Source: Roseateles koreensis (GTDB lineage Bacteria > Pseudomonadota > Gammaproteobacteria > Burkholderiales > Burkholderiaceae_C). From it: 64,000 nt of DNA. Location of the stretch: assembly GCF_028595305.1 (NCBI RefSeq), contig NZ_JAQQXS010000004.1, forward strand, positions 62,001-126,000, written 5' to 3'. How positions within the stretch are numbered: the stretch's first letter is position 1; each line of letters starts with the position of its first letter. The notes under the pieces are model-generated. The model worked only from the letters and a program-made list of their open reading frames with translations, had not been told where the DNA came from and did no database searches. Both the position numbers and the translations under genes were made by a program. This document shows positions 1 through 64,000 of this stretch, piece after piece.

Positions 1-315
1 GGTACCCTGGTCGCGCACTACGCGCCACGTGCCATCGTGCGTTTGCTGGATACCCCAACGCTGCGTCAAAAACTCAGCGCAGCGCTGCCTGTGGGGCTGG
101 CGGTATATTCACGCGTGGATTTGGCGGGTCAGCCCGTTTTGTGGCGGCAGATGCCTGAAGCCGCCAAAGCCACCGCGCATGAGTTGTTCGCGGTCCTGCG
201 TGATTTGGACGCGGCTGGGGCTGCGCAGATTTGGATTGAGTTGCCGCCGCCCGATTCCGCATGGGATGGGGTGCGGGACCGCCTGTCCCGTGCTGCGGCA
301 GCGTTTGAGGCTTAG
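1..315 (+). CDS. L-threonylcarbamoyladenylate synthase, C-terminal part (Sua5/TsaC)
   Basis: The reading frame is open from base 1 and ends at the TAG at 313-315, so only the last 104 residues are present. It opens with GTLVAHYAPRA, like the segment joining the YrdC domain to the C-terminal Sua5 domain (SGxxxxHYAP), and ends with the ELDAAGA-x-x-IWIE-type pattern seen in Sua5 C-termini. Full Sua5 proteins make threonylcarbamoyl-AMP from threonine, bicarbonate and ATP, the first step of the tRNA t6A modification. The second-step gene tsaB lies 1.1 kb downstream. The catalytic domain is outside the window, so the call rests on the C-terminal domain. Confidence 0.75.
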   Translation, partial: GTLVAHYAPRAIVRLLDTPTLRQKLSAALPVGLAVYSRVDLAGQPVLWRQMPEAAKATAHELFAVLRDLDAAGAAQIWIELPPPDSAWDGVRDRLSRAAAAFEA

Positions 316-355
316 GGCGTTTGTAGGCCCCGTTGGTTTTTTGTCCGGAGAGTTC

Positions 356-1330
356 ATGAAGAGTTTCAAACTTGGCCCGCGCGGCTTAGCCCGCCTCAGT
401 CGCCAAGGTCTGGCCTGTTTGTCGATCGCGGCCCTTGCGGGCCTGAGCGCCTGTGGCGGCGGTACCTCGCAGATTCAACCCTTCGCCCCCACGCGCATCA
501 TCACGTTCGGTGACGAGACCAGTCTTGTCACCAGCGAGGGCAAGAAGTACGGCATCAATGGGCTCAATGCCACCACTGCGGCCTTGGACTGCAGCGTCAA
601 CCCCATTTGGGTGCAGACGCTGGCCAACTCCTTCGGCCTGGTGTTTAAAGAGTGCAACCCGAACCAATTCGCTACGCCCAATGGCTTGATGTATGCCTCG
701 GTGGGCGCCAAGGTGGCGGACTTCAAGAACAAGCTCGACGCGCATTTCGCGATCAGCACCTTCGGCCCCAAAGACATGGTGACCGTGATGGTCGGCGCCA
801 ACGACATCCTTGAGCTGTACGCCGACTACCCGACGCAAAGCCACGATGCCTTGATGGACGAAGTGCGCGTGCGCGCCCGTAACCTGGCCGCGCAAGTCAA
901 CCGCATCGCCAATGCCAATGGCCGCGTGGTGCTGGCCACCGTGCTGGACCAGGGCCTGACCCCGTTTGCCATCAAGGAGCGCAACAGCAAGGGCGACATC
1001 GACCGCGCCGCGTTCCTGACCGAGCTGACCCATGAGTTCAACTTGGAGATGCGCGTCAACATCTTGAACGATGGGCGCCTGATCGGTTTGGTGCTGGCGG
1101 ATGAAAACCTGCAAACTGCGGTCAAGTACCCGTCGTCGTTCGGCTTCAGCAACGTCACCGACGCGGCCTGCCTGACCACGGTCACGATCGACAACTGCAC
1201 CACCAACACCTTGATGTCGAGCAGCTCGCCCACCACGTGGTTGTGGGCTTCTGACAACTTGCTGAGCCCAGGCGGCCAATCGCGGCTGGCCACTCTGGCC
1301 TTGAGCCGGGCTCGCAACAACCCCTTCTGA
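356..1330 (+). CDS. SGNH/GDSL-like lipoprotein with degenerate catalytic residues
   Basis: A 324-residue protein. The ATG at 356 is preceded by GGAG at 347-350. The N-terminus is a lipoprotein signal (lipobox LSAC, Cys33, followed by GGG), so it is probably envelope anchored. Residues 48-58 (IITFGDETSLV) align with block I of GDSL esterases, and VMVGANDIL (147-150 = GAND) with block III. The usual Ser of GDS is Glu54, and the C-terminal SDNLLSPGGQ (299-308) lacks the His of the DxxHP block. It could be a non-catalytic relative, or Ser56 could serve as nucleophile. A strong terminator follows. The substrate is unknown. Confidence 0.7.
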   Translation: MKSFKLGPRGLARLSRQGLACLSIAALAGLSACGGGTSQIQPFAPTRIITFGDETSLVTSEGKKYGINGLNATTAALDCSVNPIWVQTLANSFGLVFKECNPNQFATPNGLMYASVGAKVADFKNKLDAHFAISTFGPKDMVTVMVGANDILELYADYPTQSHDALMDEVRVRARNLAAQVNRIANANGRVVLATVLDQGLTPFAIKERNSKGDIDRAAFLTELTHEFNLEMRVNILNDGRLIGLVLADENLQTAVKYPSSFGFSNVTDAACLTTVTIDNCTTNTLMSSSSPTTWLWASDNLLSPGGQSRLATLALSRARNNPF

Positions 1331-1351
1331 CACTGGGTGATCAGAAACCAG

Positions 1352-1382
1352 GCCCGGCCATGGCAACATGGCCGGGCTTTCT
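1352..1382 (+). terminator. Rho-independent terminator after the SGNH lipoprotein gene
   Basis: A perfect 11-bp stem (GCCCGGCCATG 1352-1362 with its complement 1367-1377) closes a GCAA tetraloop and is followed by TTTCTC. It begins 21 bases after the lipoprotein stop and separates that gene from tsaB. Confidence 0.85.
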
Positions 1383-1409
1383 CATGCTGCGTCTCGCTAC
1401 ACTGTTTTC

Positions 1410-2153
1410 ATGACCGTACTGCTGGCCCTTGATAGCTCGACCGAAACCATGGCCCTGGCGCTGACCTGCCCGGCGGGTGCCACCTATTTTGAGGCCGAGG
1501 GCGGGGCGCAAGCTTCAGCGCGCGTGGTGCCCGAAGCCCTGGCCTTGCTGGCGGGCGCGGGCCTGCGCCTGGCCGATGTGGACGCCATTGCCTACGGGCG
1601 CGGGCCGGGCGCCTTCACGGGTTTGCGCGCAGCTTGCGCGGTAGTGCAGGGGCTGGCTTTTGGTGCTGATAAGCCGGTGTTGGCCGTCGACAGCCTGGCC
1701 TTGGTGGCTGAAGACGCCCGCCAGCAGGCCGAGGCGGCTGGCGCGCCCTTGGCCGGCCCGGTGTGGGTCGCCATGGATGCCCGGATGGGTGAAATCTATG
1801 CCGCGCTGTTCCAATGCGCGCCGGATGGCACATGGCGTTGCGATGACGCGGCAGCCCTGTACAAACCGGCGGATCTGACGGCGCTCTGGTTGAGCCGTGG
1901 GCAGGAATTTTCTGTGGCGGGCTCGGCACTCACGATTTTTGCTGAAGCCTTGGCGCCTGCTGGCGCCTTGTTCGGCACGCGTGCTTGGCCGCAGAGCCGT
2001 TCACGGGCTCGCGCCTTGGCCGTGCTGGCCATGCAAGCCTGGTCACAGGGGCTGCAAATGGACGCAGCCCAGGCCATGCCGGTTTATGTGCGCGACAAGG
2101 TGGCACAAACCACCGAAGAGCGCCTGGCGGCCCGTGCCGCCGCCGGATCATGA
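1410..2153 (+). CDS. tsaB: tRNA threonylcarbamoyladenosine biosynthesis protein TsaB
   Basis: 247 residues, slightly longer than the usual 230. The start was placed at ATG 1410 because MTVLLALDSSTETM is the conserved N-terminus (strand 1 of the ASKHA fold); an upstream in-frame ATG at 1368 lies in the terminator stem. YGRGPGAFTGLRAA matches the TsaB signature GPGSFTGxR. TsaB is the non-catalytic partner of TsaD in the TsaBDE complex, which transfers the threonylcarbamoyl group to A37 of ANN-decoding tRNAs. The stop overlaps the rimI start (ATGA), so the two are translationally coupled. Confidence 0.93.
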   Translation: MTVLLALDSSTETMALALTCPAGATYFEAEGGAQASARVVPEALALLAGAGLRLADVDAIAYGRGPGAFTGLRAACAVVQGLAFGADKPVLAVDSLALVAEDARQQAEAAGAPLAGPVWVAMDARMGEIYAALFQCAPDGTWRCDDAAALYKPADLTALWLSRGQEFSVAGSALTIFAEALAPAGALFGTRAWPQSRSRARALAVLAMQAWSQGLQMDAAQAMPVYVRDKVAQTTEERLAARAAAGS

Positions 2154-2716
2154 GTGCCTTGCCCCGCCATCCTTCTGTCACGTTGAGCGCCGACTCGGCG
2201 GCCGAGCCGTTCGCGCTGCGCGTCTTGCGACTGGCCGATCTGCCCGCCGTCATGGCCATCGAACGGCGGGTCTACGCGCAGCCCTGGAGCGACGGCAACT
2301 TCATCGACTCGCTGGCGGCCGGCTACTTGGCCATGGCTATGTGGCATCGCAAGGACAAGACCACCCCGCCGCAGTTGTGCGCCTATTTTCTGGCGATGAA
2401 AGGGGTGGACGAAATGCACTTGCTCAATATTTCGGTCCAGCCCGAGTTTCAGGGGCAAGGTCTGGCGCAACGTTTGTTAGACGCTTTGGTGCAGCAATGC
2501 CGCGATCAACGTTGCGCCCAGCTCTGGCTGGAGGTGCGCCAGGGCAACGAGCGGGCGCGCCAGGTGTACGCCCGCTACGGATTCAGTCAGGTGGGCGTGC
2601 GCCGGGCCTACTACCCCTCGCACCAGGGGCAGCGTGAAGACGCGGTGCTGATGAGCTTGCCCATTCAAGAGGCGGCATGCCTACCTGACATTGAACAAGA
2701 AGGGCGCCCGTCATGA
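2150..2716 (+). CDS. rimI: Ribosomal-protein-alanine N-acetyltransferase RimI
   Basis: 188 residues of GNAT fold, about 30 longer than Escherichia coli RimI at the N-terminus. The acetyl-CoA motif is seen in ISVQPEFQGQGLAQRLL (Q-x-x-G-x-A type), followed by the typical C-terminal block NERARQVYARYGF. RimI acetylates the N-terminal alanine of ribosomal protein bS18. tsaB-rimI is a very common bacterial pair. It overlaps tsaB and the following uracil-DNA glycosylase-like gene by 4 bp each (ATGA), so the four genes 1410-4829 form one operon. Confidence 0.9.
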   Translation: MSALPRHPSVTLSADSAAEPFALRVLRLADLPAVMAIERRVYAQPWSDGNFIDSLAAGYLAMAMWHRKDKTTPPQLCAYFLAMKGVDEMHLLNISVQPEFQGQGLAQRLLDALVQQCRDQRCAQLWLEVRQGNERARQVYARYGFSQVGVRRAYYPSHQGQREDAVLMSLPIQEAACLPDIEQEGRPS

Positions 2717-3669
2717 CTTGGGACGAACGCCAAAGTGCCATGCTGGCGGCCATGGGCTTGCGCGTGTGGCCGCGTGCCGAAGAATTGGCTGACGATCTGG
2801 CCGATGGTCGGGTGGATGATCTGGTGGAAGTTCGGGCGAATGTTCAGGCGGATGAGTCGGCCGTTGATTTGAAGGCTGAGCGGGCCGAGGCCCCAGTTGA
2901 GTGCTCCGTAGATCGGCCTGCCAAGGGCGACGCGCCATCGCCCCGCGTGAATGCGGCGATCGCCTCGATGGAGGCCTTGCCGCCCGCCTTGCGAGAGGCG
3001 GGTTCGCTCGGCCGTTCGGCGGCACCGCAATTGCGTCCCGCCGTGCAAGCCCTGGACTGGAAGGCTTTGCGGGCCGCCGCGGCCAATTGCCGCGCCTGCA
3101 GTTTGAGTGGTGGCAGCCGCACCTTTGGGCAAGGGCAAGCCCAAGCCCAAGAGGGAATGGCCCCCGTGCAATGCCTGGTGGTGGTGGACGCCGCGGCTGA
3201 GGCGGCAACGGGTGAGGGCGCCGACCCGCAGGCACCGTTGAATGGCGAGGCGGCGCAATTGTTGACCCATCTGCTGCGCGCCATGGGCTTGACGCTGTCG
3301 GGGCAGGGCGCCAGCGACGCCGAGCCCGCCGTCTTTGTGACCAGCCCGCTCAAATGCCGGCCGCAGCCGGGCCGTTCTGCAGGTGCGGCCGAGTTGCAGC
3401 AATGCCAACCCCTGCTGGCCCGCCAGATTGAATTGCTGCAACCCAAGCTGATCCTGGCCCTGGGCCCGCAGTCGATTCAATCCCTGTTGAATACCACCGA
3501 GCCTTTGGGGCGTTTGCGCGGCCGCGTGCATGCCTATCCCCATCAGGGCCTATCGATTCCAGTGGTGGTGAGCTATCACCCCGCCTATTTGTTGCGCCAG
3601 CAAGCAGACAAACCCCGTGCCTGGGCTGACCTGTGCCTGGCGCTCACCACCTTGGAGGCTCAGCCATGA
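2713..3669 (+). CDS. Family 4 uracil-DNA glycosylase-like protein with degenerate motif A
   Basis: 318 residues. The four cysteines of the 4Fe-4S cluster of family 4 UDGs are present (Cys126, Cys129, Cys215 in LKCRPQP, Cys231 in QQCQP), as is the second active-site motif HPAYLLR (289-295). The first active-site motif, normally GE-x-PG followed by G-x-PF, is replaced by VDAAAEAATG (158-167) with no Gly-Glu-Pro-Gly. An extra poorly ordered N-terminus of about 110 residues, rich in acidic residues, precedes the domain. It probably binds DNA, but uracil excision cannot be assumed. It is translationally coupled to rimI and midA. Confidence 0.8.
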   Translation: MTWDERQSAMLAAMGLRVWPRAEELADDLADGRVDDLVEVRANVQADESAVDLKAERAEAPVECSVDRPAKGDAPSPRVNAAIASMEALPPALREAGSLGRSAAPQLRPAVQALDWKALRAAAANCRACSLSGGSRTFGQGQAQAQEGMAPVQCLVVVDAAAEAATGEGADPQAPLNGEAAQLLTHLLRAMGLTLSGQGASDAEPAVFVTSPLKCRPQPGRSAGAAELQQCQPLLARQIELLQPKLILALGPQSIQSLLNTTEPLGRLRGRVHAYPHQGLSIPVVVSYHPAYLLRQQADKPRAWADLCLALTTLEAQP

Positions 3670-4829
3670 GTCCGGACCAAGCGCTGCCGGCTGACGCTGT
3701 GCAAGCCCTTGAATTCGCCGAAGACGGGCAAATCACCGTGCGGCTGGAGGCGGTAATTCATCAGGCCATTCGCGACGCCGGTGGCTGGCTGGGTTTCGAC
3801 CAGTTCATGGCACTGGCGCTGTATCAGCCCGACCTGGGCTATTACAGCAATGCGCGGCAGAAATTTGGCTTGATGCCGCAGAGCGGGTCGGACTTTGTCA
3901 CCGCGCCTGAGCTTTCGCCCTTGTTCGGGCGTGCTCTGGCGGCTCAGATTGCCCAGGCGCTGGCGGTGAGCGGGACCCGTACGGTTTGGGAGTTTGGTGC
4001 CGGCACGGGCGCCTTGGCCGCGCAGTTGCTTGACGCCTTGGGCGAGCGGGTCGAGCGCTACTGCATTGTTGACCTGTCCGGCCATCTGGCGACCCGGCAG
4101 GCCGAGCGATTGAAGCCCTGGGCTGACAAAGTGCACTGGGTGCAGCAATTGCCTGAAGGCTTTGAAGGCGTTGTGGTGGGCAACGAGGTGCTGGATGCGA
4201 TGCCGGTACAACTGCTGTCCTTCGATGGCAAGGCCTGGGCCGAGCGCGGTGTGGTGACTGCCACTGAACCCGGCGTGGCCTTCGCTTTTGCCGACCAGCC
4301 ATCGCCCTTGCACCCGCCCTGGCCGCCGCAGGATGCTGCCTCGCAATTTCCGCCCGGTAGCGTGACTGAAATCCACGGCCAAGCCGAAGCCTTTGTGCGC
4401 ACGCTGGCCGCCAAGCTGCAGCGCGGTGCGATCTTTTTGCTGGACTACGGTTTTCCTGAGGCCGAGTACTACTTGCCGCAACGCCATGGTGGCACCCTCA
4501 TGTGCCACCACCTGCACCGGGCCGATACCAATCCGTTGGTGAGCGTGGGGCAGAAAGACATTACCGCGCACGTCAATTTCACCGGCATCGCCCTGGCCGG
4601 GCAGGAGGCCGGCCTTTGCGTGCTGGGCTATACCAGCCAAGCCAATTTTTTGCTGAACTGTGGCTTGGCCGAATTGATGGCAGCGGCCAGTGTGCCTGAG
4701 CGCAGCATGGCACTCCGGTTGATGGCGGAGCATGAGATGGGCGAGCTCTTCAAGGTCATCGGCTTCGCCGTGGGCGAAGAATTCGAGGCGATAGGCTTTG
4801 CCCACGGGGATCGCAGCCATACCTTGTGA
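3666..4829 (+). CDS. MidA/NDUFAF7-family SAM-dependent methyltransferase (DUF185)
   Basis: 387 residues. The start at 3666 overlaps the upstream stop (ATGA). The SAM-binding motif is VWEFGAGTGALA. Further family blocks are GNEVLDAMPVQ, LLDYGFPEAEYY and CHHLHRAD. Eukaryotic NDUFAF7/MidA dimethylates an arginine of the complex I subunit NDUFS2; the bacterial substrate is not established. It is the last gene of the tsaB operon. The opposing gene cca begins its stop 38 bases downstream. Confidence 0.88.
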   Translation: MSPDQALPADAVQALEFAEDGQITVRLEAVIHQAIRDAGGWLGFDQFMALALYQPDLGYYSNARQKFGLMPQSGSDFVTAPELSPLFGRALAAQIAQALAVSGTRTVWEFGAGTGALAAQLLDALGERVERYCIVDLSGHLATRQAERLKPWADKVHWVQQLPEGFEGVVVGNEVLDAMPVQLLSFDGKAWAERGVVTATEPGVAFAFADQPSPLHPPWPPQDAASQFPPGSVTEIHGQAEAFVRTLAAKLQRGAIFLLDYGFPEAEYYLPQRHGGTLMCHHLHRADTNPLVSVGQKDITAHVNFTGIALAGQEAGLCVLGYTSQANFLLNCGLAELMAAASVPERSMALRLMAEHEMGELFKVIGFAVGEEFEAIGFAHGDRSHTL

Positions 4830-4830
4830 C

Positions 4831-4858
4831 GTGGCGCTGCTGTTTTTGCAGCGGCCAC
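4831..4858. terminator. Hairpin between convergent midA and cca
   Basis: GTGGC-GCTGC (4831-4840) pairs with GCAGC-GGCCAC (4849-4858) with one bulged base; the loop is T-rich. It is the only structure in the 38-bp convergent gap, but no T-run follows the stem on either strand, so its termination role is uncertain. Confidence 0.4.
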
Positions 4859-4867
4859 CAGCCGGTG

Positions 4868-6085
4868 TCAGGCGCTCAGCAAGGCTTCCAGGCGCGCTTG
4901 TTGCACGGCGCGCCCAATCGCCGGGCCGGTCTTGCCTTCGGCCATCGCGCTGGCACTGACGGCGCCGAGATCCAGTGCAAGCAGGCGCTGTAAATCGGCC
5001 TGCAATCGCGCACGCTGCGGGTAAGCGCGATCCTCAAAGCCCAGGCGCCCGCGTGCATCGCATTCGCAGGCCCACAGCATTTGCAAGAAGCGCTCGGGCC
5101 GCCGCCAGGCGTCGCAGCGTTCCATCAATCGCAATCGCGCTTCGGCGCTGAAGCCTTCGCTCTGGTGCACATGCGTGTGCTCGCGGGCCACCAAGTCGGC
5201 CAACTCTCGGCAGTCGTTGGGCACGCGCCAGCGCTCGCTCAGCGTCCGGGCCAGTCGGGCACTGCTGCCTTCGTGGCCGATGTGGCGCGGCAGCAGTTCC
5301 GGGGCGGTGAGTCCCTTGCCCAAGTCGTGGCACAGGCAGGCATAGCGCACGGCCAGTGGTGCCAGGTCTTGCGCGCAGTGGTCCAGCACCAACATCACAT
5401 GCCGGCCGGTGTCGATTTCGGGGTGATGCGCGGGCGGCTGGGGCACGCCAAACAGGCGGTCCAGCTCGGGGCACAGGCGGGCCAACGCGCCGCAGCTGCG
5501 CAGCACCTCAAACATCCGTGAAGGCCGGGCCTCCATCAGGCCGCGTGCCACTTCCTGCCACACGCGCTCTGCCACCAAGGCGTCGACTTCACCCGCATCC
5601 ACCATGCGGCGCATCAAGGCCAGCGTCTCGGGCGCCACGGTGAAGTCATTAAAACGCGCCGCAAAGCGCGCCAGCCGCAGGATGCGCACGGGGTCTTCGG
5701 CAAAGGCCGGTGAAACGTGCCGCAGCACCTTGTCAGCCAGATCCCGCTGCCCGCCGTAGGGGTCGATGACTTGGCCGTCGGCCGCTTGTGCCATGGCGTT
5801 GATGCTCAGATCGCGGCGTGCCAGGTCTTGTTCCAGCGTGACATCGGCGGCAGCGTGAAAAGTAAAGCCGTGATAGCCCGGCGCGGTCTTGCGCTCGGTG
5901 CGTGCCAGGGCGTATTCCTCATGCGTGACTGGGTGCAGAAAGACCGGAAAGTCTTGCCCGACCGGCATAAATCCGGCGGCAAGCATGGCGGCCGGATCGG
6001 CGCCGATGACCACCCAGTCGCGGTCACTGACGGGGCGCCCAAGCAAGGCATCGCGCACGGCCCCGCCGACCAGGTAGGTTTGCAT
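4868..6085 (-). CDS. cca: CCA-adding tRNA nucleotidyltransferase (multifunctional Cca)
   Basis: 405 residues from the ATG at 6085 (MQTYLVGGAVRD, the conserved family start). An in-frame ATG at 6091 is equally possible and neither has a clear Shine-Dalgarno site. The nucleotidyltransferase head has GGAVRD and the metal-binding SDRDW; the C-terminal HD domain shows CLCHDLGKG, as in proteobacterial Cca, which also has phosphodiesterase and phosphatase activity. The enzyme builds or repairs the 3' CCA of tRNAs without a template. It is monocistronic and convergent with midA. Confidence 0.93.
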   Translation of the reverse strand: MQTYLVGGAVRDALLGRPVSDRDWVVIGADPAAMLAAGFMPVGQDFPVFLHPVTHEEYALARTERKTAPGYHGFTFHAAADVTLEQDLARRDLSINAMAQAADGQVIDPYGGQRDLADKVLRHVSPAFAEDPVRILRLARFAARFNDFTVAPETLALMRRMVDAGEVDALVAERVWQEVARGLMEARPSRMFEVLRSCGALARLCPELDRLFGVPQPPAHHPEIDTGRHVMLVLDHCAQDLAPLAVRYACLCHDLGKGLTAPELLPRHIGHEGSSARLARTLSERWRVPNDCRELADLVAREHTHVHQSEGFSAEARLRLMERCDAWRRPERFLQMLWACECDARGRLGFEDRAYPQRARLQADLQRLLALDLGAVSASAMAEGKTGPAIGRAVQQARLEALLSA

Positions 6086-6270
6086 TGACATGATTCGTAC
6101 AAAAAACCGACACAGACGGTCGCTACATTGAATGGGAATGTCGTCGTGGTGGCCTCTTTGTGTCTGTGAAACAGCGTTGAGATCACCCAAAAGTCCGCAG
6201 GTAGACTGGCCTGGAAATCGCTGGGATTACCGAACCGATGCCTGCATCACCATCATAGGGATAGATTGCC

Positions 6271-6783
6271 ATGAAACCTCAATTCCTCGCCGCAGGTGTG
6301 CTTGCCTTGTCGTCGGTCTCGGCCTTCGCAGCCAATCAGACTTTGAACTTCACGCTGGTGTCGCCCGTGGGTTCGGCACCGGTTTTTGCTGCTGATTTCA
6401 CCGGCACGCCGGCGCTGCTCAGTGGGGGGACCGATGTACTGACCTTCACCGGGCTGCCTTTCAGCAGCTTTGATTTCAGCTTGAGCCTGCAAAGCCAGAA
6501 CGTCAGCTGGTTGACTTCCACATTGAACGGTACGGCCATTGGCTTCACAGCGCCTTTGGGCAAGAACAAGGTGGAGTTCGGCTACGTTGAAGGGACGTCA
6601 ACGCCCGGATTTGTGCTGGATTTGGTCGGCAGCACGCTGAGCACGGCGGCCTCCTATTCAGGGACACTGACTGTGACTGCGGTGGGTTCAACCCAGGCGG
6701 TGCCTGAACCCGCAAGCTACGCGATGCTGCTGGCTGGTTTGGGTGCGCTGGGTTTTGTGGTGCGGCGTCGCCAAGTGCGTTGA
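6271..6783 (+). CDS. PEP-CTERM sorting domain protein
   Basis: 170 residues. A Sec signal peptide ends near SVSAFAA (about residue 20). The middle is a low-complexity, Ser/Thr/Gly-rich exported region with no recognised enzyme domain. The C-terminus is a textbook PEP-CTERM tag: VPEP at 144-147, a hydrophobic span, then RRRQ. Such proteins are processed by exosortase (EpsH/XrtA) and displayed with exopolysaccharide. A FDFSLSLQ segment could place it in the FxDxF-type subgroup, but this is tentative. The exosortase itself is not in this window. Confidence 0.85.
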   Translation: MKPQFLAAGVLALSSVSAFAANQTLNFTLVSPVGSAPVFAADFTGTPALLSGGTDVLTFTGLPFSSFDFSLSLQSQNVSWLTSTLNGTAIGFTAPLGKNKVEFGYVEGTSTPGFVLDLVGSTLSTAASYSGTLTVTAVGSTQAVPEPASYAMLLAGLGALGFVVRRRQVR

Positions 6784-6827
6784 ATCTGCACGTTAATTTT
6801 CGACGTTGATCCTGCGCCGGCGGGTTC

Positions 6828-6855
6828 ATGAAAAGCGCCTTCGGGCGCTTTTCAT
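6828..6855. terminator. Bidirectional rho-independent terminator
   Basis: A perfect 12-bp stem (ATGAAAAGCGCC 6828-6839 with 6844-6855) closes a UUCG tetraloop. The A-run in the left arm and T-run in the right arm allow termination on both strands. It lies between the convergent PEP-CTERM and glutathione transferase genes. Confidence 0.9.
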
Positions 6856-6883
6856 TTGGGGCGTTTGGTGCTGTCGTCGGTCT

Positions 6884-7564
6884 TTATCGGCTTTTGCGGT
6901 AAGGCTCGTCGAGTTCAATAAAGTCTTGTTCCGCGAGGGCCTCGTTCACCCAGGCGGCCACAGCTGGGTGGGTTTGTAGGGTGCGGGCGTAGGCACTGGC
7001 CTGTGCGGTCACGGGCAGGCCGTAGCCGTGGAGGCGCATCACCACGGGGGCGAAAAATGCGTCCGCGGCGCTGAACTGACCGAACAGAAACGGCCCGCCG
7101 CTTATCGCCAATGCGTCGGCCCACAGCGTTTGCAGCCTTTGCAAATCGCGGCCCAGGGCGGGCTCCTTGGCGAGCAATTCGGCACTCAGGCCGGACAGAT
7201 CGGCTTCGATATTCATCGGGCAGGTGTTGCGCAGTGCGCTGAAGCCTGAATGCATTTCGGCGCAGACGCTGCGGGCACGAGCGCGGAGTTGCGGGTCACG
7301 CGGCCAGATGGCGTGGCTTGGAAAACGCTCCGCAAGGGTTTCGACGATGGCCAGGGTGTCCCACACAGCAAAGCCGGTGTCGTCCACCAGCACGGGCACT
7401 TTGCCCGTGGCACCTATGGCATCCAGCGTTTTGTAGAAGTCTGAGCCTGGCGTGAAGTCAAAGCGCAGCCGCACTTCTTCAAACGCAATGTTGAAGGCCT
7501 TCAACAACACCCAGGGGCGCATGGACCACGAGGAATAATTTTTATTGCCGATGTAGAGCTTCAT
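6884..7564 (-). CDS. Glutathione S-transferase family protein
   Basis: 226 residues. The N-terminal thioredoxin-fold domain begins MKLYIGNKNYSSWSMRPW, the start typical of a bacterial GST subgroup whose catalytic Ser lies in the N-terminal loop (SSWS). V-P-x-L-V-D (KVPVLVDD) supplies the cis-proline for glutathione binding. The all-alpha C-terminal domain follows. The true substrate (conjugation, peroxidase or dehalogenation) cannot be read from sequence. It stands alone, ending at the shared terminator. Confidence 0.88.
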   Translation of the reverse strand: MKLYIGNKNYSSWSMRPWVLLKAFNIAFEEVRLRFDFTPGSDFYKTLDAIGATGKVPVLVDDTGFAVWDTLAIVETLAERFPSHAIWPRDPQLRARARSVCAEMHSGFSALRNTCPMNIEADLSGLSAELLAKEPALGRDLQRLQTLWADALAISGGPFLFGQFSAADAFFAPVVMRLHGYGLPVTAQASAYARTLQTHPAVAAWVNEALAEQDFIELDEPYRKSR

Positions 7565-7713
7565 GGTGTGTTGGTGTGTGGGCGCGTGGCGTTGGGCGGG
7601 TAGAACGTGTCGATGTCAGGCGTGCCAGCATAAACGGGGTGCCGGCTTCGGTTGATGAGATCGTTGCGCCGGATTGTTGCGCCTGCGGCATCACTCCGCA
7701 CGTGTCGGTATTC

Positions 7714-9867
7714 TCAGGGGTCGACCGGGAGCGTGCTGTTGCTTGCCCCCGCCTTGGGGCCGATCTGCAGGCCCAGTCGGGCGCGCAGGCTGCTGGCGCT
7801 GGCCTCTTCATTGAGCAGTTGGGCGTACACGGTGGTGTTGGTCAGTACCTTCTTGACGTAATCGCGGGTTTCGTTGAAGGGAATGTTTTCCACCCAGAGG
7901 GCCGCGTCCATTGCCGGGCCTTCGCGCCAGCGGCGTGGCCGTCCGGGGCCGGCGTTGTAGGCGGCGGCGGCCATGGCCATGGAGCCACCAAAATCGTCCA
8001 ACACGAGCTTGAGGTAGCTCACGCCAATGCGCACATTGAAGTCCCGGTCCGCCAGCAATTCAGGGCGGAAATCGATGCCCACTTTCTTGGCGGTCCAGCG
8101 GGCCGTGGCGGGCATCACCTGCATCAACCCGGCCGCGCCCACGTGGGAGCGCGCATCGGTGACAAAGCGAGACTCCTGGCGGATCAGGCCATAGACATAG
8201 GCGGGGTCCAGGCCGACCGCACGCGCCTTGGCTTGAAGCTCCTGCCTGAAGGGCACCGGAAAGCGCTGGTTCAGGTCGATCTCGCGCCGCGTGCGTTCGC
8301 TGCTGTTAATGCAACGGTCCCAGACTTCACGGTCACAGGCCTCCTGGGCTGCAGCGCGCAGCTCCCGGTCATTCAATTTGCGCAGGCTGAAATTCCATTC
8401 ACGCACCCCCTCGTTGCGCAAATCGCTGTTGATCAACACCAGCGCGCGGTTGATGCCGGGGTGGCTTTGTACGGTGGCGCGCTCGGCGGCGCTCAGAGGC
8501 GGCGGCGCTGGGGGCAGGGCCGTGAGCGGGTTGCCGCCGTTGTTCCCACTGCCGCCCACTTCCTCGGCTGCCAGTCGCCCGTAGAAGTTCAGCGGTGAGG
8601 CAATGCCTTGCAGCAGCGTGCGTGCCTCTTGGCGCAGCGCTTCACCGGGCGCGCCTTCGGCCGCGGTGGCCATCAGCGCGTGCGCTCGCCAGTACTGCCA
8701 GGTGGTGTCGCTTTGTTCGGCGTCGCTCAGCCACGCCATGCTTTTCAGCGCTTGTGCCCAGCGGCCGTCGCGCAGTGCGGCACGTGCCGACCAGGCCAGT
8801 GTGTCGTCACTCCAGCCCGGGCCGGCTTTGTCTTTGCCCGCCAGTTTCAGGGCGTGGTCGAAATAGTCAGCACTATCGGCCGTATTGGGGCTCACCCGCA
8901 GCGCAGCTTGTCGGCCAGCTTGCGCCCAGGCCCAGGCGGCCAGATCCGGGGGGAGTTGGCGTTGCCAGCGACTGCTCAGTTGTTCGGCGGCCATGGCGGG
9001 GTCGTTGGCCGCCAGGCGGATCAGGGCGAGGGTGGTCAGCTCCTCATGGGTACGGCCGCTGCCCTGGGCTTTGCGGGCCAGGTAGCGCATGGGATTGTCG
9101 AAAATTTCGACCACGCTCAACTCCAGCGGTTTGCCGAGCAGGCTCGCCGTTTGCCGCGCCAGGCGAGCTTTGTTGTTGTCTGCCGCCAGCCGCAGCTTTA
9201 GCCAGACATCGGCGCTGCTGATTTGCCGGGTTTCAAACAAATTGCTGGCCAGGAGCTGGCAGCCTTCATCCCCGTCGCGCTGCGCGAGCCAGGCGCTGCG
9301 AGCGCTGTCGCGGGCGTCTTTGGACGGCTTGGCGCTCAGGATGTCGACCAGTGCCGCGTAGCAAGCAACTTCCCGGTCATCACGCATTTGAAAGCGCGGA
9401 TAGTCGGCGCTGAAGTTCACCCAGTCGCGGCGATGCCCCAGCTCCAGCAGCCAGTTGTTGCGCATGCGATCTTCCACGTAACTGCCAGGCCAGCGGGCGT
9501 AAAACGCGTCCAACTCGGGCTGTGAGATTTCGCTCAGGCGCAGATTGAGTTGCCAGTAATCCATCCAGGCGGCCAGCGGGTGGCGCTGCTCTGTTGCCAC
9601 GGCGGCGACTGCCGTGGCACGCTTTTTGTCTTTGAGCCGCAGGGCCTCGCGGGCCTCATCCAGCAAGGCATCGGCCTTGGCGGGCTCCACGACTTTGTCT
9701 GCAGGCCGTGCACTGTTTTGCGCCCAGCCTGTGGAGATGCCGCCAAGGCTCAGCGTCAGCATTGCGGCCAGGGTCAGGTGCTGCAGCCAATGCAACTGCT
9801 GCTGCTGTCCTTGTTGCGAGCTGCTGCGGCCCTGCCGCGTCCCCACGTGCGCTTCATATACTGCCAA
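7714..9867 (-). CDS. slt: Soluble lytic murein transglycosylase (Slt70-like)
   Basis: About 717 residues. The first codon is uncertain: the longest frame starts with TTG at 9867, and GTG 9846 would also keep the signal peptide (HWLQHLTLAAMLTLSLGGIS, cleavage near GWAQ). A long alpha-helical superhelix follows, then a C-terminal SLT domain with catalytic Glu565 in QESRF, GLMQVMPATA and AAAAYNAGPGR. It cleaves the MurNAc-GlcNAc bond of peptidoglycan with 1,6-anhydro product formation in the periplasm. It is divergent from a 5-FCL gene only 30 bp away. Confidence 0.9.
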   Translation of the reverse strand: MAVYEAHVGTRQGRSSSQQGQQQQLHWLQHLTLAAMLTLSLGGISTGWAQNSARPADKVVEPAKADALLDEAREALRLKDKKRATAVAAVATEQRHPLAAWMDYWQLNLRLSEISQPELDAFYARWPGSYVEDRMRNNWLLELGHRRDWVNFSADYPRFQMRDDREVACYAALVDILSAKPSKDARDSARSAWLAQRDGDEGCQLLASNLFETRQISSADVWLKLRLAADNNKARLARQTASLLGKPLELSVVEIFDNPMRYLARKAQGSGRTHEELTTLALIRLAANDPAMAAEQLSSRWQRQLPPDLAAWAWAQAGRQAALRVSPNTADSADYFDHALKLAGKDKAGPGWSDDTLAWSARAALRDGRWAQALKSMAWLSDAEQSDTTWQYWRAHALMATAAEGAPGEALRQEARTLLQGIASPLNFYGRLAAEEVGGSGNNGGNPLTALPPAPPPLSAAERATVQSHPGINRALVLINSDLRNEGVREWNFSLRKLNDRELRAAAQEACDREVWDRCINSSERTRREIDLNQRFPVPFRQELQAKARAVGLDPAYVYGLIRQESRFVTDARSHVGAAGLMQVMPATARWTAKKVGIDFRPELLADRDFNVRIGVSYLKLVLDDFGGSMAMAAAAYNAGPGRPRRWREGPAMDAALWVENIPFNETRDYVKKVLTNTTVYAQLLNEEASASSLRARLGLQIGPKAGASNSTLPVDP

Positions 9868-9897
9868 AACTCAGTCCCTCTTTTCGGGTGAAATCAA

Positions 9898-10569
9898 GTG
9901 CCTCAAATGCCAACATCTTCCGTACCGCCTCAGGATACGCTGCCTCATGACCGCGCCGCGCTGCGCCGCCGATTGCTGGCCCACCGCCAAGCCTGGTTGA
10001 GCACGCCGGCTGGGCAAGCCGCCGATGCGGCCCTGGGCCAGCAGATCCGGGCGGTGCTGACGCAACTGGAGCCGCAATGCCTGGGGCTGTACTGGCCGCT
10101 TGAGTGTGAATTTAACGCAGCCGCGGCCCTGCGGGGTTTGACGGTGCATGACGACCTCGACTTGGCGGATGGTGGTGAGGACGGCTCCGACGAGGAGGCC
10201 CTAATTCTTGCAACGGCGCATCGGCACGTTTTGCCCTGGGCTTTGCCCTTTGCCTACAAGTCGCCGCGCCGCATGGAGTTTCGGCGCTGGGACGGGGCGG
10301 CACCCAATGTGCAGGATGAATGTGGCATCGCCAGCAGCCGTGGCGCAGCGGTAGTGCCCGACGTGGTGCTGGTGCCTTGCGTCGGCTTCACGCGTGAAGG
10401 TTATCGGCTGGGCTATGGCGGCGGCTACTTTGACCGCTGGCTGGCGGCGCATCCGGGCGTGACCAGCCTGGGCGTGGCTTGGTCGATCAGCGAAACGAGT
10501 TTTGCCGTGGAGGCTCACGACTGTCCGCTGACTTTGCTCATTACGGAGCATGAGGTCATTTCATCATAA
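9898..10569 (+). CDS. 5-formyltetrahydrofolate cyclo-ligase (first copy)
   Basis: 223 residues from GTG 9898; an ATG at 9907 is an alternative. Diagnostic blocks are GLYWPLECEFN, DVVLVPCVGF and RLGYGGGYFDRWLA (glycine-rich ATP/phosphate loop). The enzyme uses ATP to convert 5-formyl-THF to 5,10-methenyl-THF. It carries an acidic insert (LADGGEDGSDEE) between the substrate and ATP blocks that the second copy at 12623 lacks. In Gammaproteobacteria this gene often follows 6S RNA and zapA; neither is here. Confidence 0.9.
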   Translation: MPQMPTSSVPPQDTLPHDRAALRRRLLAHRQAWLSTPAGQAADAALGQQIRAVLTQLEPQCLGLYWPLECEFNAAAALRGLTVHDDLDLADGGEDGSDEEALILATAHRHVLPWALPFAYKSPRRMEFRRWDGAAPNVQDECGIASSRGAAVVPDVVLVPCVGFTREGYRLGYGGGYFDRWLAAHPGVTSLGVAWSISETSFAVEAHDCPLTLLITEHEVISS

Positions 10570-10607
10570 GGCGAAAGGCTCAACCGCCTGTTTTCAATGG
10601 CCTAGTT

Positions 10608-11597
10608 TTAACCGCCGATCGCTTCTCCGACCGCCTGGCGTGACAAGGCGGCTTGCTCGCCCACCCAGGCGACAAATTGCTGCACTTCGGGGCGGTGTTG
10701 GCCTTGCGCGGATTGCAGCATCCAGTACGCAAATGGGCTGGCAATGCGCGCGGCGGGGCCGAAGGGCTCGACCAAGTCGCCGCGCTGCAGTTGCTCCGAC
10801 ACCAGCACCAGCCGCGCCAGCGCGACCGCCTGGCCCGCCAGGGCCGCTTGAACTTGCTGGTAGGTGAAGTTGAGATACATCCAACGGCGCGGCTGCAGCT
10901 CCGCCTCGCCCTGGAGGCGCAGCCAATGCCGCCAGCTTAAAAATTCGGCGCTGGGCCGGTGGTCGTCTTCTTCCGCCAGGGTGTGCTGCCGCAAGTCGGC
11001 GGCACGGCGCAAGGGCGGGATCGCGCCTTGTGCGGCCTGCTCGGCCAGCAAGCTGCTGACGACGGGCGTGAGCGTCTCGCCGAACAATCGGTGCGCGTCC
11101 GGCGGAACCCGCTCAGGTGCGGTGTAACGCAGCGCCACATCGGTCTCGCTGTCGTCAAGTTCGACCAGGCCGTCATGTGCGGAGACACGAATGTCGATGT
11201 CTGGATAATCCCGCTGAAAGGCCTCCAAGCGCGGAATCAACCACAGTGAGGCGAAGGATGCAAACGTGGTGACGTTGACCACGCGCCGCCCGCGGGCCCG
11301 GCGAATCTGGCGCACCGCCTGGTCCAGCCGTTGCAAGGCGGATTCGATGGCCGGTTTGAGCAAGGCGCCGTCGCTGCTCAAGGCCACAAACCGGGTACCG
11401 CGAAGGAACAGCGTGCAGCCGATGTCTTCCTCCAGGGATTGAATCTGGCGGCTGACTGCCGATTGCGTCAGGTGTAGCTCTTGCGCCGCTGCGCGAAAGC
11501 TCAGGCATCGGGCAACAGCCTCAAAGGCCCGCAGCGGGCCGATGGGCAAGGGCCGTTGGCGTGTCGCCGCTGGCGCAGGGGGTGGGGGCTTATTCAT
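10608..11597 (-). CDS. LysR-family regulator, GcvA-like
   Basis: 329 residues. The N-terminal winged HTH begins at PLPIGPLRAFEAV and includes FRAAAQELHLTQSAVSRQI. The effector domain has the GcvA-type pattern RYTAPERVP and ALAGQAVALAR. A Pro-rich start (MNKPPPPAPAATRQR) precedes the HTH. It is divergent from the DUF2917 gene, a frequent pairing in Burkholderiales, so DUF2917 is the likely target. The effector is unknown. Confidence 0.88.
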   Translation of the reverse strand: MNKPPPPAPAATRQRPLPIGPLRAFEAVARCLSFRAAAQELHLTQSAVSRQIQSLEEDIGCTLFLRGTRFVALSSDGALLKPAIESALQRLDQAVRQIRRARGRRVVNVTTFASFASLWLIPRLEAFQRDYPDIDIRVSAHDGLVELDDSETDVALRYTAPERVPPDAHRLFGETLTPVVSSLLAEQAAQGAIPPLRRAADLRQHTLAEEDDHRPSAEFLSWRHWLRLQGEAELQPRRWMYLNFTYQQVQAALAGQAVALARLVLVSEQLQRGDLVEPFGPAARIASPFAYWMLQSAQGQHRPEVQQFVAWVGEQAALSRQAVGEAIGG

Positions 11598-11738
11598 GCG
11601 CGAATGGTATCAATTCGGCGCGGCGATCTCATTGGACGGTCCGCGTGAGGACTCTTAATATTCATCGCATACCCGGATTGAATGCCGCAACTGGCGAGTC
11701 GCCGGATTTTCTGGGCGGTGTATCGAGGAGTGCAAGTC

Positions 11739-12098
11739 ATGACAAATTCGCAACAAGGGCTGTGGCACTTGGGGGCCGGCGAAGCGCTCGGCCTCGACAT
11801 CGGGCCGGGTGAACGGACCCTGGTGCTGAGCACCGGCCGGCTTTGGTTGACCCTGACACAGCCGGCCTCGGCACATTGGTCCTCAGCCTTGCCCGAGGAT
11901 GTCTGGCTGGAAGCCGGGCAAAGCCTGCATCTCGCCCACGGCGCGCAGGTGGTGGTGGAGGCTTGGCCCAAGGCCACATTTCAACTGCTTGTGCCGCCTT
12001 GCCCTCGCAGGGTGGGTGCCCCTCGCTGGGCGCGCTTTAAAGCGCAGTTGGCGGCGCAAATCGCTGAGTTGGATTCAAGTCGGCGTCTTGGGTTTTGA
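11739..12098 (+). CDS. DUF2917 family protein
   Basis: 119 residues, small and soluble, no signal peptide. The ATG at 11739 has GAGGAG at 11725-11730. The sequence has a cupin-like beta pattern (LVLSTGRLWLTLT, DVWLEAGQSLHL, GAQVVVEAW), which is what DUF2917 members look like. Its function is unknown. Its last 24 bases overlap the end of the opposing tfoX-like gene. The divergent LysR gene probably regulates it. Confidence 0.8.
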   Translation: MTNSQQGLWHLGAGEALGLDIGPGERTLVLSTGRLWLTLTQPASAHWSSALPEDVWLEAGQSLHLAHGAQVVVEAWPKATFQLLVPPCPRRVGAPRWARFKAQLAAQIAELDSSRRLGF

Positions 12099-12488
12099 GA
12101 CGGCCTTGGGTTTGGCCGGTGCTTTGCGTCGCTTGACCGCCGCTGCGGCTTTGGCCAATTTGTCGGCCTGGGCGCGCAGCGCGGCCTCCATGGCCAGGCG
12201 TGCCCAGGGCATCAACAGTGGGGATGACTCCAGCGCCTCTTCCGGCGGGCAGAAGTAGCCCAGGCTCATCGTCTCGCCCTCGCGCTGGTAGGTGAAGGGG
12301 CGGCAGCCGGCGGCTTCAAAGCGGGGCCGGGTTTGTGCATCGATTTTCAAGAAGAGTTGCTCGTCTGCAATCAAGGCGACGAATAAATCGTCCACATACA
12401 GGCCGTGTCCGCCAAACATACGGCGCAGGCGCACAGGGCCCAATGGGGCAAACAGTTCGGCGCAATGCTGGGCGAATTCTTGGCTCAT
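12075..12488 (-). CDS. TfoX/Sxy N-terminal domain protein
   Basis: 137 residues. The start was set at ATG 12488 (MSQEFAQHC), with AAGGA about 9 bases upstream. The TfoX N-terminal fold is evident from RRMFGGHGLYVDDLFVALI, FLKID and MSLGYFCPPEEAL. The C-terminus is a basic Lys/Ala/Pro tail (about 30 residues) like a histone-type tail. Only the N-terminal domain is present, so a role in competence, as in Haemophilus Sxy, cannot be assumed. Confidence 0.85.
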   Translation of the reverse strand: MSQEFAQHCAELFAPLGPVRLRRMFGGHGLYVDDLFVALIADEQLFLKIDAQTRPRFEAAGCRPFTYQREGETMSLGYFCPPEEALESSPLLMPWARLAMEAALRAQADKLAKAAAAVKRRKAPAKPKAVSKPKTPT

Positions 12489-12622
12489 CGGCGGGATCCT
12501 TGCGCGTGGTGCGTGATGCGCGATGTGTGGGGTGCGGGTTGAATGCGGGGACTGAGCCTGGACTGTAGCGAAGGTAGCGCGCTGCCTGCACAATGGTGCT
12601 CAAACCTGCTTCGGAGACCCGT

Positions 12623-13192
12623 GTGGATTTGAACGACCGTATCGCCCTGCGCTCCCGCTTGATCCGTGAGCGGCTAGACATGCCAGATCGTCTCGAGCGC
12701 GCCGAGGTCTTGCAAAGCGTGCTGCGCGCTTGGCTGATTCCGCGCCGTGAGCTGACCATTGGCGCCTATTGGCCCATCAAGGGTGAGTTTGATCCGCTGC
12801 CGTCGTTGTACCGCTGGAGCGAGTCAGACCCGCAACGCCGCATCGGTCTACCGGTCGTGGACAAAATGAGCGGGACCCTGAGTTTTCAGGTCTGGTACCC
12901 AGGCTGCCCGATGGAAGAAGACGCCTACGGCATTCTGAAGCCCAAGGACACTGAAGTGTTTGAGCCCCAGTTGGTTTTGGTGCCTTGCCTGGGTTACGGC
13001 CCCTGCGGGCTGCGCCTGGGCTATGGCGGTGGATTCATGGACCGCACCCTGGCCGCGCTGGTGCCACGCCCCGCCACCGCCGGCCTGGCCTATGCCCACG
13101 GCTTTCAAGCCCTGCTGAAGTCCTTGCCCCACGATGTGCCGCTGGACGCCATGATCACTGAAGAAGGCGTGGTGTGGGATAAAGGTTGCTAA
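12623..13192 (+). CDS. 5-formyltetrahydrofolate cyclo-ligase (second copy)
   Basis: 189 residues from GTG 12623, chosen because GGAG lies at 12613-12616 with ideal spacing; an ATG at 12593 is in frame but has no ribosome site. Blocks GAYWPIKGEFD, LVLVPCLGYG and RLGYGGGFMDRTLA match the 5-FCL family. Identity to the first copy at 9898 is confined to these motifs, so this is an old paralogue rather than a recent duplicate. The length is closer to the family norm. It may act on a different folate or serve under other conditions. Confidence 0.88.
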   Translation: MDLNDRIALRSRLIRERLDMPDRLERAEVLQSVLRAWLIPRRELTIGAYWPIKGEFDPLPSLYRWSESDPQRRIGLPVVDKMSGTLSFQVWYPGCPMEEDAYGILKPKDTEVFEPQLVLVPCLGYGPCGLRLGYGGGFMDRTLAALVPRPATAGLAYAHGFQALLKSLPHDVPLDAMITEEGVVWDKGC

Positions 13193-13272
13193 AGGTTGCT
13201 AAAGGGTGCGGGCGGCTAACGGGGGCCGGGTCGCCCTGTACCCGGGACGGTGGTATCGCTGACAATTCCCAC

Positions 13273-14613
13273 ATGAGCACTTACACCCAACACCTGAGCC
13301 ATCTGCAGACCCGGGCCGAACTGGCCTTGGCGCGCTGCGGGTTTGACGCCATGCTGATCGCATCGGGCGTCGAGAAATTCGCCTTTCTGGATGACCGACC
13401 CTACATCTTCGCGCCCAACCCGCATTTCAAGCACTGGCTGCCGCTGGTGAATCATCCTGACAGCTGGTTGCTGATTCGCCCCGGGCACAAACCCCGGCTG
13501 GTGTACTACCAGCCTGACGACTACTGGCATGTGCCGCCGGCCGATCCGACTGGGGAATGGGTGCCGTTGGTGGAGCTGATTTTGATCGGCAAGCCCGAGG
13601 ACGCCGCTGCCCATCTGCAGGTGCCTGGGCGCTTGGCCATCATCGGCGAGGCGGATGCTGCGTTGCCGGGTTTGACGCCCAATAACCCGCAAAATCTGCT
13701 GAACCTCCTCCACTACCAGCGCGCCTACAAGAGCGAGTACGAGCTGGACCAGATGCGGGCGGCGTCGCGCCGCGCGGCGCCTGCTCATCGGGCTGCACGC
13801 GATGCATTTTTGGCAGGCGCCTCGGAGCTTGAAATCCACCGCGCCTATCTCGCCGCCTGCGGGCACACCGACCGTGATCTGCCCTACAGCAATATCGTCG
13901 CGCTGAACGAGCACGGCGCGGTGCTTCACTACCAATACCAAGACGCCGTTGCCCCCGCCCAATCACGCAGCTTGCTGATTGATGCTGGCGCACAGGTCAA
14001 CGGCTATGCCTCCGACATCACCCGCAGCTGGAGTGCTGGCGACGGCGCCTTCGACGCCTTGCTGGCGCACATGGAAGCAGCCCAGCTGGCGCTGGTGGAC
14101 GAGGTGCGCGCCGGCGTGGACTATCGCGACATCCACCTCAGCACGCACCGCCTCGTGGCCGCTATTCTGCAAGACCTTGGCGTGGTGAAGATGAGCGTGG
14201 AGGCGCAGTTGGAGGCCCGTGTGACCTCGACGTTCTTCCCGCATGGCATCGGGCATCTGATCGGGCTGCAAGTGCATGACGTGGGCGGATTCATGGCCGA
14301 CGAGCAGGGCGGCGTGTCCGCCAAACCTGAAGGGCATCCCTACCTGCGGCTGACACGCCCGCTGGATGAGGGCATGGTCGTGACCATCGAGCCCGGGCTC
14401 TACTTCATCCCCACCTTGCTGCGCAAATTGCAGGCCACGCCAATCGCGGCTTCGGTGGACTGGACGCTGGTCGAGCATCTCAGCCGCTTCGGTGGGGTGC
14501 GGATTGAAGACGATGTGGTGTGCCGTGCCGCCGGCAGCCCGCCTGAGAACCTGACCCGCGACGCTTTTGCCGCCTTGGCGGGGCTGCCCCGGCCGGACGT
14601 CAAGCAATCTTGA
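13273..14613 (+). CDS. pepQ: Xaa-Pro dipeptidase, PepQ-type M24 metallopeptidase
   Basis: 446 residues, close to Escherichia coli PepQ (443). The start is ATG 13273 (MSTYTQHLSHLQTR). The pita-bread C-terminal domain has the metal ligands in order: LLIDAGAQVNGYASDITR (two Asp), FPHGIGHLIGLQVHD (His), TIEPGLYFIP (Glu) and GGVRIEDDVV (Glu). It cleaves X-Pro dipeptides, and relatives hydrolyse organophosphates. The last 14 bases overlap the opposing S53 protease gene. A short tandem repeat of ggttgctaaa lies just upstream near 13184-13205. Confidence 0.92.
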   Translation: MSTYTQHLSHLQTRAELALARCGFDAMLIASGVEKFAFLDDRPYIFAPNPHFKHWLPLVNHPDSWLLIRPGHKPRLVYYQPDDYWHVPPADPTGEWVPLVELILIGKPEDAAAHLQVPGRLAIIGEADAALPGLTPNNPQNLLNLLHYQRAYKSEYELDQMRAASRRAAPAHRAARDAFLAGASELEIHRAYLAACGHTDRDLPYSNIVALNEHGAVLHYQYQDAVAPAQSRSLLIDAGAQVNGYASDITRSWSAGDGAFDALLAHMEAAQLALVDEVRAGVDYRDIHLSTHRLVAAILQDLGVVKMSVEAQLEARVTSTFFPHGIGHLIGLQVHDVGGFMADEQGGVSAKPEGHPYLRLTRPLDEGMVVTIEPGLYFIPTLLRKLQATPIAASVDWTLVEHLSRFGGVRIEDDVVCRAAGSPPENLTRDAFAALAGLPRPDVKQS

Positions 14614-16468
14614 TGCTGATGGCAGCCTGACCGGTCAGGCCTGTCTTGCTGTCCTTGACGATGACAGTGACGGTGTAGCTGCCGGCCACGGCTTTGGACC
14701 AACTGAGCACGCCTGCAGCGCTGATGCTCATGCCGGTCGGAGCCCCGCTCAAAGTGAAGGTTACGGCGTTGGTGGCGGTATAGCTGACGGCGTAGCTGAA
14801 GGCCGTGCCGGCCTTGCCCGTGATGCTGCCTGCGGTAATCACCGGCGCGGTGCTTGCGCCCAGGGTGGTGCTCAGGCTCAACAGGCTGGTGACGTTGGGG
14901 GTGCCGAGGCCGGTTGGGGTGTCGTAGCCCGTCTTGGCAGTGCAGGTGCTGCAGCTGCCATCAGTGCCGGTCTTCACGTCGGCAAAGGCGCTGGCATAGT
15001 TGCCCGGCACGGTGGCAATCTGTTGGTATAGCAGGTTATGTGGCGCGCCCAGCGCGACTTTGTTGGCTTGGGCACGCACGGCGTTGGCCACAGCCAGCAG
15101 GCCCGCCCATTGCGGTGTGGCGAGGCTGGTGCCGCCCGCGCTGACCCAGTTGATGGCGCCGCCGGCCGTGGTTTGCACCGCCACATACTGGCCGGTGCTG
15201 GGGTTGGCGTTGAAGGCCACGTCGGCCACATTGCGGCGCACGGGCGTGCCCATGCCCGGCACCGACACGGTTTGGTAGCTGGGCGTGGCGGTGTAGGCGC
15301 TAACGCCGCCGCCAGTTCCCGACCAAGTGACCTCGCTGCGCGTGCCGCTGCCGCTGTAGCTCAGGCTGGTGCCGCCAACGGCCACCACATTGGGTGAAAC
15401 GGCTGGCCATGACACGGCGGCGCCGTTGTCACCCGTGGCGGCCAGATAACTCATCTTGGCCACGCTGAAGGCTGCGTCGACCGAGGCGGTGTAGCTGCCT
15501 TCGGTGGCGCCAAAGCTCATCGACACCACGCCGGGGCCCATGGCATTGGCCAGCTTGACGGCGCCCAACAGGTTCGTCAGCGAGGCGTCGGCAGCTTCGA
15601 TCAGCACGATGCGCGCCAGGGGGGCGGTGGCATGCGCCCATTGCACGTCCAGCGTGATTTCAGTGGCCCAACCCGAGTCATATGCGGGAACGGTGCTGGT
15701 GAGACCGCCGGCCGAGGTGCTGTACACCTGCGAGAACTCGCAGGCAGTGCTGGAGGCGGTGGCCAAGGGCAGGCTGCTGGAGGCGGCAATCGCCTTGCTG
15801 GTGCAAGTGGGCAGGCCGAACTTCAGGTTGAAGGCAGCGAGCTCGGCCAGCACATAAGGGTCGTGCTTGGCGTCGACGATGTAAATCGTCTGGCCCGCAC
15901 CCAATTGGGCGGCCTGCGCCGTTGTCAACGTGGCGCCAGCGGCGGGCAAGGCAGGTAGGCCGTAGGCGGCGCGAATTTGGGCGGGCGTGTAGGTGGACAC
16001 GGCCGAGGTACTGGCCTTGGGTGCGGCCGACTCGCCGCTGGAAGAGGCCAGGGCGCTGCTGCGGCGGTTGGCCTGCAGGGTCTGTACCGTGAGGCCGCGG
16101 GAGGCCATGCCGCTGAACTCGGCAGGGACGTCTTGCTGGGTGGCTTGGCGCCCGGCGGAGGCGGTGTTGTCGCCTTGCGCATCGGTGTCGCCGGGTTCGT
16201 TCAGCAAAACCGGGGCAATGTGGAAAGTTGCCTGCGCCTGCTGTTGCCCGGCGGTGTCGGGCAGCGTGGCCGCCAGGGCTTGCGCAAGGCCCGTGTCGCC
16301 GCTGTTGGCCGTTGTGACGCTGACGCTGCTGGTGGCTGCCGCCTGTGTCGTCGCTTGTGCGGCGCTGGTGTCCTGCCCGCCGCCGCAGGCGCTGAGCAAG
16401 GTGGCCAGCACGGTGGGCAGCAGCAAGGCGCTGCCGGATTTGATAGACTTCAGGGACTGCTGCGTCAT
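14600..16468 (-). CDS. S53 (sedolisin) family serine-carboxyl peptidase lipoprotein
   Basis: 622 residues from ATG 16468 (ATG 16489 also in frame). A lipoprotein signal ends at LLSAC (Cys28) followed by GGG. About 150 residues of Ala/Thr/Ser-rich propeptide-like sequence precede the catalytic domain. The domain has the Glu/Asp pair in GWATEITLDVQWAH, the oxyanion Asp in AATGDNGA and the nucleophile in GGTSLATPQWAG. A putative Ig-like domain (VITAGSITGKAGTAFSY to the end) closes the protein. It is probably an acid-active secreted or surface endopeptidase. Monocistronic. Confidence 0.88.
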   Translation of the reverse strand: MTQQSLKSIKSGSALLLPTVLATLLSACGGGQDTSAAQATTQAAATSSVSVTTANSGDTGLAQALAATLPDTAGQQQAQATFHIAPVLLNEPGDTDAQGDNTASAGRQATQQDVPAEFSGMASRGLTVQTLQANRRSSALASSSGESAAPKASTSAVSTYTPAQIRAAYGLPALPAAGATLTTAQAAQLGAGQTIYIVDAKHDPYVLAELAAFNLKFGLPTCTSKAIAASSSLPLATASSTACEFSQVYSTSAGGLTSTVPAYDSGWATEITLDVQWAHATAPLARIVLIEAADASLTNLLGAVKLANAMGPGVVSMSFGATEGSYTASVDAAFSVAKMSYLAATGDNGAAVSWPAVSPNVVAVGGTSLSYSGSGTRSEVTWSGTGGGVSAYTATPSYQTVSVPGMGTPVRRNVADVAFNANPSTGQYVAVQTTAGGAINWVSAGGTSLATPQWAGLLAVANAVRAQANKVALGAPHNLLYQQIATVPGNYASAFADVKTGTDGSCSTCTAKTGYDTPTGLGTPNVTSLLSLSTTLGASTAPVITAGSITGKAGTAFSYAVSYTATNAVTFTLSGAPTGMSISAAGVLSWSKAVAGSYTVTVIVKDSKTGLTGQAAISIKIA

Positions 16469-16489
16469 GGCCAGGTCGCTCCAACTCAA

Positions 16490-16805
16490 TGCAAAGGCGG
16501 GCGAGGGCCAAACACAGTCAACAAAGCCCTGGCTTTGTTGGCAACCCCGCTACCTTGGCGCTTGCCTTGTGGCGTGAGCGCTGTAGGCCGGTGGCTTTGC
16601 GTCCCTGGCTTTCGACAGGTTTGCCCTCGATACTGGTGGCTTCCTGGGGTGAACCCTGGGAAACCATTGGATGCGACTCTAACCTCAAGGTTCGACGCGT
16701 GCACCTGGGGTTTCTGTAAAGAAGATCGGCGCTGTGATCGAGTTCACGCCCCGCCTCGTGATTCAGGGTGATTCATCGTGACGCGCTGCAGCGGGGCTGA
16801 AATGC
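16490..16805. other. Gene-free stretch between the S53 protease and ompW
   Basis: No reading frame here resembles a protein in either strand. The part near 16490-16600 should hold the promoter of the minus-strand protease gene; no convincing sigma-70 pair was found. The right end runs into the ompW terminator. Confidence 0.5.
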
Positions 16806-16834
16806 AAGCGGCCCGGGGGCCACCCGGGCCGCTT
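16806..16834 (-). terminator. Terminator hairpin downstream of ompW
   Basis: A perfect 12-bp GC-rich stem (AAGCGGCCCGGG 16806-16817 with 16823-16834) with a 5-base loop. On the minus strand a T-containing tail (gcattt) follows. It lies 40 bases after the ompW stop. Confidence 0.75.
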
Positions 16835-16873
16835 GCCGCTTGAGCAAAAAACTGCTCAGAACGATTGGATCGT

Positions 16874-17500
16874 TTAGAAGCGCATGCCGACGCCGACGCC
16901 GATCAGCAGCGGGTCAACCTTGAATTTGCCAACTTCGGTGCCGCTGGAATAGATCTTGGTGCCGATCTGCACCTTTTTGACATCCACGTTCAGGTAGATG
17001 TTCTTGGCGATCTGGTAGTCAGCGCCGATCTGGGCGGACAGGCCCCAGCTGGTGTTGTCGGTGCTGGGGTGCAGCGCGGTGTCCACGGCAGAGTCAAACT
17101 TCACTTCCGAGAAATTGGTGAAGTTGACGCCCAGACCCACATAGGGGCGGAAGGTGCCGTTGGGGATGAAATGGTACTGCAGCGACAGGGTGGGCGGCAG
17201 GTGCTTGAGGGTGCCGATCTTGCTGCCGTTGGAGCGGATGTCGTGGCTTTGCGGATAGGTCAGGATCAGCTCAGTCGCGATATTGGGCGTGATGAAGTAG
17301 CTGATATCGACTTCAGGAATTACTTTGTTGTTGATGCTCAGGCCCAGACCGGTGCTGTCGCTGTTGGCCGAATCCAGATTGACGGCGCGGGCACGCACCA
17401 TCCAGGGGCCTTCTTGTTGCGCTTGTGCGGCCAGGGCGGTGCAGGCCAAGGCGGCTGCGGTCAGCGATGCGGCGAGAGTCTTTGTGAGGGTGATGGACAT
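16874..17500 (-). CDS. ompW: OmpW family outer-membrane protein
   Basis: 208 residues. The ATG at 17500 has GAAGGAAG about 8 bases upstream. The signal peptide ends near AALAAQAQ. Eight beta strands are expected; typical blocks are EVDISYFITPNIATELI, LPPTLSLQYHF, FRPYVGLGVNFTNF and the terminal VDPLLIGVGVGMRF ending in aromatic Phe. OmpW forms a narrow hydrophobic channel in the outer membrane and is often linked to stress and small hydrophobic solutes. Confidence 0.92.
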   Translation of the reverse strand: MSITLTKTLAASLTAAALACTALAAQAQQEGPWMVRARAVNLDSANSDSTGLGLSINNKVIPEVDISYFITPNIATELILTYPQSHDIRSNGSKIGTLKHLPPTLSLQYHFIPNGTFRPYVGLGVNFTNFSEVKFDSAVDTALHPSTDNTSWGLSAQIGADYQIAKNIYLNVDVKKVQIGTKIYSSGTEVGKFKVDPLLIGVGVGMRF

Positions 17501-17590
17501 TTCAATGCTTCCTTCTAGGTCTGGGAGTAAGTCCCGATAGACAGCATTGAATCGATCTCGGGCGGGCCTGCCCTTGACATATCGCAAACG

Positions 17591-17615
17591 AAAAAAAGCC
17601 CTCACGAGGAGGGCT
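17591..17615 (-). terminator. Rho-independent terminator of the ahcY-tlyA-metF operon
   Basis: On the minus strand AGCCCTC-loop-GAGGGCT is followed by seven T residues. It is 27 bases beyond the metF stop and is the clearest classical terminator on this strand. Confidence 0.88.
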
Positions 17616-17642
17616 GTGCGGATTTGAGCCAGCGCAAGAAAC

Positions 17643-18485
17643 TTAGCCAAGACTGAGGCGTTTGCACAACTCCAGCGTCAAGGCGGACTGATTGAGCGTA
17701 TAGAAGTGAACGCCGGGTGCGCCGCCCGCGATCAGACGCTCGCACACGCGGGTCATCACATCCAAGCCAAAAGCGCGGATGGAGGCCGTGTCATCCATAT
17801 AGCCTTCCATCTTCAGGGCCACCCAGCGCGGGATTTCGATGCCGTCACGCGCGGCAAACTGGGCGATGCGAGCGTAGTTATGGAAGGGCATGATGCCCGG
17901 CACGATGGGTGCGCTAACGCCGAGTTTGCGCGCCTCGTCGACGAAATGAAAATACGCGTCGGGGTTGAAGAAGAACTGGGTGATGGCCGCATTGGCCCCC
18001 GCCGCCATCTTGTCCGCAAAGTGCTGCAAATCCTTGGCTGCATAGCGTTGCTGCGGGTGGTACTCGGGGTAGGCGGCGACCTCGATCTGCCAATCTGGGC
18101 CTTGCGTTTCGCGGATGAAGCGCACCAGCTCGGCGGCATAACGAAATTCACCGGCGGTAGCGGTGCCACTGGGCAGGTCGCCCCGCAGGGCCACCACACG
18201 GCGGATGTTCTGGGTCCGGTAGGTGGCCAGAATCTCGGCAATGTTCTCGCGCGTGGAGCCTACGCAACTCAGGTGTGGTGCGGCCTCAAACCCGCTGGCG
18301 GCAATGTCCATCACCGTGGCCAGGGTCTTCTCGCGGGTGGAGCCGCCTGCGCCGTAGGTGACGCTGAAGTAATGGGGATTCAGGACGCTGAGGTCCTGCA
18401 CCACGGTCTTGAGTTTTTCGGTGCCCACGGGTGTGTTGGGCGGGAAGAACTCAAAGCTGACGGGCGTCTTTTTGTTCGTGCTCAT
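17643..18485 (-). CDS. metF: 5,10-methylenetetrahydrofolate reductase
   Basis: 280 residues, a TIM barrel. Family blocks are VSFEFFPP (with the catalytic Glu), VTYGAGGSTR, HLSCVGSTREN, VALRGDLP and QFFFNPDAY. The flavoenzyme reduces methylene-THF to methyl-THF, the methyl donor for methionine synthesis. It is the last gene of the minus-strand operon ahcY-tlyA-metF, with 6 bases between it and tlyA, so it should share the SAH riboswitch control. Confidence 0.95.
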   Translation of the reverse strand: MSTNKKTPVSFEFFPPNTPVGTEKLKTVVQDLSVLNPHYFSVTYGAGGSTREKTLATVMDIAASGFEAAPHLSCVGSTRENIAEILATYRTQNIRRVVALRGDLPSGTATAGEFRYAAELVRFIRETQGPDWQIEVAAYPEYHPQQRYAAKDLQHFADKMAAGANAAITQFFFNPDAYFHFVDEARKLGVSAPIVPGIMPFHNYARIAQFAARDGIEIPRWVALKMEGYMDDTASIRAFGLDVMTRVCERLIAGGAPGVHFYTLNQSALTLELCKRLSLG

Positions 18486-18491
18486 GGTTGC

Positions 18492-19262
18492 TTATTCCTT
18501 GTCTCCAGGCGCGCGTGTGGCCCAGAGGAAAAATTCTCTATTGCCGTCACCGCCGGTGATGGGGCTGTCGAAATAGTCGCGCACGGTGAGGCCCGCAGCG
18601 GCACAGGCCTCGCGGGCCTTGGCTTCTAGCCGCGGGTATTGGCTGGCGTCCTTGACCAAACCACCCCGTGCCACGGCCTTGGGGCCCAACTCGAACTGCG
18701 GTTTGATCAAGAGCAAGACGTGACCTTGCTCAGACAACCACGGCGTCAAATCGGGCAGGGCGCCCAGCATGGAGATGAAGCTGAGGTCACCGACGATGAG
18801 CTCAAATCCGGTCGCCGGCTTGTGCTTGGCGAGCTCTGAGGCCGCCAGCTCACGCACGTGCAGGCCTTCCAGCGCGACGATGCGCGCATCGCCCCTGAGC
18901 CGCTCGTGCAACTGGCCATGGCCCACGTCTACCCCGACCACGCCAGCTGCGCCGCTCTTGAGCAGGCAGTCGCTGAAGCCGCCGGTGCTTTGGCCCATGT
19001 CCAGCACGGTCAGCCCGCTGACCGTCAAACCCGTGTGCTTCAAGGCCCCTTCCAGCTTGAGCCCGCCGCGCGAGACATAACGTGCTTCCGCATCGTCGCC
19101 CACGCGCAGCGCCACGCCGGGGATCAAGTCCTGCCCGGCCTTGGTGACCGGCGTCCAGCCTTTGGCCGACTGCCACTCCACCGCGCCCGCCGCGATCAGC
19201 CGCTGAGCGATTGAGCGTGTGCTGCAGAGGCCAAGCGCAACGAGTAATTGATCGGCGCGCAT
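18492..19262 (-). CDS. tlyA: TlyA family rRNA 2'-O-methyltransferase (hemolysin-like)
   Basis: 256 residues from ATG 19262 (MRADQLLVALGL), 7 bases after the ahcY stop. An N-terminal S4 RNA-binding domain (residues 1-60) precedes an FtsJ-like Rossmann methyltransferase with VLDMGQSTGGFSDCLL as SAM motif and LIKPQFE as a catalytic block. TlyA of mycobacteria 2'-O-methylates 16S and 23S rRNA and affects capreomycin sensitivity. Its use of SAM gives SAH, which fits its place between ahcY and metF. Confidence 0.9.
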   Translation of the reverse strand: MRADQLLVALGLCSTRSIAQRLIAAGAVEWQSAKGWTPVTKAGQDLIPGVALRVGDDAEARYVSRGGLKLEGALKHTGLTVSGLTVLDMGQSTGGFSDCLLKSGAAGVVGVDVGHGQLHERLRGDARIVALEGLHVRELAASELAKHKPATGFELIVGDLSFISMLGALPDLTPWLSEQGHVLLLIKPQFELGPKAVARGGLVKDASQYPRLEAKAREACAAAGLTVRDYFDSPITGGDGNREFFLWATRAPGDKE

Positions 19263-19269
19263 CAGCCAA

Positions 19270-20706
<1,437 letters not shown>

Positions 20707-20802
20707 GGCGGACGGGCTCCTTCAAGTTTTGAAGCCACTGCCACTTTGTGCGAAGTGAGGGTTGCGGGGCAGGTCCGAGACTGCAAGGCGCCCAAGACGC
20801 AA

Positions 20803-20829
20803 TCACCCACACAAAACGGCAGCGGGTGA
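20803..20829 (-). promoter_or_regulatory. Possible expression-platform hairpin of the SAH riboswitch
   Basis: TCACCC (20803-20808) pairs with GGGTGA (20824-20829), between the aptamer and the ahcY ribosome site. No T-run follows on the minus strand, so if it acts in switching it would not be as a simple terminator. Confidence 0.35.
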
Positions 20830-20940
20830 GCGCGGTTGCGAAGAATCGGTGTCTGAAGAGCGACACCGAATTCGATTCCGAGCCTGGCTTCATCCCCTGT
20901 GCAGGGATTTGATGAAGTTGCAACGCTCCTCGGAGTGGCG
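20830..20940 (-). ncRNA. SAH riboswitch upstream of ahcY
   Basis: On the minus strand the leader contains CCGAGGAGCGUUGC (20933-20920) and, 36 bases later, the partner GCUCGG (20883-20878), the closing stem and conserved core of SAH riboswitches. A CGGUGUC/GACACCG hairpin (20868-20847) follows, then GCAACC (20839-20834), which can pair with the core GUUGC as the pseudoknot. The class is known upstream of ahcY in Beta- and Gammaproteobacteria and turns expression on when SAH accumulates. Confidence 0.9.
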
Positions 20941-21022
20941 TAATTCTAGCCGCAAGAACGTGCTGATGATCTCAATGACGGCGTGCAAATCTGCACGGCG
21001 GACTGGCGACAATGCCACCATC

Positions 21023-21820
21023 ATGCAAGCTTTTTCACTGTGCCCCGCTGCTGCCCTGCGCCCCTTGCGAGGTGTGCTCACCGACATTGACGATACCCTG
21101 ACCCTTGACGGGCGCATCGCCCCGGAGGCCTGGCGCGCGCTCCAGGCCTTGCAGGCGGGGGGCGTGCCCGTCATCGCCATCACCGGGCGCCCGGCGGGTT
21201 GGAGCGAACAATTCGCCTTGACCTGGCCCGTGGCCGCCATCGTGGCTGAAAACGGCGCGGTACTGCTCAGCCGGGATGCGCAGGGCCAGTTGCTGCGGGA
21301 CTTCGCCCAAGACGAGGTCACGCGTGCCGTCAATTTTGAGCGTTTGCAAGGCTGCGCCGCAGACATCTTGCAGCGTGTGCCCGGCAGCCGCCTCGCCACC
21401 GACAGCGCGGGTCGGTTGACCGACATTGCCGTCGACCACAGCGAGCATGCCCATTTGCCGCCCGCGCAGGTGGCCGAGGTTTGTGCTCTCATGCGCGAGC
21501 ACGGCTTGCGGGCCACGGTCAGCTCCATCCATATCAACGGCTGGATCGGCGAGCACAGCAAATGGAGCGCCGCGCAATGGGCGGTGCCTCACCGGCTCGG
21601 GCTGGCATTTGTTGCCGATGAATGGGTGTATGTGGGCGACTCCAGCAATGACGAGCTGATGTTTGAGCACATGCCGCTGAGCGTGGGCGTGGCCAATCTG
21701 CAGCGCTTTTTGCCGCAGATGCACTGGCGGCCCAGCTACCTCACGGCAGGGGAGCGCGGCCAGGGATTTGCTGAAATGGCGACGGCATTGCTCGCTGCTC
21801 GCCAGGGCGAAGCCGCTTGA
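21023..21820 (+). CDS. HAD superfamily (Cof-type) hydrolase
   Basis: 265 residues from ATG 21023; other in-frame ATGs upstream extend into the divergent ahcY leader. The first HAD motif is LTDIDDTLT (DxDxT), the Thr/Ser motif is AITGRP, and the last is VYVGDSSNDELMF (GDxxND). A C2B-type cap lies between (about residues 85-190). Such enzymes are sugar- or nucleotide-phosphate phosphatases; its substrate is unknown. It is divergent from ahcY across the riboswitch region. Confidence 0.85.
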   Translation: MQAFSLCPAAALRPLRGVLTDIDDTLTLDGRIAPEAWRALQALQAGGVPVIAITGRPAGWSEQFALTWPVAAIVAENGAVLLSRDAQGQLLRDFAQDEVTRAVNFERLQGCAADILQRVPGSRLATDSAGRLTDIAVDHSEHAHLPPAQVAEVCALMREHGLRATVSSIHINGWIGEHSKWSAAQWAVPHRLGLAFVADEWVYVGDSSNDELMFEHMPLSVGVANLQRFLPQMHWRPSYLTAGERGQGFAEMATALLAARQGEAA

Positions 21821-21851
21821 TTGCCGCGAGTTGCCGTTGCCTTACCCGGAC

Positions 21852-22952
21852 CTAGTCGAGTCCCAGGAATTCGCTCATGTGGGCGAGACACTGCTGCAGT
21901 GCGATCTCGAATTGAGGGCCTTGTGGGGGCGGTTTGGCAAAGCCGAGTTCGTGTTCAAGCCGGCCCTCGACCACGCGCAGATTGGCCCAGCCCAACATGT
22001 CTTCGCCCCATAGCATGGGCAGGGCGTAGTGGCCCATCTTGCGCTGCGACGCCGGGGTGTAGGCCTCGAACTTGTAGGTCCAGCCCCAGAACATCTCGAA
22101 GCGTCGGCGGTCCCACACCACGGGATCAAAGGGCGCCAGCAGGCGCAACTGGGTGTCAGGCCGATGGCTGCGGGACGCCGGCGATTCACCAGCCGGCCAG
22201 AACCATGTCTGCCCCTCGATCAGCGCGTGCCCATAACGCTGGCGTGCATGGGCCAGTGCCGCCCGCACTTCCGCGCGCAGATGCGGCGCGCCATAGGCCA
22301 GCAGTGACACCAGCTGCCCCAGGGTGCGAGCGGGCAGCGGCGCATAGAGATGGATCACCTGATCAAGCAGGGCGGTGGCGCGCTGTTGGCGGGCGGCGGG
22401 GCTATCGTCGGCCTCGGGGTGTGCAGTCGCCGCATAGACGCGGGTGCCTTTGTCACGGCGCGCCACCCTGAGCATGCCGCGGTAATGCATGCCGTCAAGC
22501 AAATGCGTTACGGCATTGGTTTGCCCGCCCCAATAACGCCTCACCTGACCGTGGTCAAACACCTGCTGCACCTGCCTGGGGTGCACAGGCTGGGGCTGGG
22601 TTTGCACCCAGGCCAGCAGCTCATCGGCGCGTTGGCGGGTCTTGGCATCCCAGGTCCGCTTGGGCGTACGGGGGTGCATCAAGGCCAGGCTCTCTCTGGG
22701 CAGAAAACCGTAATTGACGAAGCAGTCTTCTTCAATGTCGAGTTGCGGGTAGCGCTGTTCAAGATCGCCCGCGCGGTAGTTTTTGACCCGCCAGGTCAGA
22801 ATCAAGTCCTGTGCTCGGGCGGGGGCGCGCATGGGGTCGGCCTGTACGAAGCCGAGCCGTCGGATGGCGCCTGGCAAGTGGGTGGGTTTGAACAGGCTGC
22901 GCGCAATGGCATAACGGCGCAGGCTTGCCAGGTCGGGACTACTTTTGGCCAT
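21852..22952 (-). CDS. YcaQ family DNA glycosylase-like protein
   Basis: 366 residues from ATG 22952. The winged-helix (HTH_42) fold has the catalytic-type QxD motif in GFVQADPMRAPARAQDL, plus LLAPFDPVVWDRRR and FEAYTPASQRKMGHYALP. Escherichia coli YcaQ unhooks DNA interstrand crosslinks and Streptomyces AlkX/AZL family members protect from alkylating agents. The first 14 bases overlap the end of the diguanylate cyclase gene, so the two are coupled. Confidence 0.88.
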   Translation of the reverse strand: MAKSSPDLASLRRYAIARSLFKPTHLPGAIRRLGFVQADPMRAPARAQDLILTWRVKNYRAGDLEQRYPQLDIEEDCFVNYGFLPRESLALMHPRTPKRTWDAKTRQRADELLAWVQTQPQPVHPRQVQQVFDHGQVRRYWGGQTNAVTHLLDGMHYRGMLRVARRDKGTRVYAATAHPEADDSPAARQQRATALLDQVIHLYAPLPARTLGQLVSLLAYGAPHLRAEVRAALAHARQRYGHALIEGQTWFWPAGESPASRSHRPDTQLRLLAPFDPVVWDRRRFEMFWGWTYKFEAYTPASQRKMGHYALPMLWGEDMLGWANLRVVEGRLEHELGFAKPPPQGPQFEIALQQCLAHMSEFLGLD

Positions 22953-24051
22953 TGACCGAGGGCGGTGCTGGGCTGAGCAAGTCCCCAAAGCCGGACAAGG
23001 GCGCACGACCGCTGGCTTGAAAATCAGCCGCGGTCCGGCTGGCGCTGCGTTGTTCGCGTGTGTCCATCTGCATTTCAAAGCTGAAAAAACAATTGCGCCC
23101 GCGGGATTTCGCGGCATATAGCGCGTCGTCGGCCCGCCGGATCAGGCCTTCAACGGCGGTGTCCTGGTCGGGGATGCAGGTGGTGATTCCGCCTGACAAG
23201 GTCAGGTGGGGTGCGACGCTGGAACTGGGGTGCGGCATGGCGGTGAGCGCCAGTGTGCGCAGCACCGCACGGGCAAAGGTCATGGCGCCGGAGCGTGGCG
23301 TTAGCGGCAGGATCAGCGCAAATTCTTCACCCCCGTAGCGGGCGGGGTAGTCGCGTGGACGGCGGCAGATGCCCTGCAGCAGCGAGCCCACCCGCTGCAG
23401 GCAGGCGTCACCTGCCACATGCCCTAGGGAATCGTTGTAGCCCTTGAAGAAATCGATGTCGCACAGCACCAGCGTGAGCGGTTGCTGCTCGCGCTGCGCC
23501 GCCAAAATCTCTTGCTGCAAGCGTGCGTCAAAGCTGCGTCGGTTGGGCAGCCCGGTCAGCGCGTCTTCATGGCTCAGGCGGGTGAGTTGCTCATTGGCCA
23601 GACGCAGTTCGTCCGACAGCTCGATCAGCCGGCTTTGCGTGCGGCGCAAACGCTGCATGGCCCGCAGCTTGGCTTGCAATACCGTGCTGGAAACGGGCTT
23701 GACGAGATAGTCGTCGCCGCCGGACTCGATGGCTTGCCAGAGGCAATGGTCTTGGTCCAAGCTCGACAGAAAGATGATGGGGGTCCATCCCCCGGCTTCC
23801 GCCGCCCGCATCTGGCTGGCCACCCAGTAGCCGTCATGCCCGGGCATTTCGACATCCAGCAACACCAGGTCGGGGCGATGGCGCTGAAACGCCTGCAACG
23901 CCGACTCGGCAGAGTCGGCCTCTTCCACGGCATGGCCGGCGAATTGCAACTGGGCGCTCAAGACCTCACGCGTCGAGGCCTGATCGTCGACAACCAGAAT
24001 TCGCAAGGGCGGCAGCGCTGTCGGTAGGGGGGCTTGCAGCATGGGCGTCAC
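22939..24051 (-). CDS. Response regulator with GGDEF domain (PleD-like diguanylate cyclase)
   Basis: 370 residues. The N-terminal receiver domain (about 17-135) has the acidic pair VVDD, phospho-acceptor Asp in VLLDVEMPGHDG and Lys in YLVKP. A coiled helix (RLRRTQSRLIELSDELRLANEQ) joins it to a GGDEF domain with RYGGEEF, so catalysis is expected. RPRD, five residues before GGEEF, is an intact RxxD inhibitory site. It makes c-di-GMP on phosphorylation. No cognate kinase lies nearby. It overlaps the downstream YcaQ-family gene. Confidence 0.93.
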   Translation of the reverse strand: MTPMLQAPLPTALPPLRILVVDDQASTREVLSAQLQFAGHAVEEADSAESALQAFQRHRPDLVLLDVEMPGHDGYWVASQMRAAEAGGWTPIIFLSSLDQDHCLWQAIESGGDDYLVKPVSSTVLQAKLRAMQRLRRTQSRLIELSDELRLANEQLTRLSHEDALTGLPNRRSFDARLQQEILAAQREQQPLTLVLCDIDFFKGYNDSLGHVAGDACLQRVGSLLQGICRRPRDYPARYGGEEFALILPLTPRSGAMTFARAVLRTLALTAMPHPSSSVAPHLTLSGGITTCIPDQDTAVEGLIRRADDALYAAKSRGRNCFFSFEMQMDTREQRSASRTAADFQASGRAPLSGFGDLLSPAPPSVNGQK

Positions 24052-24135
24052 GCGCTTGAACGCACGGAAACCGTGCTTTCTGATTATGACCCCGCTCAGA
24101 ATGACGTTGTTGCCCTAAATATGAGGGTTTACCGG

Positions 24136-24164
24136 GGCCGGCGGGCGTTAGCAAACCACCGGCC
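24136..24164 (-). terminator. GC-rich hairpin downstream of metK
   Basis: GGCCGGCGG (24136-24144) pairs with CCACCGGCC (24156-24164), nine pairs including one G-U. It begins 22 bases after the metK stop on the minus strand. No T-run follows, so termination is only likely. Confidence 0.5.
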
Positions 24165-24185
24165 TTGGGTGTGACTGCGCGAGGC

Positions 24186-25370
24186 TTACAGCCCGGCTGC
24201 TGCCCTCAGGGCTGCAGCTTTGTCGGTGCGTTCCCACGTGAACTCGGGTTCTTCGCGGCCGAAGTGGCCGTAGGCGGCTGTCTTGGCGTAGATCGGGCGC
24301 AGCAGGTCCAGCATCTGGATGATGCCTTTGGGGCGCAGGTCGAAGTGCTCGTTCACGAGGGCGGCGATCTTGTCGTCGCTGATGACACCGGTGCCTTCGG
24401 TGTAGACCGTCACATTCATCGGGCGGGCCACGCCGATGGCGTAGGCCACCTGGATCTGGCATTGGCGCGCCAGGCCGGCGGCGACGATGTTCTTCGCCAC
24501 ATAACGGGCAGCATAGGCGGCCGAGCGGTCCACTTTTGTTGGGTCTTTGCCGCTGAAGGCACCGCCGCCGTGCGGGCAGGCGCCGCCATAGGTGTCGACG
24601 ATGATCTTGCGGCCTGTCAGTCCGCAGTCGCCCTGTGGGCCGCCGATGACGAAGCGCCCGGTCGGGTTGATCAGGTATTTTGTGTCCGCCGTCAGCCATT
24701 CTTTGGGCAGCACGGGCTTGATGATTTCTTCGCGGATGGCCTCGTAGAACTCAGGCTTCATCTTGTCGCCCAGGCTCATTTCGGGGGCGTGCTGGGTCGA
24801 CAACACGATGGTGTCGATGCTGTGTGGCTTGCCGTCCACATAACGCAGCGTTACCTGGCTCTTGGCGTCGGGGCGCAAAAAGGGCAGGCGGCCGTCTTTG
24901 CGCAACTGCGCCTGACGTTCCACCAAGCGGTGGGCGTAGTAGATCGGCGCGGGCATCAGCTCGGGCGTTTCGTCGCAGGCGTAGCCGAACATCAGGCCCT
25001 GGTCGCCGGCGCCGGTGTTCAGGTGATCGTCCGAGGCGTGGTCCACGCCCTGGGCAATATCGTTGCTCTGCTTGTCGTAGGCCACCAGCACCGCGCAGCC
25101 TTTGTAGTCAATGCCGTATTCGGTGTTGTCATAACCGATACGTTTGATGGTGTCGCGCGCCACCTGGATGTAGTCGACATGCGCATTGGTGGTGATTTCA
25201 CCTGCCAGCACGACCAGTCCGGTGTTGCACAGCGTCTCCGCAGCCACGCGAGAGAGCGGGTCCTGCGTGAAGATTGCGTCGAGAATCGCGTCCGAGATCT
25301 GATCGGCCACCTTGTCGGGGTGCCCTTCGGAAACAGATTCAGAAGTAAATAGAAAATCGTTGTTCGCCAC
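24186..25370 (-). CDS. metK: S-adenosylmethionine synthase
   Basis: 394 residues from a GTG start at 25370 with GGAG eight bases upstream. Family blocks are [20 protein letters not shown]-type ATP/metal binding at the N-terminus, [12 protein letters not shown], and the P-loop [15 protein letters not shown]. It makes SAM from methionine and ATP. With ahcY and metF it puts three methyl-cycle enzymes within 8 kb. The leader is long (about 190 bases). Confidence 0.97.
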
Positions 25371-25562
25371 TTTTACACTCCATGAATGTCAACAGTTCAT
25401 CGGCGTTGCCGTGCTGTCAAGGAGACGCGGCGAACGCTTTAGCAGCATTTATTGAGCATCGCTGCCCGGCGGTTGATGTGATCCTGAGATAAAGGCCAGA
25501 AAGACAATCCGCATCGCCCCGCAAGTAGTCCATTAACTCGGCGATGGAACAATTATAGAAAT
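25371..25562 (-). promoter_or_regulatory. Long metK leader, divergent from lpxL-like gene
   Basis: The gap holds the control signals of both metK (minus) and the acyltransferase gene (plus). On the minus strand a consensus TATAAT lies at 25557-25552, which would give a 5' leader of about 175 bases for metK; a matching -35 box is weak. The leader can form stems such as GCAGC/GCTGC near 25440-25470. No known riboswitch class was recognised. Confidence 0.4.
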
Positions 25563-26498
25563 ATGTTGAACCTGTTTCGCGTCCTCTCCAAATTACCCTT
25601 GCGCTGGCTGCATGCTTTGGGCTCCCTGGCTGGCTGGCTCACCTACTGGGGTTCACCCACCTACCGGCGGCGTTTTCAGGCCAATGTGCAGATCGCGGGC
25701 CTGCCTTGGTCGACGGCGAAAGGGGCCATTGCGCATGCGGGGCGCATGATTTTGGAAACCCCCTGGCTGTGGATGCGCCCACCCGGGCAGGCGCTGGGCC
25801 CGGTCCTGACCTGGGACGGCGCCGAACTGATCGACGCCGCCCTGCAGCAAGGCCGGGGGTTGGTCTTGCTAACGCCGCATTTGGGCTGCTTCGAGATTTG
25901 TGCGCAGGCCTTTGCTGATCGGTATTCCGGCCAGTTGGTGGCGGGCGAAGAGGCGGTCAATCCCATCACGGTGCTGTTCCGCCCTGCGCGCCAGCCGTGG
26001 TTGCGCGAGGTGGTGGACGCCTCCCGCGAGCGACCTGGCTTGTTCACCGCGCCGGCCAATCTGGCAGGGGTGCGCCAGATGCTGCGTGCGCTGCGCCGGG
26101 GCCAAACCATTGGGCTATTGCCGGATCAAGTGCCACCGCAGGGTTTGGGCGTTTGGGCACCGTTTTTTGGCCAACCGGCCTACACCATGACCATGGCCGG
26201 CAAGCTCTTGCAGCAGACCGGAGCTGCCGCCTTGTTGATCTGGGGCGACAGATTGCCGCAGGGGCGCGGTTTTGTGGTGCATGTGCGACCGGCGCCGCAG
26301 ATCGCTGCCGATTCGGCCCCAGAATCCGCAGCCGCAATCATCAACAAGGCCATGGAAGAAATGATTCGACTCGCGCCCGCCCAATATTTGTGGGGCTACC
26401 ACCGCTATAAGCAGCCGCGTGGCCTAGACATTGGCACGGCCCCAGCGCCAGCCTCCGCGGATGCTGCCGCTGCAACTGATCCCGCCGGGAAGGCCTGA
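25563..26498 (+). CDS. Lysophospholipid/lipid A acyltransferase (LpxL/HtrB family), first
   Basis: 311 residues. One N-terminal membrane anchor (about 1-30) is followed by the acyltransferase domain with HLGCFE, the HX4E catalytic motif, and the block LPDQVPPQGLGVWAPFFG with AYTMTMAGKLLQQTG. These enzymes add secondary acyl chains to Kdo-lipid A at the inner membrane. The C-terminus is Ala/Pro-rich. The next gene is a second family member 3 bases downstream, suggesting two successive acylations. Confidence 0.9.
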   Translation: MLNLFRVLSKLPLRWLHALGSLAGWLTYWGSPTYRRRFQANVQIAGLPWSTAKGAIAHAGRMILETPWLWMRPPGQALGPVLTWDGAELIDAALQQGRGLVLLTPHLGCFEICAQAFADRYSGQLVAGEEAVNPITVLFRPARQPWLREVVDASRERPGLFTAPANLAGVRQMLRALRRGQTIGLLPDQVPPQGLGVWAPFFGQPAYTMTMAGKLLQQTGAAALLIWGDRLPQGRGFVVHVRPAPQIAADSAPESAAAIINKAMEEMIRLAPAQYLWGYHRYKQPRGLDIGTAPAPASADAAAATDPAGKA

Positions 26499-26501
26499 GC
26501 C

Positions 26502-27383
26502 ATGTGGTCTCGTGTGGGTGCTTATGTGCTGATTGGCTTGCTGTGGCTGCTGCATTTTCTGCCGCTTTCCTTGCTGGCTGCGCTGGGGCAGGGCCTGGGG
26601 GGCTTGTTGTGGGTGCTGGCCGGGCGCCGCCGGCGCATTGCGCTGCGCAATCTAGAGCTTTGTTTTCCTGAAAAAGATGCCGCTGAACGTGAGCGTTTGG
26701 CCCGCGAGCATTTCGGCTGGATGGGGCGCAGCCTGCTGGAGCGAGGCCTGATCTGGTTTGCCTCGCCGGCGCGGTTGCGGCGAATCCTGCATGTGAAGGG
26801 CAATATCGCCCTGTCCGAGCAGGGCTCGGTGATGTGGTACCTGCCGCACTTTGTCGGCCTGGAGTGGGTGGGGCCGGCCATCATGCTGAACCAGAAGGCG
26901 CCGGGCGTGGACATCTTCCAGCGCCAGAGCAACCCGGTGTTTGACCGCTACATGCTGCGCGGGCGCCAGCGCTTTGGTGAGACCGCCTTCGTGGATCGCA
27001 GTGAAGGCATTCGCCCCGTGCTGCGCCTGATCAAGCAGGGCTACTCATTTTTGAATGCGCCAGACCAAGACTTTGGCATCAAGGACTCCGCCTTCGTGCC
27101 CTTCTTCGGCGTGCCCGCCTGCACCTTGCTGGCGCCGGCCAAGATCGCGCAAAGCATGAAGATGCCGGTGCAACCGCTGGTGGTCACCATGCTGCCGGGC
27201 GGGCAGGGCTATGAGGTGGAGGCCTGCGAGCCTCCGGCCAACTACCCCAGCGGCGACCTGCTGGCGGATGCTCACGCCATGAATGCGTGGCTGGAAGCGC
27301 GCATCCGTCGCCATCCGGCGCAGTACCTTTGGGTGCACCGCCGCTTCAAGACCCGTCCTGAAGGCGAAGCGGGGCTGTACTGA
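26502..27383 (+). CDS. Lipid A acyltransferase (LpxL/LpxM family), second
   Basis: 293 residues. The N-terminal transmembrane segment (VLIGLLWLLHFLPLSLLAAL) precedes the catalytic motif HFVGLE (HX4E). Other blocks are RIALRNLELCFPEK, SLLERGLIWFASP and NAPDQDFGIKDSAFVPFFG. It starts 3 bases after its paralogue, so both are one transcription unit. Which of the two adds the first secondary chain cannot be told from sequence. Confidence 0.9.
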   Translation: MWSRVGAYVLIGLLWLLHFLPLSLLAALGQGLGGLLWVLAGRRRRIALRNLELCFPEKDAAERERLAREHFGWMGRSLLERGLIWFASPARLRRILHVKGNIALSEQGSVMWYLPHFVGLEWVGPAIMLNQKAPGVDIFQRQSNPVFDRYMLRGRQRFGETAFVDRSEGIRPVLRLIKQGYSFLNAPDQDFGIKDSAFVPFFGVPACTLLAPAKIAQSMKMPVQPLVVTMLPGGQGYEVEACEPPANYPSGDLLADAHAMNAWLEARIRRHPAQYLWVHRRFKTRPEGEAGLY

Positions 27384-27449
27384 TCCGTTGATCCGATCTG
27401 AAGCCGATCCGGCGCGGGGCAGGATCGGGGCCAAGGTGATAATCCCGCC

Positions 27450-28310
27450 ATGAATCTACGTTTCACCAAAATGCAGGGCGCCGGCAATGACTTTGTGGTC
27501 ATCGACGCCACAAGCGCGCCGCTGCAGTTGAGTGCCGAGCAAATCCGTGTTCTGGGCGATCGGCGTTTTGGCGTGGGCTGCGACCAAATTCTGGTGATCG
27601 AACGAAGCCATACGCCTGACGTCGATTTTCGCTACCGAATCTTCAACGGCAGCAGCGGCGCCGAGGTGGAGCATTGCGGCAACGGGTCACGCTGTTTTGT
27701 GCGTTATGTGGTGGACAAAGGCTTGACCGACAAGCGCAGCGTGCGCGTCGAAACGGTCAACGCGATCTTGACCCTGCACTTGCGGGACGACGGCCGCGTC
27801 ACCGTTGACATGGGCGCGCCGGTGTTCGATTTGGCACGGGTTCCTTTCGATCCGCATGGCTTGAACCCGCGTGAATTGAACGGCTTTGCGCTGTGGCCTT
27901 TAGAAGGCGCTGATTGCGAAGTGGCCGTGCTCTCCATGGGCAACCCGCATGCCGTGCAACGCGTTGACGATGTGGACCGCGCGCCGGTGCTGCAGCGTGG
28001 CGCTTTGGTGGAGGCGCACGCCCGCTTTGCACGCAAGGTGAACGCGGGCTTCCTGCAAATTTTGTCGCGCAACGAAGTGCGCCTGCGCGTTTTCGAGCGT
28101 GACGCGGGTGAAACCCTGGCCTGCGGCACGGGCGCTTGTGCCGCTGTGGTGGCAGGCATCCGCCTCGGTTGGCTGGACGAGTCGGTGGAAGTGCACGCCC
28201 GTGGCGGCGATTTGAAAATTGAATGGGCAGGCCTGACGCAAGGCCTGCACGCACCGGTGCTGATGACAGGGCCGGCGCAATCCGTGTTTGAAGGAGAAAT
28301 TTCGCTGTGA
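27450..28310 (+). CDS. dapF: Diaminopimelate epimerase
   Basis: 286 residues. Both catalytic cysteines are present: [10 protein letters not shown] in the N-terminal half and [11 protein letters not shown] in the C-terminal half. The enzyme interconverts LL- and meso-diaminopimelate, giving the peptidoglycan cross-link residue and lysine precursor. Its stop overlaps the GTG start of the DUF484 gene (GTGA), forming the conserved dapF-DUF484-xerC cluster. Confidence 0.96.
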
Positions 28311-29062
28311 ACAGCCACATCCCCACGCCCGAGGGCGCGCCCAGCATCACCGAGCAGGACATTGCCGAGTTTTTGCTCCGTACGCCGAGCTTTTTCGAGC
28401 GCCACGCCGAGTTGCTGGCCACCGTGCAACTGACGCACCCGCTGGGGCAGCGGGCGGTGTCGCTGCAAGAGCGCCAGGCCGAGATGCTGCGCGACAAGAT
28501 CAAGGGCCTGGAGTTCAAGATCATCGAGATGATCCGCAACGGCCAGGAAAACGTGGCTATTGCCGACCGCCTGCACCGCTGGACCAAACGCCTGATGCAG
28601 ACGTCACGCGCCGCTGACCTGCCCGAGGTGTTGTTGCACGAGTTGCGCCACCACTTCATGATTCCGCTCGCCGGCCTGCGCTTGTGGGATGTGGCGCCGG
28701 CGTTTGCCGACGCAGAGTTCGCCCAGGCGGTCAGCGCGGATGTGAAGAGCTTCGCGAACAGCCTGTCGCAACCCTATTGCGGCGTGAACTCGGGGTTTGA
28801 GGCGGCGCGATGGTTGAGCGGCCAGGAAGGCGCGCCCGCCACCGGCGCCGCGGCGTCGATTGCGCTGATTCCGCTGATGCCCGCGGAAGAAGGGCGCAAG
28901 AGCTTTGGCCTGTTGGTTTTGGGCTCCCCGGACCCGACCCGCTACACGGCGGAAATGGGCACCGAGTTTTTGCAGCGCGTGGGTGATATCGCCAGCGCGG
29001 CGCTGGGGCGATTGCTGGCGTTGCCGGCCTCAACAGCTGCTGATGAAGGTCGCGGGGGCTGA
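28307..29062 (+). CDS. DUF484 family protein
   Basis: 251 residues from GTG 28307, with AAGGAGA at 28291-28297. Typical start [21 protein letters not shown], then a coiled helix ([21 protein letters not shown]) and a GAF-like C-terminal domain ([22 protein letters not shown] and [17 protein letters not shown]). Function is unknown, but it sits between dapF and xerC in many Proteobacteria. It overlaps both neighbours. Confidence 0.9.
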
Positions 29063-30026
29063 AGCCGCCGAGCCGGTTGACGAGGGGCCGCGCCCCTTGT
29101 TACCGCTGCTTCAGGACTATCTGAACCATGTGCGGGTGGAGCGCCGCCTGGCGCCGCGCAGCGTGGCGATCTACACGCAGGCCCTGCAGCGCTTGCAGGC
29201 GTTCAGCCAATCCGGCGCGGGTCTGAATCTCACGGCATTGAGCATGCTCCAGGCGCGGGGGTTGTTGATGCGCATGCATGGCGAGCAGCAGTTGGGGCCG
29301 CGCAGCATGGCGTTGCAGTTGTCGGTGTGGCGGGGGCTGTACCGTTACCTCGGCGGACGCCAACAAGTGTCGTTCAACCCTTTTGATGGCTTGCGTGCGC
29401 CGAAGGCACCCCGACCCCTGCCCAAGGCCTTGGGGGTGGACGACGCGGTGCATCTTGCCGAATTCAAGAGCACCCAAATCGACCCGGTGGCTGCGGCCCT
29501 GGACCACTGCATGGTCGAACTCTTATACGGTTGTGGCCTGCGTGTGGCGGAACTTGAAGGCCTGGACGTTCAAGCCAACCCGGCCGCCCTGGGTTGGGTA
29601 GACACCCAGGCGGCGGAGGTGCATGTGCTGGGCAAGGGCAGCAAACGGCGCAGTGTGCCGGTGGGCGAGGCCGCCTTGGCGGCACTGCAAGCCTGGTTGA
29701 CTGTGCGCGGGCAAAGAGCCCTGCCGGACGAGCGGGCTTTGCTGGTGGGCGTGCGTGGGCGGCGGCTCGGCTCGACGCAGATTCGCACGCACTTGCGCCA
29801 GCATGCGCTGGCGGCGGGCAGTCCCAGTCATGTTCATCCGCATATGCTTCGGCACTCCTTCGCCTCGCATGTGTTGCAGTCCAGTGGTGACTTGCGGGCT
29901 GTACAGGAGTTGTTGGGGCATGCGCAGATTGCCACCACGCAGGTGTACACCCAATTGGACTATCAGCATCTGGCCAAAATTTATGACGCAGCGCATCCGC
30001 GCGCAAAGAAGAAAAAACATGACTGA
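29043..30026 (+). CDS. xerC: Tyrosine recombinase XerC
   Basis: 327 residues from ATG 29043, overlapping DUF484 by 20 bases. The SAM-like N-terminal domain is about 18-105. The catalytic residues are Arg167 (GCGLRVAEL), Lys198 (GKGSK), His267 and Arg270 (HMLRHSF), His293 (LLGHA) and the nucleophile Tyr302. With XerD it resolves chromosome dimers at dif. The dapF-DUF484-xerC context supports the housekeeping role rather than an integrase. Confidence 0.94.
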   Translation: MKVAGAEAAEPVDEGPRPLLPLLQDYLNHVRVERRLAPRSVAIYTQALQRLQAFSQSGAGLNLTALSMLQARGLLMRMHGEQQLGPRSMALQLSVWRGLYRYLGGRQQVSFNPFDGLRAPKAPRPLPKALGVDDAVHLAEFKSTQIDPVAAALDHCMVELLYGCGLRVAELEGLDVQANPAALGWVDTQAAEVHVLGKGSKRRSVPVGEAALAALQAWLTVRGQRALPDERALLVGVRGRRLGSTQIRTHLRQHALAAGSPSHVHPHMLRHSFASHVLQSSGDLRAVQELLGHAQIATTQVYTQLDYQHLAKIYDAAHPRAKKKKHD

Positions 30027-31617
30027 GTTGCAAGTTCGTGGGCGCAAACCCCGCATGAAATTGACCGCACCGCACCGCCATGCATTGGCTTTTGCGGTGC
30101 TGATCTTGGGCATGGCTCGGGCCCAGGCTCAGACTGTGGTCGAGCCGACGTCCCCTGCATTCGCAACCGCTACGCGCGTTCGCCTGGGCGAATCGCGCCC
30201 TGCCGCGGTGGAGCTTAACTGGACCCCGCTGGCCCTGCCGGATGGCGGCAAAACTTCGATGCTGGGCGGCAGTTACCTGATGGCGGTGAACGACGACTGG
30301 GGCTTTGGCCCCAGCGTGTACGGCTCGGCCAGCGGGGGCTACGGCGGCATTTTCACAGTGGGCTTGACGACGCAGCGGCGCTGGCGTGTGGGCCAGGACA
30401 CGCATCTTGCGGCCGGTCTGTATGTGGGGGCCGGCGGTGGGCTGAGCAGCGACCAGCTGCGTTTTGGCGGCGGCTTGATGCTGCGCCCCGAGTTGTCGCT
30501 GCGCACCGAGTTTGGCGACTGGTATGGCGGTATCGGGGTTGCCATGATCCGATTCCCGAGCGGCAATATCAGCGGCACCAGCTACACCGTGGTGCTGGGG
30601 CGGGCTAGCAGTTTTGCCAGCTTTTTGCCCAGCGACTCCGGCCGGCCGGGGCGTGCGGGCTCCCGCACCGGGCTGGGGTTTGACGAAATCATGCTTTATG
30701 GTGGCATCGATACGCCCCGCAGCAACACGCTCAACCGCAGCGGCCAATCCAGCACCAAGCACCTTGGCAAGGCGGGTGCTGACTTGCGCCAGTACATTGC
30801 CGATGGCAGTTGGTGGGGCGTAGAGGCAGCCGGTGCCGCTCAGGGCGGCAGCGATGGTTATATGGAAGTGTTGGCCAATGCGGGCCAGGACTGGTCGGTG
30901 GGCAGCCCCAAAGTGCGTGTAGGCGCCCAGTTAGGGTTGGGCCTCGGTGGTGGCGGCAATGTGGACACTGGCAGCGGCTGGCTGCTGCGCGCCGGCCCCA
31001 GCCTGCGCTGGGTGACACCTTGGGGGCCGAGCCTGCGCCTGGAGGGCGGGTGGACACAGGCCGTGTCGGGCCACTTCTCTGGCAGTTTCGCGCGCTTGGG
31101 CTTGAGCTTTCCGCTCGACATCACGCCCTCGGCCTCGGCGGCCTGGGGCGGTGATGACCTCGACGAAGGCATCGTGCGCACCACCCAGATCTTTGCCAAC
31201 GTCACGCAGCTCGGCAATGTCTTGTTCAAAGACGGCGCGCGTGAGTCCATTGGCCTGTACAACATGGTCATGACCCGAGAGCTGACGGCGCATCTGTACG
31301 GCGTGGCTCATGCCGGCAGTGCAGCCACGGGGCGTGCGGGTGCGTACTCCGTTGGTATGTTCGGTTTGGGCCTGCAGAGCAACGCTTGGGGCGCTTGGCG
31401 CCTGGGCGCCGAGTTGCTGGCGGGTGCCGCGGGTGGTGGCGGCGTGATGGTGGGCGGCGGTGCCGTCGGGCAGGGCGAGCTGTGGGCGCAGTGGGAGGGC
31501 GAGCGGCTGCGCTTGCGCGGCGGCCTGGGGCAGTGGCGCAGCTTGCGCCATGCGGAGCAATCAGCGCCCATGGTCAGCTTGTCAGTGGGTTATGCCTACG
31601 GTGCGTTGGCCCGTTGA
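30019..31617 (+). CDS. Unrecognised repeat-containing outer-membrane-like protein
   Basis: 532 residues from ATG 30019, overlapping xerC by 8 bases; ATG 30055 would give a more compact signal peptide ending near RAQAQ. No known family was recognised. The sequence has amphipathic beta patterns and three stretches of similar make-up: a Gly-rich strand pair (VGAGGGL, LGLGLGGGGNV, LAGAAGGGGVM) followed by a run like LRTEFGDWYGGIGVA or LRGGLGQWRSL and a closing aromatic/Gly strand. This suggests an internally repeated beta-barrel or beta-solenoid in the outer membrane. It lies between xerC and rlmI. Confidence 0.6.
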   Translation: MTELQVRGRKPRMKLTAPHRHALAFAVLILGMARAQAQTVVEPTSPAFATATRVRLGESRPAAVELNWTPLALPDGGKTSMLGGSYLMAVNDDWGFGPSVYGSASGGYGGIFTVGLTTQRRWRVGQDTHLAAGLYVGAGGGLSSDQLRFGGGLMLRPELSLRTEFGDWYGGIGVAMIRFPSGNISGTSYTVVLGRASSFASFLPSDSGRPGRAGSRTGLGFDEIMLYGGIDTPRSNTLNRSGQSSTKHLGKAGADLRQYIADGSWWGVEAAGAAQGGSDGYMEVLANAGQDWSVGSPKVRVGAQLGLGLGGGGNVDTGSGWLLRAGPSLRWVTPWGPSLRLEGGWTQAVSGHFSGSFARLGLSFPLDITPSASAAWGGDDLDEGIVRTTQIFANVTQLGNVLFKDGARESIGLYNMVMTRELTAHLYGVAHAGSAATGRAGAYSVGMFGLGLQSNAWGAWRLGAELLAGAAGGGGVMVGGGAVGQGELWAQWEGERLRLRGGLGQWRSLRHAEQSAPMVSLSVGYAYGALAR

Positions 31618-31652
31618 ATGGCCGAGCGAAGCAAGCAACATCAGGAAATCTC

Positions 31653-32846
31653 ATGAAGAAAATCGTCATACGCGCAGGCAAAGAGCGCTCGCTGCAACGC
31701 CGCCACCCTTGGGTGTTTGAAAGCTCCATCGCACGCGGCGGCGCCGACGCCGGCGAAACGGTGCGGGTGGAGTCCATCGAGGGCGGGTTCTTGTGCTGGG
31801 GCGCGTTCAGCCCGCGCTCCAACATCCGCGTGCGGGCCTGGAGCTTTGAGGAGGCGCAGCGCATCGACGCGAGCTTCTTTGAGCAGCGCCTTGCCCGCGC
31901 CCTGGCCATGCGCGCGCGCCTGCCCATTGCCTCCGACGCACTGCGCCTTGTGCATGGCGAGGCCGACGGCCTGCCCGGCCTCATCGTTGACCGCTACGGC
32001 GACACCTTGGTGGCGCAGTTTTTGTCCGCCGGCGTCGAGCGATGGAAGGCCGTGATCGTCGATCAGCTGCTGGCCGCCACCGGCTTGCAGCGCTTGTATG
32101 AGCGATCTGACGCACAGGTGCGTGAGCTTGAAGGCCTGCCGCAGCAAACGGGCTGGCTGCGTGGTGCTGATGTTCATAATGGCCAGACTGAACTGACCAT
32201 TGCTGAGCACGCCTGGCGCCTGAGTCTGGACGTGGCCGAGGGCCACAAAACCGGCTACTACCTGGACCAACGCGACAACCGCAAGAAGTTTGCCGACAGC
32301 GTGCGCCAGTACGGTTGCAAGACGGTGTTGAACTGCTTCAGCTACACGGGCGGTTTTTCGGTGGCGGCCTTGGCCGGTGGTGCCGAAGAGGTCATCAGCG
32401 TTGACTCCAGCGCGCCAGCATTGGCCCGGGCTGATGCCCACGTGCGCTTGAACGGCTTTGACGCCGCCCGCCACCGCAGCCTGGACGCTGATGTCAACGC
32501 CACGCTGCGCAACTTTCTCAAAGAAGGCCGGCAGTTTGATGCCATCGTGCTGGACCCGCCCAAGTTCGCGCCCACGGTGGCCCATGCGGAGCGCGCCGCG
32601 CGGGCCTACAAAGACATCAACCGGCTGGGCTTGAAGCTATTGGCGCCGGGCGGCTTGCTGTTCACCTTTTCGTGCTCGGGCGGCATCAGCCCCGACTTGT
32701 TCCACAAAATCGTGGCCGGCGCGGGCATGGACGCGCAGGTAGACGCCTACATCCTCGACCGCGTGGGCGCCACGCCCGACCACCCGCAGACCATCAACTT
32801 CCCCGAAGGGGAGTACCTCAAAGGCCTGCTGTTGCTGAAGGCTTGA
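31653..32846 (+). CDS. rlmI: 23S rRNA (cytosine(1962)-C(5))-methyltransferase RlmI-like
   Basis: 397 residues from ATG 31653 with AGGAA upstream. The N-terminal PUA domain (1-75, RAGKERSLQRRHPWVFESSI) is followed by the EEHEA-like linker and a Rossmann methyltransferase with VLNCFSYTGGFSVAAL, the DPPKFAP motif and a catalytic Cys in FTFSCSGG. Such enzymes make m5C in 23S rRNA. It is convergent with the Lrp-type regulator gene. Confidence 0.92.
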   Translation: MKKIVIRAGKERSLQRRHPWVFESSIARGGADAGETVRVESIEGGFLCWGAFSPRSNIRVRAWSFEEAQRIDASFFEQRLARALAMRARLPIASDALRLVHGEADGLPGLIVDRYGDTLVAQFLSAGVERWKAVIVDQLLAATGLQRLYERSDAQVRELEGLPQQTGWLRGADVHNGQTELTIAEHAWRLSLDVAEGHKTGYYLDQRDNRKKFADSVRQYGCKTVLNCFSYTGGFSVAALAGGAEEVISVDSSAPALARADAHVRLNGFDAARHRSLDADVNATLRNFLKEGRQFDAIVLDPPKFAPTVAHAERAARAYKDINRLGLKLLAPGGLLFTFSCSGGISPDLFHKIVAGAGMDAQVDAYILDRVGATPDHPQTINFPEGEYLKGLLLLKA

Positions 32847-32889
32847 AGGGGCGGCCTGGGGCGGCCCGCGCCCACGCCCACGGCTGGGC

Positions 32890-33375
32890 TCAGCCCGGCA
32901 AGGTGATGCGGGGGTCGAACTTGGCCCGGTGCACGCTGAAAAACGTCTTCACATTGCGCACATTGGCGTCCTGCGTGAACAAGCGCTGCACCAGCCCGTG
33001 GTAGGCCAGCATGTCGGGTACCTGCAAAATCAGCACAAAGTCAGGCCCTGGCGACACCCGGTAGCACTGCTGCACCGCCGCGTCAGCTTGCACCTTGGTT
33101 TCAAAAGCGGCCAGATGTTCAGCGCCCTGGCGGTCCAGCGTGATCTCCACGATGGCGCTCAGGCTGGCGCCTAACTTGTCGGCATTCAGCAGCGCAACGC
33201 GGCGCTCGATGATGCCCATTTCTGTCAAACGCTTGACCCGGCGCAGGCCGGTGGCTGGCGACACATGCGCGGCCAGCGCCAAGTCCTGGTTGGACAGCGC
33301 CGCGTCCCGTTGCAGCAAATCCAGTAGGCGCAGGTCGGTGGCATCCAGCACCAAGGTTTGACTTGAATTGCTCAT
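32890..33375 (-). CDS. Lrp/AsnC family transcriptional regulator
   Basis: 161 residues. The N-terminal HTH (about 10-60: LDATDLRLLDLLQRDAAL, HVSPATGLRRVKRL) is followed by an AsnC ligand-binding RAM domain (SLSAIVEITL, VQQCYRVSPGPDFVLILQV). It is divergent from glmS, with an AT-rich palindrome between them that may be its operator. The effector amino acid is unknown. Confidence 0.92.
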   Translation of the reverse strand: MSNSSQTLVLDATDLRLLDLLQRDAALSNQDLALAAHVSPATGLRRVKRLTEMGIIERRVALLNADKLGASLSAIVEITLDRQGAEHLAAFETKVQADAAVQQCYRVSPGPDFVLILQVPDMLAYHGLVQRLFTQDANVRNVKTFFSVHRAKFDPRITLPG

Positions 33376-33428
33376 ATTTAATCGTTTCGTGAAATTTTCA
33401 TTCTTTACTGCGGAGTCGTGAATGATTA

Positions 33429-33453
33429 TTTCAAATTCAATTTAATTTTGAAA
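33429..33453. promoter_or_regulatory. AT-rich inverted repeat in the lrp/glmS intergenic region
   Basis: TTTCAAA (33429-33435) and TTTGAAA (33447-33453) are exact complements around an 11-base AT-rich centre. Lrp-type regulators favour such AT-rich dyads. It is 53 bases from the lrp start and 72 from the glmS start, suitable to control both. Confidence 0.5.
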
Positions 33454-33524
33454 GCATTGATTTCTGTCGTTTGCCTACGATGGCTGCTATTCGTTCAACC
33501 TCTTCTTCAAGAGAGCAGTCAGCC

Positions 33525-35396
33525 ATGTGTGGAATCGTCGGTTCTGTCAGTCAGCGCAACATCGTTCCCATCCTGATCGAAGGCCTCAAACGCCTGGAAT
33601 ATCGGGGTTATGACTCCTGCGGCGTGGCCGTGCACCAAGACGGCGGGCTCAAGCGCGCCCGCAGCACCTCACGCGTGGCCGAACTCATGGCGCAAGCGAA
33701 AGACGACCCCATCGCCTCGGGCACCGGCATCGCCCACACCCGCTGGGCCACGCACGGCGCCCCGGCGGTGCACAACGCGCACCCGCATTTTTCACAAGGC
33801 CCCCATGCCACTGAAGGCAGCGTGGGCCGCATCGCGCTGGTGCACAACGGCATCATCGAGAACCACGACGAACTCCGCAACGAACTCAAAGCCAAGGGCT
33901 ACGCCTTCAGCAGCCAGACCGACACCGAAGTGATCGCCCATCTGGTGGACCACCTCTACAACGGCGACCTGTTGGAGGCCGTGCAGCAGGCCTTGCCGCG
34001 CTTGAAGGGCGCCTACGCGGTGGCGGTGTTCTGCCGCGACGAGCCGCACCGTGTGGTGGCCGCGCGTGAAGGCTCGCCGCTGGTGCTGGGCGTTGGCATG
34101 GAAGCGGCCGATGCCGAGAACTTCGTCGCCTCCGACGCCATGGCCCTGGCCGGCGTTACCGACCAGATCGTCTACCTTGAAGAAGGCGACGTGGTGGACC
34201 TGCAGTTGGGCCGTTACTGGATCAGCGCCCTGAACGCTGAGACGGGCCGTTATGAGGCTGCACAGCGCCCCGTACGCACGGTGCATGCGCACAGCGGCGC
34301 GGCCGAACTGGGCCCTTACCGCCACTACATGCAGAAAGAAATCTTCGAGCAACCCGAGGCCATTGCCAACACGCTGGAAGGCGTGGTCGGCATCAGCCCC
34401 GAGCTGTTTGGCGACGGCGCCTACAGCGTTTTCAAAGAGATCGACTCGGTGTTGATCCTGGCCTGCGGCACCAGCTTCTACTCCGGCTCCACCGCCAAGT
34501 ACTGGCTGGAGTCCATTGCCAAGATCCCCACCAATGTGGAAATCGCCAGCGAATACCGCTACCGCGACAGCGTGCCAAACCCGCGCACTTTGGTCGTTAC
34601 GATCAGCCAGAGCGGCGAAACCGCCGACACCCTGGCCGCCCTCAAACACGCTCGTAGCCTGGGCATGAAGCACACCTTGACCGTTTGCAATGTGGCCACC
34701 AGCGCCATGGTGCGTGAGTGCGAGTTGGCCTACATCACCCGCGCCGGTGCTGAAATCGGCGTGGCCTCCACCAAAGCCTTCACCACGCAACTGGTGGGCC
34801 TGTTCATGCTCACACTGGCATTGGCGCAGACACGCGGCGTGCTCAGTGATGCGCAAGAAGCCGAGCACCTGAAGGCCCTGCGCCACTTGCCCGTGGCCGT
34901 GCAGGCCGTGCTGGCACTGGAGCCCCAGGTCATCGCCTGGAGTGAAGAATTCGCCCGCAAAGAGAACGCGTTATTCCTGGGCCGCGGCTTGCATTACCCC
35001 ATCGCTTTGGAAGGCGCGCTCAAGCTCAAGGAAATCAGCTACATCCACGCCGAGGCCTATCCCGCCGGTGAGCTCAAGCACGGCCCGCTGGCCCTGGTCA
35101 CCGCCGAAATGCCCGTGGTCACGGTCGCCCCCAACGACACCCTGCTCGAAAAGCTCAAGAGCAATATGCAAGAAGTCCGTGCCCGCGGTGGCCAGTTGTA
35201 CGTGTTCGCTGACGGCGACACCCAGATCGAAAGCGAACCCGGCCTGCACGTGATCCGCATGCCCGAGCACTACGGCGCACTCAGCCCCATCCTGCACACC
35301 GTGCCCCTGCAACTGCTGGCCTACCACACCGCTTGCGCCCGAGGCACCGACGTGGACAAGCCCCGAAATTTGGCGAAATCAGTGACGGTGGAGTGA
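33525..35396 (+). CDS. glmS: Glutamine--fructose-6-phosphate aminotransferase (isomerizing)
   Basis: 623 residues from ATG 33525. The catalytic cysteine follows Met (MCGIVGSV) and is exposed on Met removal. The class II glutaminase domain spans 1 to about 240; two SIS domains follow ([32 protein letters not shown]). The C-terminus [13 protein letters not shown] is the sequence read by TnsD in attTn7. It makes glucosamine-6-phosphate for peptidoglycan and LPS. Position +21 after the stop is occupied by a Tn7-like end. Confidence 0.97.
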
Positions 35397-35416
35397 GGGG
35401 CGCAGCGGGTGTTGGC

Positions 35417-35530
35417 TGTTGATCGTATAAACAAAGACTGTCAGAAAAAAATAAAGCATGTCAGTTCTGAATTGGGGCTCCTGCTGACTCCAACAAATGA
35501 AGACCATCGGGAGCAAATAAAGACAGTCGG
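35417..35530 (+). mobile_element. Candidate end of a Tn7-like transposon at attTn7
   Basis: The stretch begins TGTTGATC, 20 bases after the glmS stop, where Tn7 inserts. TGTTGAT is the terminal sequence of several Tn7-like elements. It is followed by four 14-base repeats resembling TnsB sites: ACAAAGACTGTCAG (35431), ATAAAGCATGTCAG (35451), ATGAAGACCATCGG (35497) and ATAAAGACAGTCGG (35517), two pairs each spaced exactly 20 bp. No tnsABCD genes follow and the opposite end was not found, so it may be a relic or the end of a longer element. Confidence 0.65.
35431..35530 (+). repeat. Four TnsB-site-like 14-bp repeats
   Basis: Consensus AYRAAGNNNRTCRG with the best match ATAAAGACAGTCGG. Starts are 35431, 35451, 35497 and 35517, all in the same orientation. 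Tn7 ends have repeats built on AATAAAGTC at similar spacing, which is why these are read as transposase-binding sites. Confidence 0.7.
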
Positions 35531-35709
35531 GCATTTACTGTCGAAGTTCATTGATTTCTGAGCTTTGTTCGTTCAATGCTGAACTTTCGAGGCGCTAGTC
35601 TGCTGCAGCGCGGCTCAACGAGTGCGCCCTCCATGTTGGGTGGTACCTTTAGCGCTCCGGCGGCCCCCATAGAGGCCTCAAAAGCGGTGAAACCAACGCT
35701 TCAGCTGCA

Positions 35710-35742
35710 AAAGAAGACCGCCCAAGCGTTTGTTCGGCGGTC
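35710..35742 (-). terminator. Rho-independent terminator downstream of the GNAT gene
   Basis: On the minus strand GACCGCC (35742-35736) pairs with GGCGGTC (35722-35716) across a 13-base loop, then TTCTTTTG follows. It lies about 135 bases after the acetyltransferase stop. A second small dyad (ATCAACT/AGTTGAT, 35871-35888) straddles that stop. Confidence 0.7.
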
Positions 35743-35877
35743 GCAGCCTTGTCAGACGGTATGGGTGGTGGTCTCGGCCGCTGCGCACCTCACGCACCGG
35801 ATGTGTCTACCCATATCCGGGGGCCGCTTTGTGCATTGGAGATGCACAAGCGTGACCAGCGAATGAGTCGATCAACT

Positions 35878-36429
35878 TCACAGTTGATTTGACAGGCCAG
35901 CACGGCGCTCAAGACACACTCGATCTGTATTCGGTAAGCGGAAAACATCACGCTCCAGTCCGTCAGGGAAACTCCGCCGCTCCTGGAATTCACCATCAAG
36001 GCTCATCACCAAGGCGCGAGCGCTCGCGTTGGAGTCATTCATATACGTTTCAACAACCGGCCAGCCGAGCACCTCGTAGGCGTGCGCTATCACTGCACGG
36101 GAGGCCTCCTTCGCAAGCCCTTGACCGCGGGCTTGCGGGAGCAGCCACCAAGTCAATTCGCGTGGCCATCCTTTGCCCTGCCAGAAGCCACAAACCCCGA
36201 CGACTTGTTGGTCAACCTTCTGCTGAACGGCCCAAACACCAAAACCTTGCAAGTACCAAGTCCCTAGATCAGAGGCCAATCGTGCCCAGGCCGCTCCGGC
36301 ACTCAAGGGTCCACCGTAGTTGGCCGAGGCCTTTGCATCCGTATAGAAGGCTTGGTAGGCAGGTTCGCAGCTTTGGTCGAGCGGGACAAGGGAGAGGCGC
36401 TCAGTGCGTAAAGTCGGAATATGTAACAT
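35878..36429 (-). CDS. GNAT family N-acetyltransferase
   Basis: 183 residues of the RimJ/RimL-type subgroup: start HIPTLRTERLSLVPL, then FGVWAVQQK, VVGVCGFW, and the acetyl-CoA loop LLPQARGQGLAKEASRAVI (Q/R-x-x-G-x-G/A), ending SARALVMSLDGEF. Substrate unknown. Its start is one base after the stop of the VOC gene (coupled). Both lie in the accessory stretch right of the Tn7-like end and may be its cargo. Confidence 0.85.
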   Translation of the reverse strand: MLHIPTLRTERLSLVPLDQSCEPAYQAFYTDAKASANYGGPLSAGAAWARLASDLGTWYLQGFGVWAVQQKVDQQVVGVCGFWQGKGWPRELTWWLLPQARGQGLAKEASRAVIAHAYEVLGWPVVETYMNDSNASARALVMSLDGEFQERRSFPDGLERDVFRLPNTDRVCLERRAGLSNQL

Positions 36430-36430
36430 G

Positions 36431-36853
36431 TCAATTCGTGGTGGGAGGGCCTTTGAGTTCGACTAGATTGCCGTCGGGATCATGGATATAGAGTGAAAGT
36501 CCATCGCCGTCGGCACCAAAGTTTTCTTCTGCCGGGCCAAGCGGCTTGATCCCATAAACAGCAAGATGAGCAAGCAAGGGAAGTTCCAGAAAAGGTTCAA
36601 CTCTGAGGCATAGATGGTCTAGATTGCGGCCTTGCGAGCCTGCTCCGGCCCCTCCTCGGCGTCCAAGTACACCGTCGATGCGTATCAAATCGATCATTGA
36701 TGTACCGGCCCGCAGATGCACCAACCCAAGGTCATCGCGACGCTTGACTATGGCGCAGCCCAACACCGTCTCATAGAACGAGATGGACCGGGTCAGGTCA
36801 CTGACCCGCAAAACGAGATGATCAATTCTTTGAACGCTGAGAGCCGTCAACAT
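36431..36853 (-). CDS. VOC (glyoxalase/bleomycin resistance) family protein
   Basis: 140 residues from ATG 36853, with AAGGAG nine bases upstream; a GTG at 36883 would include that site in the frame and is disfavoured. The paired beta-alpha-beta-beta-beta modules are IDHLVLRVSDLTRSISFYETVLG and LDHLCLRV to LYIHDPDGNLVELKG. His in the first strand of each module and the final Glu fit a metal-dependent VOC enzyme. It resembles virulence/lyase-type VOC proteins. Substrate unknown. Coupled with the GNAT gene. Confidence 0.85.
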   Translation of the reverse strand: MLTALSVQRIDHLVLRVSDLTRSISFYETVLGCAIVKRRDDLGLVHLRAGTSMIDLIRIDGVLGRRGGAGAGSQGRNLDHLCLRVEPFLELPLLAHLAVYGIKPLGPAEENFGADGDGLSLYIHDPDGNLVELKGPPTTN

Positions 36854-36870
36854 ACACGCCAACTCCTTCT

Positions 36871-36929
36871 GATGAAACCGCACGATTCACCGTACGAGAC
36901 CCGCCCACTTCTCCGTGAGGACTGGGCGG
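36871..36929 (-). promoter_or_regulatory. Structured leader in front of the VOC gene
   Basis: On the minus strand two hairpins precede the ribosome site: CCGCCCA/TGGGCGG (36929-36901) with a short inner TCC/GGA stem, then CGTACG/CGTGCG (36896-36879) closing a 6-base loop. The AAGGAG site follows within 20 bases. It may control translation of the VOC-GNAT pair. No known RNA family was recognised. Confidence 0.4.
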
Positions 36930-37220
36930 CGTCACGCCAGACTTCAACAGCTTGAAGTTGCGTACGTACGTGGAGCCCAACGCGCTGGAGTTGGTTGCCT
37001 TTGTGGTCGTTAAGCCAACGCGTGTCTTTTGGTTTGGTGCCCAGCCGACGCAGCTTTTGCCAAGCCAGGTCATGTAATGAACAAGTGGTACTGCGGTGCG
37101 TAGGGTATGCAAGGGGCAAGCCTGGAAGGCATCGATCAGTCCTTCGGTCGCGTGACATGTATGCGCATGGAAACTAGGTGGTTCTCGCATGGGTCTGGAA
37201 ATTTGTTTCGACATGCAGGC

Positions 37221-37251
37221 ATGATGAAAGTTCAAGTTAACTTGAAGTCAA
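37221..37251 (-). promoter_or_regulatory. SoxR/MerR-type promoter and operator
   Basis: Minus strand: -35 TTGACT (37251-37246), a 19-bp spacer containing the perfect palindrome TCAAGTTAACTTGA (37245-37232), then -10 candidate CATCAT (37226-37221). The palindrome core is identical to that of the Escherichia coli soxS operator, and the over-long 19-bp spacer is the hallmark of MerR-family-activated promoters. It faces the VOC and GNAT genes, with a leader of about 350 bases. No merR or soxR gene is in the window. Confidence 0.6.
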
Positions 37252-37739
37252 GAACTATTTTCTATCTGGCAAGAGTACTCTCACTAGCTCGGTTTCGCTT
37301 GCTGAGTGCCGCAGCAGCGGCCTGCACCTTGAGGGGCGCGTCAGTGCCCAAAGGCGACGTCCGCCCCGGTTCGTACTACTCACGCCGCCGGGCACAGGCC
37401 ATCGTTCGGCAGGTTTCCAGATACCGCCAGTCGACAGGCGAAGGTACGTACTTGCGCAGGCGGGGATGCCCTTGGTTTGAACCTCCGCATCCTAGGTTGG
37501 GATGCCCGCAATACAAAATAGAAACACTACGCGCCAAGTGTGAAGCTTCGGATCGCCGGTTCGGTCGCGCGTGGGTAGAAGTAAACAGTTAAGTCTGGGT
37601 CCGCGAGGGGCTTGTGGCTTTGGGATGCGTGTGCCGGTCAATCTACGCACCCGGGCAGCATGTGTCACCGCATTGCGGCCGGCCGACAGCCCGAATTTAT
37701 TGCCCCAAAGCGGTCAGTCAGGACTGCATTACAAGCGCC

Positions 37740-38441
37740 TCACGGCATCAGCCGATACCCGACCGCAGTTTCTGTCAGCAAATGCCTGGGCTGCGCCGGG
37801 CTCTGCTCAAGCTTCTGGCGCAGATTGCCCATGTACACGCGCAGGTAGTGGTTGTCGTCGACATGCGAAGGCCCCCAAACCGCCTTGAGCAACTGTCGAT
37901 GGGTCAACACCCTGCCGGCATTGGCGATGAGGTGAGTCAGTAGTCGATATTCGGTTGGCGTTAGGTGAACGGCCTCGCCAGCGCGCCGTATTTGGCGCGC
38001 GGCGAGGTCCACCTCGACGTCGCCAAAGCGGAACGAACTCGATGCCGGCACGCTGAGTGCCGCTGCCGTCTGGCTGCGCCGCAGTGCCACCCGTACGCGC
38101 GCCATCAACTCGCCCACGCCGAAGGGCTTGGTCAGGTAGTCGTCTGCACCGGCGTCCAAGGCTGCAATCTTGTCGGTTTCGTCGCTGCGGGCCGAGAGCA
38201 CGATCACCGGAACGCCAGACCAGGCTCGCAAGTCCTTCAGATAGTCGACGCCGTCGCCGTCGGGCAGGCCCAGGTCAAGAACCACCAGGTCCGGTTTGCG
38301 CGTGCCGGCATCAATCAGCCCCTGACGCACTGTTTCGGTCTCAAACACTTGCCAGCCCTCGGCCTCCAGCGCCATGCGTACAAAGCGTCGGATGCTGGGT
38401 TCGTCCTCGACGATCAGGGCGACGGGATGCGGTTCGCTCAT
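37740..38441 (-). CDS. kdpE: Response regulator KdpE
   Basis: 233 residues from ATG 38441, overlapping the kdpD stop (ATGA). Receiver domain 1-120 with LVVLDLGLPDGDG (phospho-acceptor Asp) and YLTKPF; OmpR/PhoB winged helix 135-233 (HLTPTEYRLLTHL, HYLRVYMGNLRQKLE). Phosphorylated by KdpD, it activates kdpFABC at low potassium or osmotic upshift. Last gene of the kdp cluster. Confidence 0.95.
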   Translation of the reverse strand: MSEPHPVALIVEDEPSIRRFVRMALEAEGWQVFETETVRQGLIDAGTRKPDLVVLDLGLPDGDGVDYLKDLRAWSGVPVIVLSARSDETDKIAALDAGADDYLTKPFGVGELMARVRVALRRSQTAAALSVPASSSFRFGDVEVDLAARQIRRAGEAVHLTPTEYRLLTHLIANAGRVLTHRQLLKAVWGPSHVDDNHYLRVYMGNLRQKLEQSPAQPRHLLTETAVGYRLMP

Positions 38442-41155
38442 AACTCGGTTTCTTCTTCTAGCTCTGGAACGATGGGCGGCGTGCCGAGCGGCAGAGCCAG
38501 CACGAAGGTGGCGCCCCCTCCAGGCGTTTGCTCCGCCCAGATGCGCCCCTGGTGTGCCTCCATGATGGCACGGCAGATGGCAAGGCCCAGGCCCACACCT
38601 GGCGTCGTCGACTCGCTCTTGGCCCGGGCGAATTTCTCGAACAAGGCCTCTTCCCGTCCAGCGGGCAGGCCGGGGCCGTTGTCCGTCACGCACAGCCACA
38701 GCTCTTCACCGTGAACCGCCGCCGCGATGCGCACTGCGCTGCCGACCGGCGTGTACTTGGCGGTGTTCTCCAGCAGATTGCACAGCACGCGCTCGATAAG
38801 CACGGCGTCCAGGTCCACCAGCGGCAGGCCGGGCGCCAAATCCGTCGTGACCTGATGTCCGCGCAGCACCGCCTGCATGGCCTGCAAGGCGCTGCCGACG
38901 ACTTCCTCAATCGGCTGCCACTCCCGGCGCAGCTGTACGGCGCCGCTTTGCAGTCGCGCCATGTCGAGCAGGTTGTTCACCATGGCGTTGATGCGCTGCG
39001 ATTCGCGCTGCAGTGCCTGTGCCATGTCGCGCCCCTCCTCGGGCAGGGAGGGCAAGACCGCCAGCGTGTCGGCCAAACCATATACAACCGCCAATGGCGT
39101 GCGCAGGTCATGCGAGAGCGCCGACAGCAGCGAATTGCGCAGGCGTTCGGATTCAACGTGAACCAATGCGTCCTGCGCCACCTCCACGTAGTGCACCCGC
39201 TCCAGCGCCTGGCCGATGATGCTGGCGTAAGTGTCGAGCTGGGCGCGACGCTCGGGTTGCATCACGGCGGCCAGTTCGCGCGGCCGCAGCGCCAGGACGC
39301 CGCGTGCCCGCATCGGCGCCTGCAGCGGCAGATAGAACCATGCGCTGCCAGGCAGGGTGTCGGTGGCGAGGCCAGCGGCCTGCCCATGGTCGAGCGTCCA
39401 GCGTGCGGTGCCGAGGTCGGGGCCGTCCATCGCGGACTCGCTGCCGGCAGGCAGATGAAGTTCGTCGTTCAGGCTCAGGGCCAGCACCAGAGCCGGCCCA
39501 TGCAGCTCACGCGCGAGACTGGCCTGGGCGCTTTCCACCACCTGCTCGGTCTGCAGAGCGCCGCTGAGTTCTCGGGTCAGTTCAAACAAGGCTCTTGAAC
39601 GCCCCTCGCGCTCGGCCGCCACGGTGGCCTGGTAGCGCAGATGCGCCGTCAACTGCCCGGTAATCAGGCCGACAGCCAGCATGACGGCAAAGGTCACGAC
39701 ATATTGCACGTCGGAGACGGCAAAGCTCATCTGCGGCGGCACGAAGAAGAAATCAAACAGACCCACGCTGACAAAGCTGGCCAGGACCGAGGGGCCGCGC
39801 CCCCAGCGCAAGGCCACGCCAACCACCGCCAGCAAGAAGAGCATGACGATATTCGTCAGGTCGAACCAGACATGCAGCGGCCAGCTCAATGCCGCCGTGG
39901 TCACGCAGACCAGGGCTGCGCCCAGATAGCGCCTCCACTGGCTCGCTACCCGCTCCCAGGCGGCGCTGCTTTCCGCAGGAACGCTGACGGTCTTGACGGT
40001 CGTCGGCTGGCCGACTTCGATCAGGTCCACATCGGCCGCGCTGTCAGACAGCTGGTCGTGCAGGCCGGCCCCCGCAAACCATTGCTGCCAGGCTGGCCGT
40101 GCCGGAGCCCGTCCGAGCATCAGCTGCGACAGGTTGTGCTCGCGGGCATGCTCGATCAATGCCTGGGCGACCGCTTGCTCCTGCAGTACAGCGGTGGTCG
40201 CGCCCAGGTCATGGGCCAAGCGCACCACGCGCAGGATGCGCTCCCGCTGCGCGTCGGGCAGGCTTCGCAGGCGCGGGGTCTCCACATAGACCGCGTGCCA
40301 GCTCACATTGAGCTGCTGCGCCAAGCGCGCTGCGCTGCGCACCACATGCTCGGCGCGCGCTGTGGGGCCAATGGCGCAAAGGATGGCGGCCTCGGTCTTC
40401 CAGACCTGGCTGATGGCCTTGTTGCTGCGCCAGGCTTGCACATCGTATTCCACCCGGTCGGCCGTGCGACGCAGCGCCAGCTCGCGCAGGGCCATCAGAT
40501 TGCCCTTGCGGAAGAAGTTCTTGGCGGCCCGTTCTGCCTGTGGGCCAGCGTAGACCTTGCCGGCCTTCAGACGAGCGAGAAGTTCGTCGGCCGGCGTGTC
40601 GACGATGAGGACTTCATCTGCCGCATCGAAGAAGGTGTCCGGCAGCGTCTCTTGAACCCGCACTCCGGTGATGCCGCCGACCACGTCATTGAGGCTCTCA
40701 AGGTGCTGAACATTGAGCGTCGTGTAGACGTCGATGCCATTGGCCAGCAGCTCTTCCACGTCCTGCCAGCGCTTGGGGTGGCGCGAGCCGGCGACATTGG
40801 AATGGGCTAGCTCGTCCACCAGAATCAAGGCTGGCTTGCGCGTCAGCGCCGCATCCAGGTCGAACTCCGGCAGGCTCTTTCCGCGGTACTCGACCTGGCG
40901 CGCGGGCAGCACCGTCAGGCCCTCGGTCAGCGCCAGTGTCTCGCTGCGACTATGGGTCTCGACCACGCCCACCAGCAGGTCACGACCTTCGCTTTTGAGC
41001 TTGCGCGCGGCCTGCAACATCGCATAGGTCTTGCCTACTCCGGCGGATGAGCCGAAGTAGATGCGCAGCTTGCCGCGCGTCGCACGAAGTTCCTCCTCGC
41101 GCAGTTGCTCCAGCAGCGCATCAGGATCGGGGCGTTGGTTGTCGGGCAATAGCAT
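38438..41155 (-). CDS. kdpD: Sensor histidine kinase KdpD
   Basis: 905 residues. The N-terminal KdpD domain has a Walker A (FGSSAGVGKTYAML) and Walker B-like LILVDELAHSN. A USP-like domain (about 255-375) and four close transmembrane helices (about 400-500) follow, then a GAF-like region, HisKA with SHDLRTPLAVV (phosphorylated His) and HATPase with VTDNGPGLP and GVGLGLAICRAI. It senses potassium/turgor. Start at ATG 41155; longer frames would overlap the porin gene. Confidence 0.95.
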   Translation of the reverse strand: MLLPDNQRPDPDALLEQLREEELRATRGKLRIYFGSSAGVGKTYAMLQAARKLKSEGRDLLVGVVETHSRSETLALTEGLTVLPARQVEYRGKSLPEFDLDAALTRKPALILVDELAHSNVAGSRHPKRWQDVEELLANGIDVYTTLNVQHLESLNDVVGGITGVRVQETLPDTFFDAADEVLIVDTPADELLARLKAGKVYAGPQAERAAKNFFRKGNLMALRELALRRTADRVEYDVQAWRSNKAISQVWKTEAAILCAIGPTARAEHVVRSAARLAQQLNVSWHAVYVETPRLRSLPDAQRERILRVVRLAHDLGATTAVLQEQAVAQALIEHAREHNLSQLMLGRAPARPAWQQWFAGAGLHDQLSDSAADVDLIEVGQPTTVKTVSVPAESSAAWERVASQWRRYLGAALVCVTTAALSWPLHVWFDLTNIVMLFLLAVVGVALRWGRGPSVLASFVSVGLFDFFFVPPQMSFAVSDVQYVVTFAVMLAVGLITGQLTAHLRYQATVAAEREGRSRALFELTRELSGALQTEQVVESAQASLARELHGPALVLALSLNDELHLPAGSESAMDGPDLGTARWTLDHGQAAGLATDTLPGSAWFYLPLQAPMRARGVLALRPRELAAVMQPERRAQLDTYASIIGQALERVHYVEVAQDALVHVESERLRNSLLSALSHDLRTPLAVVYGLADTLAVLPSLPEEGRDMAQALQRESQRINAMVNNLLDMARLQSGAVQLRREWQPIEEVVGSALQAMQAVLRGHQVTTDLAPGLPLVDLDAVLIERVLCNLLENTAKYTPVGSAVRIAAAVHGEELWLCVTDNGPGLPAGREEALFEKFARAKSESTTPGVGLGLAICRAIMEAHQGRIWAEQTPGGGATFVLALPLGTPPIVPELEEETEL

Positions 41156-41171
41156 CACGACATTGTCACGC

Positions 41172-41987
41172 TCAGAAGGTCTTGCGGATGCACAGGACAA
41201 GGCCCGTGTCTCCGACGCGCTTAGCGTTCTGGCCGGCCGCATTGGCGACTTGGTAGAAGTCGCGCTTGGCATTGGTGCCAACCAGGGCACCTGTGAGAGT
41301 CAGACCGTGAGTTTCCTTGGACAGCGCAAGCTTGAAGTCGCTGTAGGACAACTCGTCATAGTGCTTCACCGCGAGGTGTCCCAGATGCGTTCCTAGCGTC
41401 AGGCCGTCGCCCAGGTCGATGTTGTAGTTCAGGTCCAGATAGGCACTGCCCTTGGAACCGCCTCGTGCGGGTAGGCTGCTGAAGTATGCGTAGCCAGATG
41501 TCTGGCTGTTGAGGCCGAAGTAGTCGCTGGCTGCAATGGACAGCTTGGCGCTGAAGGGCCCGACGCTCAGGTCGGCATACAGGTCGACGCTGGTGTACTT
41601 CTCATTCGTGGCCACGCCGGGTGCGCTATTCAGCCTGGCTCCGGGGTAGACATAGGCCAAGGCACCGAGGTCCAGGGTCATGTCTTGCGACAGCGCGAAT
41701 TTGTAGCCGCCGTAGAGGTCCACTTCGAGGCCGGCGCCATTGTTGTAGCTGTTACCAGAGACGTTGGACAACCAGGTCCCGAGGTAGGCGCCGCTGCTGT
41801 GGATGTCGTCGAGGCCGCCCTGTATGGCAGGCAGTTTGTAGGTCTGGCTGATGCCGCGGAAGCGGTAGTCGCTGCTGAGGCCGAGGTTTCCGGTCAGCGT
41901 GTGCTCCGGCGTGGTGTCTGCGGCGCGAGCCGTGCCGGTCAACAGGGTGGCGGCGGCGATAAGAATCAGGGTGGGTTTTGTTTTCAT
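41172..41987 (-). CDS. TorF family putative porin
   Basis: 271 residues. Signal peptide MKTKPTLILIAAATLLTGTA with cleavage near ARA. The first mature block, LTGNLGLSSDYRFRGISQT, is the signature of this family (TIGR02001), followed by GLEVDLYGGYKF and a terminal Phe typical of outer-membrane barrels. It lies between kdpC (58 bases upstream) and kdpD (16 bases downstream) on the same strand, so it is probably co-transcribed with the potassium system. Canonical kdp operons lack it. Confidence 0.88.
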   Translation of the reverse strand: MKTKPTLILIAAATLLTGTARAADTTPEHTLTGNLGLSSDYRFRGISQTYKLPAIQGGLDDIHSSGAYLGTWLSNVSGNSYNNGAGLEVDLYGGYKFALSQDMTLDLGALAYVYPGARLNSAPGVATNEKYTSVDLYADLSVGPFSAKLSIAASDYFGLNSQTSGYAYFSSLPARGGSKGSAYLDLNYNIDLGDGLTLGTHLGHLAVKHYDELSYSDFKLALSKETHGLTLTGALVGTNAKRDFYQVANAAGQNAKRVGDTGLVLCIRKTF

Positions 41988-42045
41988 GGTTGTATGTCAG
42001 CGGCCCAGCCGGGGATCGGCCAGACCTGGGATTGAGTTCTAGGGT

Positions 42046-42618
42046 TCAGCGTCGCTGGTCGAGCGCCAGGTTCAGCTTCAGCACGTTGACGCGCGGCTCG
42101 CCGAAGATGGCCCAGTCGCGGCCTTCGGTATGGGTTGCGATCAGGGCTTGCACATCGGCGACCTGGAGGCCGCGCTCGCGAGCCACATGGCCGGCCTGGT
42201 AGCGGGCAGCCTCGGGCGAGATATGCGGGTCCAGGCCACTGGCCGAAGCTGTGACGAGGTCGGCCGGCACGGTCGCGGTATTGCCGGGATCGGCCGCGTG
42301 CAGGGCCTCGATGCGGGCCTTGACCGCATCTACCAGAGCCGGGTTCAGCGGCCCCTGGTTGGACCCGCTGGAGCCGGCGGCGTTGTTGGCCATCGGTCCC
42401 GTGGCCGAAGGACGGCCCCAGAAATACTTGGGAGAGGTGAAGCTTTGGCCGATCAGCGCCGAGCCGAGCAGTTTGCCGTCGCGCGCTATCAGGCTGCCGG
42501 CGGCCTGCTGCGGGAACAGGCCTTGGGCGGCGCCGGTGACGGCCAATGGGTACAGCAGACCGGTGATGGCGCTGAGCAGGGTGAAGATGACGAGTGCCGG
42601 ACGAAGGAGTGTTTTCAT
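42046..42618 (-). CDS. kdpC: Potassium-transporting ATPase KdpC subunit
   Basis: 190 residues. One N-terminal membrane helix ([18 protein letters not shown]), then family blocks [24 protein letters not shown] and DPHISPEAA. KdpC is the single-span chaperone-like subunit of the KdpFABC pump that raises ATP affinity of KdpB. 15 bases after kdpB. Confidence 0.96.
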
Positions 42619-42633
42619 GGCCAGGCCAATCTT

Positions 42634-44724
42634 TCAGATGAGGTGAGCAGCGACCAGGGTCATGTCGATGACCTTGATGCCGATGAAGGGGACGATCAGT
42701 CCGCCCAAGCCGTAGATGGCAAGGTTGCGCCGCAGCAGCGCGCTGGCACCGATGGCCCGGTAGGGCACGCCCTTGAGCGCCAGCGGAATGAGGGCCACGA
42801 TGATGAGTGCGTTGAAGATGACTGCCGACAGGATGGCCGAACTGGGGCTATGCAGACCCATCACATTCAGCGCGGCGAGTTGTGGATACACGCCGACGAA
42901 CATGGCCGGAATGATGGCGAAATACTTGGCCACATCGTTGGCGATGGAGAAGGTCGTCAGCGACCCGCGGGTCATCAGGAGCTGTTTTCCCGTCTCGACG
43001 ACTTCCAGCAGCTTGGTCGGGTTGGAGTCCAGGTCGACCATATTGCCGGCCTCCTTGGCGGCCTGGGTGCCGGTGTTCATCGCCACGGCCACGTCGGCCT
43101 GGGCCAGCGCGGGGGCGTCGTTAGTGCCGTCTCCGGTCATGGCCACCAGGCGGCCCTCTCCCTGATAGTCACGAATCAGCTTGAGCTTGGCCTCGGGAGT
43201 GGCTTCGGCGAGAAAGTCGTCCACTCCAGCCTCGGCGGCGATGGCCGCAGCCGTGAGCTTGTTGTCGCCGGTAATCATTACCGTCTTGATGCCCATGCGG
43301 CGCAGCTCGGCAAAGCGCTCCTTGATGCCGCCCTTGACGATGTCCTTGAGCTCGACGGCCCCAAGCACTCGGGCACCGTCCGCCACCACCAGCGGCGTGC
43401 TGCCGCGGCGGGCAATTTCATCGACAGCGTGGCTCACCTCGCTCGGGAACTTGCCGCCCAGCGCTTCTACGTGGCGGCGAATGGCGTCACCCGCGCCCTT
43501 GCGAACCTGTCGGGTGCCACCGTTCAGGTCCACGCCGCTCATGCGGGTCTGCGCGGTGAAGGGCACGAAGTGTGCATCCATGCCGGTGAGTTCGCGCTCG
43601 CGGATGCCGAACTTGGTCTTGGCCAGCACCACGATGCTGCGGCCTTCCGGTGTCTCATCCGCCAGCGAAGCCAGTTGCGCCGCGTCGGCTAGTTGCTGCT
43701 CGCCGACGCCGGGGGCCGGCACGAAGGCGCTGGCCTGGCGGTTGCCCAGCGTGATGGTGCCGGTCTTGTCCAGCATCAGTACGTCCACGTCGCCGGCGGC
43801 TTCCACCGCGCGGCCCGAGGTGGCGATCACATTGGCTTGCATCATCCGGCTCATGCCAGCCACGCCGATGGCCGAGAGCAGGCCGCCGATGGTGGTGGGA
43901 ATCAGGCAGACCAGCAGGGAGATGAGCGCGGTGATCGACACGACTGTGCCTGCACCGGCCGCTTCGACGCTGAAGACCGAGTACGGCAGCAGGGTCACGG
44001 TGACGACCAGGAACACCATGGTCAGCGCCACCAGCAGGATCGTCAGCGCAATCTCGTTGGGCGTCTTCTGACGCTTGGCGCCTTCGACCATGGCAATCAT
44101 GCGGTCGAGGAAGGACTCGCCGGGGTTGACGCCGATGCGCACGACCAGCCAGTCCGACAGCACGCGGGTGCCGCCGGTGACCGAAGAGAAGTCGCCGCCC
44201 GATTCGCGGATGACCGGGGCCGACTCACCGGTGATGGCGCTCTCGTCCACCGAGGCCACGCCTTCGATGACCTCGCCGTCCAGCGGAATCATGTCGCCGG
44301 CCTCGACCAGCACGACGGCGCCCTTGCGGAGCTCGTCCGATTGCAACGAGTGCCACTGGGACCCGTGCTTGGGCTCGTGCAGCTTCTTGGCCCAGGTGCG
44401 GGCCTTCAGGCCACGCAGCGAGGCGGCTTGAGCCTTGCTGCGGCCTTCGGCAAGTGCCTCCGCGAAGTTGGCAAACAGCACGGTGAACCACAGCCACAGC
44501 GAGATGCCCAGCATGAAGGCGGAGCCCTCGGTGCCGGCCACGGCCGGATCGTGCAGGCTCGCAGCCCACAGGCCGCTGGTCAGGATGCTGCCGACGTAGA
44601 CGACGAACATCACCGGGTTGCGCCACTGGATACGCGGGTCCAACTTTTCGAAGGAGGCCTTGATGGCCGGCTTGACGAGTTGGGGATCTAGGAAGCTCAG
44701 TTTGGTTTGAAGGTTTGCAGTCAT
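42634..44724 (-). CDS. kdpB: Potassium-transporting ATPase KdpB subunit (P-type)
   Basis: 696 residues. P-type ATPase with TGES (AITGESAPV), phosphorylation site [12 protein letters not shown] and hinge [14 protein letters not shown]. Membrane helices flank the cytosolic domains. It hydrolyses ATP to drive potassium entry through KdpA. Starts one base after the kdpA stop, so the two are coupled. Confidence 0.97.
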
Positions 44725-44725
44725 A

Positions 44726-46504
44726 TCAAGCTCCCCACAGCATCAGGTGTTCCACCATCGGCCCCAGGGCCAGGGCGGGGACGTAGTTCAAGAGACCGAC
44801 CAGCAGCACGGTGCCGATCAGCAGAACGATGAACAGCGGGCCGTGAGTGGGCATGGAGCCAGCCGTCTGCGGCGTGCGCTTCTTGGCGCCCAAGCTCCCG
44901 GCCATGGCCAGCACCGGCACGATGACGCCGAAGCGGCCCAGCCACATCACGATGCCCAGCAGGGTGTTGTAGAAAGGTGTATTGGCCGACAGGCCGGCGA
45001 AGGCCGAGCCGTTGTTGTTGCCGGCCGAGGTCAGGGCATAGAGGATTTCAGAGAAACCATGGGCGCCCGGATTGGCGATACCCGCCTTGCCGCCCGCCGC
45101 CTGCACGGCGATGGCCGTACCGACCAGCACGATGACCGGCGTGACGAGGATGGCGATGGCCACCATCTTCATCTCGAAGGCCTCGATCTTCTTGCCCAGG
45201 TATTCGGGCGTGCGACCAATCATCAGGCCGGCGATGAAGACTGCCAGCATGGCAAACACCAGCATGCCGTACAGACCCGTGCCGACGCCGCCGAATACCA
45301 CTTCGCCCAGCTGCATCATCACCAGCGTGACCATGCCGCCGACCGGTGTCAGTGAATCGTGCATGGCATTGACCGCACCGCAGGAGGCTGCCGTCGTGAT
45401 GACTGCAAAGAGGCTGCTGGCGTTGATGCCGAAGCGCGTCTCCTTGCCTTCCATATTGCCGGCCGTGGCGTCGACACCGAGCGCATGCAGTGCGGGGTTG
45501 CCCGCCTGCTCAGCGCTGGTGGCTGCCACCACGCCGACGATGAAGATGAGTGTCATCGCTGCCAGGATGGCCACGCCTTGGCGTTGGTCGCCGACCATGC
45601 GGCCGAACATGAAGCACAGCGCCGCCGGAATCAGGAAGATGGCCAGCATCTGCGCGAAGTTGGCCAGTGGCGTCGGGTTCTCATAAGGATGAGCCGAGTT
45701 GGCGTTGAAGAAGCCGCCGCCATTGGTGCCCAGCATCTTGATCGCTTCCTGCGAGGCGACCGGCCCCATGGCGAGTTGCTGGACGTCGGTCTGGGCGTCT
45801 TCCATGATGATCTGACCCTTGTCGTCCTTCAGCGGCTGTCCGGCTGCATCGAGCCTGGGCGTCTGGTAGGCCGTGACCTCCAGCGTCGTGGCGTTCTTGT
45901 AGCCATCGAAGTTCTGAATCACCCCCTGGCCGACCAGAAAGATTGCAAACACGAAGCACAGCGGCAGCAGCACCCACAGGGTGACGCGGGTCAGGTCGGC
46001 CCAGAAGTTGCCGATGTGGGTCTGTAGTTTTCCGGCGAAGCCACGAATCAGCGCGAACACCACGACGATGCCGGTGGCGGCCGAGAGAAAGTTTTGCACC
46101 GTCAGCGCAAGCATCTGGGTCAGATAACTCATGGCGCTCTCGCCGCCGTAGCCTTGCCAGTTGGTGTTAGAGACGAAACTGATCGCCGTGTTGAAAGCCG
46201 AATCAGGCGTGATGTCGGCCATGCCCTGCGGGTTCAGCGGCAGCGAGGACTGGAAGCGCTGCAAGGCGTAGACGACCAGCACGCCGATGAAGTTGAACAG
46301 CAGCAGCGCCAGCGCGTAGCGCTTCCAGTGCATGCCCTCGTCCGGTCTGACGCCGGCGAGCTTGTAGAGGCCGCCTTCAACTGCTTGCGTCCAGCGCGGC
46401 AGGCGGCCGTCCGCTACGCGATGCAACCAACGGGCCAACGGCCAGGCGGCCAGCAGCAAAACCGTCATGAAGAGGCCGAGATTGAGCCACCCGAGATTGT
46501 TCAT
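44726..46504 (-). CDS. kdpA: Potassium-transporting ATPase KdpA subunit
   Basis: 592 residues from ATG 46504, one base after the kdpF stop. About ten membrane helices and four selectivity-filter repeats of the SKT superfamily, seen as [28 protein letters not shown] and [10 protein letters not shown]. It is the potassium-selective channel-like subunit of KdpFABC in the inner membrane. Confidence 0.97.
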
Positions 46505-46505
46505 G

Positions 46506-46595
46506 TCAGAACTCCTCGGCGCGGAACATCGCGTAAAGCAGATAGACAAACAGCCCGGCGGACACCAAGCCACAGACCCAGTACAGCGCGCTCAT
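46506..46595 (-). CDS. kdpF: Potassium-transporting ATPase KdpF subunit
   Basis: 29 residues, too short for usual gene finders. It starts [20 protein letters not shown] and ends AEEF, a single membrane helix exactly as KdpF. It stabilises the KdpABC complex. The stop is one base before kdpA and the start overlaps the upstream small frame by 4 bases. Confidence 0.92.
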
Positions 46596-46687
46596 GGCTT
46601 GCTCCCTGCCAGCCTGTGGCTGAAGGCCGCCAGACCCACGCCGAGGCCGAACAGCGCCAGGCCGGAGCCTAAGAAAATCCAATCCAT
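46592..46687 (-). CDS. 31-residue membrane microprotein upstream of kdpF
   Basis: An ATG at 46687 with GAGGA four bases upstream opens a 31-codon frame, starting MDWIFLGSGLALFGLGVGLA, then a short basic tail ending GSKP. It is a single hydrophobic helix with a polar C-terminus. Its TGA overlaps the kdpF ATG (ATGA), the same coupling as in the rest of the operon. It is not KdpF, which follows intact. I do not recognise a named family; a role in the Kdp complex is inferred from position. Confidence 0.65.
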   Translation of the reverse strand: MDWIFLGSGLALFGLGVGLAAFSHRLAGSKP

Positions 46688-47146
46688 TGCAGTCCTCGTT
46701 GATGAGAAATTCGATGGATGGAGCTTAGGTTTCAGGGCATCAAGGCCATGTAGAAGGTAGGCTGGGCGGTATCAAGATTCCGTAAAGACGGATCGTGCGC
46801 GGCGCATTGCCCGCGGAGGGTGACGTCAGAGCTAGCGCGTTCTTCTGCCACCCGGCAGGCATGAAGTCGATACACCGCCGACCTGCTGCCATAGAGGACA
46901 TGATTCGCCAAGTGGCCTACCGTCGCGGATCAGCCGGCGTCGCGTTTACGCCTTCGCGGTCAAGGTTTTGGCCATACCGGTAGCCCTCCAGATGTCTACT
47001 GGTGCAATGAAGTAAGTTCTTCGTTGCCGATGGAGTCGTCGTCATCTTGACCACCCCCATCTACCCGGGCGCCATGAGAGGGTGTTCTGGATCGCTGTCA
47101 TCCCCATGGAGAATTTAGCGCAGCATGCATCGCCCATCTGCATGAA
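46688..47146. other. Gene-free stretch between kdp and the LysR gene
   Basis: 459 bases holding the kdp promoter at the left end. No convincing coding frame; the plus-strand frame 46795-46983 has no recognisable motif. The LysR gene ends at its right edge on the minus strand with no clear terminator. Confidence 0.5.
46747..46788 (-). promoter_or_regulatory. Candidate kdp promoter with possible KdpE repeats
   Basis: Minus strand: TCTTTAC and TCTTGAT, 11 bases apart (46788-46771), the second overlapping a -35-like TTGATA (46775-46770); a weak -10 TACATG (46752-46747) follows after 17 bases. This is 60 bases before the first start codon of the kdp operon. The direct repeat could be the KdpE site. 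Confidence 0.4.
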
Positions 47147-48109
47147 TCATGTCACTTGGCGCGTCATTCCGTCGACGGTTGAGGCACGGCGGGCGTCCTC
47201 GTCGTCCATGCGCAGCACCGCTTGCTTCAGCAACTGCCTCAACCAAGCCAAGCCGGGATCCTGGGTGCGATACCGATGCCATTGCACGGCCTGTTGCATG
47301 TGCTCGATCGGAATGGGTGGTGCCTTGAGCGCCAATGGAAAGGTGCTTGCAAACAGGCGGGCGAGTCGGGCATGGACCGTGGCGATGTACTCGGTACCCT
47401 GAACCAGCATGGGCAGTGCTGTGAAGCTGTAGGTCGTGATGGCAACCTTGCGCGCGACGCCGTAGCGCTTGATGAACCACGTTTCGAATGACTCCCCCGC
47501 ACCGCCAGGTGGCTGCATGACGATATGCCCCGATGCGAGGTAGCGATCGTATGTGAGCTCGCCCTTGGCGAGTTCGCTGTTTTGCCAGACCGTGCAGAGG
47601 AAGCCCTCCTCGTACAAGAGCTCCTCCGGATGGTCCGGAGACATGAATCCGCGCGGAATGATGAGCAAGTCCGCCTCGCCGCGCTCAAGACTGCGCTGCG
47701 GATTCGACACCTGAGGCAGGAACTCGAACCGGGCCGAGCAACGCTGTTCAGCGGCCAGCGTGAGCAGGTGCGGGATCACCACCATCTGTGAATAGTCGGA
47801 GACGAAGATCCTGAAGGTGCGATCGGTCGAAGCCGGGTCGAACTGGGGCTGAATGGCGATCGTGCTGTCGATGCGCACCAGGACGTCCCGGACTGCGTCG
47901 TGCAGTCCTTGAGCCCGCGGGGTCGGCTCCATCTTCCGACCGACCTGCACAAGGAGTTCATCGTCGAAATATTCCCGCAGCCGCGAGAGTGCGCTGCTGA
48001 GCGCTGAAGGGGTCAGATTCAGCCGCTCGGCCGCGCGACTGATGCTTTGATGGGTGAGCAGCGCGTCTAGCGCGACCAGCAGGTTCAGATCCAGGCGATT
48101 GAACTTCAT
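47147..48109 (-). CDS. LysR family regulator, NodD/FdeR-like
   Basis: 320 residues. The N-terminus MKFNRLDLNLLVALDALLT with SRAAERLNLTPSALSSALSRLR is of the NodD subgroup of LysR proteins, whose members sense flavonoids or aromatic acids (NodD, FdeR, NahR). The effector domain follows (RTFRIFVSDYSQMVVIPHLL onward). It is divergent from the catabolic operon beginning at 48651, and dyads lie between the genes, so it is the likely activator. The inducer is not readable from sequence. Confidence 0.85.
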   Translation of the reverse strand: MKFNRLDLNLLVALDALLTHQSISRAAERLNLTPSALSSALSRLREYFDDELLVQVGRKMEPTPRAQGLHDAVRDVLVRIDSTIAIQPQFDPASTDRTFRIFVSDYSQMVVIPHLLTLAAEQRCSARFEFLPQVSNPQRSLERGEADLLIIPRGFMSPDHPEELLYEEGFLCTVWQNSELAKGELTYDRYLASGHIVMQPPGGAGESFETWFIKRYGVARKVAITTYSFTALPMLVQGTEYIATVHARLARLFASTFPLALKAPPIPIEHMQQAVQWHRYRTQDPGLAWLRQLLKQAVLRMDDEDARRASTVDGMTRQVT

Positions 48110-48130
48110 TTTTACCGGGAGAACCCTCGA

Positions 48131-48158
48131 TTGTTAGATGCCATCTAAACGTGGCATC
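48131..48158. promoter_or_regulatory. Nod-box-like LysR operator
   Basis: TTAGATG-C-CATCTAA (48134-48148) is a perfect 15-bp dyad of the LysR T-N11-A type. Overlapping it, GATGCCA (48137-48143) and TGGCATC (48152-48158) form a second exact dyad. On the minus strand the segment ATCTAACAATCGA resembles the 3' half of the rhizobial nod box (ATC-N-AAACAATC). It begins 22 bases upstream of the LysR start. Confidence 0.6.
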
Positions 48159-48238
48159 CATCGAAGTCATTTTTCATTAATGACGAGAGTTCGTAAGCTC
48201 TCGCTAACCCGAAAAAACATACATATTGGAGACAACGA

Positions 48239-48304
48239 ATGGTCAAGAACCAGTCGAAGGGTATTGCTTTGCCCGAAATTCCTCCGCCAAGCCGTGAGGC
48301 CTGA
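48239..48304 (+). CDS. Possible 21-residue leader peptide or gene remnant
   Basis: ATG 48239 has GGAGAC five bases upstream and opens a frame of 21 codons (MVKNQSKGIALPEIPPPSRE, then A and stop). It is in the plus-strand leader of the catabolic operon. It could be a leader peptide or the surviving start of a lost gene; nothing in it is recognised. Confidence 0.3.
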   Translation: MVKNQSKGIALPEIPPPSREA

Positions 48305-48650
48305 GTGGGTGGTTCCTATTTGCCGCGTTGCCATCGCTGGTGGCGCAGGGGGCCGTCCGACCCTGATGCGGGTGGCGCCTGTGCTTTGGCGCAAGCCGCC
48401 GTCGCACCGAGCATGCGCTGAGATCGGTCGACCCTGGAGCGGGTCGACGCAGGCGTTCGGCCCGGCTGCGCCTACCGCGACGCGCTGACCGTGCGCCGCA
48501 GACCTGCGTGATCGCCACCCCTGCCGAGCGACGGGACTTGCAGGCAGTGGCCCGGGCCGGTCTTGCGACGCCCGCAAGACAACCGGCGGCCAGGGTCGAA
48601 CACGGCACCTGAGTTCACTCGAATCAATCAGACCACAACGTGAGGAGACT

Positions 48651-50318
48651 ATGAAGACAAGACATTCATTCCGGGACATTCCGCGACTGGCATGCATCCC
48701 GATGGCCGCCGCCATGACCATGGCTCCGGCGCTGGCGATGGATTTCGACACCGGCCATCCTGATTTCAAGCTGCGCTGGGACAACACCGTCAAGTACAGC
48801 GCGGCGCTGCGCCTGAATTCGCGCTCAGAAGGCCTGTCCACGACCGCGTTTGGCCCGACGGGCATTGTTGGCCCCAACAACATCAACCAAGACGACGGTG
48901 ACAATAATTTCGACAAGGGCTGGGTGTCCAGTCGACTGGACTTGCTGAGCGAGTTGGACGCCAGTTACCAGAACTTCGGATTCCGCGTTAGCGGCGCTGC
49001 CTGGTACGACAGTGTCTACAACCGGTCGAACGACAACACTTCGAGGACGGCGAACCATACGCCCGCCAACGAGTTTACCGAGGCGACCCGCAAGGTCATG
49101 GGGCGCAAGGCGGAGTTCCTTGATGCGTTCGTCTTCGGCAACTTCACGGTGGGCGACCGGACCGGCACCGTCCGCCTGGGGCGCCACACGGTGTTGTGGG
49201 GCGAAAGTCTGTTCTTTGGCGCCAACGGTATTGCGGGCGGCATGGCCCCGCTGGACTTGGTGAAGTTGCTCTCCGTTCCCAACGCGCAGTTCAAGGAAAT
49301 TGCGCGCCCGACCGGCAAGCTGTCCACTCAGTTGCAATTGACGGATTCGGTGTCGTTGGGCGCTTACCTCGGCTACGAGTGGGAAAAGACGCGCATGATG
49401 CCCGTCGGTGCCTACCTGTCCGGGTCTGACGCGCTGGGCGACGGGGCCGAGCGCATCAATGCAGGTTCCACCGGTGTTTTCAACTTTGCGGGCGACATTC
49501 GACCCCGCAACAGTGGCCAGGGCGGGGTGCAGTTGCGCTGGCGCGCCGATGCAGTTGAGACGGACTTCGGCTTCTATGCCATCCGCTATCACGCGACGAC
49601 GCCCAGCAATATCTATACGACCCTCACAGGCTTGCCGCCCGCGCTCTCTGCCAGCAGCTACCAGTGGGCCTATGCCGAGGGCATCCAGGCCTACGGTGTG
49701 AGCTTCTCAAAGGCGGTCGGGGAGTGGGGGCTGGCCGGCGAGGCGTCCTATCGCCGCAATGCGCCACTGTCCAGCGCGGGTCAATCGATCCTGTCGACCA
49801 TTCACGTCAACACCGGGCTGGATAACCAAGACAACCCAGGCTACGCCGTCGGCGACACAGCGCACCTTAACTTCTCTTGGATTGCCAGTTTTGGTCCGAG
49901 TTTCATTGCGCGTGAGGCGAGCTTCGTTGGCGAGATCGCCTGGAACGAACGCGTCCGAGTCACGAAGAACGAGGGGATGCTGAACCCGAACGCCACGCGC
50001 TCAGCCACGGCGACGCGGATGACTTTCTCGCCCACCTATCGCCAGGCATTGCCTGGCTGGGACCTGACCCCGACCGTCGGTGTGGGTTACGGCTGGGGCC
50101 GCTCGTCCGCCGTGGGCAACGGCTTCAGCCCCGACAACGGCGGCGACGTCAATGTCGGTCTCGCGGGCGCTTATCTCGCCAACTGGTACCTGAACTTCAA
50201 CGTCGTGCACTACCTCGGCAAGGAGGGCTCGACGCTCGACAACAACAGCAATGCGCAGTTCTTGCAGGCCCTGAAGGACCGGGACTTCGTCTCCATCTCG
50301 CTGCGCACCACCTTCTGA
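48651..50318 (+). CDS. DUF1302 family outer-membrane-like protein
   Basis: 555 residues, ATG 48651 with GAGGAG upstream. Signal peptide ends near APALA. The mature start DFDTGHPDFKLRWDNTVKYSAALRL is the DUF1302 signature; many beta strands follow and the protein ends ISLRTTF with a terminal Phe, as in outer-membrane barrels. DUF1302 genes are paired with DUF1329 and an RND transporter in clusters for degradation of hydrophobic compounds. First gene of the long operon. Confidence 0.9.
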   Translation: MKTRHSFRDIPRLACIPMAAAMTMAPALAMDFDTGHPDFKLRWDNTVKYSAALRLNSRSEGLSTTAFGPTGIVGPNNINQDDGDNNFDKGWVSSRLDLLSELDASYQNFGFRVSGAAWYDSVYNRSNDNTSRTANHTPANEFTEATRKVMGRKAEFLDAFVFGNFTVGDRTGTVRLGRHTVLWGESLFFGANGIAGGMAPLDLVKLLSVPNAQFKEIARPTGKLSTQLQLTDSVSLGAYLGYEWEKTRMMPVGAYLSGSDALGDGAERINAGSTGVFNFAGDIRPRNSGQGGVQLRWRADAVETDFGFYAIRYHATTPSNIYTTLTGLPPALSASSYQWAYAEGIQAYGVSFSKAVGEWGLAGEASYRRNAPLSSAGQSILSTIHVNTGLDNQDNPGYAVGDTAHLNFSWIASFGPSFIAREASFVGEIAWNERVRVTKNEGMLNPNATRSATATRMTFSPTYRQALPGWDLTPTVGVGYGWGRSSAVGNGFSPDNGGDVNVGLAGAYLANWYLNFNVVHYLGKEGSTLDNNSNAQFLQALKDRDFVSISLRTTF

Positions 50319-50332
50319 TCCGGAGTCTGTTC

Positions 50333-51688
50333 ATGAGCCTGCACCACATTCAATCAACCGCCATTGCGGCGGCAATCATCTTGGCCCTTTCGGCATCAGC
50401 ACACGCCGGGGTCACCGCAGAAGAGGCCAATCACCTGAAAACCGATCTCACTCCGCTGGGTGCGGAGAAGGCGGGCAACAAGGACGGCAGCATTCCGGCA
50501 TGGACTGGCGGCTACGCGTCCCCGATCCCGGGTGACAAGCCTGGAGGGCGACGCGGCGACCCCTTCAAAGCGGAGAAGCTGCTGTACTCCGTGACGGCGA
50601 AGAACATGGACCAGTACGCCGACAAGCTCACCGACGGTGTCAAGGCGATGCTGAAAAAGTATCCGGACAGTTACCGCATTGACGTTTACCCGACGCACCG
50701 GACCGCCGTGGCCCCGCAATGGGTCTATGACAACACCGCCAAGAATGCGCTCCGGGCCAAGTTGGACGGCCATACGTTGCAGGGCGCCTATGGCGGTATT
50801 CCGTTCCCGGTCCCGAAGTCCGGCATCGAGGCGATGTGGAACCACAAGCTGGCCTGGCGCGGCACCGCGTGGGAGGCACTGTTCAACCAATACCAAATCA
50901 CGGCCAACGGCAAGGTCGTGTTGACGACGGACGGACAGATCCGTCAGCGCATGCCTTACTACCTGGAGGACGGCTCTCCCGAGAAGTTTGAGGGCTATAC
51001 GTGGGAGGTGAATCTGTTGAACATCGGTCCCCCGATCCGCGCGGGCGAGATGATCGTCGGCCGACAGCATGTGGATGAGGACAAGTCCATCTCCTATGTC
51101 TACCTCACCGGGCAGCGTCGCGTGCGCAAGCTTCCCAATGCCTGTTGTGACACACCGACGCCGGCGTCCGCGGGCCTGATGTCCTTCGACGAACTGAGTG
51201 TCTTCTCGGGCCGTACCGATCTGTTTGACTGGAAGATCTTGGGCAAGAAGGAGATCTTGGTCCCCTACAACGAGAACCGCTTCCTGCAGGCGCCTGACGC
51301 TGACATCATCAAAAGCCAGCACCTGAATCCCGACCATGTGCGCTGGGAGTTGCACCGTGTCTGGGTGGTTCAGGCCAACCTGCTGCCGGGCAAGCGCCAT
51401 CAAGCGCCCAAGGGGGTCTATTACCTGGATGAGGACACTTGGCAGGCCATGCTCGGTGACCGCTGGGATGCCAACAACCAGCTGTGGAAGACCTTCTGGT
51501 CCTTCAACTACGTCATGCCAGACTTCCCGGGCACGGTGCAGCAGACGTTTGGCTACTACGACCTGCTCTCCGGGCAAGCCTATGTCTCCAACGTCCTGAA
51601 CGACAAGGCTTATCACCATCGCGCGACCAAGCCCTGGCCCACCAGTTTGTTCACCGGCGACGGCTTGGCCGCACAGGGCGTGCGATGA
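50333..51688 (+). CDS. DUF1329 family periplasmic protein
   Basis: 451 residues. Signal peptide ends near ASAHA. Family blocks are LKTDLTPLGAEKAGNKDGSIPAW (shown in part), YRIDVYPTHRT, GQRRVRKLPNACCDTP and VWVVQANLLPGKRH. The fold is thought to be related to LolB/LolA-type lipid-binding proteins, which would fit a periplasmic carrier of hydrophobic molecules. 14 bases after DUF1302; its stop overlaps the next start (ATGA). Confidence 0.9.
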   Translation: MSLHHIQSTAIAAAIILALSASAHAGVTAEEANHLKTDLTPLGAEKAGNKDGSIPAWTGGYASPIPGDKPGGRRGDPFKAEKLLYSVTAKNMDQYADKLTDGVKAMLKKYPDSYRIDVYPTHRTAVAPQWVYDNTAKNALRAKLDGHTLQGAYGGIPFPVPKSGIEAMWNHKLAWRGTAWEALFNQYQITANGKVVLTTDGQIRQRMPYYLEDGSPEKFEGYTWEVNLLNIGPPIRAGEMIVGRQHVDEDKSISYVYLTGQRRVRKLPNACCDTPTPASAGLMSFDELSVFSGRTDLFDWKILGKKEILVPYNENRFLQAPDADIIKSQHLNPDHVRWELHRVWVVQANLLPGKRHQAPKGVYYLDEDTWQAMLGDRWDANNQLWKTFWSFNYVMPDFPGTVQQTFGYYDLLSGQAYVSNVLNDKAYHHRATKPWPTSLFTGDGLAAQGVR

Positions 51689-52749
51689 GATGGACTGTCA
51701 AGCGACACGCGGTTTGCTTGCTGGCCGTGCTGTCCGCCATGACGTTCGGCGCCGCCGCGCAGACGTCGGCGGGCCGGATCGGTTCGGCTTGGGAGCGTCC
51801 GGCGCTGCAACTGCGGGACCCCGCGCATGCCGTCTACCTGGCGGCCGCCGATGCCGGTGGGCGTCTGGTCGCCGTTGGCGAGCGCGGGGTGATCGCAACG
51901 CGCGAACGAGGTGAGGGCGCCTGGCACCAGCAACCGAGCCCCACCAGCGTGACGTTGACTGCGGTGCAATTTGTCGACGCGCGCGACGGCGTGGCCGTCG
52001 GGCATGCCGGCACCGTGCTGACGACGCTGGATGGGGGGCAGACCTGGCAGCTCAAGCTCGACGGCCGGCGCCTCTCTCAGATCGCGCTTGACGACGCCAA
52101 GGCAGCCGGTGACCCTGCACGCATCAGGGACGCGGAGCGTTTGGTTGCTGATGGCCCGGACAAACCTTTGTTGGACGTGCTGGCCTGGGATGCGCGGCAC
52201 ATGTTGGTGGTCGGTGCCTATGGTCTGGCCTTTCACACCGCAGATGGCGGGCGCACTTGGCAGTCGTGGATGGGGCGGCTGCCCAACCCGCGTGGCCTGC
52301 ATCTGTATGCCGCGCGACGCCAGGGCAATCACCTGCTGTTGGCCGGCGAGCAGGGCCTGCTGTTGCAGTCGGAGGATGAAGGCCTGACCTTCAAGGCGGT
52401 CAGCGCCCCCTACAAGGGCAGCTGGTTTACGGCAGAGATGCGCTCGGCCACCGAATGGCTGGTGGCCGGCTTGCGCGGGAACGTCTGGCGCACTGCGGAT
52501 GCGGGCGCCACCTGGCAGCAGCTCTCCAACCCCATCCCCGCTGCGGTGACCGCCTCAAAGCGCCTGCCAGATGGTGCCGTGCTGTTGGCCAATCAAGCGG
52601 GCTTTGTCCTGCGTGTTGGCGCGCAGTCTTTGCAGCCGCTCAACCCTCAACCCCTGCCGCCACTGGCCGGCCTGGCCACAGACGGTGACCAGCGACTGTG
52701 GGCGCTAGGCATGGCCGGACCCGTCCTGATACCTGCGATTCGCCACTGA
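51685..52749 (+). CDS. YCF48-like beta-propeller exported protein
   Basis: 354 residues from ATG 51685. Signal peptide ends at AAAQT. BNR/YCF48-type repeats: TTLDGGQTWQL, HTADGGRTWQSW, QSEDEGLTFKA, RTADAGATWQQL, each closing one blade of a propeller. YCF48/HCF136 aids photosystem II assembly in phototrophs, but bacterial relatives sit beside RND transporters and are likely scaffolds. Coupled to DUF1329 by a 4-base overlap. Confidence 0.88.
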   Translation: MRWTVKRHAVCLLAVLSAMTFGAAAQTSAGRIGSAWERPALQLRDPAHAVYLAAADAGGRLVAVGERGVIATRERGEGAWHQQPSPTSVTLTAVQFVDARDGVAVGHAGTVLTTLDGGQTWQLKLDGRRLSQIALDDAKAAGDPARIRDAERLVADGPDKPLLDVLAWDARHMLVVGAYGLAFHTADGGRTWQSWMGRLPNPRGLHLYAARRQGNHLLLAGEQGLLLQSEDEGLTFKAVSAPYKGSWFTAEMRSATEWLVAGLRGNVWRTADAGATWQQLSNPIPAAVTASKRLPDGAVLLANQAGFVLRVGAQSLQPLNPQPLPPLAGLATDGDQRLWALGMAGPVLIPAIRH

Positions 52750-52755
52750 GACCCG

Positions 52756-55155
52756 ATGATGAAGTCAACCCCCTCTATGGCGCCCACCCATCCCTTCGAC
52801 GCCCGCTCGGGCTCATTGGTGGAGCGTGCTCTGTTCAACCACCGGCTGGTGGTCGTGTTCTTCTGCGCATTGGCAACGCTGCTGCTGGGTTGGCAGGCGA
52901 CGCGACTGCAACTCAACGCCAGCTTCGAGAAGACGATCCCGACCCGCCATCCGTACATCGCCAACTTCTTGAAGGTGCAGTCTGACCTCACAGGGCTCGG
53001 CAATGCTGTTCGCATCGCGGTCGAGCGGCCTGACGGCGATATCTACAACGCGCAATACCTCGACACCCTTCGTCGCTTGAACGATGAAGCCTTTCTGCTG
53101 CCGGGTGTGGACCGCCCGCGGATGAAGTCGCTGTGGACGCCATCGACCCGTTGGGTCGGCGTCACCGAGGAAGGCCTCGAAGGCGGCCCCGTGATCCCGG
53201 ACGGCTACGACGGTTCGCCGGCCAGCCTGCAGCGCTTGGCGGCGAACATCGCACGCAGTGGCGAGGTCGGCCAACTGGTGGCGGGGGACGCTCGCTCGAC
53301 CGTGATCTATTTGCCGCTGCTTGAGCGCGACGGTGAGGGCCGTCCTCTGGACTACGCGAACCTATCGACGAAGCTCGAGACGCTGCGCGCCAAGTACGAG
53401 GCGGAAGGCGTGCGGGTTCACATCGCGGGCTTTGCCAAGATCGTCGGTGATCTGATCGATGGCGTGCGCGCCGTGCTGCTGTTTTTTGCCTTGGCGGTGT
53501 TGATTTGCACGGCCGCTGTCGGTTGGTACACGCGCTGCGCCCGGTCGACGGGGCTGGTCGTGTTGGCCTCGCTGATCGCCGTGGTTTGGCAACTCGGACT
53601 GCTGCCGCTGCTGGGCATTGCGATCGACCCGTATTCGATCCTTGTGCCCTTTCTCGTGTTCGCCATCGGCATGAGCCACGGCGCCCAGAAGATGAACGGC
53701 ATCATGCAAGACATCGGGCGCGGCCTGCCCAAGCTGGTGGCGGCACGCTTTACCTTCCGGCGCCTGTTCCTGGCCGGGTTGACCGCGTTGCTCGCCGATG
53801 CCGTTGGCTTTGCGGTGTTGCTGGTCATCGACATCGGGGTGATCCGCGAGCTGGCGATCGCCGCCTCAATGGGCGTTGCCGTGCTGATCTTCACTAACCT
53901 GATCCTGCTGCCCATCCTGCTCAGCTTCAGTGGCGTGGACGCCAGCGCGGCGCAGCGCAGCCTGCGATCGGAGCAGGTCGGCGTGAGTCATCCGCTGTGG
54001 TCCTGGCTCGACCGCTTCACACAGCGGCGCTGGGCGACGGCGGCGGTGGTGATCGCGGTCGTACTGGGGGCGGGCGGTTATGCCGTCAGCACACAGCTCA
54101 AGATCGGCGACCTGGACCCCGGCGCGCCCGAGCTGCGGCCTGACAGCCGCTACAACCGCGACGTGGCCTTTCTGAACCGCAGCTATGGTGCCAGCAGCGA
54201 TGTGCTGGCCGTGATGGTGGAGACACCGCCCGGTCGCTGTTCCAACTACGAGGCCTTGAACAAAGTCGACGCGCTCGAATGGCAGCTTCGCCAGTTTGAA
54301 GGCGTGGAGTCGACCAACACGCTTTCGCTGCTGAATCGACGCGTGTTGTCGGGCCTCAACGAGGGCAACCCGAAGTGGTACGAGTTTCTGCCCAACCAGG
54401 ACATGCTCAACACCGTCACCGCCGGAGCACCGCGAGGGCTCTACAACGACGCGTGCAGCATGTTGACGATTTATGTCTACCTTGCCGACCACAAGGCAGA
54501 CACGCTCAGCCGTGTCGTCGCTCACGTTGAGGCGTTCGCCAAGGCCAATGATGACGAGCGCGCGCGCTTTGTCCTCGCCGCAGGTTCAGCGGGCATTGAG
54601 GCGGCCACCAACATTGTCGTGCGGCAGGCGTGGCACACGATGCTGTTGATGGTCTACGCGGCTGTCGTGCTGTTGTGCTTCGTGACCTTTCGGTCGTGGC
54701 GCGCCGTGCTTGTCGCCGTTTTGCCGCTGGTGTTGACCTCCGTGTTGGCCGAGGCGTTGATGGTGGCCTTGGGCATGGGCGTGAAGGTGGCTACCTTGCC
54801 GGTGATTGCCTTGGGCGTGGGCATCGGTGTTGACTACGCGCTGTACATCCTGTCAGTGACGCTCGCCTCGTTGCGGGAGGGGAAAAGCCTCTCCGAGTCC
54901 TATTACCGCGCGCTGTTGTTCACCGGCAAGGTCGTCATGTTGACCGGCATCACGCTGGCCATTGGCGTGGTCACCTGGGTGGCCAGCCCCATCAAGTTTC
55001 AGGCTGACATGGGCCTGTTGCTGGCCTTCATGTTCCTTTGGAACATGCTCGGCGCGCTGGTCCTGCTGCCGGCGCTCGCGCACTTCCTGCTGCGTCCGGC
55101 CCCCGTCCGAGTGGTCGAGGCTGACTCGCTCGCACTGGCGGCCATTCCCAACTGA
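52756..55155 (+). CDS. RND/MMPL family transporter
   Basis: 799 residues. Two halves, each with a large periplasmic loop and about six membrane helices. The first helix is about 38-58; helix bundles lie at about 235-385 and 620-785. GVGIGVDYALYILS carries the helix-4-type Asp of proton relay. It belongs to the MMPL/HpnN-like branch that moves lipids or hydrophobic solutes across the envelope. It is fourth in the DUF1302-DUF1329-YCF48-RND series. Confidence 0.9.
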   Translation: MMKSTPSMAPTHPFDARSGSLVERALFNHRLVVVFFCALATLLLGWQATRLQLNASFEKTIPTRHPYIANFLKVQSDLTGLGNAVRIAVERPDGDIYNAQYLDTLRRLNDEAFLLPGVDRPRMKSLWTPSTRWVGVTEEGLEGGPVIPDGYDGSPASLQRLAANIARSGEVGQLVAGDARSTVIYLPLLERDGEGRPLDYANLSTKLETLRAKYEAEGVRVHIAGFAKIVGDLIDGVRAVLLFFALAVLICTAAVGWYTRCARSTGLVVLASLIAVVWQLGLLPLLGIAIDPYSILVPFLVFAIGMSHGAQKMNGIMQDIGRGLPKLVAARFTFRRLFLAGLTALLADAVGFAVLLVIDIGVIRELAIAASMGVAVLIFTNLILLPILLSFSGVDASAAQRSLRSEQVGVSHPLWSWLDRFTQRRWATAAVVIAVVLGAGGYAVSTQLKIGDLDPGAPELRPDSRYNRDVAFLNRSYGASSDVLAVMVETPPGRCSNYEALNKVDALEWQLRQFEGVESTNTLSLLNRRVLSGLNEGNPKWYEFLPNQDMLNTVTAGAPRGLYNDACSMLTIYVYLADHKADTLSRVVAHVEAFAKANDDERARFVLAAGSAGIEAATNIVVRQAWHTMLLMVYAAVVLLCFVTFRSWRAVLVAVLPLVLTSVLAEALMVALGMGVKVATLPVIALGVGIGVDYALYILSVTLASLREGKSLSESYYRALLFTGKVVMLTGITLAIGVVTWVASPIKFQADMGLLLAFMFLWNMLGALVLLPALAHFLLRPAPVRVVEADSLALAAIPN

Positions 55156-55160
55156 GTCAC

Positions 55161-56147
55161 ATGGTCATGAAGCGAATTCTTTGTTTTTTTGCAGCTTGGC
55201 TGGTCACCACGCTGTCGCATGGCCAGCAGGCACCCAGCCCCGCCCCCGGAACCCGTGTGATCACGCTGGGCACGCAGGGCGGACCCTTGCCCGTCGGCGC
55301 CAGAGCGCAGCCCGCAAATGCGGTGGTGGTGCAGGGCCGGATCTATCTGGTCGATTCGGGCAACGGCGTGGTCGGCCAGCTTCGCCGTGCGGGTCTGGAC
55401 TACCGCCGCGTTGATCGCATATTCATCACGCACAACCATGACGATCACAACGCCGACTGGGGCACGCTGATGGGGCTGCAGTGGAGTACCGGACGCCGCA
55501 GCGAGATCCACGTCTACGGTCCCGCAGGCACGGAGGGCATGTTGAAGGGCTACCTTCAATATTTCGAGCCGAACGCACGCATCCGAAGCGCCGACGCACG
55601 CATCGCCCAGCGTCCTGCCGATCTATTTCGTGCCCACGACATCCGTGGTGGTGTGATCTACAAAGACGATCTGGTGACTGTGTCTGCGGTGGAAAACTGC
55701 CACTACCACTTCGATTCGAACGCCGCGGCAGAGGCGATTCACGACGCTTCTTACGCCTACCGCTTCCAGACACCCGACCGGGTGGTGGTGTTCAGCGGCG
55801 ATACCGGCAAGTGCCCCGTCCTGACCGAGTTCGCGCGCGATGCGGACCTGCTCGTCCACGAGGTGATCAGCCTGCCGTTGATGGCCGACAGCCTGCAGAA
55901 GTTCATGGCATCGCAGCCCGGCAAGGCGCCGCCGGGGCTGTTCGAAGGTCTGATGCGCCACATGGAAGAAGACCATACGACGCCTGAAGACATTGGGCGC
56001 CTGGCGCGCGGAGCCAAAGTCAAAAAGGTCGTCCTGACGCACTTCGCCCCGGGTCGGGATGCCGATCCGGACGAGGCTTACGTGGACGGCGTCAAGCAGC
56101 ACTACGACGGCCCCGTCATCGCGGCCAAGGACCTCATGGTGTTCTGA
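55161..56147 (+). CDS. Exported MBL-fold metallo-hydrolase
   Basis: 328 residues; ATG 55161, or ATG 55167 two codons later. Signal peptide MKRILCFFAAWLVTTLSHG. The metal motif is THNHDDHNADW (HxHxDH), then HYHFDSN, FSGDTGKCP (Asp) and LTHFAPG (His), giving a two-metal site like arylsulfatase or RNase Z-type MBL enzymes. The signal peptide places it in the periplasm, unlike the other enzymes of the operon, so it may act on the substrate before uptake, for example on an ester. Confidence 0.87.
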   Translation: MVMKRILCFFAAWLVTTLSHGQQAPSPAPGTRVITLGTQGGPLPVGARAQPANAVVVQGRIYLVDSGNGVVGQLRRAGLDYRRVDRIFITHNHDDHNADWGTLMGLQWSTGRRSEIHVYGPAGTEGMLKGYLQYFEPNARIRSADARIAQRPADLFRAHDIRGGVIYKDDLVTVSAVENCHYHFDSNAAAEAIHDASYAYRFQTPDRVVVFSGDTGKCPVLTEFARDADLLVHEVISLPLMADSLQKFMASQPGKAPPGLFEGLMRHMEEDHTTPEDIGRLARGAKVKKVVLTHFAPGRDADPDEAYVDGVKQHYDGPVIAAKDLMVF

Positions 56148-56181
56148 GGCCATACCCCCTACAACAACAAGGATCAGCAAG

Positions 56182-57342
56182 ATGTTCAAGTATTTTCCGA
56201 CCAACTACCCCTGGAATCTCTCGGTAGACCTGGCGATCGAAATGGGTGCCAGGATGGGCGAAGTTGAGGCCATGTGCGCGCCCCTGTTGGAGGCGTCCAA
56301 GGCACCCGACGCCGCGGGCACGCAGGCTTTTCGTGCGACATGGGCGGCAATGGCCGACAAGCTCTGCGCGCTGGCCGAGGAGGACGAGGCCCATGGCCGG
56401 CTGCTGTCGGCCGGCGAGAAGTACAACCGCGCGGCGACGTACTTTCTGACCTGCGAACGTTTGCAGGCCCATGGCGCCGCGGGCCGTGTGGCCTTGTATC
56501 AGCGCTTCCTCGATGTGTTCGCCAAGGGCGTCAAACTCTCGGGCGAGAACTGTGAGCGGGTGGAGATTCCTTACGAAGGCAAGCTGATCTCTGGCCTGTA
56601 TGTCCGTGCCGAGGGCGTGAGCGGGCGTGCGCCAATCCTCGTGCAAGTGAATGGACTGGATTCGACCAAAGAGATGAAGTACCGGGTCGGCCTGCCGATG
56701 TGGTTGGCTCGCCGCGGGGTGTCGTCGCTGGTCATCGACCAGCCGGGGACCGGCGAGGCGCTGCGGCTGCATGGCCTCACGGCCCGCTACGACAGCGAGC
56801 ACTGGGCCAGCCGCGTCGTTGATTGGCTGGAGCAGCGCGCCGACGTCGATCCGAAGCGCATCGGGATGGAAGGCGTGTCACTCGGCGGTTACTACTGTCC
56901 GCGCGCCGTGGCGATGGAGCCGCGATTCGCCTGTGGCGTCATCTGGGGAGCCAACCATGATTGGCGCGATGTGCAGAAGCGCCGCTTGGAGAAGGAAGGC
57001 AACTTCCCCGTCCCGCATTACTGGGCGCACGTGCGCTGGGTCTGGGGAGCCCAGGACATGGACGACTTCATGCGCATCGCGGAGAACGTTCATCTCGACG
57101 GCGTGGTTGAAAAGATCCGCGTGCCCTTCCTGGTGACACACGGGGAGAAAGACTCACAGATCCCGCTCAAGTGGGCGCACCGCACCTACGAGCAACTGGT
57201 GAACAGCCCGAAGCGCGAGTTGAAGGTATTCACCGAGCGGGAGGGCGGCGTCCAGCACTCCAGCTTCGACAACAGCATCAACGCCGGCCACTACATCGCT
57301 GATTGGGTGGCCGAGACGCTGGGTGGCCGCACGGCGGCCTGA
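56182..57342 (+). CDS. Alpha/beta hydrolase of the FrsA/DHPON-hydrolase type
   Basis: 386 residues. A helical N-terminal region (1-125) precedes the hydrolase domain. Nucleophile Ser233 in GVSLGGYY, an acid in THGEKDSQIP and His359 in GVQHSSFDN form the triad. Length and layout resemble 2,6-dihydropseudooxynicotine hydrolase, which breaks a C-C bond of a ketone. Next to an extradiol dioxygenase it is the likely hydrolase of the ring-cleavage product. No signal peptide; cytosolic. Confidence 0.83.
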   Translation: MFKYFPTNYPWNLSVDLAIEMGARMGEVEAMCAPLLEASKAPDAAGTQAFRATWAAMADKLCALAEEDEAHGRLLSAGEKYNRAATYFLTCERLQAHGAAGRVALYQRFLDVFAKGVKLSGENCERVEIPYEGKLISGLYVRAEGVSGRAPILVQVNGLDSTKEMKYRVGLPMWLARRGVSSLVIDQPGTGEALRLHGLTARYDSEHWASRVVDWLEQRADVDPKRIGMEGVSLGGYYCPRAVAMEPRFACGVIWGANHDWRDVQKRRLEKEGNFPVPHYWAHVRWVWGAQDMDDFMRIAENVHLDGVVEKIRVPFLVTHGEKDSQIPLKWAHRTYEQLVNSPKRELKVFTEREGGVQHSSFDNSINAGHYIADWVAETLGGRTAA

Positions 57343-57371
57343 TTGCACTGATTTCCTGAGGAGAAAAGAGA

Positions 57372-58307
57372 ATGAAAATCATTGGACCCGACGCCCTTGT
57401 CTTTGGCGTCGATAACTTGCCTGCCTGCAGCCAATACCTGATGGACTATGGCCTGGCCGACGTCGGCAACGGCAGATTCGAAGCCGTGGACGGAACCGCC
57501 GTCGTCCTTCGGGCCAAAGACGACCCGAGCCTGCCCGCGTCGATGGGTACCGCCAGCATGCTGCGCGAAACCGTCTATGGCGTGGCCGACGAGGCCACCC
57601 TGGATGCCATTGCGACGGAGCTGGGGCGTGACCGCGAAGTGACGCGCAGCGGCGGCGTTCTGCGGTGCGTCGACGACATGGGCTTCGCGCTGGCCTTCCA
57701 AGTCACCGTGCGCCGCCCGCTCGGGCCGCAAGTGGAGAAGTTGAATGCTCCGGGCTCACCGCCGCAGCGTCCGGTCAACGTGGTCGCCGTCGATGATCAG
57801 GCCCCGAGCCTGCCGTTGACGCTGTCGCACGTGGTTTATTTTGTGCCCGACGAGGCGAAGGCGACCGCCTTCTACATCGAGCGCTTGGGCTTTCGCATCA
57901 CCGACCGGCTCGGCGGTGCAGGGCCCTTCCTGCAGCCGCGCGGCACGCAGGATCACCACACCTTGTTCCTGATTCAGACACCGCCGTTCATGAAGGGCGT
58001 TGAGCACTTCACCTTCCACATGGCCGGGCCTACCGCCTTGATGCAAGCCGGTTCGCGTTTCGTCGCCAAGGGCTACGAGTCATTCTGGGGACCGGGTCGG
58101 CACCGCATGGGGTCGAACTGGTTCTGGTACTTCAACAGCCCGCTCGGCTGCCACGTGGAGTACGACGCCGACATGGACCAGCACGATGAGAGCTGGGTGG
58201 CTCGCATGGCACCGATCGGCCCCGACGCCTCGCAGTTGTTTTTGTTCACGCACCGCGAGAAGTGGGCGCCCGGCGGCCCGCCACCCGGCGCAGCAGCCCA
58301 GCCTTGA
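57372..58307 (+). CDS. Type I extradiol ring-cleavage dioxygenase (VOC fold)
   Basis: 311 residues, two VOC domains. The C-terminal domain carries the 2-His-1-Glu iron site expected from HxxVxF, EHFTFHM and GCHVEYDAD: His153, His212 and Glu263. It should open a catechol-like ring next to the hydroxyls with O2. The N-terminal domain is shortened and lacks ligands, as usual. It lies between the hydrolase and the Rieske ferredoxin. Confidence 0.85.
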   Translation: MKIIGPDALVFGVDNLPACSQYLMDYGLADVGNGRFEAVDGTAVVLRAKDDPSLPASMGTASMLRETVYGVADEATLDAIATELGRDREVTRSGGVLRCVDDMGFALAFQVTVRRPLGPQVEKLNAPGSPPQRPVNVVAVDDQAPSLPLTLSHVVYFVPDEAKATAFYIERLGFRITDRLGGAGPFLQPRGTQDHHTLFLIQTPPFMKGVEHFTFHMAGPTALMQAGSRFVAKGYESFWGPGRHRMGSNWFWYFNSPLGCHVEYDADMDQHDESWVARMAPIGPDASQLFLFTHREKWAPGGPPPGAAAQP

Positions 58308-58326
58308 TCGCGTGCGTGGAGCAGAC

Positions 58327-58674
58327 ATGCGGATTTGCCATCTTGAAGACCTGCCCGACGGTGAGTCTTGCGGCTTCGATCCGCGAGGCACCGGCCGCGA
58401 CACCGTGCTGATCGTTCGCCAAGGCGCTCGGCTGTATGCCTGGGAGAACGCGTGTCCCCACCATGGAACACCCATGGCCTGGCGCAAAGACGCTTACCTG
58501 AACGCCGCACGCGACCGCATCGTCTGCTTTGCGCACGGCGCTGAATTTGAAATCGATACCGGGAGCTGCACGCTCGGGCCATGCCTTGGCCAAAGCCTGA
58601 CCCCGGTGCCCCTGAATCTTCATCAAGACGGCGAGGTGTACCTCGCCCAACCCTATCCAAGGAGACAGTCATGA
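58327..58674 (+). CDS. Rieske [2Fe-2S] ferredoxin-like protein
   Basis: 115 residues from ATG 58327. Cluster ligands are Cys43-Pro-His45 (CPHHGTP) and Cys67 to His70 (CFAHGAEF). A stand-alone Rieske protein of this size donates electrons to an oxygenase or reactivates the iron of an extradiol dioxygenase. No oxygenase alpha subunit is in the window, so the partner is open. The stop overlaps the start of the FAD hydroxylase gene. Confidence 0.9.
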   Translation: MRICHLEDLPDGESCGFDPRGTGRDTVLIVRQGARLYAWENACPHHGTPMAWRKDAYLNAARDRIVCFAHGAEFEIDTGSCTLGPCLGQSLTPVPLNLHQDGEVYLAQPYPRRQS

Positions 58675-59798
58675 CGTTGGCAGCCCGACGCATCCTCATC
58701 ATCGGAGGCGGTTTCTCCGGAATGGCCGCAGCCATCGAACTGCGCAAACGCGGCGCCGAGGTCGACCTCATCGAGATCGATCCTGGCTGGCGCAACTATG
58801 GCGCGGGCATCAGCCTGGGCGGAGCCACGCTCCGCGCCTTTCGCCAATTGGGTGTGCTGGACACCTTTCTGCGTGAAGGCAGTGCGGCCGACGGCGTGAA
58901 GATCTGCCTGCCTCACGGGCCGCAGGTGGCCGAGCTCCCCACGCCCCGCATCGCCGGGGCCGATGTGCCCGGCGGCGGCGCGATCATGCGGCCGACGCTG
59001 GCGCGAATTCTGGCGGATGCCACGCGTGCCGCCGGCGCGAACGTGATGCTGGGCACCAGCTTCAGCGCCATCCGGCAAGATCCCGAAGGCGTGGACGTCG
59101 AGCTCACCCATGGCGAGTGCCGGCGGTACGATCTGGTCATCGGCGCAGACGGGCTGTATTCGAAGACCCGCGAGGCGCTGTTCCCGCAAGCCCCCAAGCC
59201 CGGCTACAGCGGCCAGGCGGTATGGCGTGCGGTGTTGCCGCGGCCCCCTGAAGTGACGACAGCCACGCTGTGGATGGGGCCCGTCAAGCCCGGCGTCAAC
59301 CCGGTGTCCGCCGATCAGATGTACCTGTTCGTCACGGAACATCGGCCGACCAATGACTTCGTGGACCCGCAGACCTTTGCTGCGCACCTGCGTGGGCTGC
59401 TGGCGGACTTTCCGGCGCCGCTCTTGCAGCAGATTCGCGCCCAGATCGGCCCGGATTCGCAAATTGTCTTCCGCCCGCTTGAAGGCTTGCTGATGCCGCG
59501 CCCATGGTTCCAAGGCCGGGCCGTGCTCATTGGCGACACCGTGCACGCCACCACGCCGCATCTGGCCAGTGGCGCTTGCATCGGGATCGAGGATGCCATC
59601 GTGCTCGCGGAGGAATTGGACCGCGGCAACGATGTCGAGACCTCGTTGAAGGCCTTCGAGGAGCGGCGTTGGGAGCGTTGCCGCATGGTCGTCGAGAACT
59701 CCGCCCGGCTGGGGGAAATCGAGATCCAGCATGGCGACAAGGACGAGCATGCGAACATCATGCGGCAGTCCTTGGTCGCACTGTGCGAGCCCATTTGA
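58671..59798 (+). CDS. FAD-dependent aromatic hydroxylase (PHBH-type monooxygenase)
   Basis: 375 residues; ATG 58671 preceded by AAGGAGA. Three flavin motifs: IIGGGFSGMAAAIEL (GxGxxG), LVIGADGLYS (DG) and AVLIGDTVHATTPHLASG (GD). Such NAD(P)H-dependent enzymes hydroxylate phenolic rings and would prepare the substrate for the extradiol dioxygenase just upstream. The regioselectivity is not readable. Confidence 0.9.
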   Translation: MTLAARRILIIGGGFSGMAAAIELRKRGAEVDLIEIDPGWRNYGAGISLGGATLRAFRQLGVLDTFLREGSAADGVKICLPHGPQVAELPTPRIAGADVPGGGAIMRPTLARILADATRAAGANVMLGTSFSAIRQDPEGVDVELTHGECRRYDLVIGADGLYSKTREALFPQAPKPGYSGQAVWRAVLPRPPEVTTATLWMGPVKPGVNPVSADQMYLFVTEHRPTNDFVDPQTFAAHLRGLLADFPAPLLQQIRAQIGPDSQIVFRPLEGLLMPRPWFQGRAVLIGDTVHATTPHLASGACIGIEDAIVLAEELDRGNDVETSLKAFEERRWERCRMVVENSARLGEIEIQHGDKDEHANIMRQSLVALCEPI

Positions 59799-59809
59799 GG
59801 ATGGCGCCC

Positions 59810-60943
59810 ATGACCCGCACCGACTCGAGGCGCGGCCGCCTCGCCCTGATGGTGGCGCACTGCGCTGGCATGGTGGACCTGGTGGCGTTGCCCGTTTGGG
59901 TGGGCACCCTGGTCACCCGCTATGGCTTTGACCCGCAACAAGCGGGTCTGCTGGCCACCTTGTTCCTTGCCGGCGCCGTGGTGGCCAGTTTGGTCTTCGC
60001 GCCTCGCTTCCATCGCCTCCCGACCCGAAAGGGCGCGGTGCTCGGCTTTGCCGGCGCCGCGCTGGCATTTGGTGCTGCGGCACTGAGCCATGGCTTCATG
60101 GTTCTGGCGGTGTTGCATGCGCTCGGCGGTCTGTCGGCGGGCGCGGCGTTGAGCATCACTCACGGCACCATCGCGCGCAGCGCCAACCCACATCGGCTGT
60201 TCGCCTTCGTGGGCATCGCGCTGGGCGTGTTTGGCACCGTGTTCATGGGGGCGACGCCCCCCTTGGTCGCATCGCTCGGCGGGCCCGTGTTCTTCGCGGT
60301 CTTTGCCGGCGTGATGAGCATCGCCGCGCTGGCCGCCGCCATCGGGTTTCCAGAGCCTGACGCGCGGGAGGCCTCGGCGACGGGGGGGCGGCTCGATCCG
60401 GTCATCTGGTTCGGCATCGTTGGCATCGCGTCGATGGCGTTGGTTCAGGCCATGACCTTCAGCTTCCTCGAACGCGTCGGCAGCGACCACGATTTTGGCC
60501 TCCAGGCGGTCACGGGCGTGCTGGTTGCCGGTGGCATCGTCAATCTTGCGCCGGCCGCCTTGGCCGCATTGCTCGAGAAGCGTTGGATCGCCCGAAGCGT
60601 GCTGATGACGGGGCCGCTGGTCCAAGCGATTCTGGTCGCGGTGATCGTGAATTCGACCCATTTCATAGCTTACGCTGCGGCGGCGTCGGTGTTTGCAGCC
60701 GTGATGATTTTCACGCACACCTTTGCCTTTGGTCTGTTGGCCCGCCTGGAGCCGACCGGGCGCGCGATGGCGGCGACCCCGGCGATGTTGATGGCCGGCG
60801 CAGCCATCGGGCCCGTACTGGGCGGCACGTTGGTCAAGACGGCGGGATATCCCAGCCTGGGCTTTGTCGCTTTTGGTGTGGCCGCGATCGCCGTGTTCTG
60901 CATGTCGCGCCTGCCGGCGCGTCCCACTCCTCACTCCTGTTAG
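59810..60943 (+). CDS. MFS transporter
   Basis: 377 residues from ATG 59810 (ATG 59801 is in frame but the GAGG site touches it). About twelve membrane helices with a central polar loop (PEPDAREASATGGRLD). The loop between helices 2 and 3 has RFHRLPTRKG, a weak MFS A-motif. It is probably the inner-membrane carrier for the aromatic substrate or an intermediate. Confidence 0.88.
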   Translation: MTRTDSRRGRLALMVAHCAGMVDLVALPVWVGTLVTRYGFDPQQAGLLATLFLAGAVVASLVFAPRFHRLPTRKGAVLGFAGAALAFGAAALSHGFMVLAVLHALGGLSAGAALSITHGTIARSANPHRLFAFVGIALGVFGTVFMGATPPLVASLGGPVFFAVFAGVMSIAALAAAIGFPEPDAREASATGGRLDPVIWFGIVGIASMALVQAMTFSFLERVGSDHDFGLQAVTGVLVAGGIVNLAPAALAALLEKRWIARSVLMTGPLVQAILVAVIVNSTHFIAYAAAASVFAAVMIFTHTFAFGLLARLEPTGRAMAATPAMLMAGAAIGPVLGGTLVKTAGYPSLGFVAFGVAAIAVFCMSRLPARPTPHSC

Positions 60944-60958
60944 CACCGAGATTTCTTC

Positions 60959-61774
60959 ATGAACGCAAGCAACACCCTGTCCAAGCCGAAACGGCGCTTT
61001 GTCGACCTGTCCATTTATCTCGAGAACGACGTGCTGTCCGATCCGCCGCCGCTCGCCCCCAAGATCACTTACCAGTCGCATGCGCAGACGCTGCCCGAGT
61101 TCATGGCGATGCTGCCGGGCACACGTGCCGAGGACTATCCCGACGGCGAGGCCGCCGCCGCCGAGTGGGTCACTTTGACCACGCATAACGGCACGCACCT
61201 GGACGCACCCTGGCATTTCCATTCGACGCAGGATGCCAAGAATGGCGGCAGCCGGCCCTCGATCACCATCGATCAGGTGCCGCTGGAATGGTGTTTCCAG
61301 TCGGGCGTGAAGCTTGACTTCCGGCATTTTCCAGATGGCTATGTGGCGACGGCCGCGGACGTCGAGGCTGAGCTCAAACGCATTGGCCATGAGCTCCAGC
61401 CGCTTGACATCGTCGTGGTCAACACCCGCGCGGGCTCGCGCTACGGCAACAACGACTACCTGGGCGCTGGCTGCGGCATGGGCTACGCGGCGACGATGTA
61501 TCTGCTGGAGCGCGGCGTCCGCCTGACCGGCACCGACGCGTGGAGCTGGGACGCACCGTTCTCGTACACCGCGAAGAAGATCGCCGAAACCGGCGACAAG
61601 AGCCTGATCTGGGAGGGCCACAAGGCCGGGCGTGACATCGGCTATTGCCATCTGGAGAAGCTTCACAACCTTGAGGCGGTGCCGGCCACAGGCTTCATCA
61701 TCAGCTGCTTTCCTCACAAGATTCGCGGGGCCAGTGCGGGTTGGACACGTGCGGTTGCGATCTTCGAGGACTGA
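60959..61774 (+). CDS. Cyclase family (kynurenine formamidase-like) metal hydrolase
   Basis: 271 residues. The metal motif HNGTHLDAPWHF (HxGTHxDxPxHF) is complete. GTDAWSWDAPFS and the final FPHKIRGASAGWTRAVAIF are further family blocks. The family includes kynurenine formamidase, isatin hydrolase and cyclases of polyketide-like products. Here it may open a lactone or amide, or cleave an acyl product of the ring-cleavage path. Confidence 0.87.
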   Translation: MNASNTLSKPKRRFVDLSIYLENDVLSDPPPLAPKITYQSHAQTLPEFMAMLPGTRAEDYPDGEAAAAEWVTLTTHNGTHLDAPWHFHSTQDAKNGGSRPSITIDQVPLEWCFQSGVKLDFRHFPDGYVATAADVEAELKRIGHELQPLDIVVVNTRAGSRYGNNDYLGAGCGMGYAATMYLLERGVRLTGTDAWSWDAPFSYTAKKIAETGDKSLIWEGHKAGRDIGYCHLEKLHNLEAVPATGFIISCFPHKIRGASAGWTRAVAIFED

Positions 61775-61778
61775 AGCC

Positions 61779-62393
61779 ATGCGTGTGCTTCCCCCTATTC
61801 AGCGTGTCGTCACCGGCCATGACGGCGCCGGCAAGGCTGTCGTTGCGAGCCATGGGCCCTTGCCGACCGTGGTCGAAGTGAAGGCCATTCCGGGCACCGT
61901 TTTTCACGAAGTTTGGAGCACGACGGGCTCTCCGGTGCGCGTCGACAACGGGCGCGATCCGACGCTTGGCGAGCTGGTTTTGCCACCACCGGCAAATGGC
62001 ACCCGGATTCGCTTTGTGGACATCCCGCCCGACACCGCGGACTACCTCACCCATGGCGCAGAACGCATGCAGGACGCGTTCGCGCAAATCGGTGATGTGA
62101 AGGCCTCGACGGTCAAGGCAGATTCTCCGCACCCCTTGATGCATCGCACCGAGTCTGTCGACTACGGCGTGGTGATCGACGGCGAAATGACGTTGATTCT
62201 CGATGACTCCGAAGTGCTGCTCAAACCCGGCAGCGTCGTCGTGCAACGCGGCACCAATCATGCCTGGGCCAACCGCTCGGGGAAGGTCTGCCGCATGCTC
62301 TTTGTGCTGGTGGATGGCTGCTATGAGCCGACCATCAAGAACGTGCTCGAGCGCGCTGAGCACGCCCCCGGTTGCAAGCCTGCGCCGATCTAA
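61779..62393 (+). CDS. Cupin domain protein
   Basis: 204 residues from ATG 61779, 4 bases after the cyclase stop. The cupin domain is in the C-terminal half: HRTESVDYGVVIDGEMTLIL, then PGSVVVQRGTNHAWANRS; ligands His, Glu and His are visible. The N-terminal half is without known domain. Small cupins of this kind (DYGVV type) occur in catabolic clusters as isomerases or dioxygenases. Its reaction is not known. Confidence 0.82.
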   Translation: MRVLPPIQRVVTGHDGAGKAVVASHGPLPTVVEVKAIPGTVFHEVWSTTGSPVRVDNGRDPTLGELVLPPPANGTRIRFVDIPPDTADYLTHGAERMQDAFAQIGDVKASTVKADSPHPLMHRTESVDYGVVIDGEMTLILDDSEVLLKPGSVVVQRGTNHAWANRSGKVCRMLFVLVDGCYEPTIKNVLERAEHAPGCKPAPI

Positions 62394-62396
62394 CGC

Positions 62397-62410
62397 GCAC
62401 GTGCACGTGC
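62397..62410. repeat. 14-bp perfect palindrome before the FAH gene
   Basis: GCACGTGCACGTGC is self-complementary and lies in the largest internal gap of the operon (62 bases). It may be chance in GC-rich DNA or an internal regulatory site. Confidence 0.3.
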
Positions 62411-62455
62411 AGCCCGTGTCGCCTCGCGGCGACGGAGGCTATTTAAAGGATTTTC

Positions 62456-63445
62456 ATGAAACTCTCGACTCTCCCCAACGGAACGCCGGACGGCAGTTTG
62501 GTCGTCCTCTCGTCGGACGGTTCGCGGTGCGCGCCTGCCACCGCAATTGCCGCAACATTGCAATCGGCGTTGGAGCGCTGGACCGACGTGGAGGCGGATC
62601 TCCGGGAGCTGGTTCATGCCTTGGACCGCGACGGGGCCCCTGGCGCCCAGGCCTTCAATCCGATGCGTGCGCTGGCTCCGCTGCCGCGCGCCTGGCAGTG
62701 GCTGGACGCCTCGGCATTTCAGTCCCATGGCGATTTGATGCAGGTGGTGTTCAAGCTGGACAAGGTATCGCATGACCGCCCGCTGATGTACCAGGGGATG
62801 TCCGACCGGTTCATACCGCCAACTGCCGACGTGGCGCTGCCGTCGAGCGAAGATTGCATCGACTTCGAAGGCGAGTTCGGCGTGATCACTGACGGCGTAC
62901 CCATGGGCGCAGATGCCGCTGAAGCGGCGCGGCATATTCGTCTTGTCGTGATGATCAACGATTGGTCGCTGCGACGCATCGCGCCGATTGAGATGAAGTC
63001 AGGTTTCGGCTGGATACAGGCCAAGCCCGCGAGCAGCATGGCGCCGATTGCCGTGACGCCGGACGAACTCGGTACGTCCTGGCATGCCAGCCGGGTCCAT
63101 ATGCGACTGCAGGTGGATTGGAACGCGCATCGATTCGGTGCCGCTCATGGCGGCACCATGGGCTTTGGGTTCGACCAATTGGTGGCCCACGCTGCCTACA
63201 GCCGCGCGTTGGTGGCCGGCACGGTGATTGGGTCGGGGACGGTGTCCAACCCAGACTACCGCGTCGTGGGCTCGTCGTGCATCGCGGAGCGCCGTGCCAT
63301 TGAAATGCTGGACGAAGGCCAGCCCCGCACGCCCTACATGGCTTTTGGCGATCGCGTGCGGATGCAGGCTGTCCTGGAGGACGGAACACCCGGCCCCTTC
63401 GGTGTCATCGACCAGACCGTGGTCGCCAACGAACGCAAGGCGTGA
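62456..63445 (+). CDS. Fumarylacetoacetate hydrolase family protein
   Basis: 329 residues. Metal ligands Glu138 and Glu140 (DFEGEFGV) and Asp169 (INDWS) of the FAH fold are present; GTVIGSGTVSNPD is the family Gly-rich block. FAH proteins hydrolyse C-C bonds in 1,3-diketo acids or hydrate/decarboxylate dienoates after ring cleavage. It overlaps the next gene by one base (TGATG). Confidence 0.9.
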   Translation: MKLSTLPNGTPDGSLVVLSSDGSRCAPATAIAATLQSALERWTDVEADLRELVHALDRDGAPGAQAFNPMRALAPLPRAWQWLDASAFQSHGDLMQVVFKLDKVSHDRPLMYQGMSDRFIPPTADVALPSSEDCIDFEGEFGVITDGVPMGADAAEAARHIRLVVMINDWSLRRIAPIEMKSGFGWIQAKPASSMAPIAVTPDELGTSWHASRVHMRLQVDWNAHRFGAAHGGTMGFGFDQLVAHAAYSRALVAGTVIGSGTVSNPDYRVVGSSCIAERRAIEMLDEGQPRTPYMAFGDRVRMQAVLEDGTPGPFGVIDQTVVANERKA

Positions 63446-64000
63446 TGCGAATTCTCGTCACTGGCGCGGGCGGCTTCGTCGGCCGAGGCCTGATGGAGCG
63501 GCTGCTGGGCGGGGCGCTGGGTTTCGATGTCGATGAGGTCATCGCAGTCGATCAGCAACTTGATCCTTCGGTTTCCTGGCATGCCGACCCTCGGGTGACG
63601 GCCAAGACCATCGACTTTGCGTCTGCAGAACTGCTGCAGGTGTTGGCCGCTCGCCCTTGCGACCTGGTGTTTCACCTGGCCAGCGTCCCGGGGAGTCTCG
63701 CGGAACGTGAGCCGACGCTCGGGAAGCGCGTGAACCTTGAGGCAAGCCTCACGCTGTTCCACCACCTTGCGGCGCACCGCCGTGCGGCACCGCTCCGCGT
63801 CGTATTCGCCAGCACCGTGGCTGTCTATGGCACGGTTACATCGCACGCCCACGGACGCATGGACGAAGACCATCCGACTTCGCCGGAACTGAGCTATGGG
63901 GCTCACAAGTTGATGACCGAGGTGCTGCTCGGGGATCTCAGCCGCCGTGGTGAACTGGACGCGGTGTCGCTTCGGCTGCCCGGGATTGTCGCGAGACCCT
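63445..64000 (+). CDS. NAD-dependent epimerase/dehydratase (extended SDR), 5' part
   Basis: The frame from ATG 63445 runs off the window, so 185 residues are visible. Rossmann motif VTGAGGFVGRGL (GxxGxxG), FHLAS and the active-site SYGAHK (YxxxK) with upstream FASTVAVYG (Ser) are all present. The sequence is of the DenD (D-erythronate dehydrogenase)-like branch. It is the last visible gene of the operon; the C-terminus is missing because of the window edge. Confidence 0.88.
   Translation, partial: MRILVTGAGGFVGRGLMERLLGGALGFDVDEVIAVDQQLDPSVSWHADPRVTAKTIDFASAELLQVLAARPCDLVFHLASVPGSLAEREPTLGKRVNLEASLTLFHHLAAHRRAAPLRVVFASTVAVYGTVTSHAHGRMDEDHPTSPELSYGAHKLMTEVLLGDLSRRGELDAVSLRLPGIVARP

Follow-up and report, generated by a model that had tools for sequence, protein, structure and literature searches.

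The window analysed here is a stretch of 64,000 nucleotides from Roseateles koreensis, whose genome (G000) is assembled as 4.37 Mb in 35 contigs. Its forward strand carries a glmS gene whose product is full-length and shares 89-96% amino acid identity with GlmS of congeners. The 3' end of glmS is the recognition target of TnsD, according to PMC11406308. Direct reading of 35380-35560 reveals a terminus, TGTTGATC, that begins at 35417, 20 bases past the glmS stop codon. Within 35417-35530 there are four sites of about 16 bp on the same strand, which form two pairs with a spacing of 20 bp inside each pair and 46 bp from the second site to the third. The features are as follows.

33525-35396, forward strand: glmS, with its ATG at 33525 and its stop codon at 35394-35396; the 3' end is the TnsD recognition region of attTn7
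35397-35416, no strand: attTn7 spacer of 20 bp, read directly
35417-35464, forward strand: candidate end A, glmS-proximal, with terminus TGTTGATCGTATAA and two putative TnsB sites; the same terminus type occurs in G149 and G009
35429-35444, forward strand: A site 1, AAACAAAGACTGTCAG, putative TnsB site
35449-35464, forward strand: A site 2, AAATAAAGCATGTCAG, putative TnsB site
35465-35484, no strand: junction of A and B, read directly; neither the body nor the far end of A is present here
35485-35541, forward strand: candidate end B, glmS-proximal, with terminus TGACTCCAACAAAT and two sites; identified by nhmmer with 20 ends from other genomes
35495-35510, forward strand: B site 1, AAATGAAGACCATCGG
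35515-35530, forward strand: B site 2, AAATAAAGACAGTCGG
35878-36429, reverse strand: GNAT acetyltransferase (Pfam PF13302), possible former cargo
36431-36883, reverse strand: glyoxalase-fold protein (Pfam PF00903), possible former cargo
37740-46573, reverse strand: kdpE-D-(Gcw_chp gene)-C-B-A operon; KdpC is named by position and likeness to congeners only

The original prediction had described four same-strand sites in two 20-bp pairs, 20 bp past the glmS stop codon, and both direct reading and shuffling bear this out. The pattern proposed there, ATAAAGACNGTCRG, was run with up to three mismatches against 100 dinucleotide-preserving shuffles of the window. The largest number of sites on one strand within 110 bp was one in 84 of the shuffles and two in the other 16, and never reached three, as against four in the real sequence. 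An exact match to the pattern occurs once in the whole genome, and the other three copies need mismatches. A generic scan for clusters of AAAG-cored sites in C30:42001-206000, 164 kb of the window's own contig, found a single place, namely the cluster at 35417-35530, while the inverted generic site is absent from 35381-38000. The G+C content is 45.1% in 35397-35560 and 63.4% in 17000-35396.

A reading of the repeats as a terminator or promoter was rejected, there being no intrinsic-terminator-like or sigma-70-like match in 35300-35900, and most congeners differ at this place. A conserved glmS terminator region, which had been offered as the finding that would speak against an insertion, fails likewise. 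Among 14 congeners with a readable site, compared partly by eye, one shows the A type, two show the B type and 11 have other repeats or none.

The two pairs belong to different sequence types. End A reads TGTTGATCGTATAAACAAAG..TGTCAG and end B reads TGACTCCAACAAAT..GTCGG; at 35485 the second pair opens with a separate terminus, TGACTCCAACA. The starts of the two ends lie 68 bp apart with no body between them. The sites of both share the core AAATAAAG, which leaves room for one composite end. TTGGC at 35412-35416 would be the target duplication of end A, the second copy of which was not findable. Since no empty site with the same flank was found, a target duplication is not demonstrable for either end.

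Relatives of the two ends in other genomes

The A pattern, at up to three mismatches, is found in three of 399 genomes of the family, the present one included, as compared with one of 399 for the reversed-pattern control. An A-type terminus, TGTTGATNNNATAAACAAAG, stands 20 bp behind glmS, without B, in G149 (C1:676199) and in the congener G009 (C7:2357-2383). In G149 the A unit measures 12.8 kb, and at its far end three inverted sites form the counterpart of the A end. It codes for one TPR and one NACHT protein, and tblastn detected no homologue of TnsA or TnsB in it; one ORF region matches, at 34% over 183 aa, the ATPase of the G010 element described below. The far terminus of the unit reads differently from TGT, and the flanks are without a clear duplication. 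Family A is at present without a proven transposase. In G009 the contig edge lies 2.3 kb behind the A end. Between this end and that edge (L009, 165-1948) stand a gene for a tyrosine recombinase and another resembling Xre/MbcA/ParS antitoxins. Another contig of the same genome (C1; L105, 9772-14439) bears tnsA-tnsB-tniB-tniQ genes beside a seemingly split gene, which we take to be of the comM type. This tns element was considered as a match for the ends in the window and set aside because it carries other ends.

Family B is better represented. Its pattern occurs in 26 of the 399 genomes, again counting the present one, and the control in none of 399. The distinct B ends were sorted into 20 of proximal type, 10 of distal type and six others, and profiles were built from them without the window. 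The proximal profile (nhmmer) matches 35485-35541 with 35.3 bits and E=1.3e-9, an E-value flattered by the selection of the 20 model ends for their resemblance to the B terminus of the window; the next best match has E=2.5. In a leave-one-out comparison the 20 others score 39.3-72.2 bits, so that end B ranks lowest of 21, which is in part an effect of this selection. The match starts at model position 1, that is, at the terminus. End B thus displays what defines the family, a terminus TGACNCCAAN with two sites 20 bp apart.

A B-type terminus stands 15-24 bp behind the glmS stop codon in 14 loci (L012, L021, L113, L118, L128, L129, L130, L131, L132, L134, L138, G010, G005 and G052). When 30 B loci are considered, the window's own among them, glmS lies within 25 bp at nine; the rest are far ends, stacks or located elsewhere.

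The congener G010 carries a B element with its proximal end 16 bp behind glmS and its far end 34.6 kb away (E=3.9e-25). At one border ..CCCT is followed by TGACGCC and at the other GGAGTCA is followed by CCCTT.., which amounts to a duplication of 4-5 bp, CCCT(T), on both sides. The element encodes a 584-aa TnsD (PF15978, 2.3e-27) and a second TniQ protein. It also encodes a 685-aa protein without a Pfam match that shares 25% identity over 330 aa with the TnsB region of G013 (E=8e-11), a 482-aa AAA-type ATPase (2.6e-5, slightly below the Pfam cut-off) and, in a 375-aa gene, a product without a Pfam match. The candidate TnsB of the element is encoded at L165:4473-6530 on the minus strand. Its cargo is a type I restriction system. 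In G221, where a B end also stands behind glmS, the TnsD, the 375-aa and the 685-aa protein all have relatives, of 36-37% identity, within about 21 kb of that end. Judged by the content of the G010 element and by these relatives, B is a TnsD-directed Tn7-like family. The congener G013 has a different element, 33.7 kb in length and flanked at either end by the 5-bp repeat TTTGC (by eye), and served as the positive control for the approach.

Inside the G010 element (L187, 9775-17634, minus strand) lies a gene for a 2619-aa protein that combines a DnaG-type zinc ribbon, a primase core, a Toprim domain and a reverse transcriptase domain, and looks like an unusual fusion. In G338 (L109/L135) and G188 (L137), a B end of distal type and one of proximal type are turned towards each other across only 4-5 bp, a sign of tandem elements.

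Neither pattern matched in a viral collection. A plasmid collection yielded two weak matches (E 0.1 and 0.5), the first of which, on the Diaphorobacter sp. HDW4A plasmid NZ_CP049911.1, is the same place as G372:C2:235691. It is a sound B end of proximal type (L236, 20001-20073; 65.6 bits) situated away from glmS. No far end and no match to 17 congener Tns proteins were found in the 56.6 kb of this plasmid that were read. An integron integrase gene lies 1.4 kb beyond its B end.

The search for far ends and tns genes

A search of the whole genome with the two patterns returned one forward match for each, both at 35417-35541, and no far end of A or B. A relaxed A pattern, which still accepts the far terminus of G149, gave one match only. 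The distal B profile, run over 224 kb (164 kb from C30 and 60 kb from C12), returned no match in inverted orientation. Its best matches, at E=0.003 and 0.11, fall on the known B end without a change of strand, and the remainder have E 5.9 or worse. The inverted copy of the repeats that the original prediction had proposed to look for is therefore not found for either type in the genome. As the assembly consists of 35 contigs, a far end could sit in a gap.

TnsA (PF08722), TnsD (PF15978) and a B-type TnsB have no match in the genome, while they are present in five, three and three of 18 genus genomes, respectively. TniQ (PF06527) is likewise at zero, in a search that had no positive control. 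These four were the object of the genome-wide search. The 17 Tns proteins of congeners gave no match at E<=1e-3 in C30:42001-206000. It must be noted that tblastn with Tns proteins of other families missed the B-type genes of G221, which were seen in a later search, so that those tblastn runs are weak evidence of absence.

The original prediction had noted the lack of tns genes and offered three accounts of it. That of a relic holds up, in a genome where no TnsA, TnsD, TniQ or B-type TnsB was found. The same result tells against tns genes lying beyond the window. Movement in trans finds no backing, since no second A or B end is detected by pattern in the 4.37 Mb of the 35 contigs, and none of B by profile in 224 kb. 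Of the marks of a complete element, two are found at the proximal side, namely the fixed short distance behind glmS and the TG terminus with its array of putative TnsB sites. An inverted far end, tnsA, a B-type tnsB and a TniQ or TnsD selector were not found. Because neither a far end nor the tns genes searched for were found, 35417-35541 is, as far as its sequence tells, a decayed relic, and on this evidence its ends would no longer move anything.

Compared with Tn7 and TnsD-directed Tn7-like elements at attTn7, the ends agree in standing 15-25 bp behind glmS, in the TG terminus and in AAATAAAG-type sites 20 bp apart, and family B has a TnsD-bearing relative in the same genus. Unlike these elements, the window keeps proximal ends only, with no tns genes and no far end found. 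Moreover, where TGT would be expected the B termini have TGA, and the B flanking repeat is seemingly of 4 (perhaps 5) bp. TGTTGAT-like termini occur in several Tn7-like and CRISPR-associated elements (CASTs). Type I-B1 CASTs have a glmS-targeting TnsD (PMC11406308). In contrast to CASTs, no tns genes were found at the site in the window.

The kdp operon and the region beyond the ends

Homologues of the GNAT and glyoxalase-fold proteins were not found in the other compared loci (tblastn, E<=1e-8). The kdp operon that follows them is located elsewhere in all five congeners tested. In the present genome it is the only kdp among the scored candidates (40 of 251 first-look candidates). At the native kdp locus (G000:C12:162697-162808) there are about 112 bp where G003 and G004 carry kdp. 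KdpA-E share 68-87% identity with those of G003 and G004, as against 89-96% between G003 and G004, a gap of 7 to 22 points. GlmS, by comparison, is 95-96% identical in all three pairs. Among nine genes flanking the native locus, G003 and G004 are the closest pair in three (by 8-10, 1-3 and 3-7 points), and one of the nine overlaps the low end of the range of the kdp gap. The kdp genes in the window thus look xenologous, and their divergence, set against GlmS and the flank genes, suggests that they were probably acquired horizontally. The view of kdp as a plain core gene that happens to lie next to the scar was dropped because kdp is an outlier in identity to G003 and G004.

Synteny with G004 breaks off at glmS and is restored on a larger scale only near 141.4 kb in window coordinates. 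The truD gene (Pfam), which in G004 follows glmS at 0.84 kb, is here about 47 kb away from it and inverted. No match to 46.8-56.4 kb of the window was found in the same five congeners, with 40 of 232-399 candidates per genome scored. The apparently xenologous kdp, the empty native locus and the displaced truD indicate, by comparison of gene order and identity, that the two ends mark the start of a region that was acquired or rearranged. The original prediction had named kdp or the catabolic operon as possible cargo, which is unproven: since no far end was found, nothing ties the acquired or rearranged region to a Tn7-like insertion.

Readings of the stack at attTn7

We favour, at a probability of about three in four, the reading that the sequence behind glmS is a scar at attTn7 holding the glmS-proximal ends of two different Tn7-like families, the bodies of which have been lost. 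According to this reading, a family B element, guided by a TnsD specific for the end of glmS, would have landed behind the gene with its terminus TGACTCC facing it. A family A element would then have followed, entering at the same fixed distance and so coming to lie between glmS and B; this order, B and then A, is read from position only. The bodies and far ends of both would finally have been lost by deletion or rearrangement, and the glmS-adjacent ends would have stayed, as ends in this position may survive where a deletion extending further would hit glmS. The junction at 35465-35484 is probably a deletion scar. In other genomes both end types stand behind glmS without the other. A Tn7-like end at attTn7, as originally predicted, is thus upheld by the fixed distance, the site array and the profile match. 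The prediction of one transposon end with four sites is borne out as to the end; the single end does not stand, two ends of two families being the better description.

Multiple left and right ends may arise when one element inserts into or beside another, as stated in PMC8649781, which cites Peters et al. 2014 for this. The window differs from such adjacent or nested insertions in presenting two unlike proximal ends with no body between.

An unlikely alternative is that the stack is the relic of a cargo unit without a transposase, which was moved in trans, once carried the GNAT and glyoxalase genes and has lost its far end. Units of this kind do exist at attTn7 in G052 (L203) and Duganella radicis (L037), and neither locus has a match to the 17 congener Tns proteins at E<=1e-3. 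However, there is no far end in 35541-38000 and, for B, none in 164 kb, a helper transposase was not found in the genome, and the first L037 unit shows no flanking repeat (by eye).

It is quite unlikely that the stack is a single orphaned transposon end with four TnsB sites, in which TGACTCC at 35485 would be a chance or internal motif. The similarity of four same-strand sites, beyond shuffle expectation, is consistent with it, and the right end of Tn7 has four sites (PMC11406308). Against this, the terminus of the second pair is the outermost end, 15-24 bp behind glmS, in 14 loci, and the B profile match begins at model position 1. Furthermore, the A type occurs in G149 without B sites, and inspection by eye reveals stacks of other end types in G152 (L195) and L061.

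Coming back to the preferred scar of two families, its setting can be judged from 96 attTn7 loci in which the sequence extends for 150 bp or more beyond glmS, a single shorter one having been dropped. In 22 of them 13-mer repeats occur within 330 bp behind glmS, most of them 20 or 40 bp apart; three (L032, L078 and L079) look unrelated by eye. No repeated inverted partner was found for the 22 within the 0.3-20 kb examined, and none in the reversed control. This test is strict, as it sees only the best repeat of a stack and misses units like that of L203 as well as the intact elements of G010 and G013, whose far ends lie beyond the stretch examined or differ. Stacks of unlike end types were recognised by eye in G152, L061, G001 and perhaps G197. 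Repeat-type ends in 22 of 96 loci (three doubtful), with a few unlike stacks, suggest that attTn7, read from the glmS side, is a partly readable record of past insertions.

One could go further and regard attTn7 of Burkholderiales as a cassette shelf, where transposase-less units of several families are stacked in trans and leftover ends act as immunity marks, the window being a last state with marks against A and B. We consider this very unlikely. That the stack is kept by selection because bound ends confer target immunity against families A and B, a 'vaccinated' site, is highly improbable: in the E. coli chromosome, Tn7 inserts less often in the neighbourhood of Tn7 end sequences, over distances of up to 190 kb (PMC12452197, citing earlier work), and proximal repeats are common, in 22 of 96 attTn7 loci with none showing a repeated inverted partner, but immunity requires the TnsB of the family, brought by the incoming element, and recognisable sites, whereas end B is the lowest-scoring of 21 and conservation of the ends is not established. 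Target immunity and a special role of the right end are treated in the review PMC11406308. Orphan ends such as these are natural constructs for asking whether they give target immunity.

Adjacent Tn7-like insertions are already known, and a bodyless stack of unlike proximal ends is a new example, a modest twist. A literature search found no paper combining Tn7-like, non-autonomous, TnsB and glmS. Two surveys of Tn7-like elements take tnsB (PMC8649781) or tnsC (PMC10293859) as their starting point, so that orphan ends and transposase-less units would be missed by them.

Several other arrangements were seen behind glmS. In G052, a 1.54-kb unit (L203, 7708-9249) carries a single DUF6624 gene between its two B ends and has GCTG on either flank, and a second copy of the glmS 3' end is present with its stop codon 127 bp further. 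Duganella radicis (L037, 10962-19400) has two tandem small units with B-like ends and no tns homologues; the first, of 1.5 kb, carries only Lrp and LysE genes. In L019, L025, L036, L053 and L067, a second glmS-like 3' end of the ..KSVTVE type stands about 100-150 bp behind glmS (by eye), as if the att region had been duplicated.
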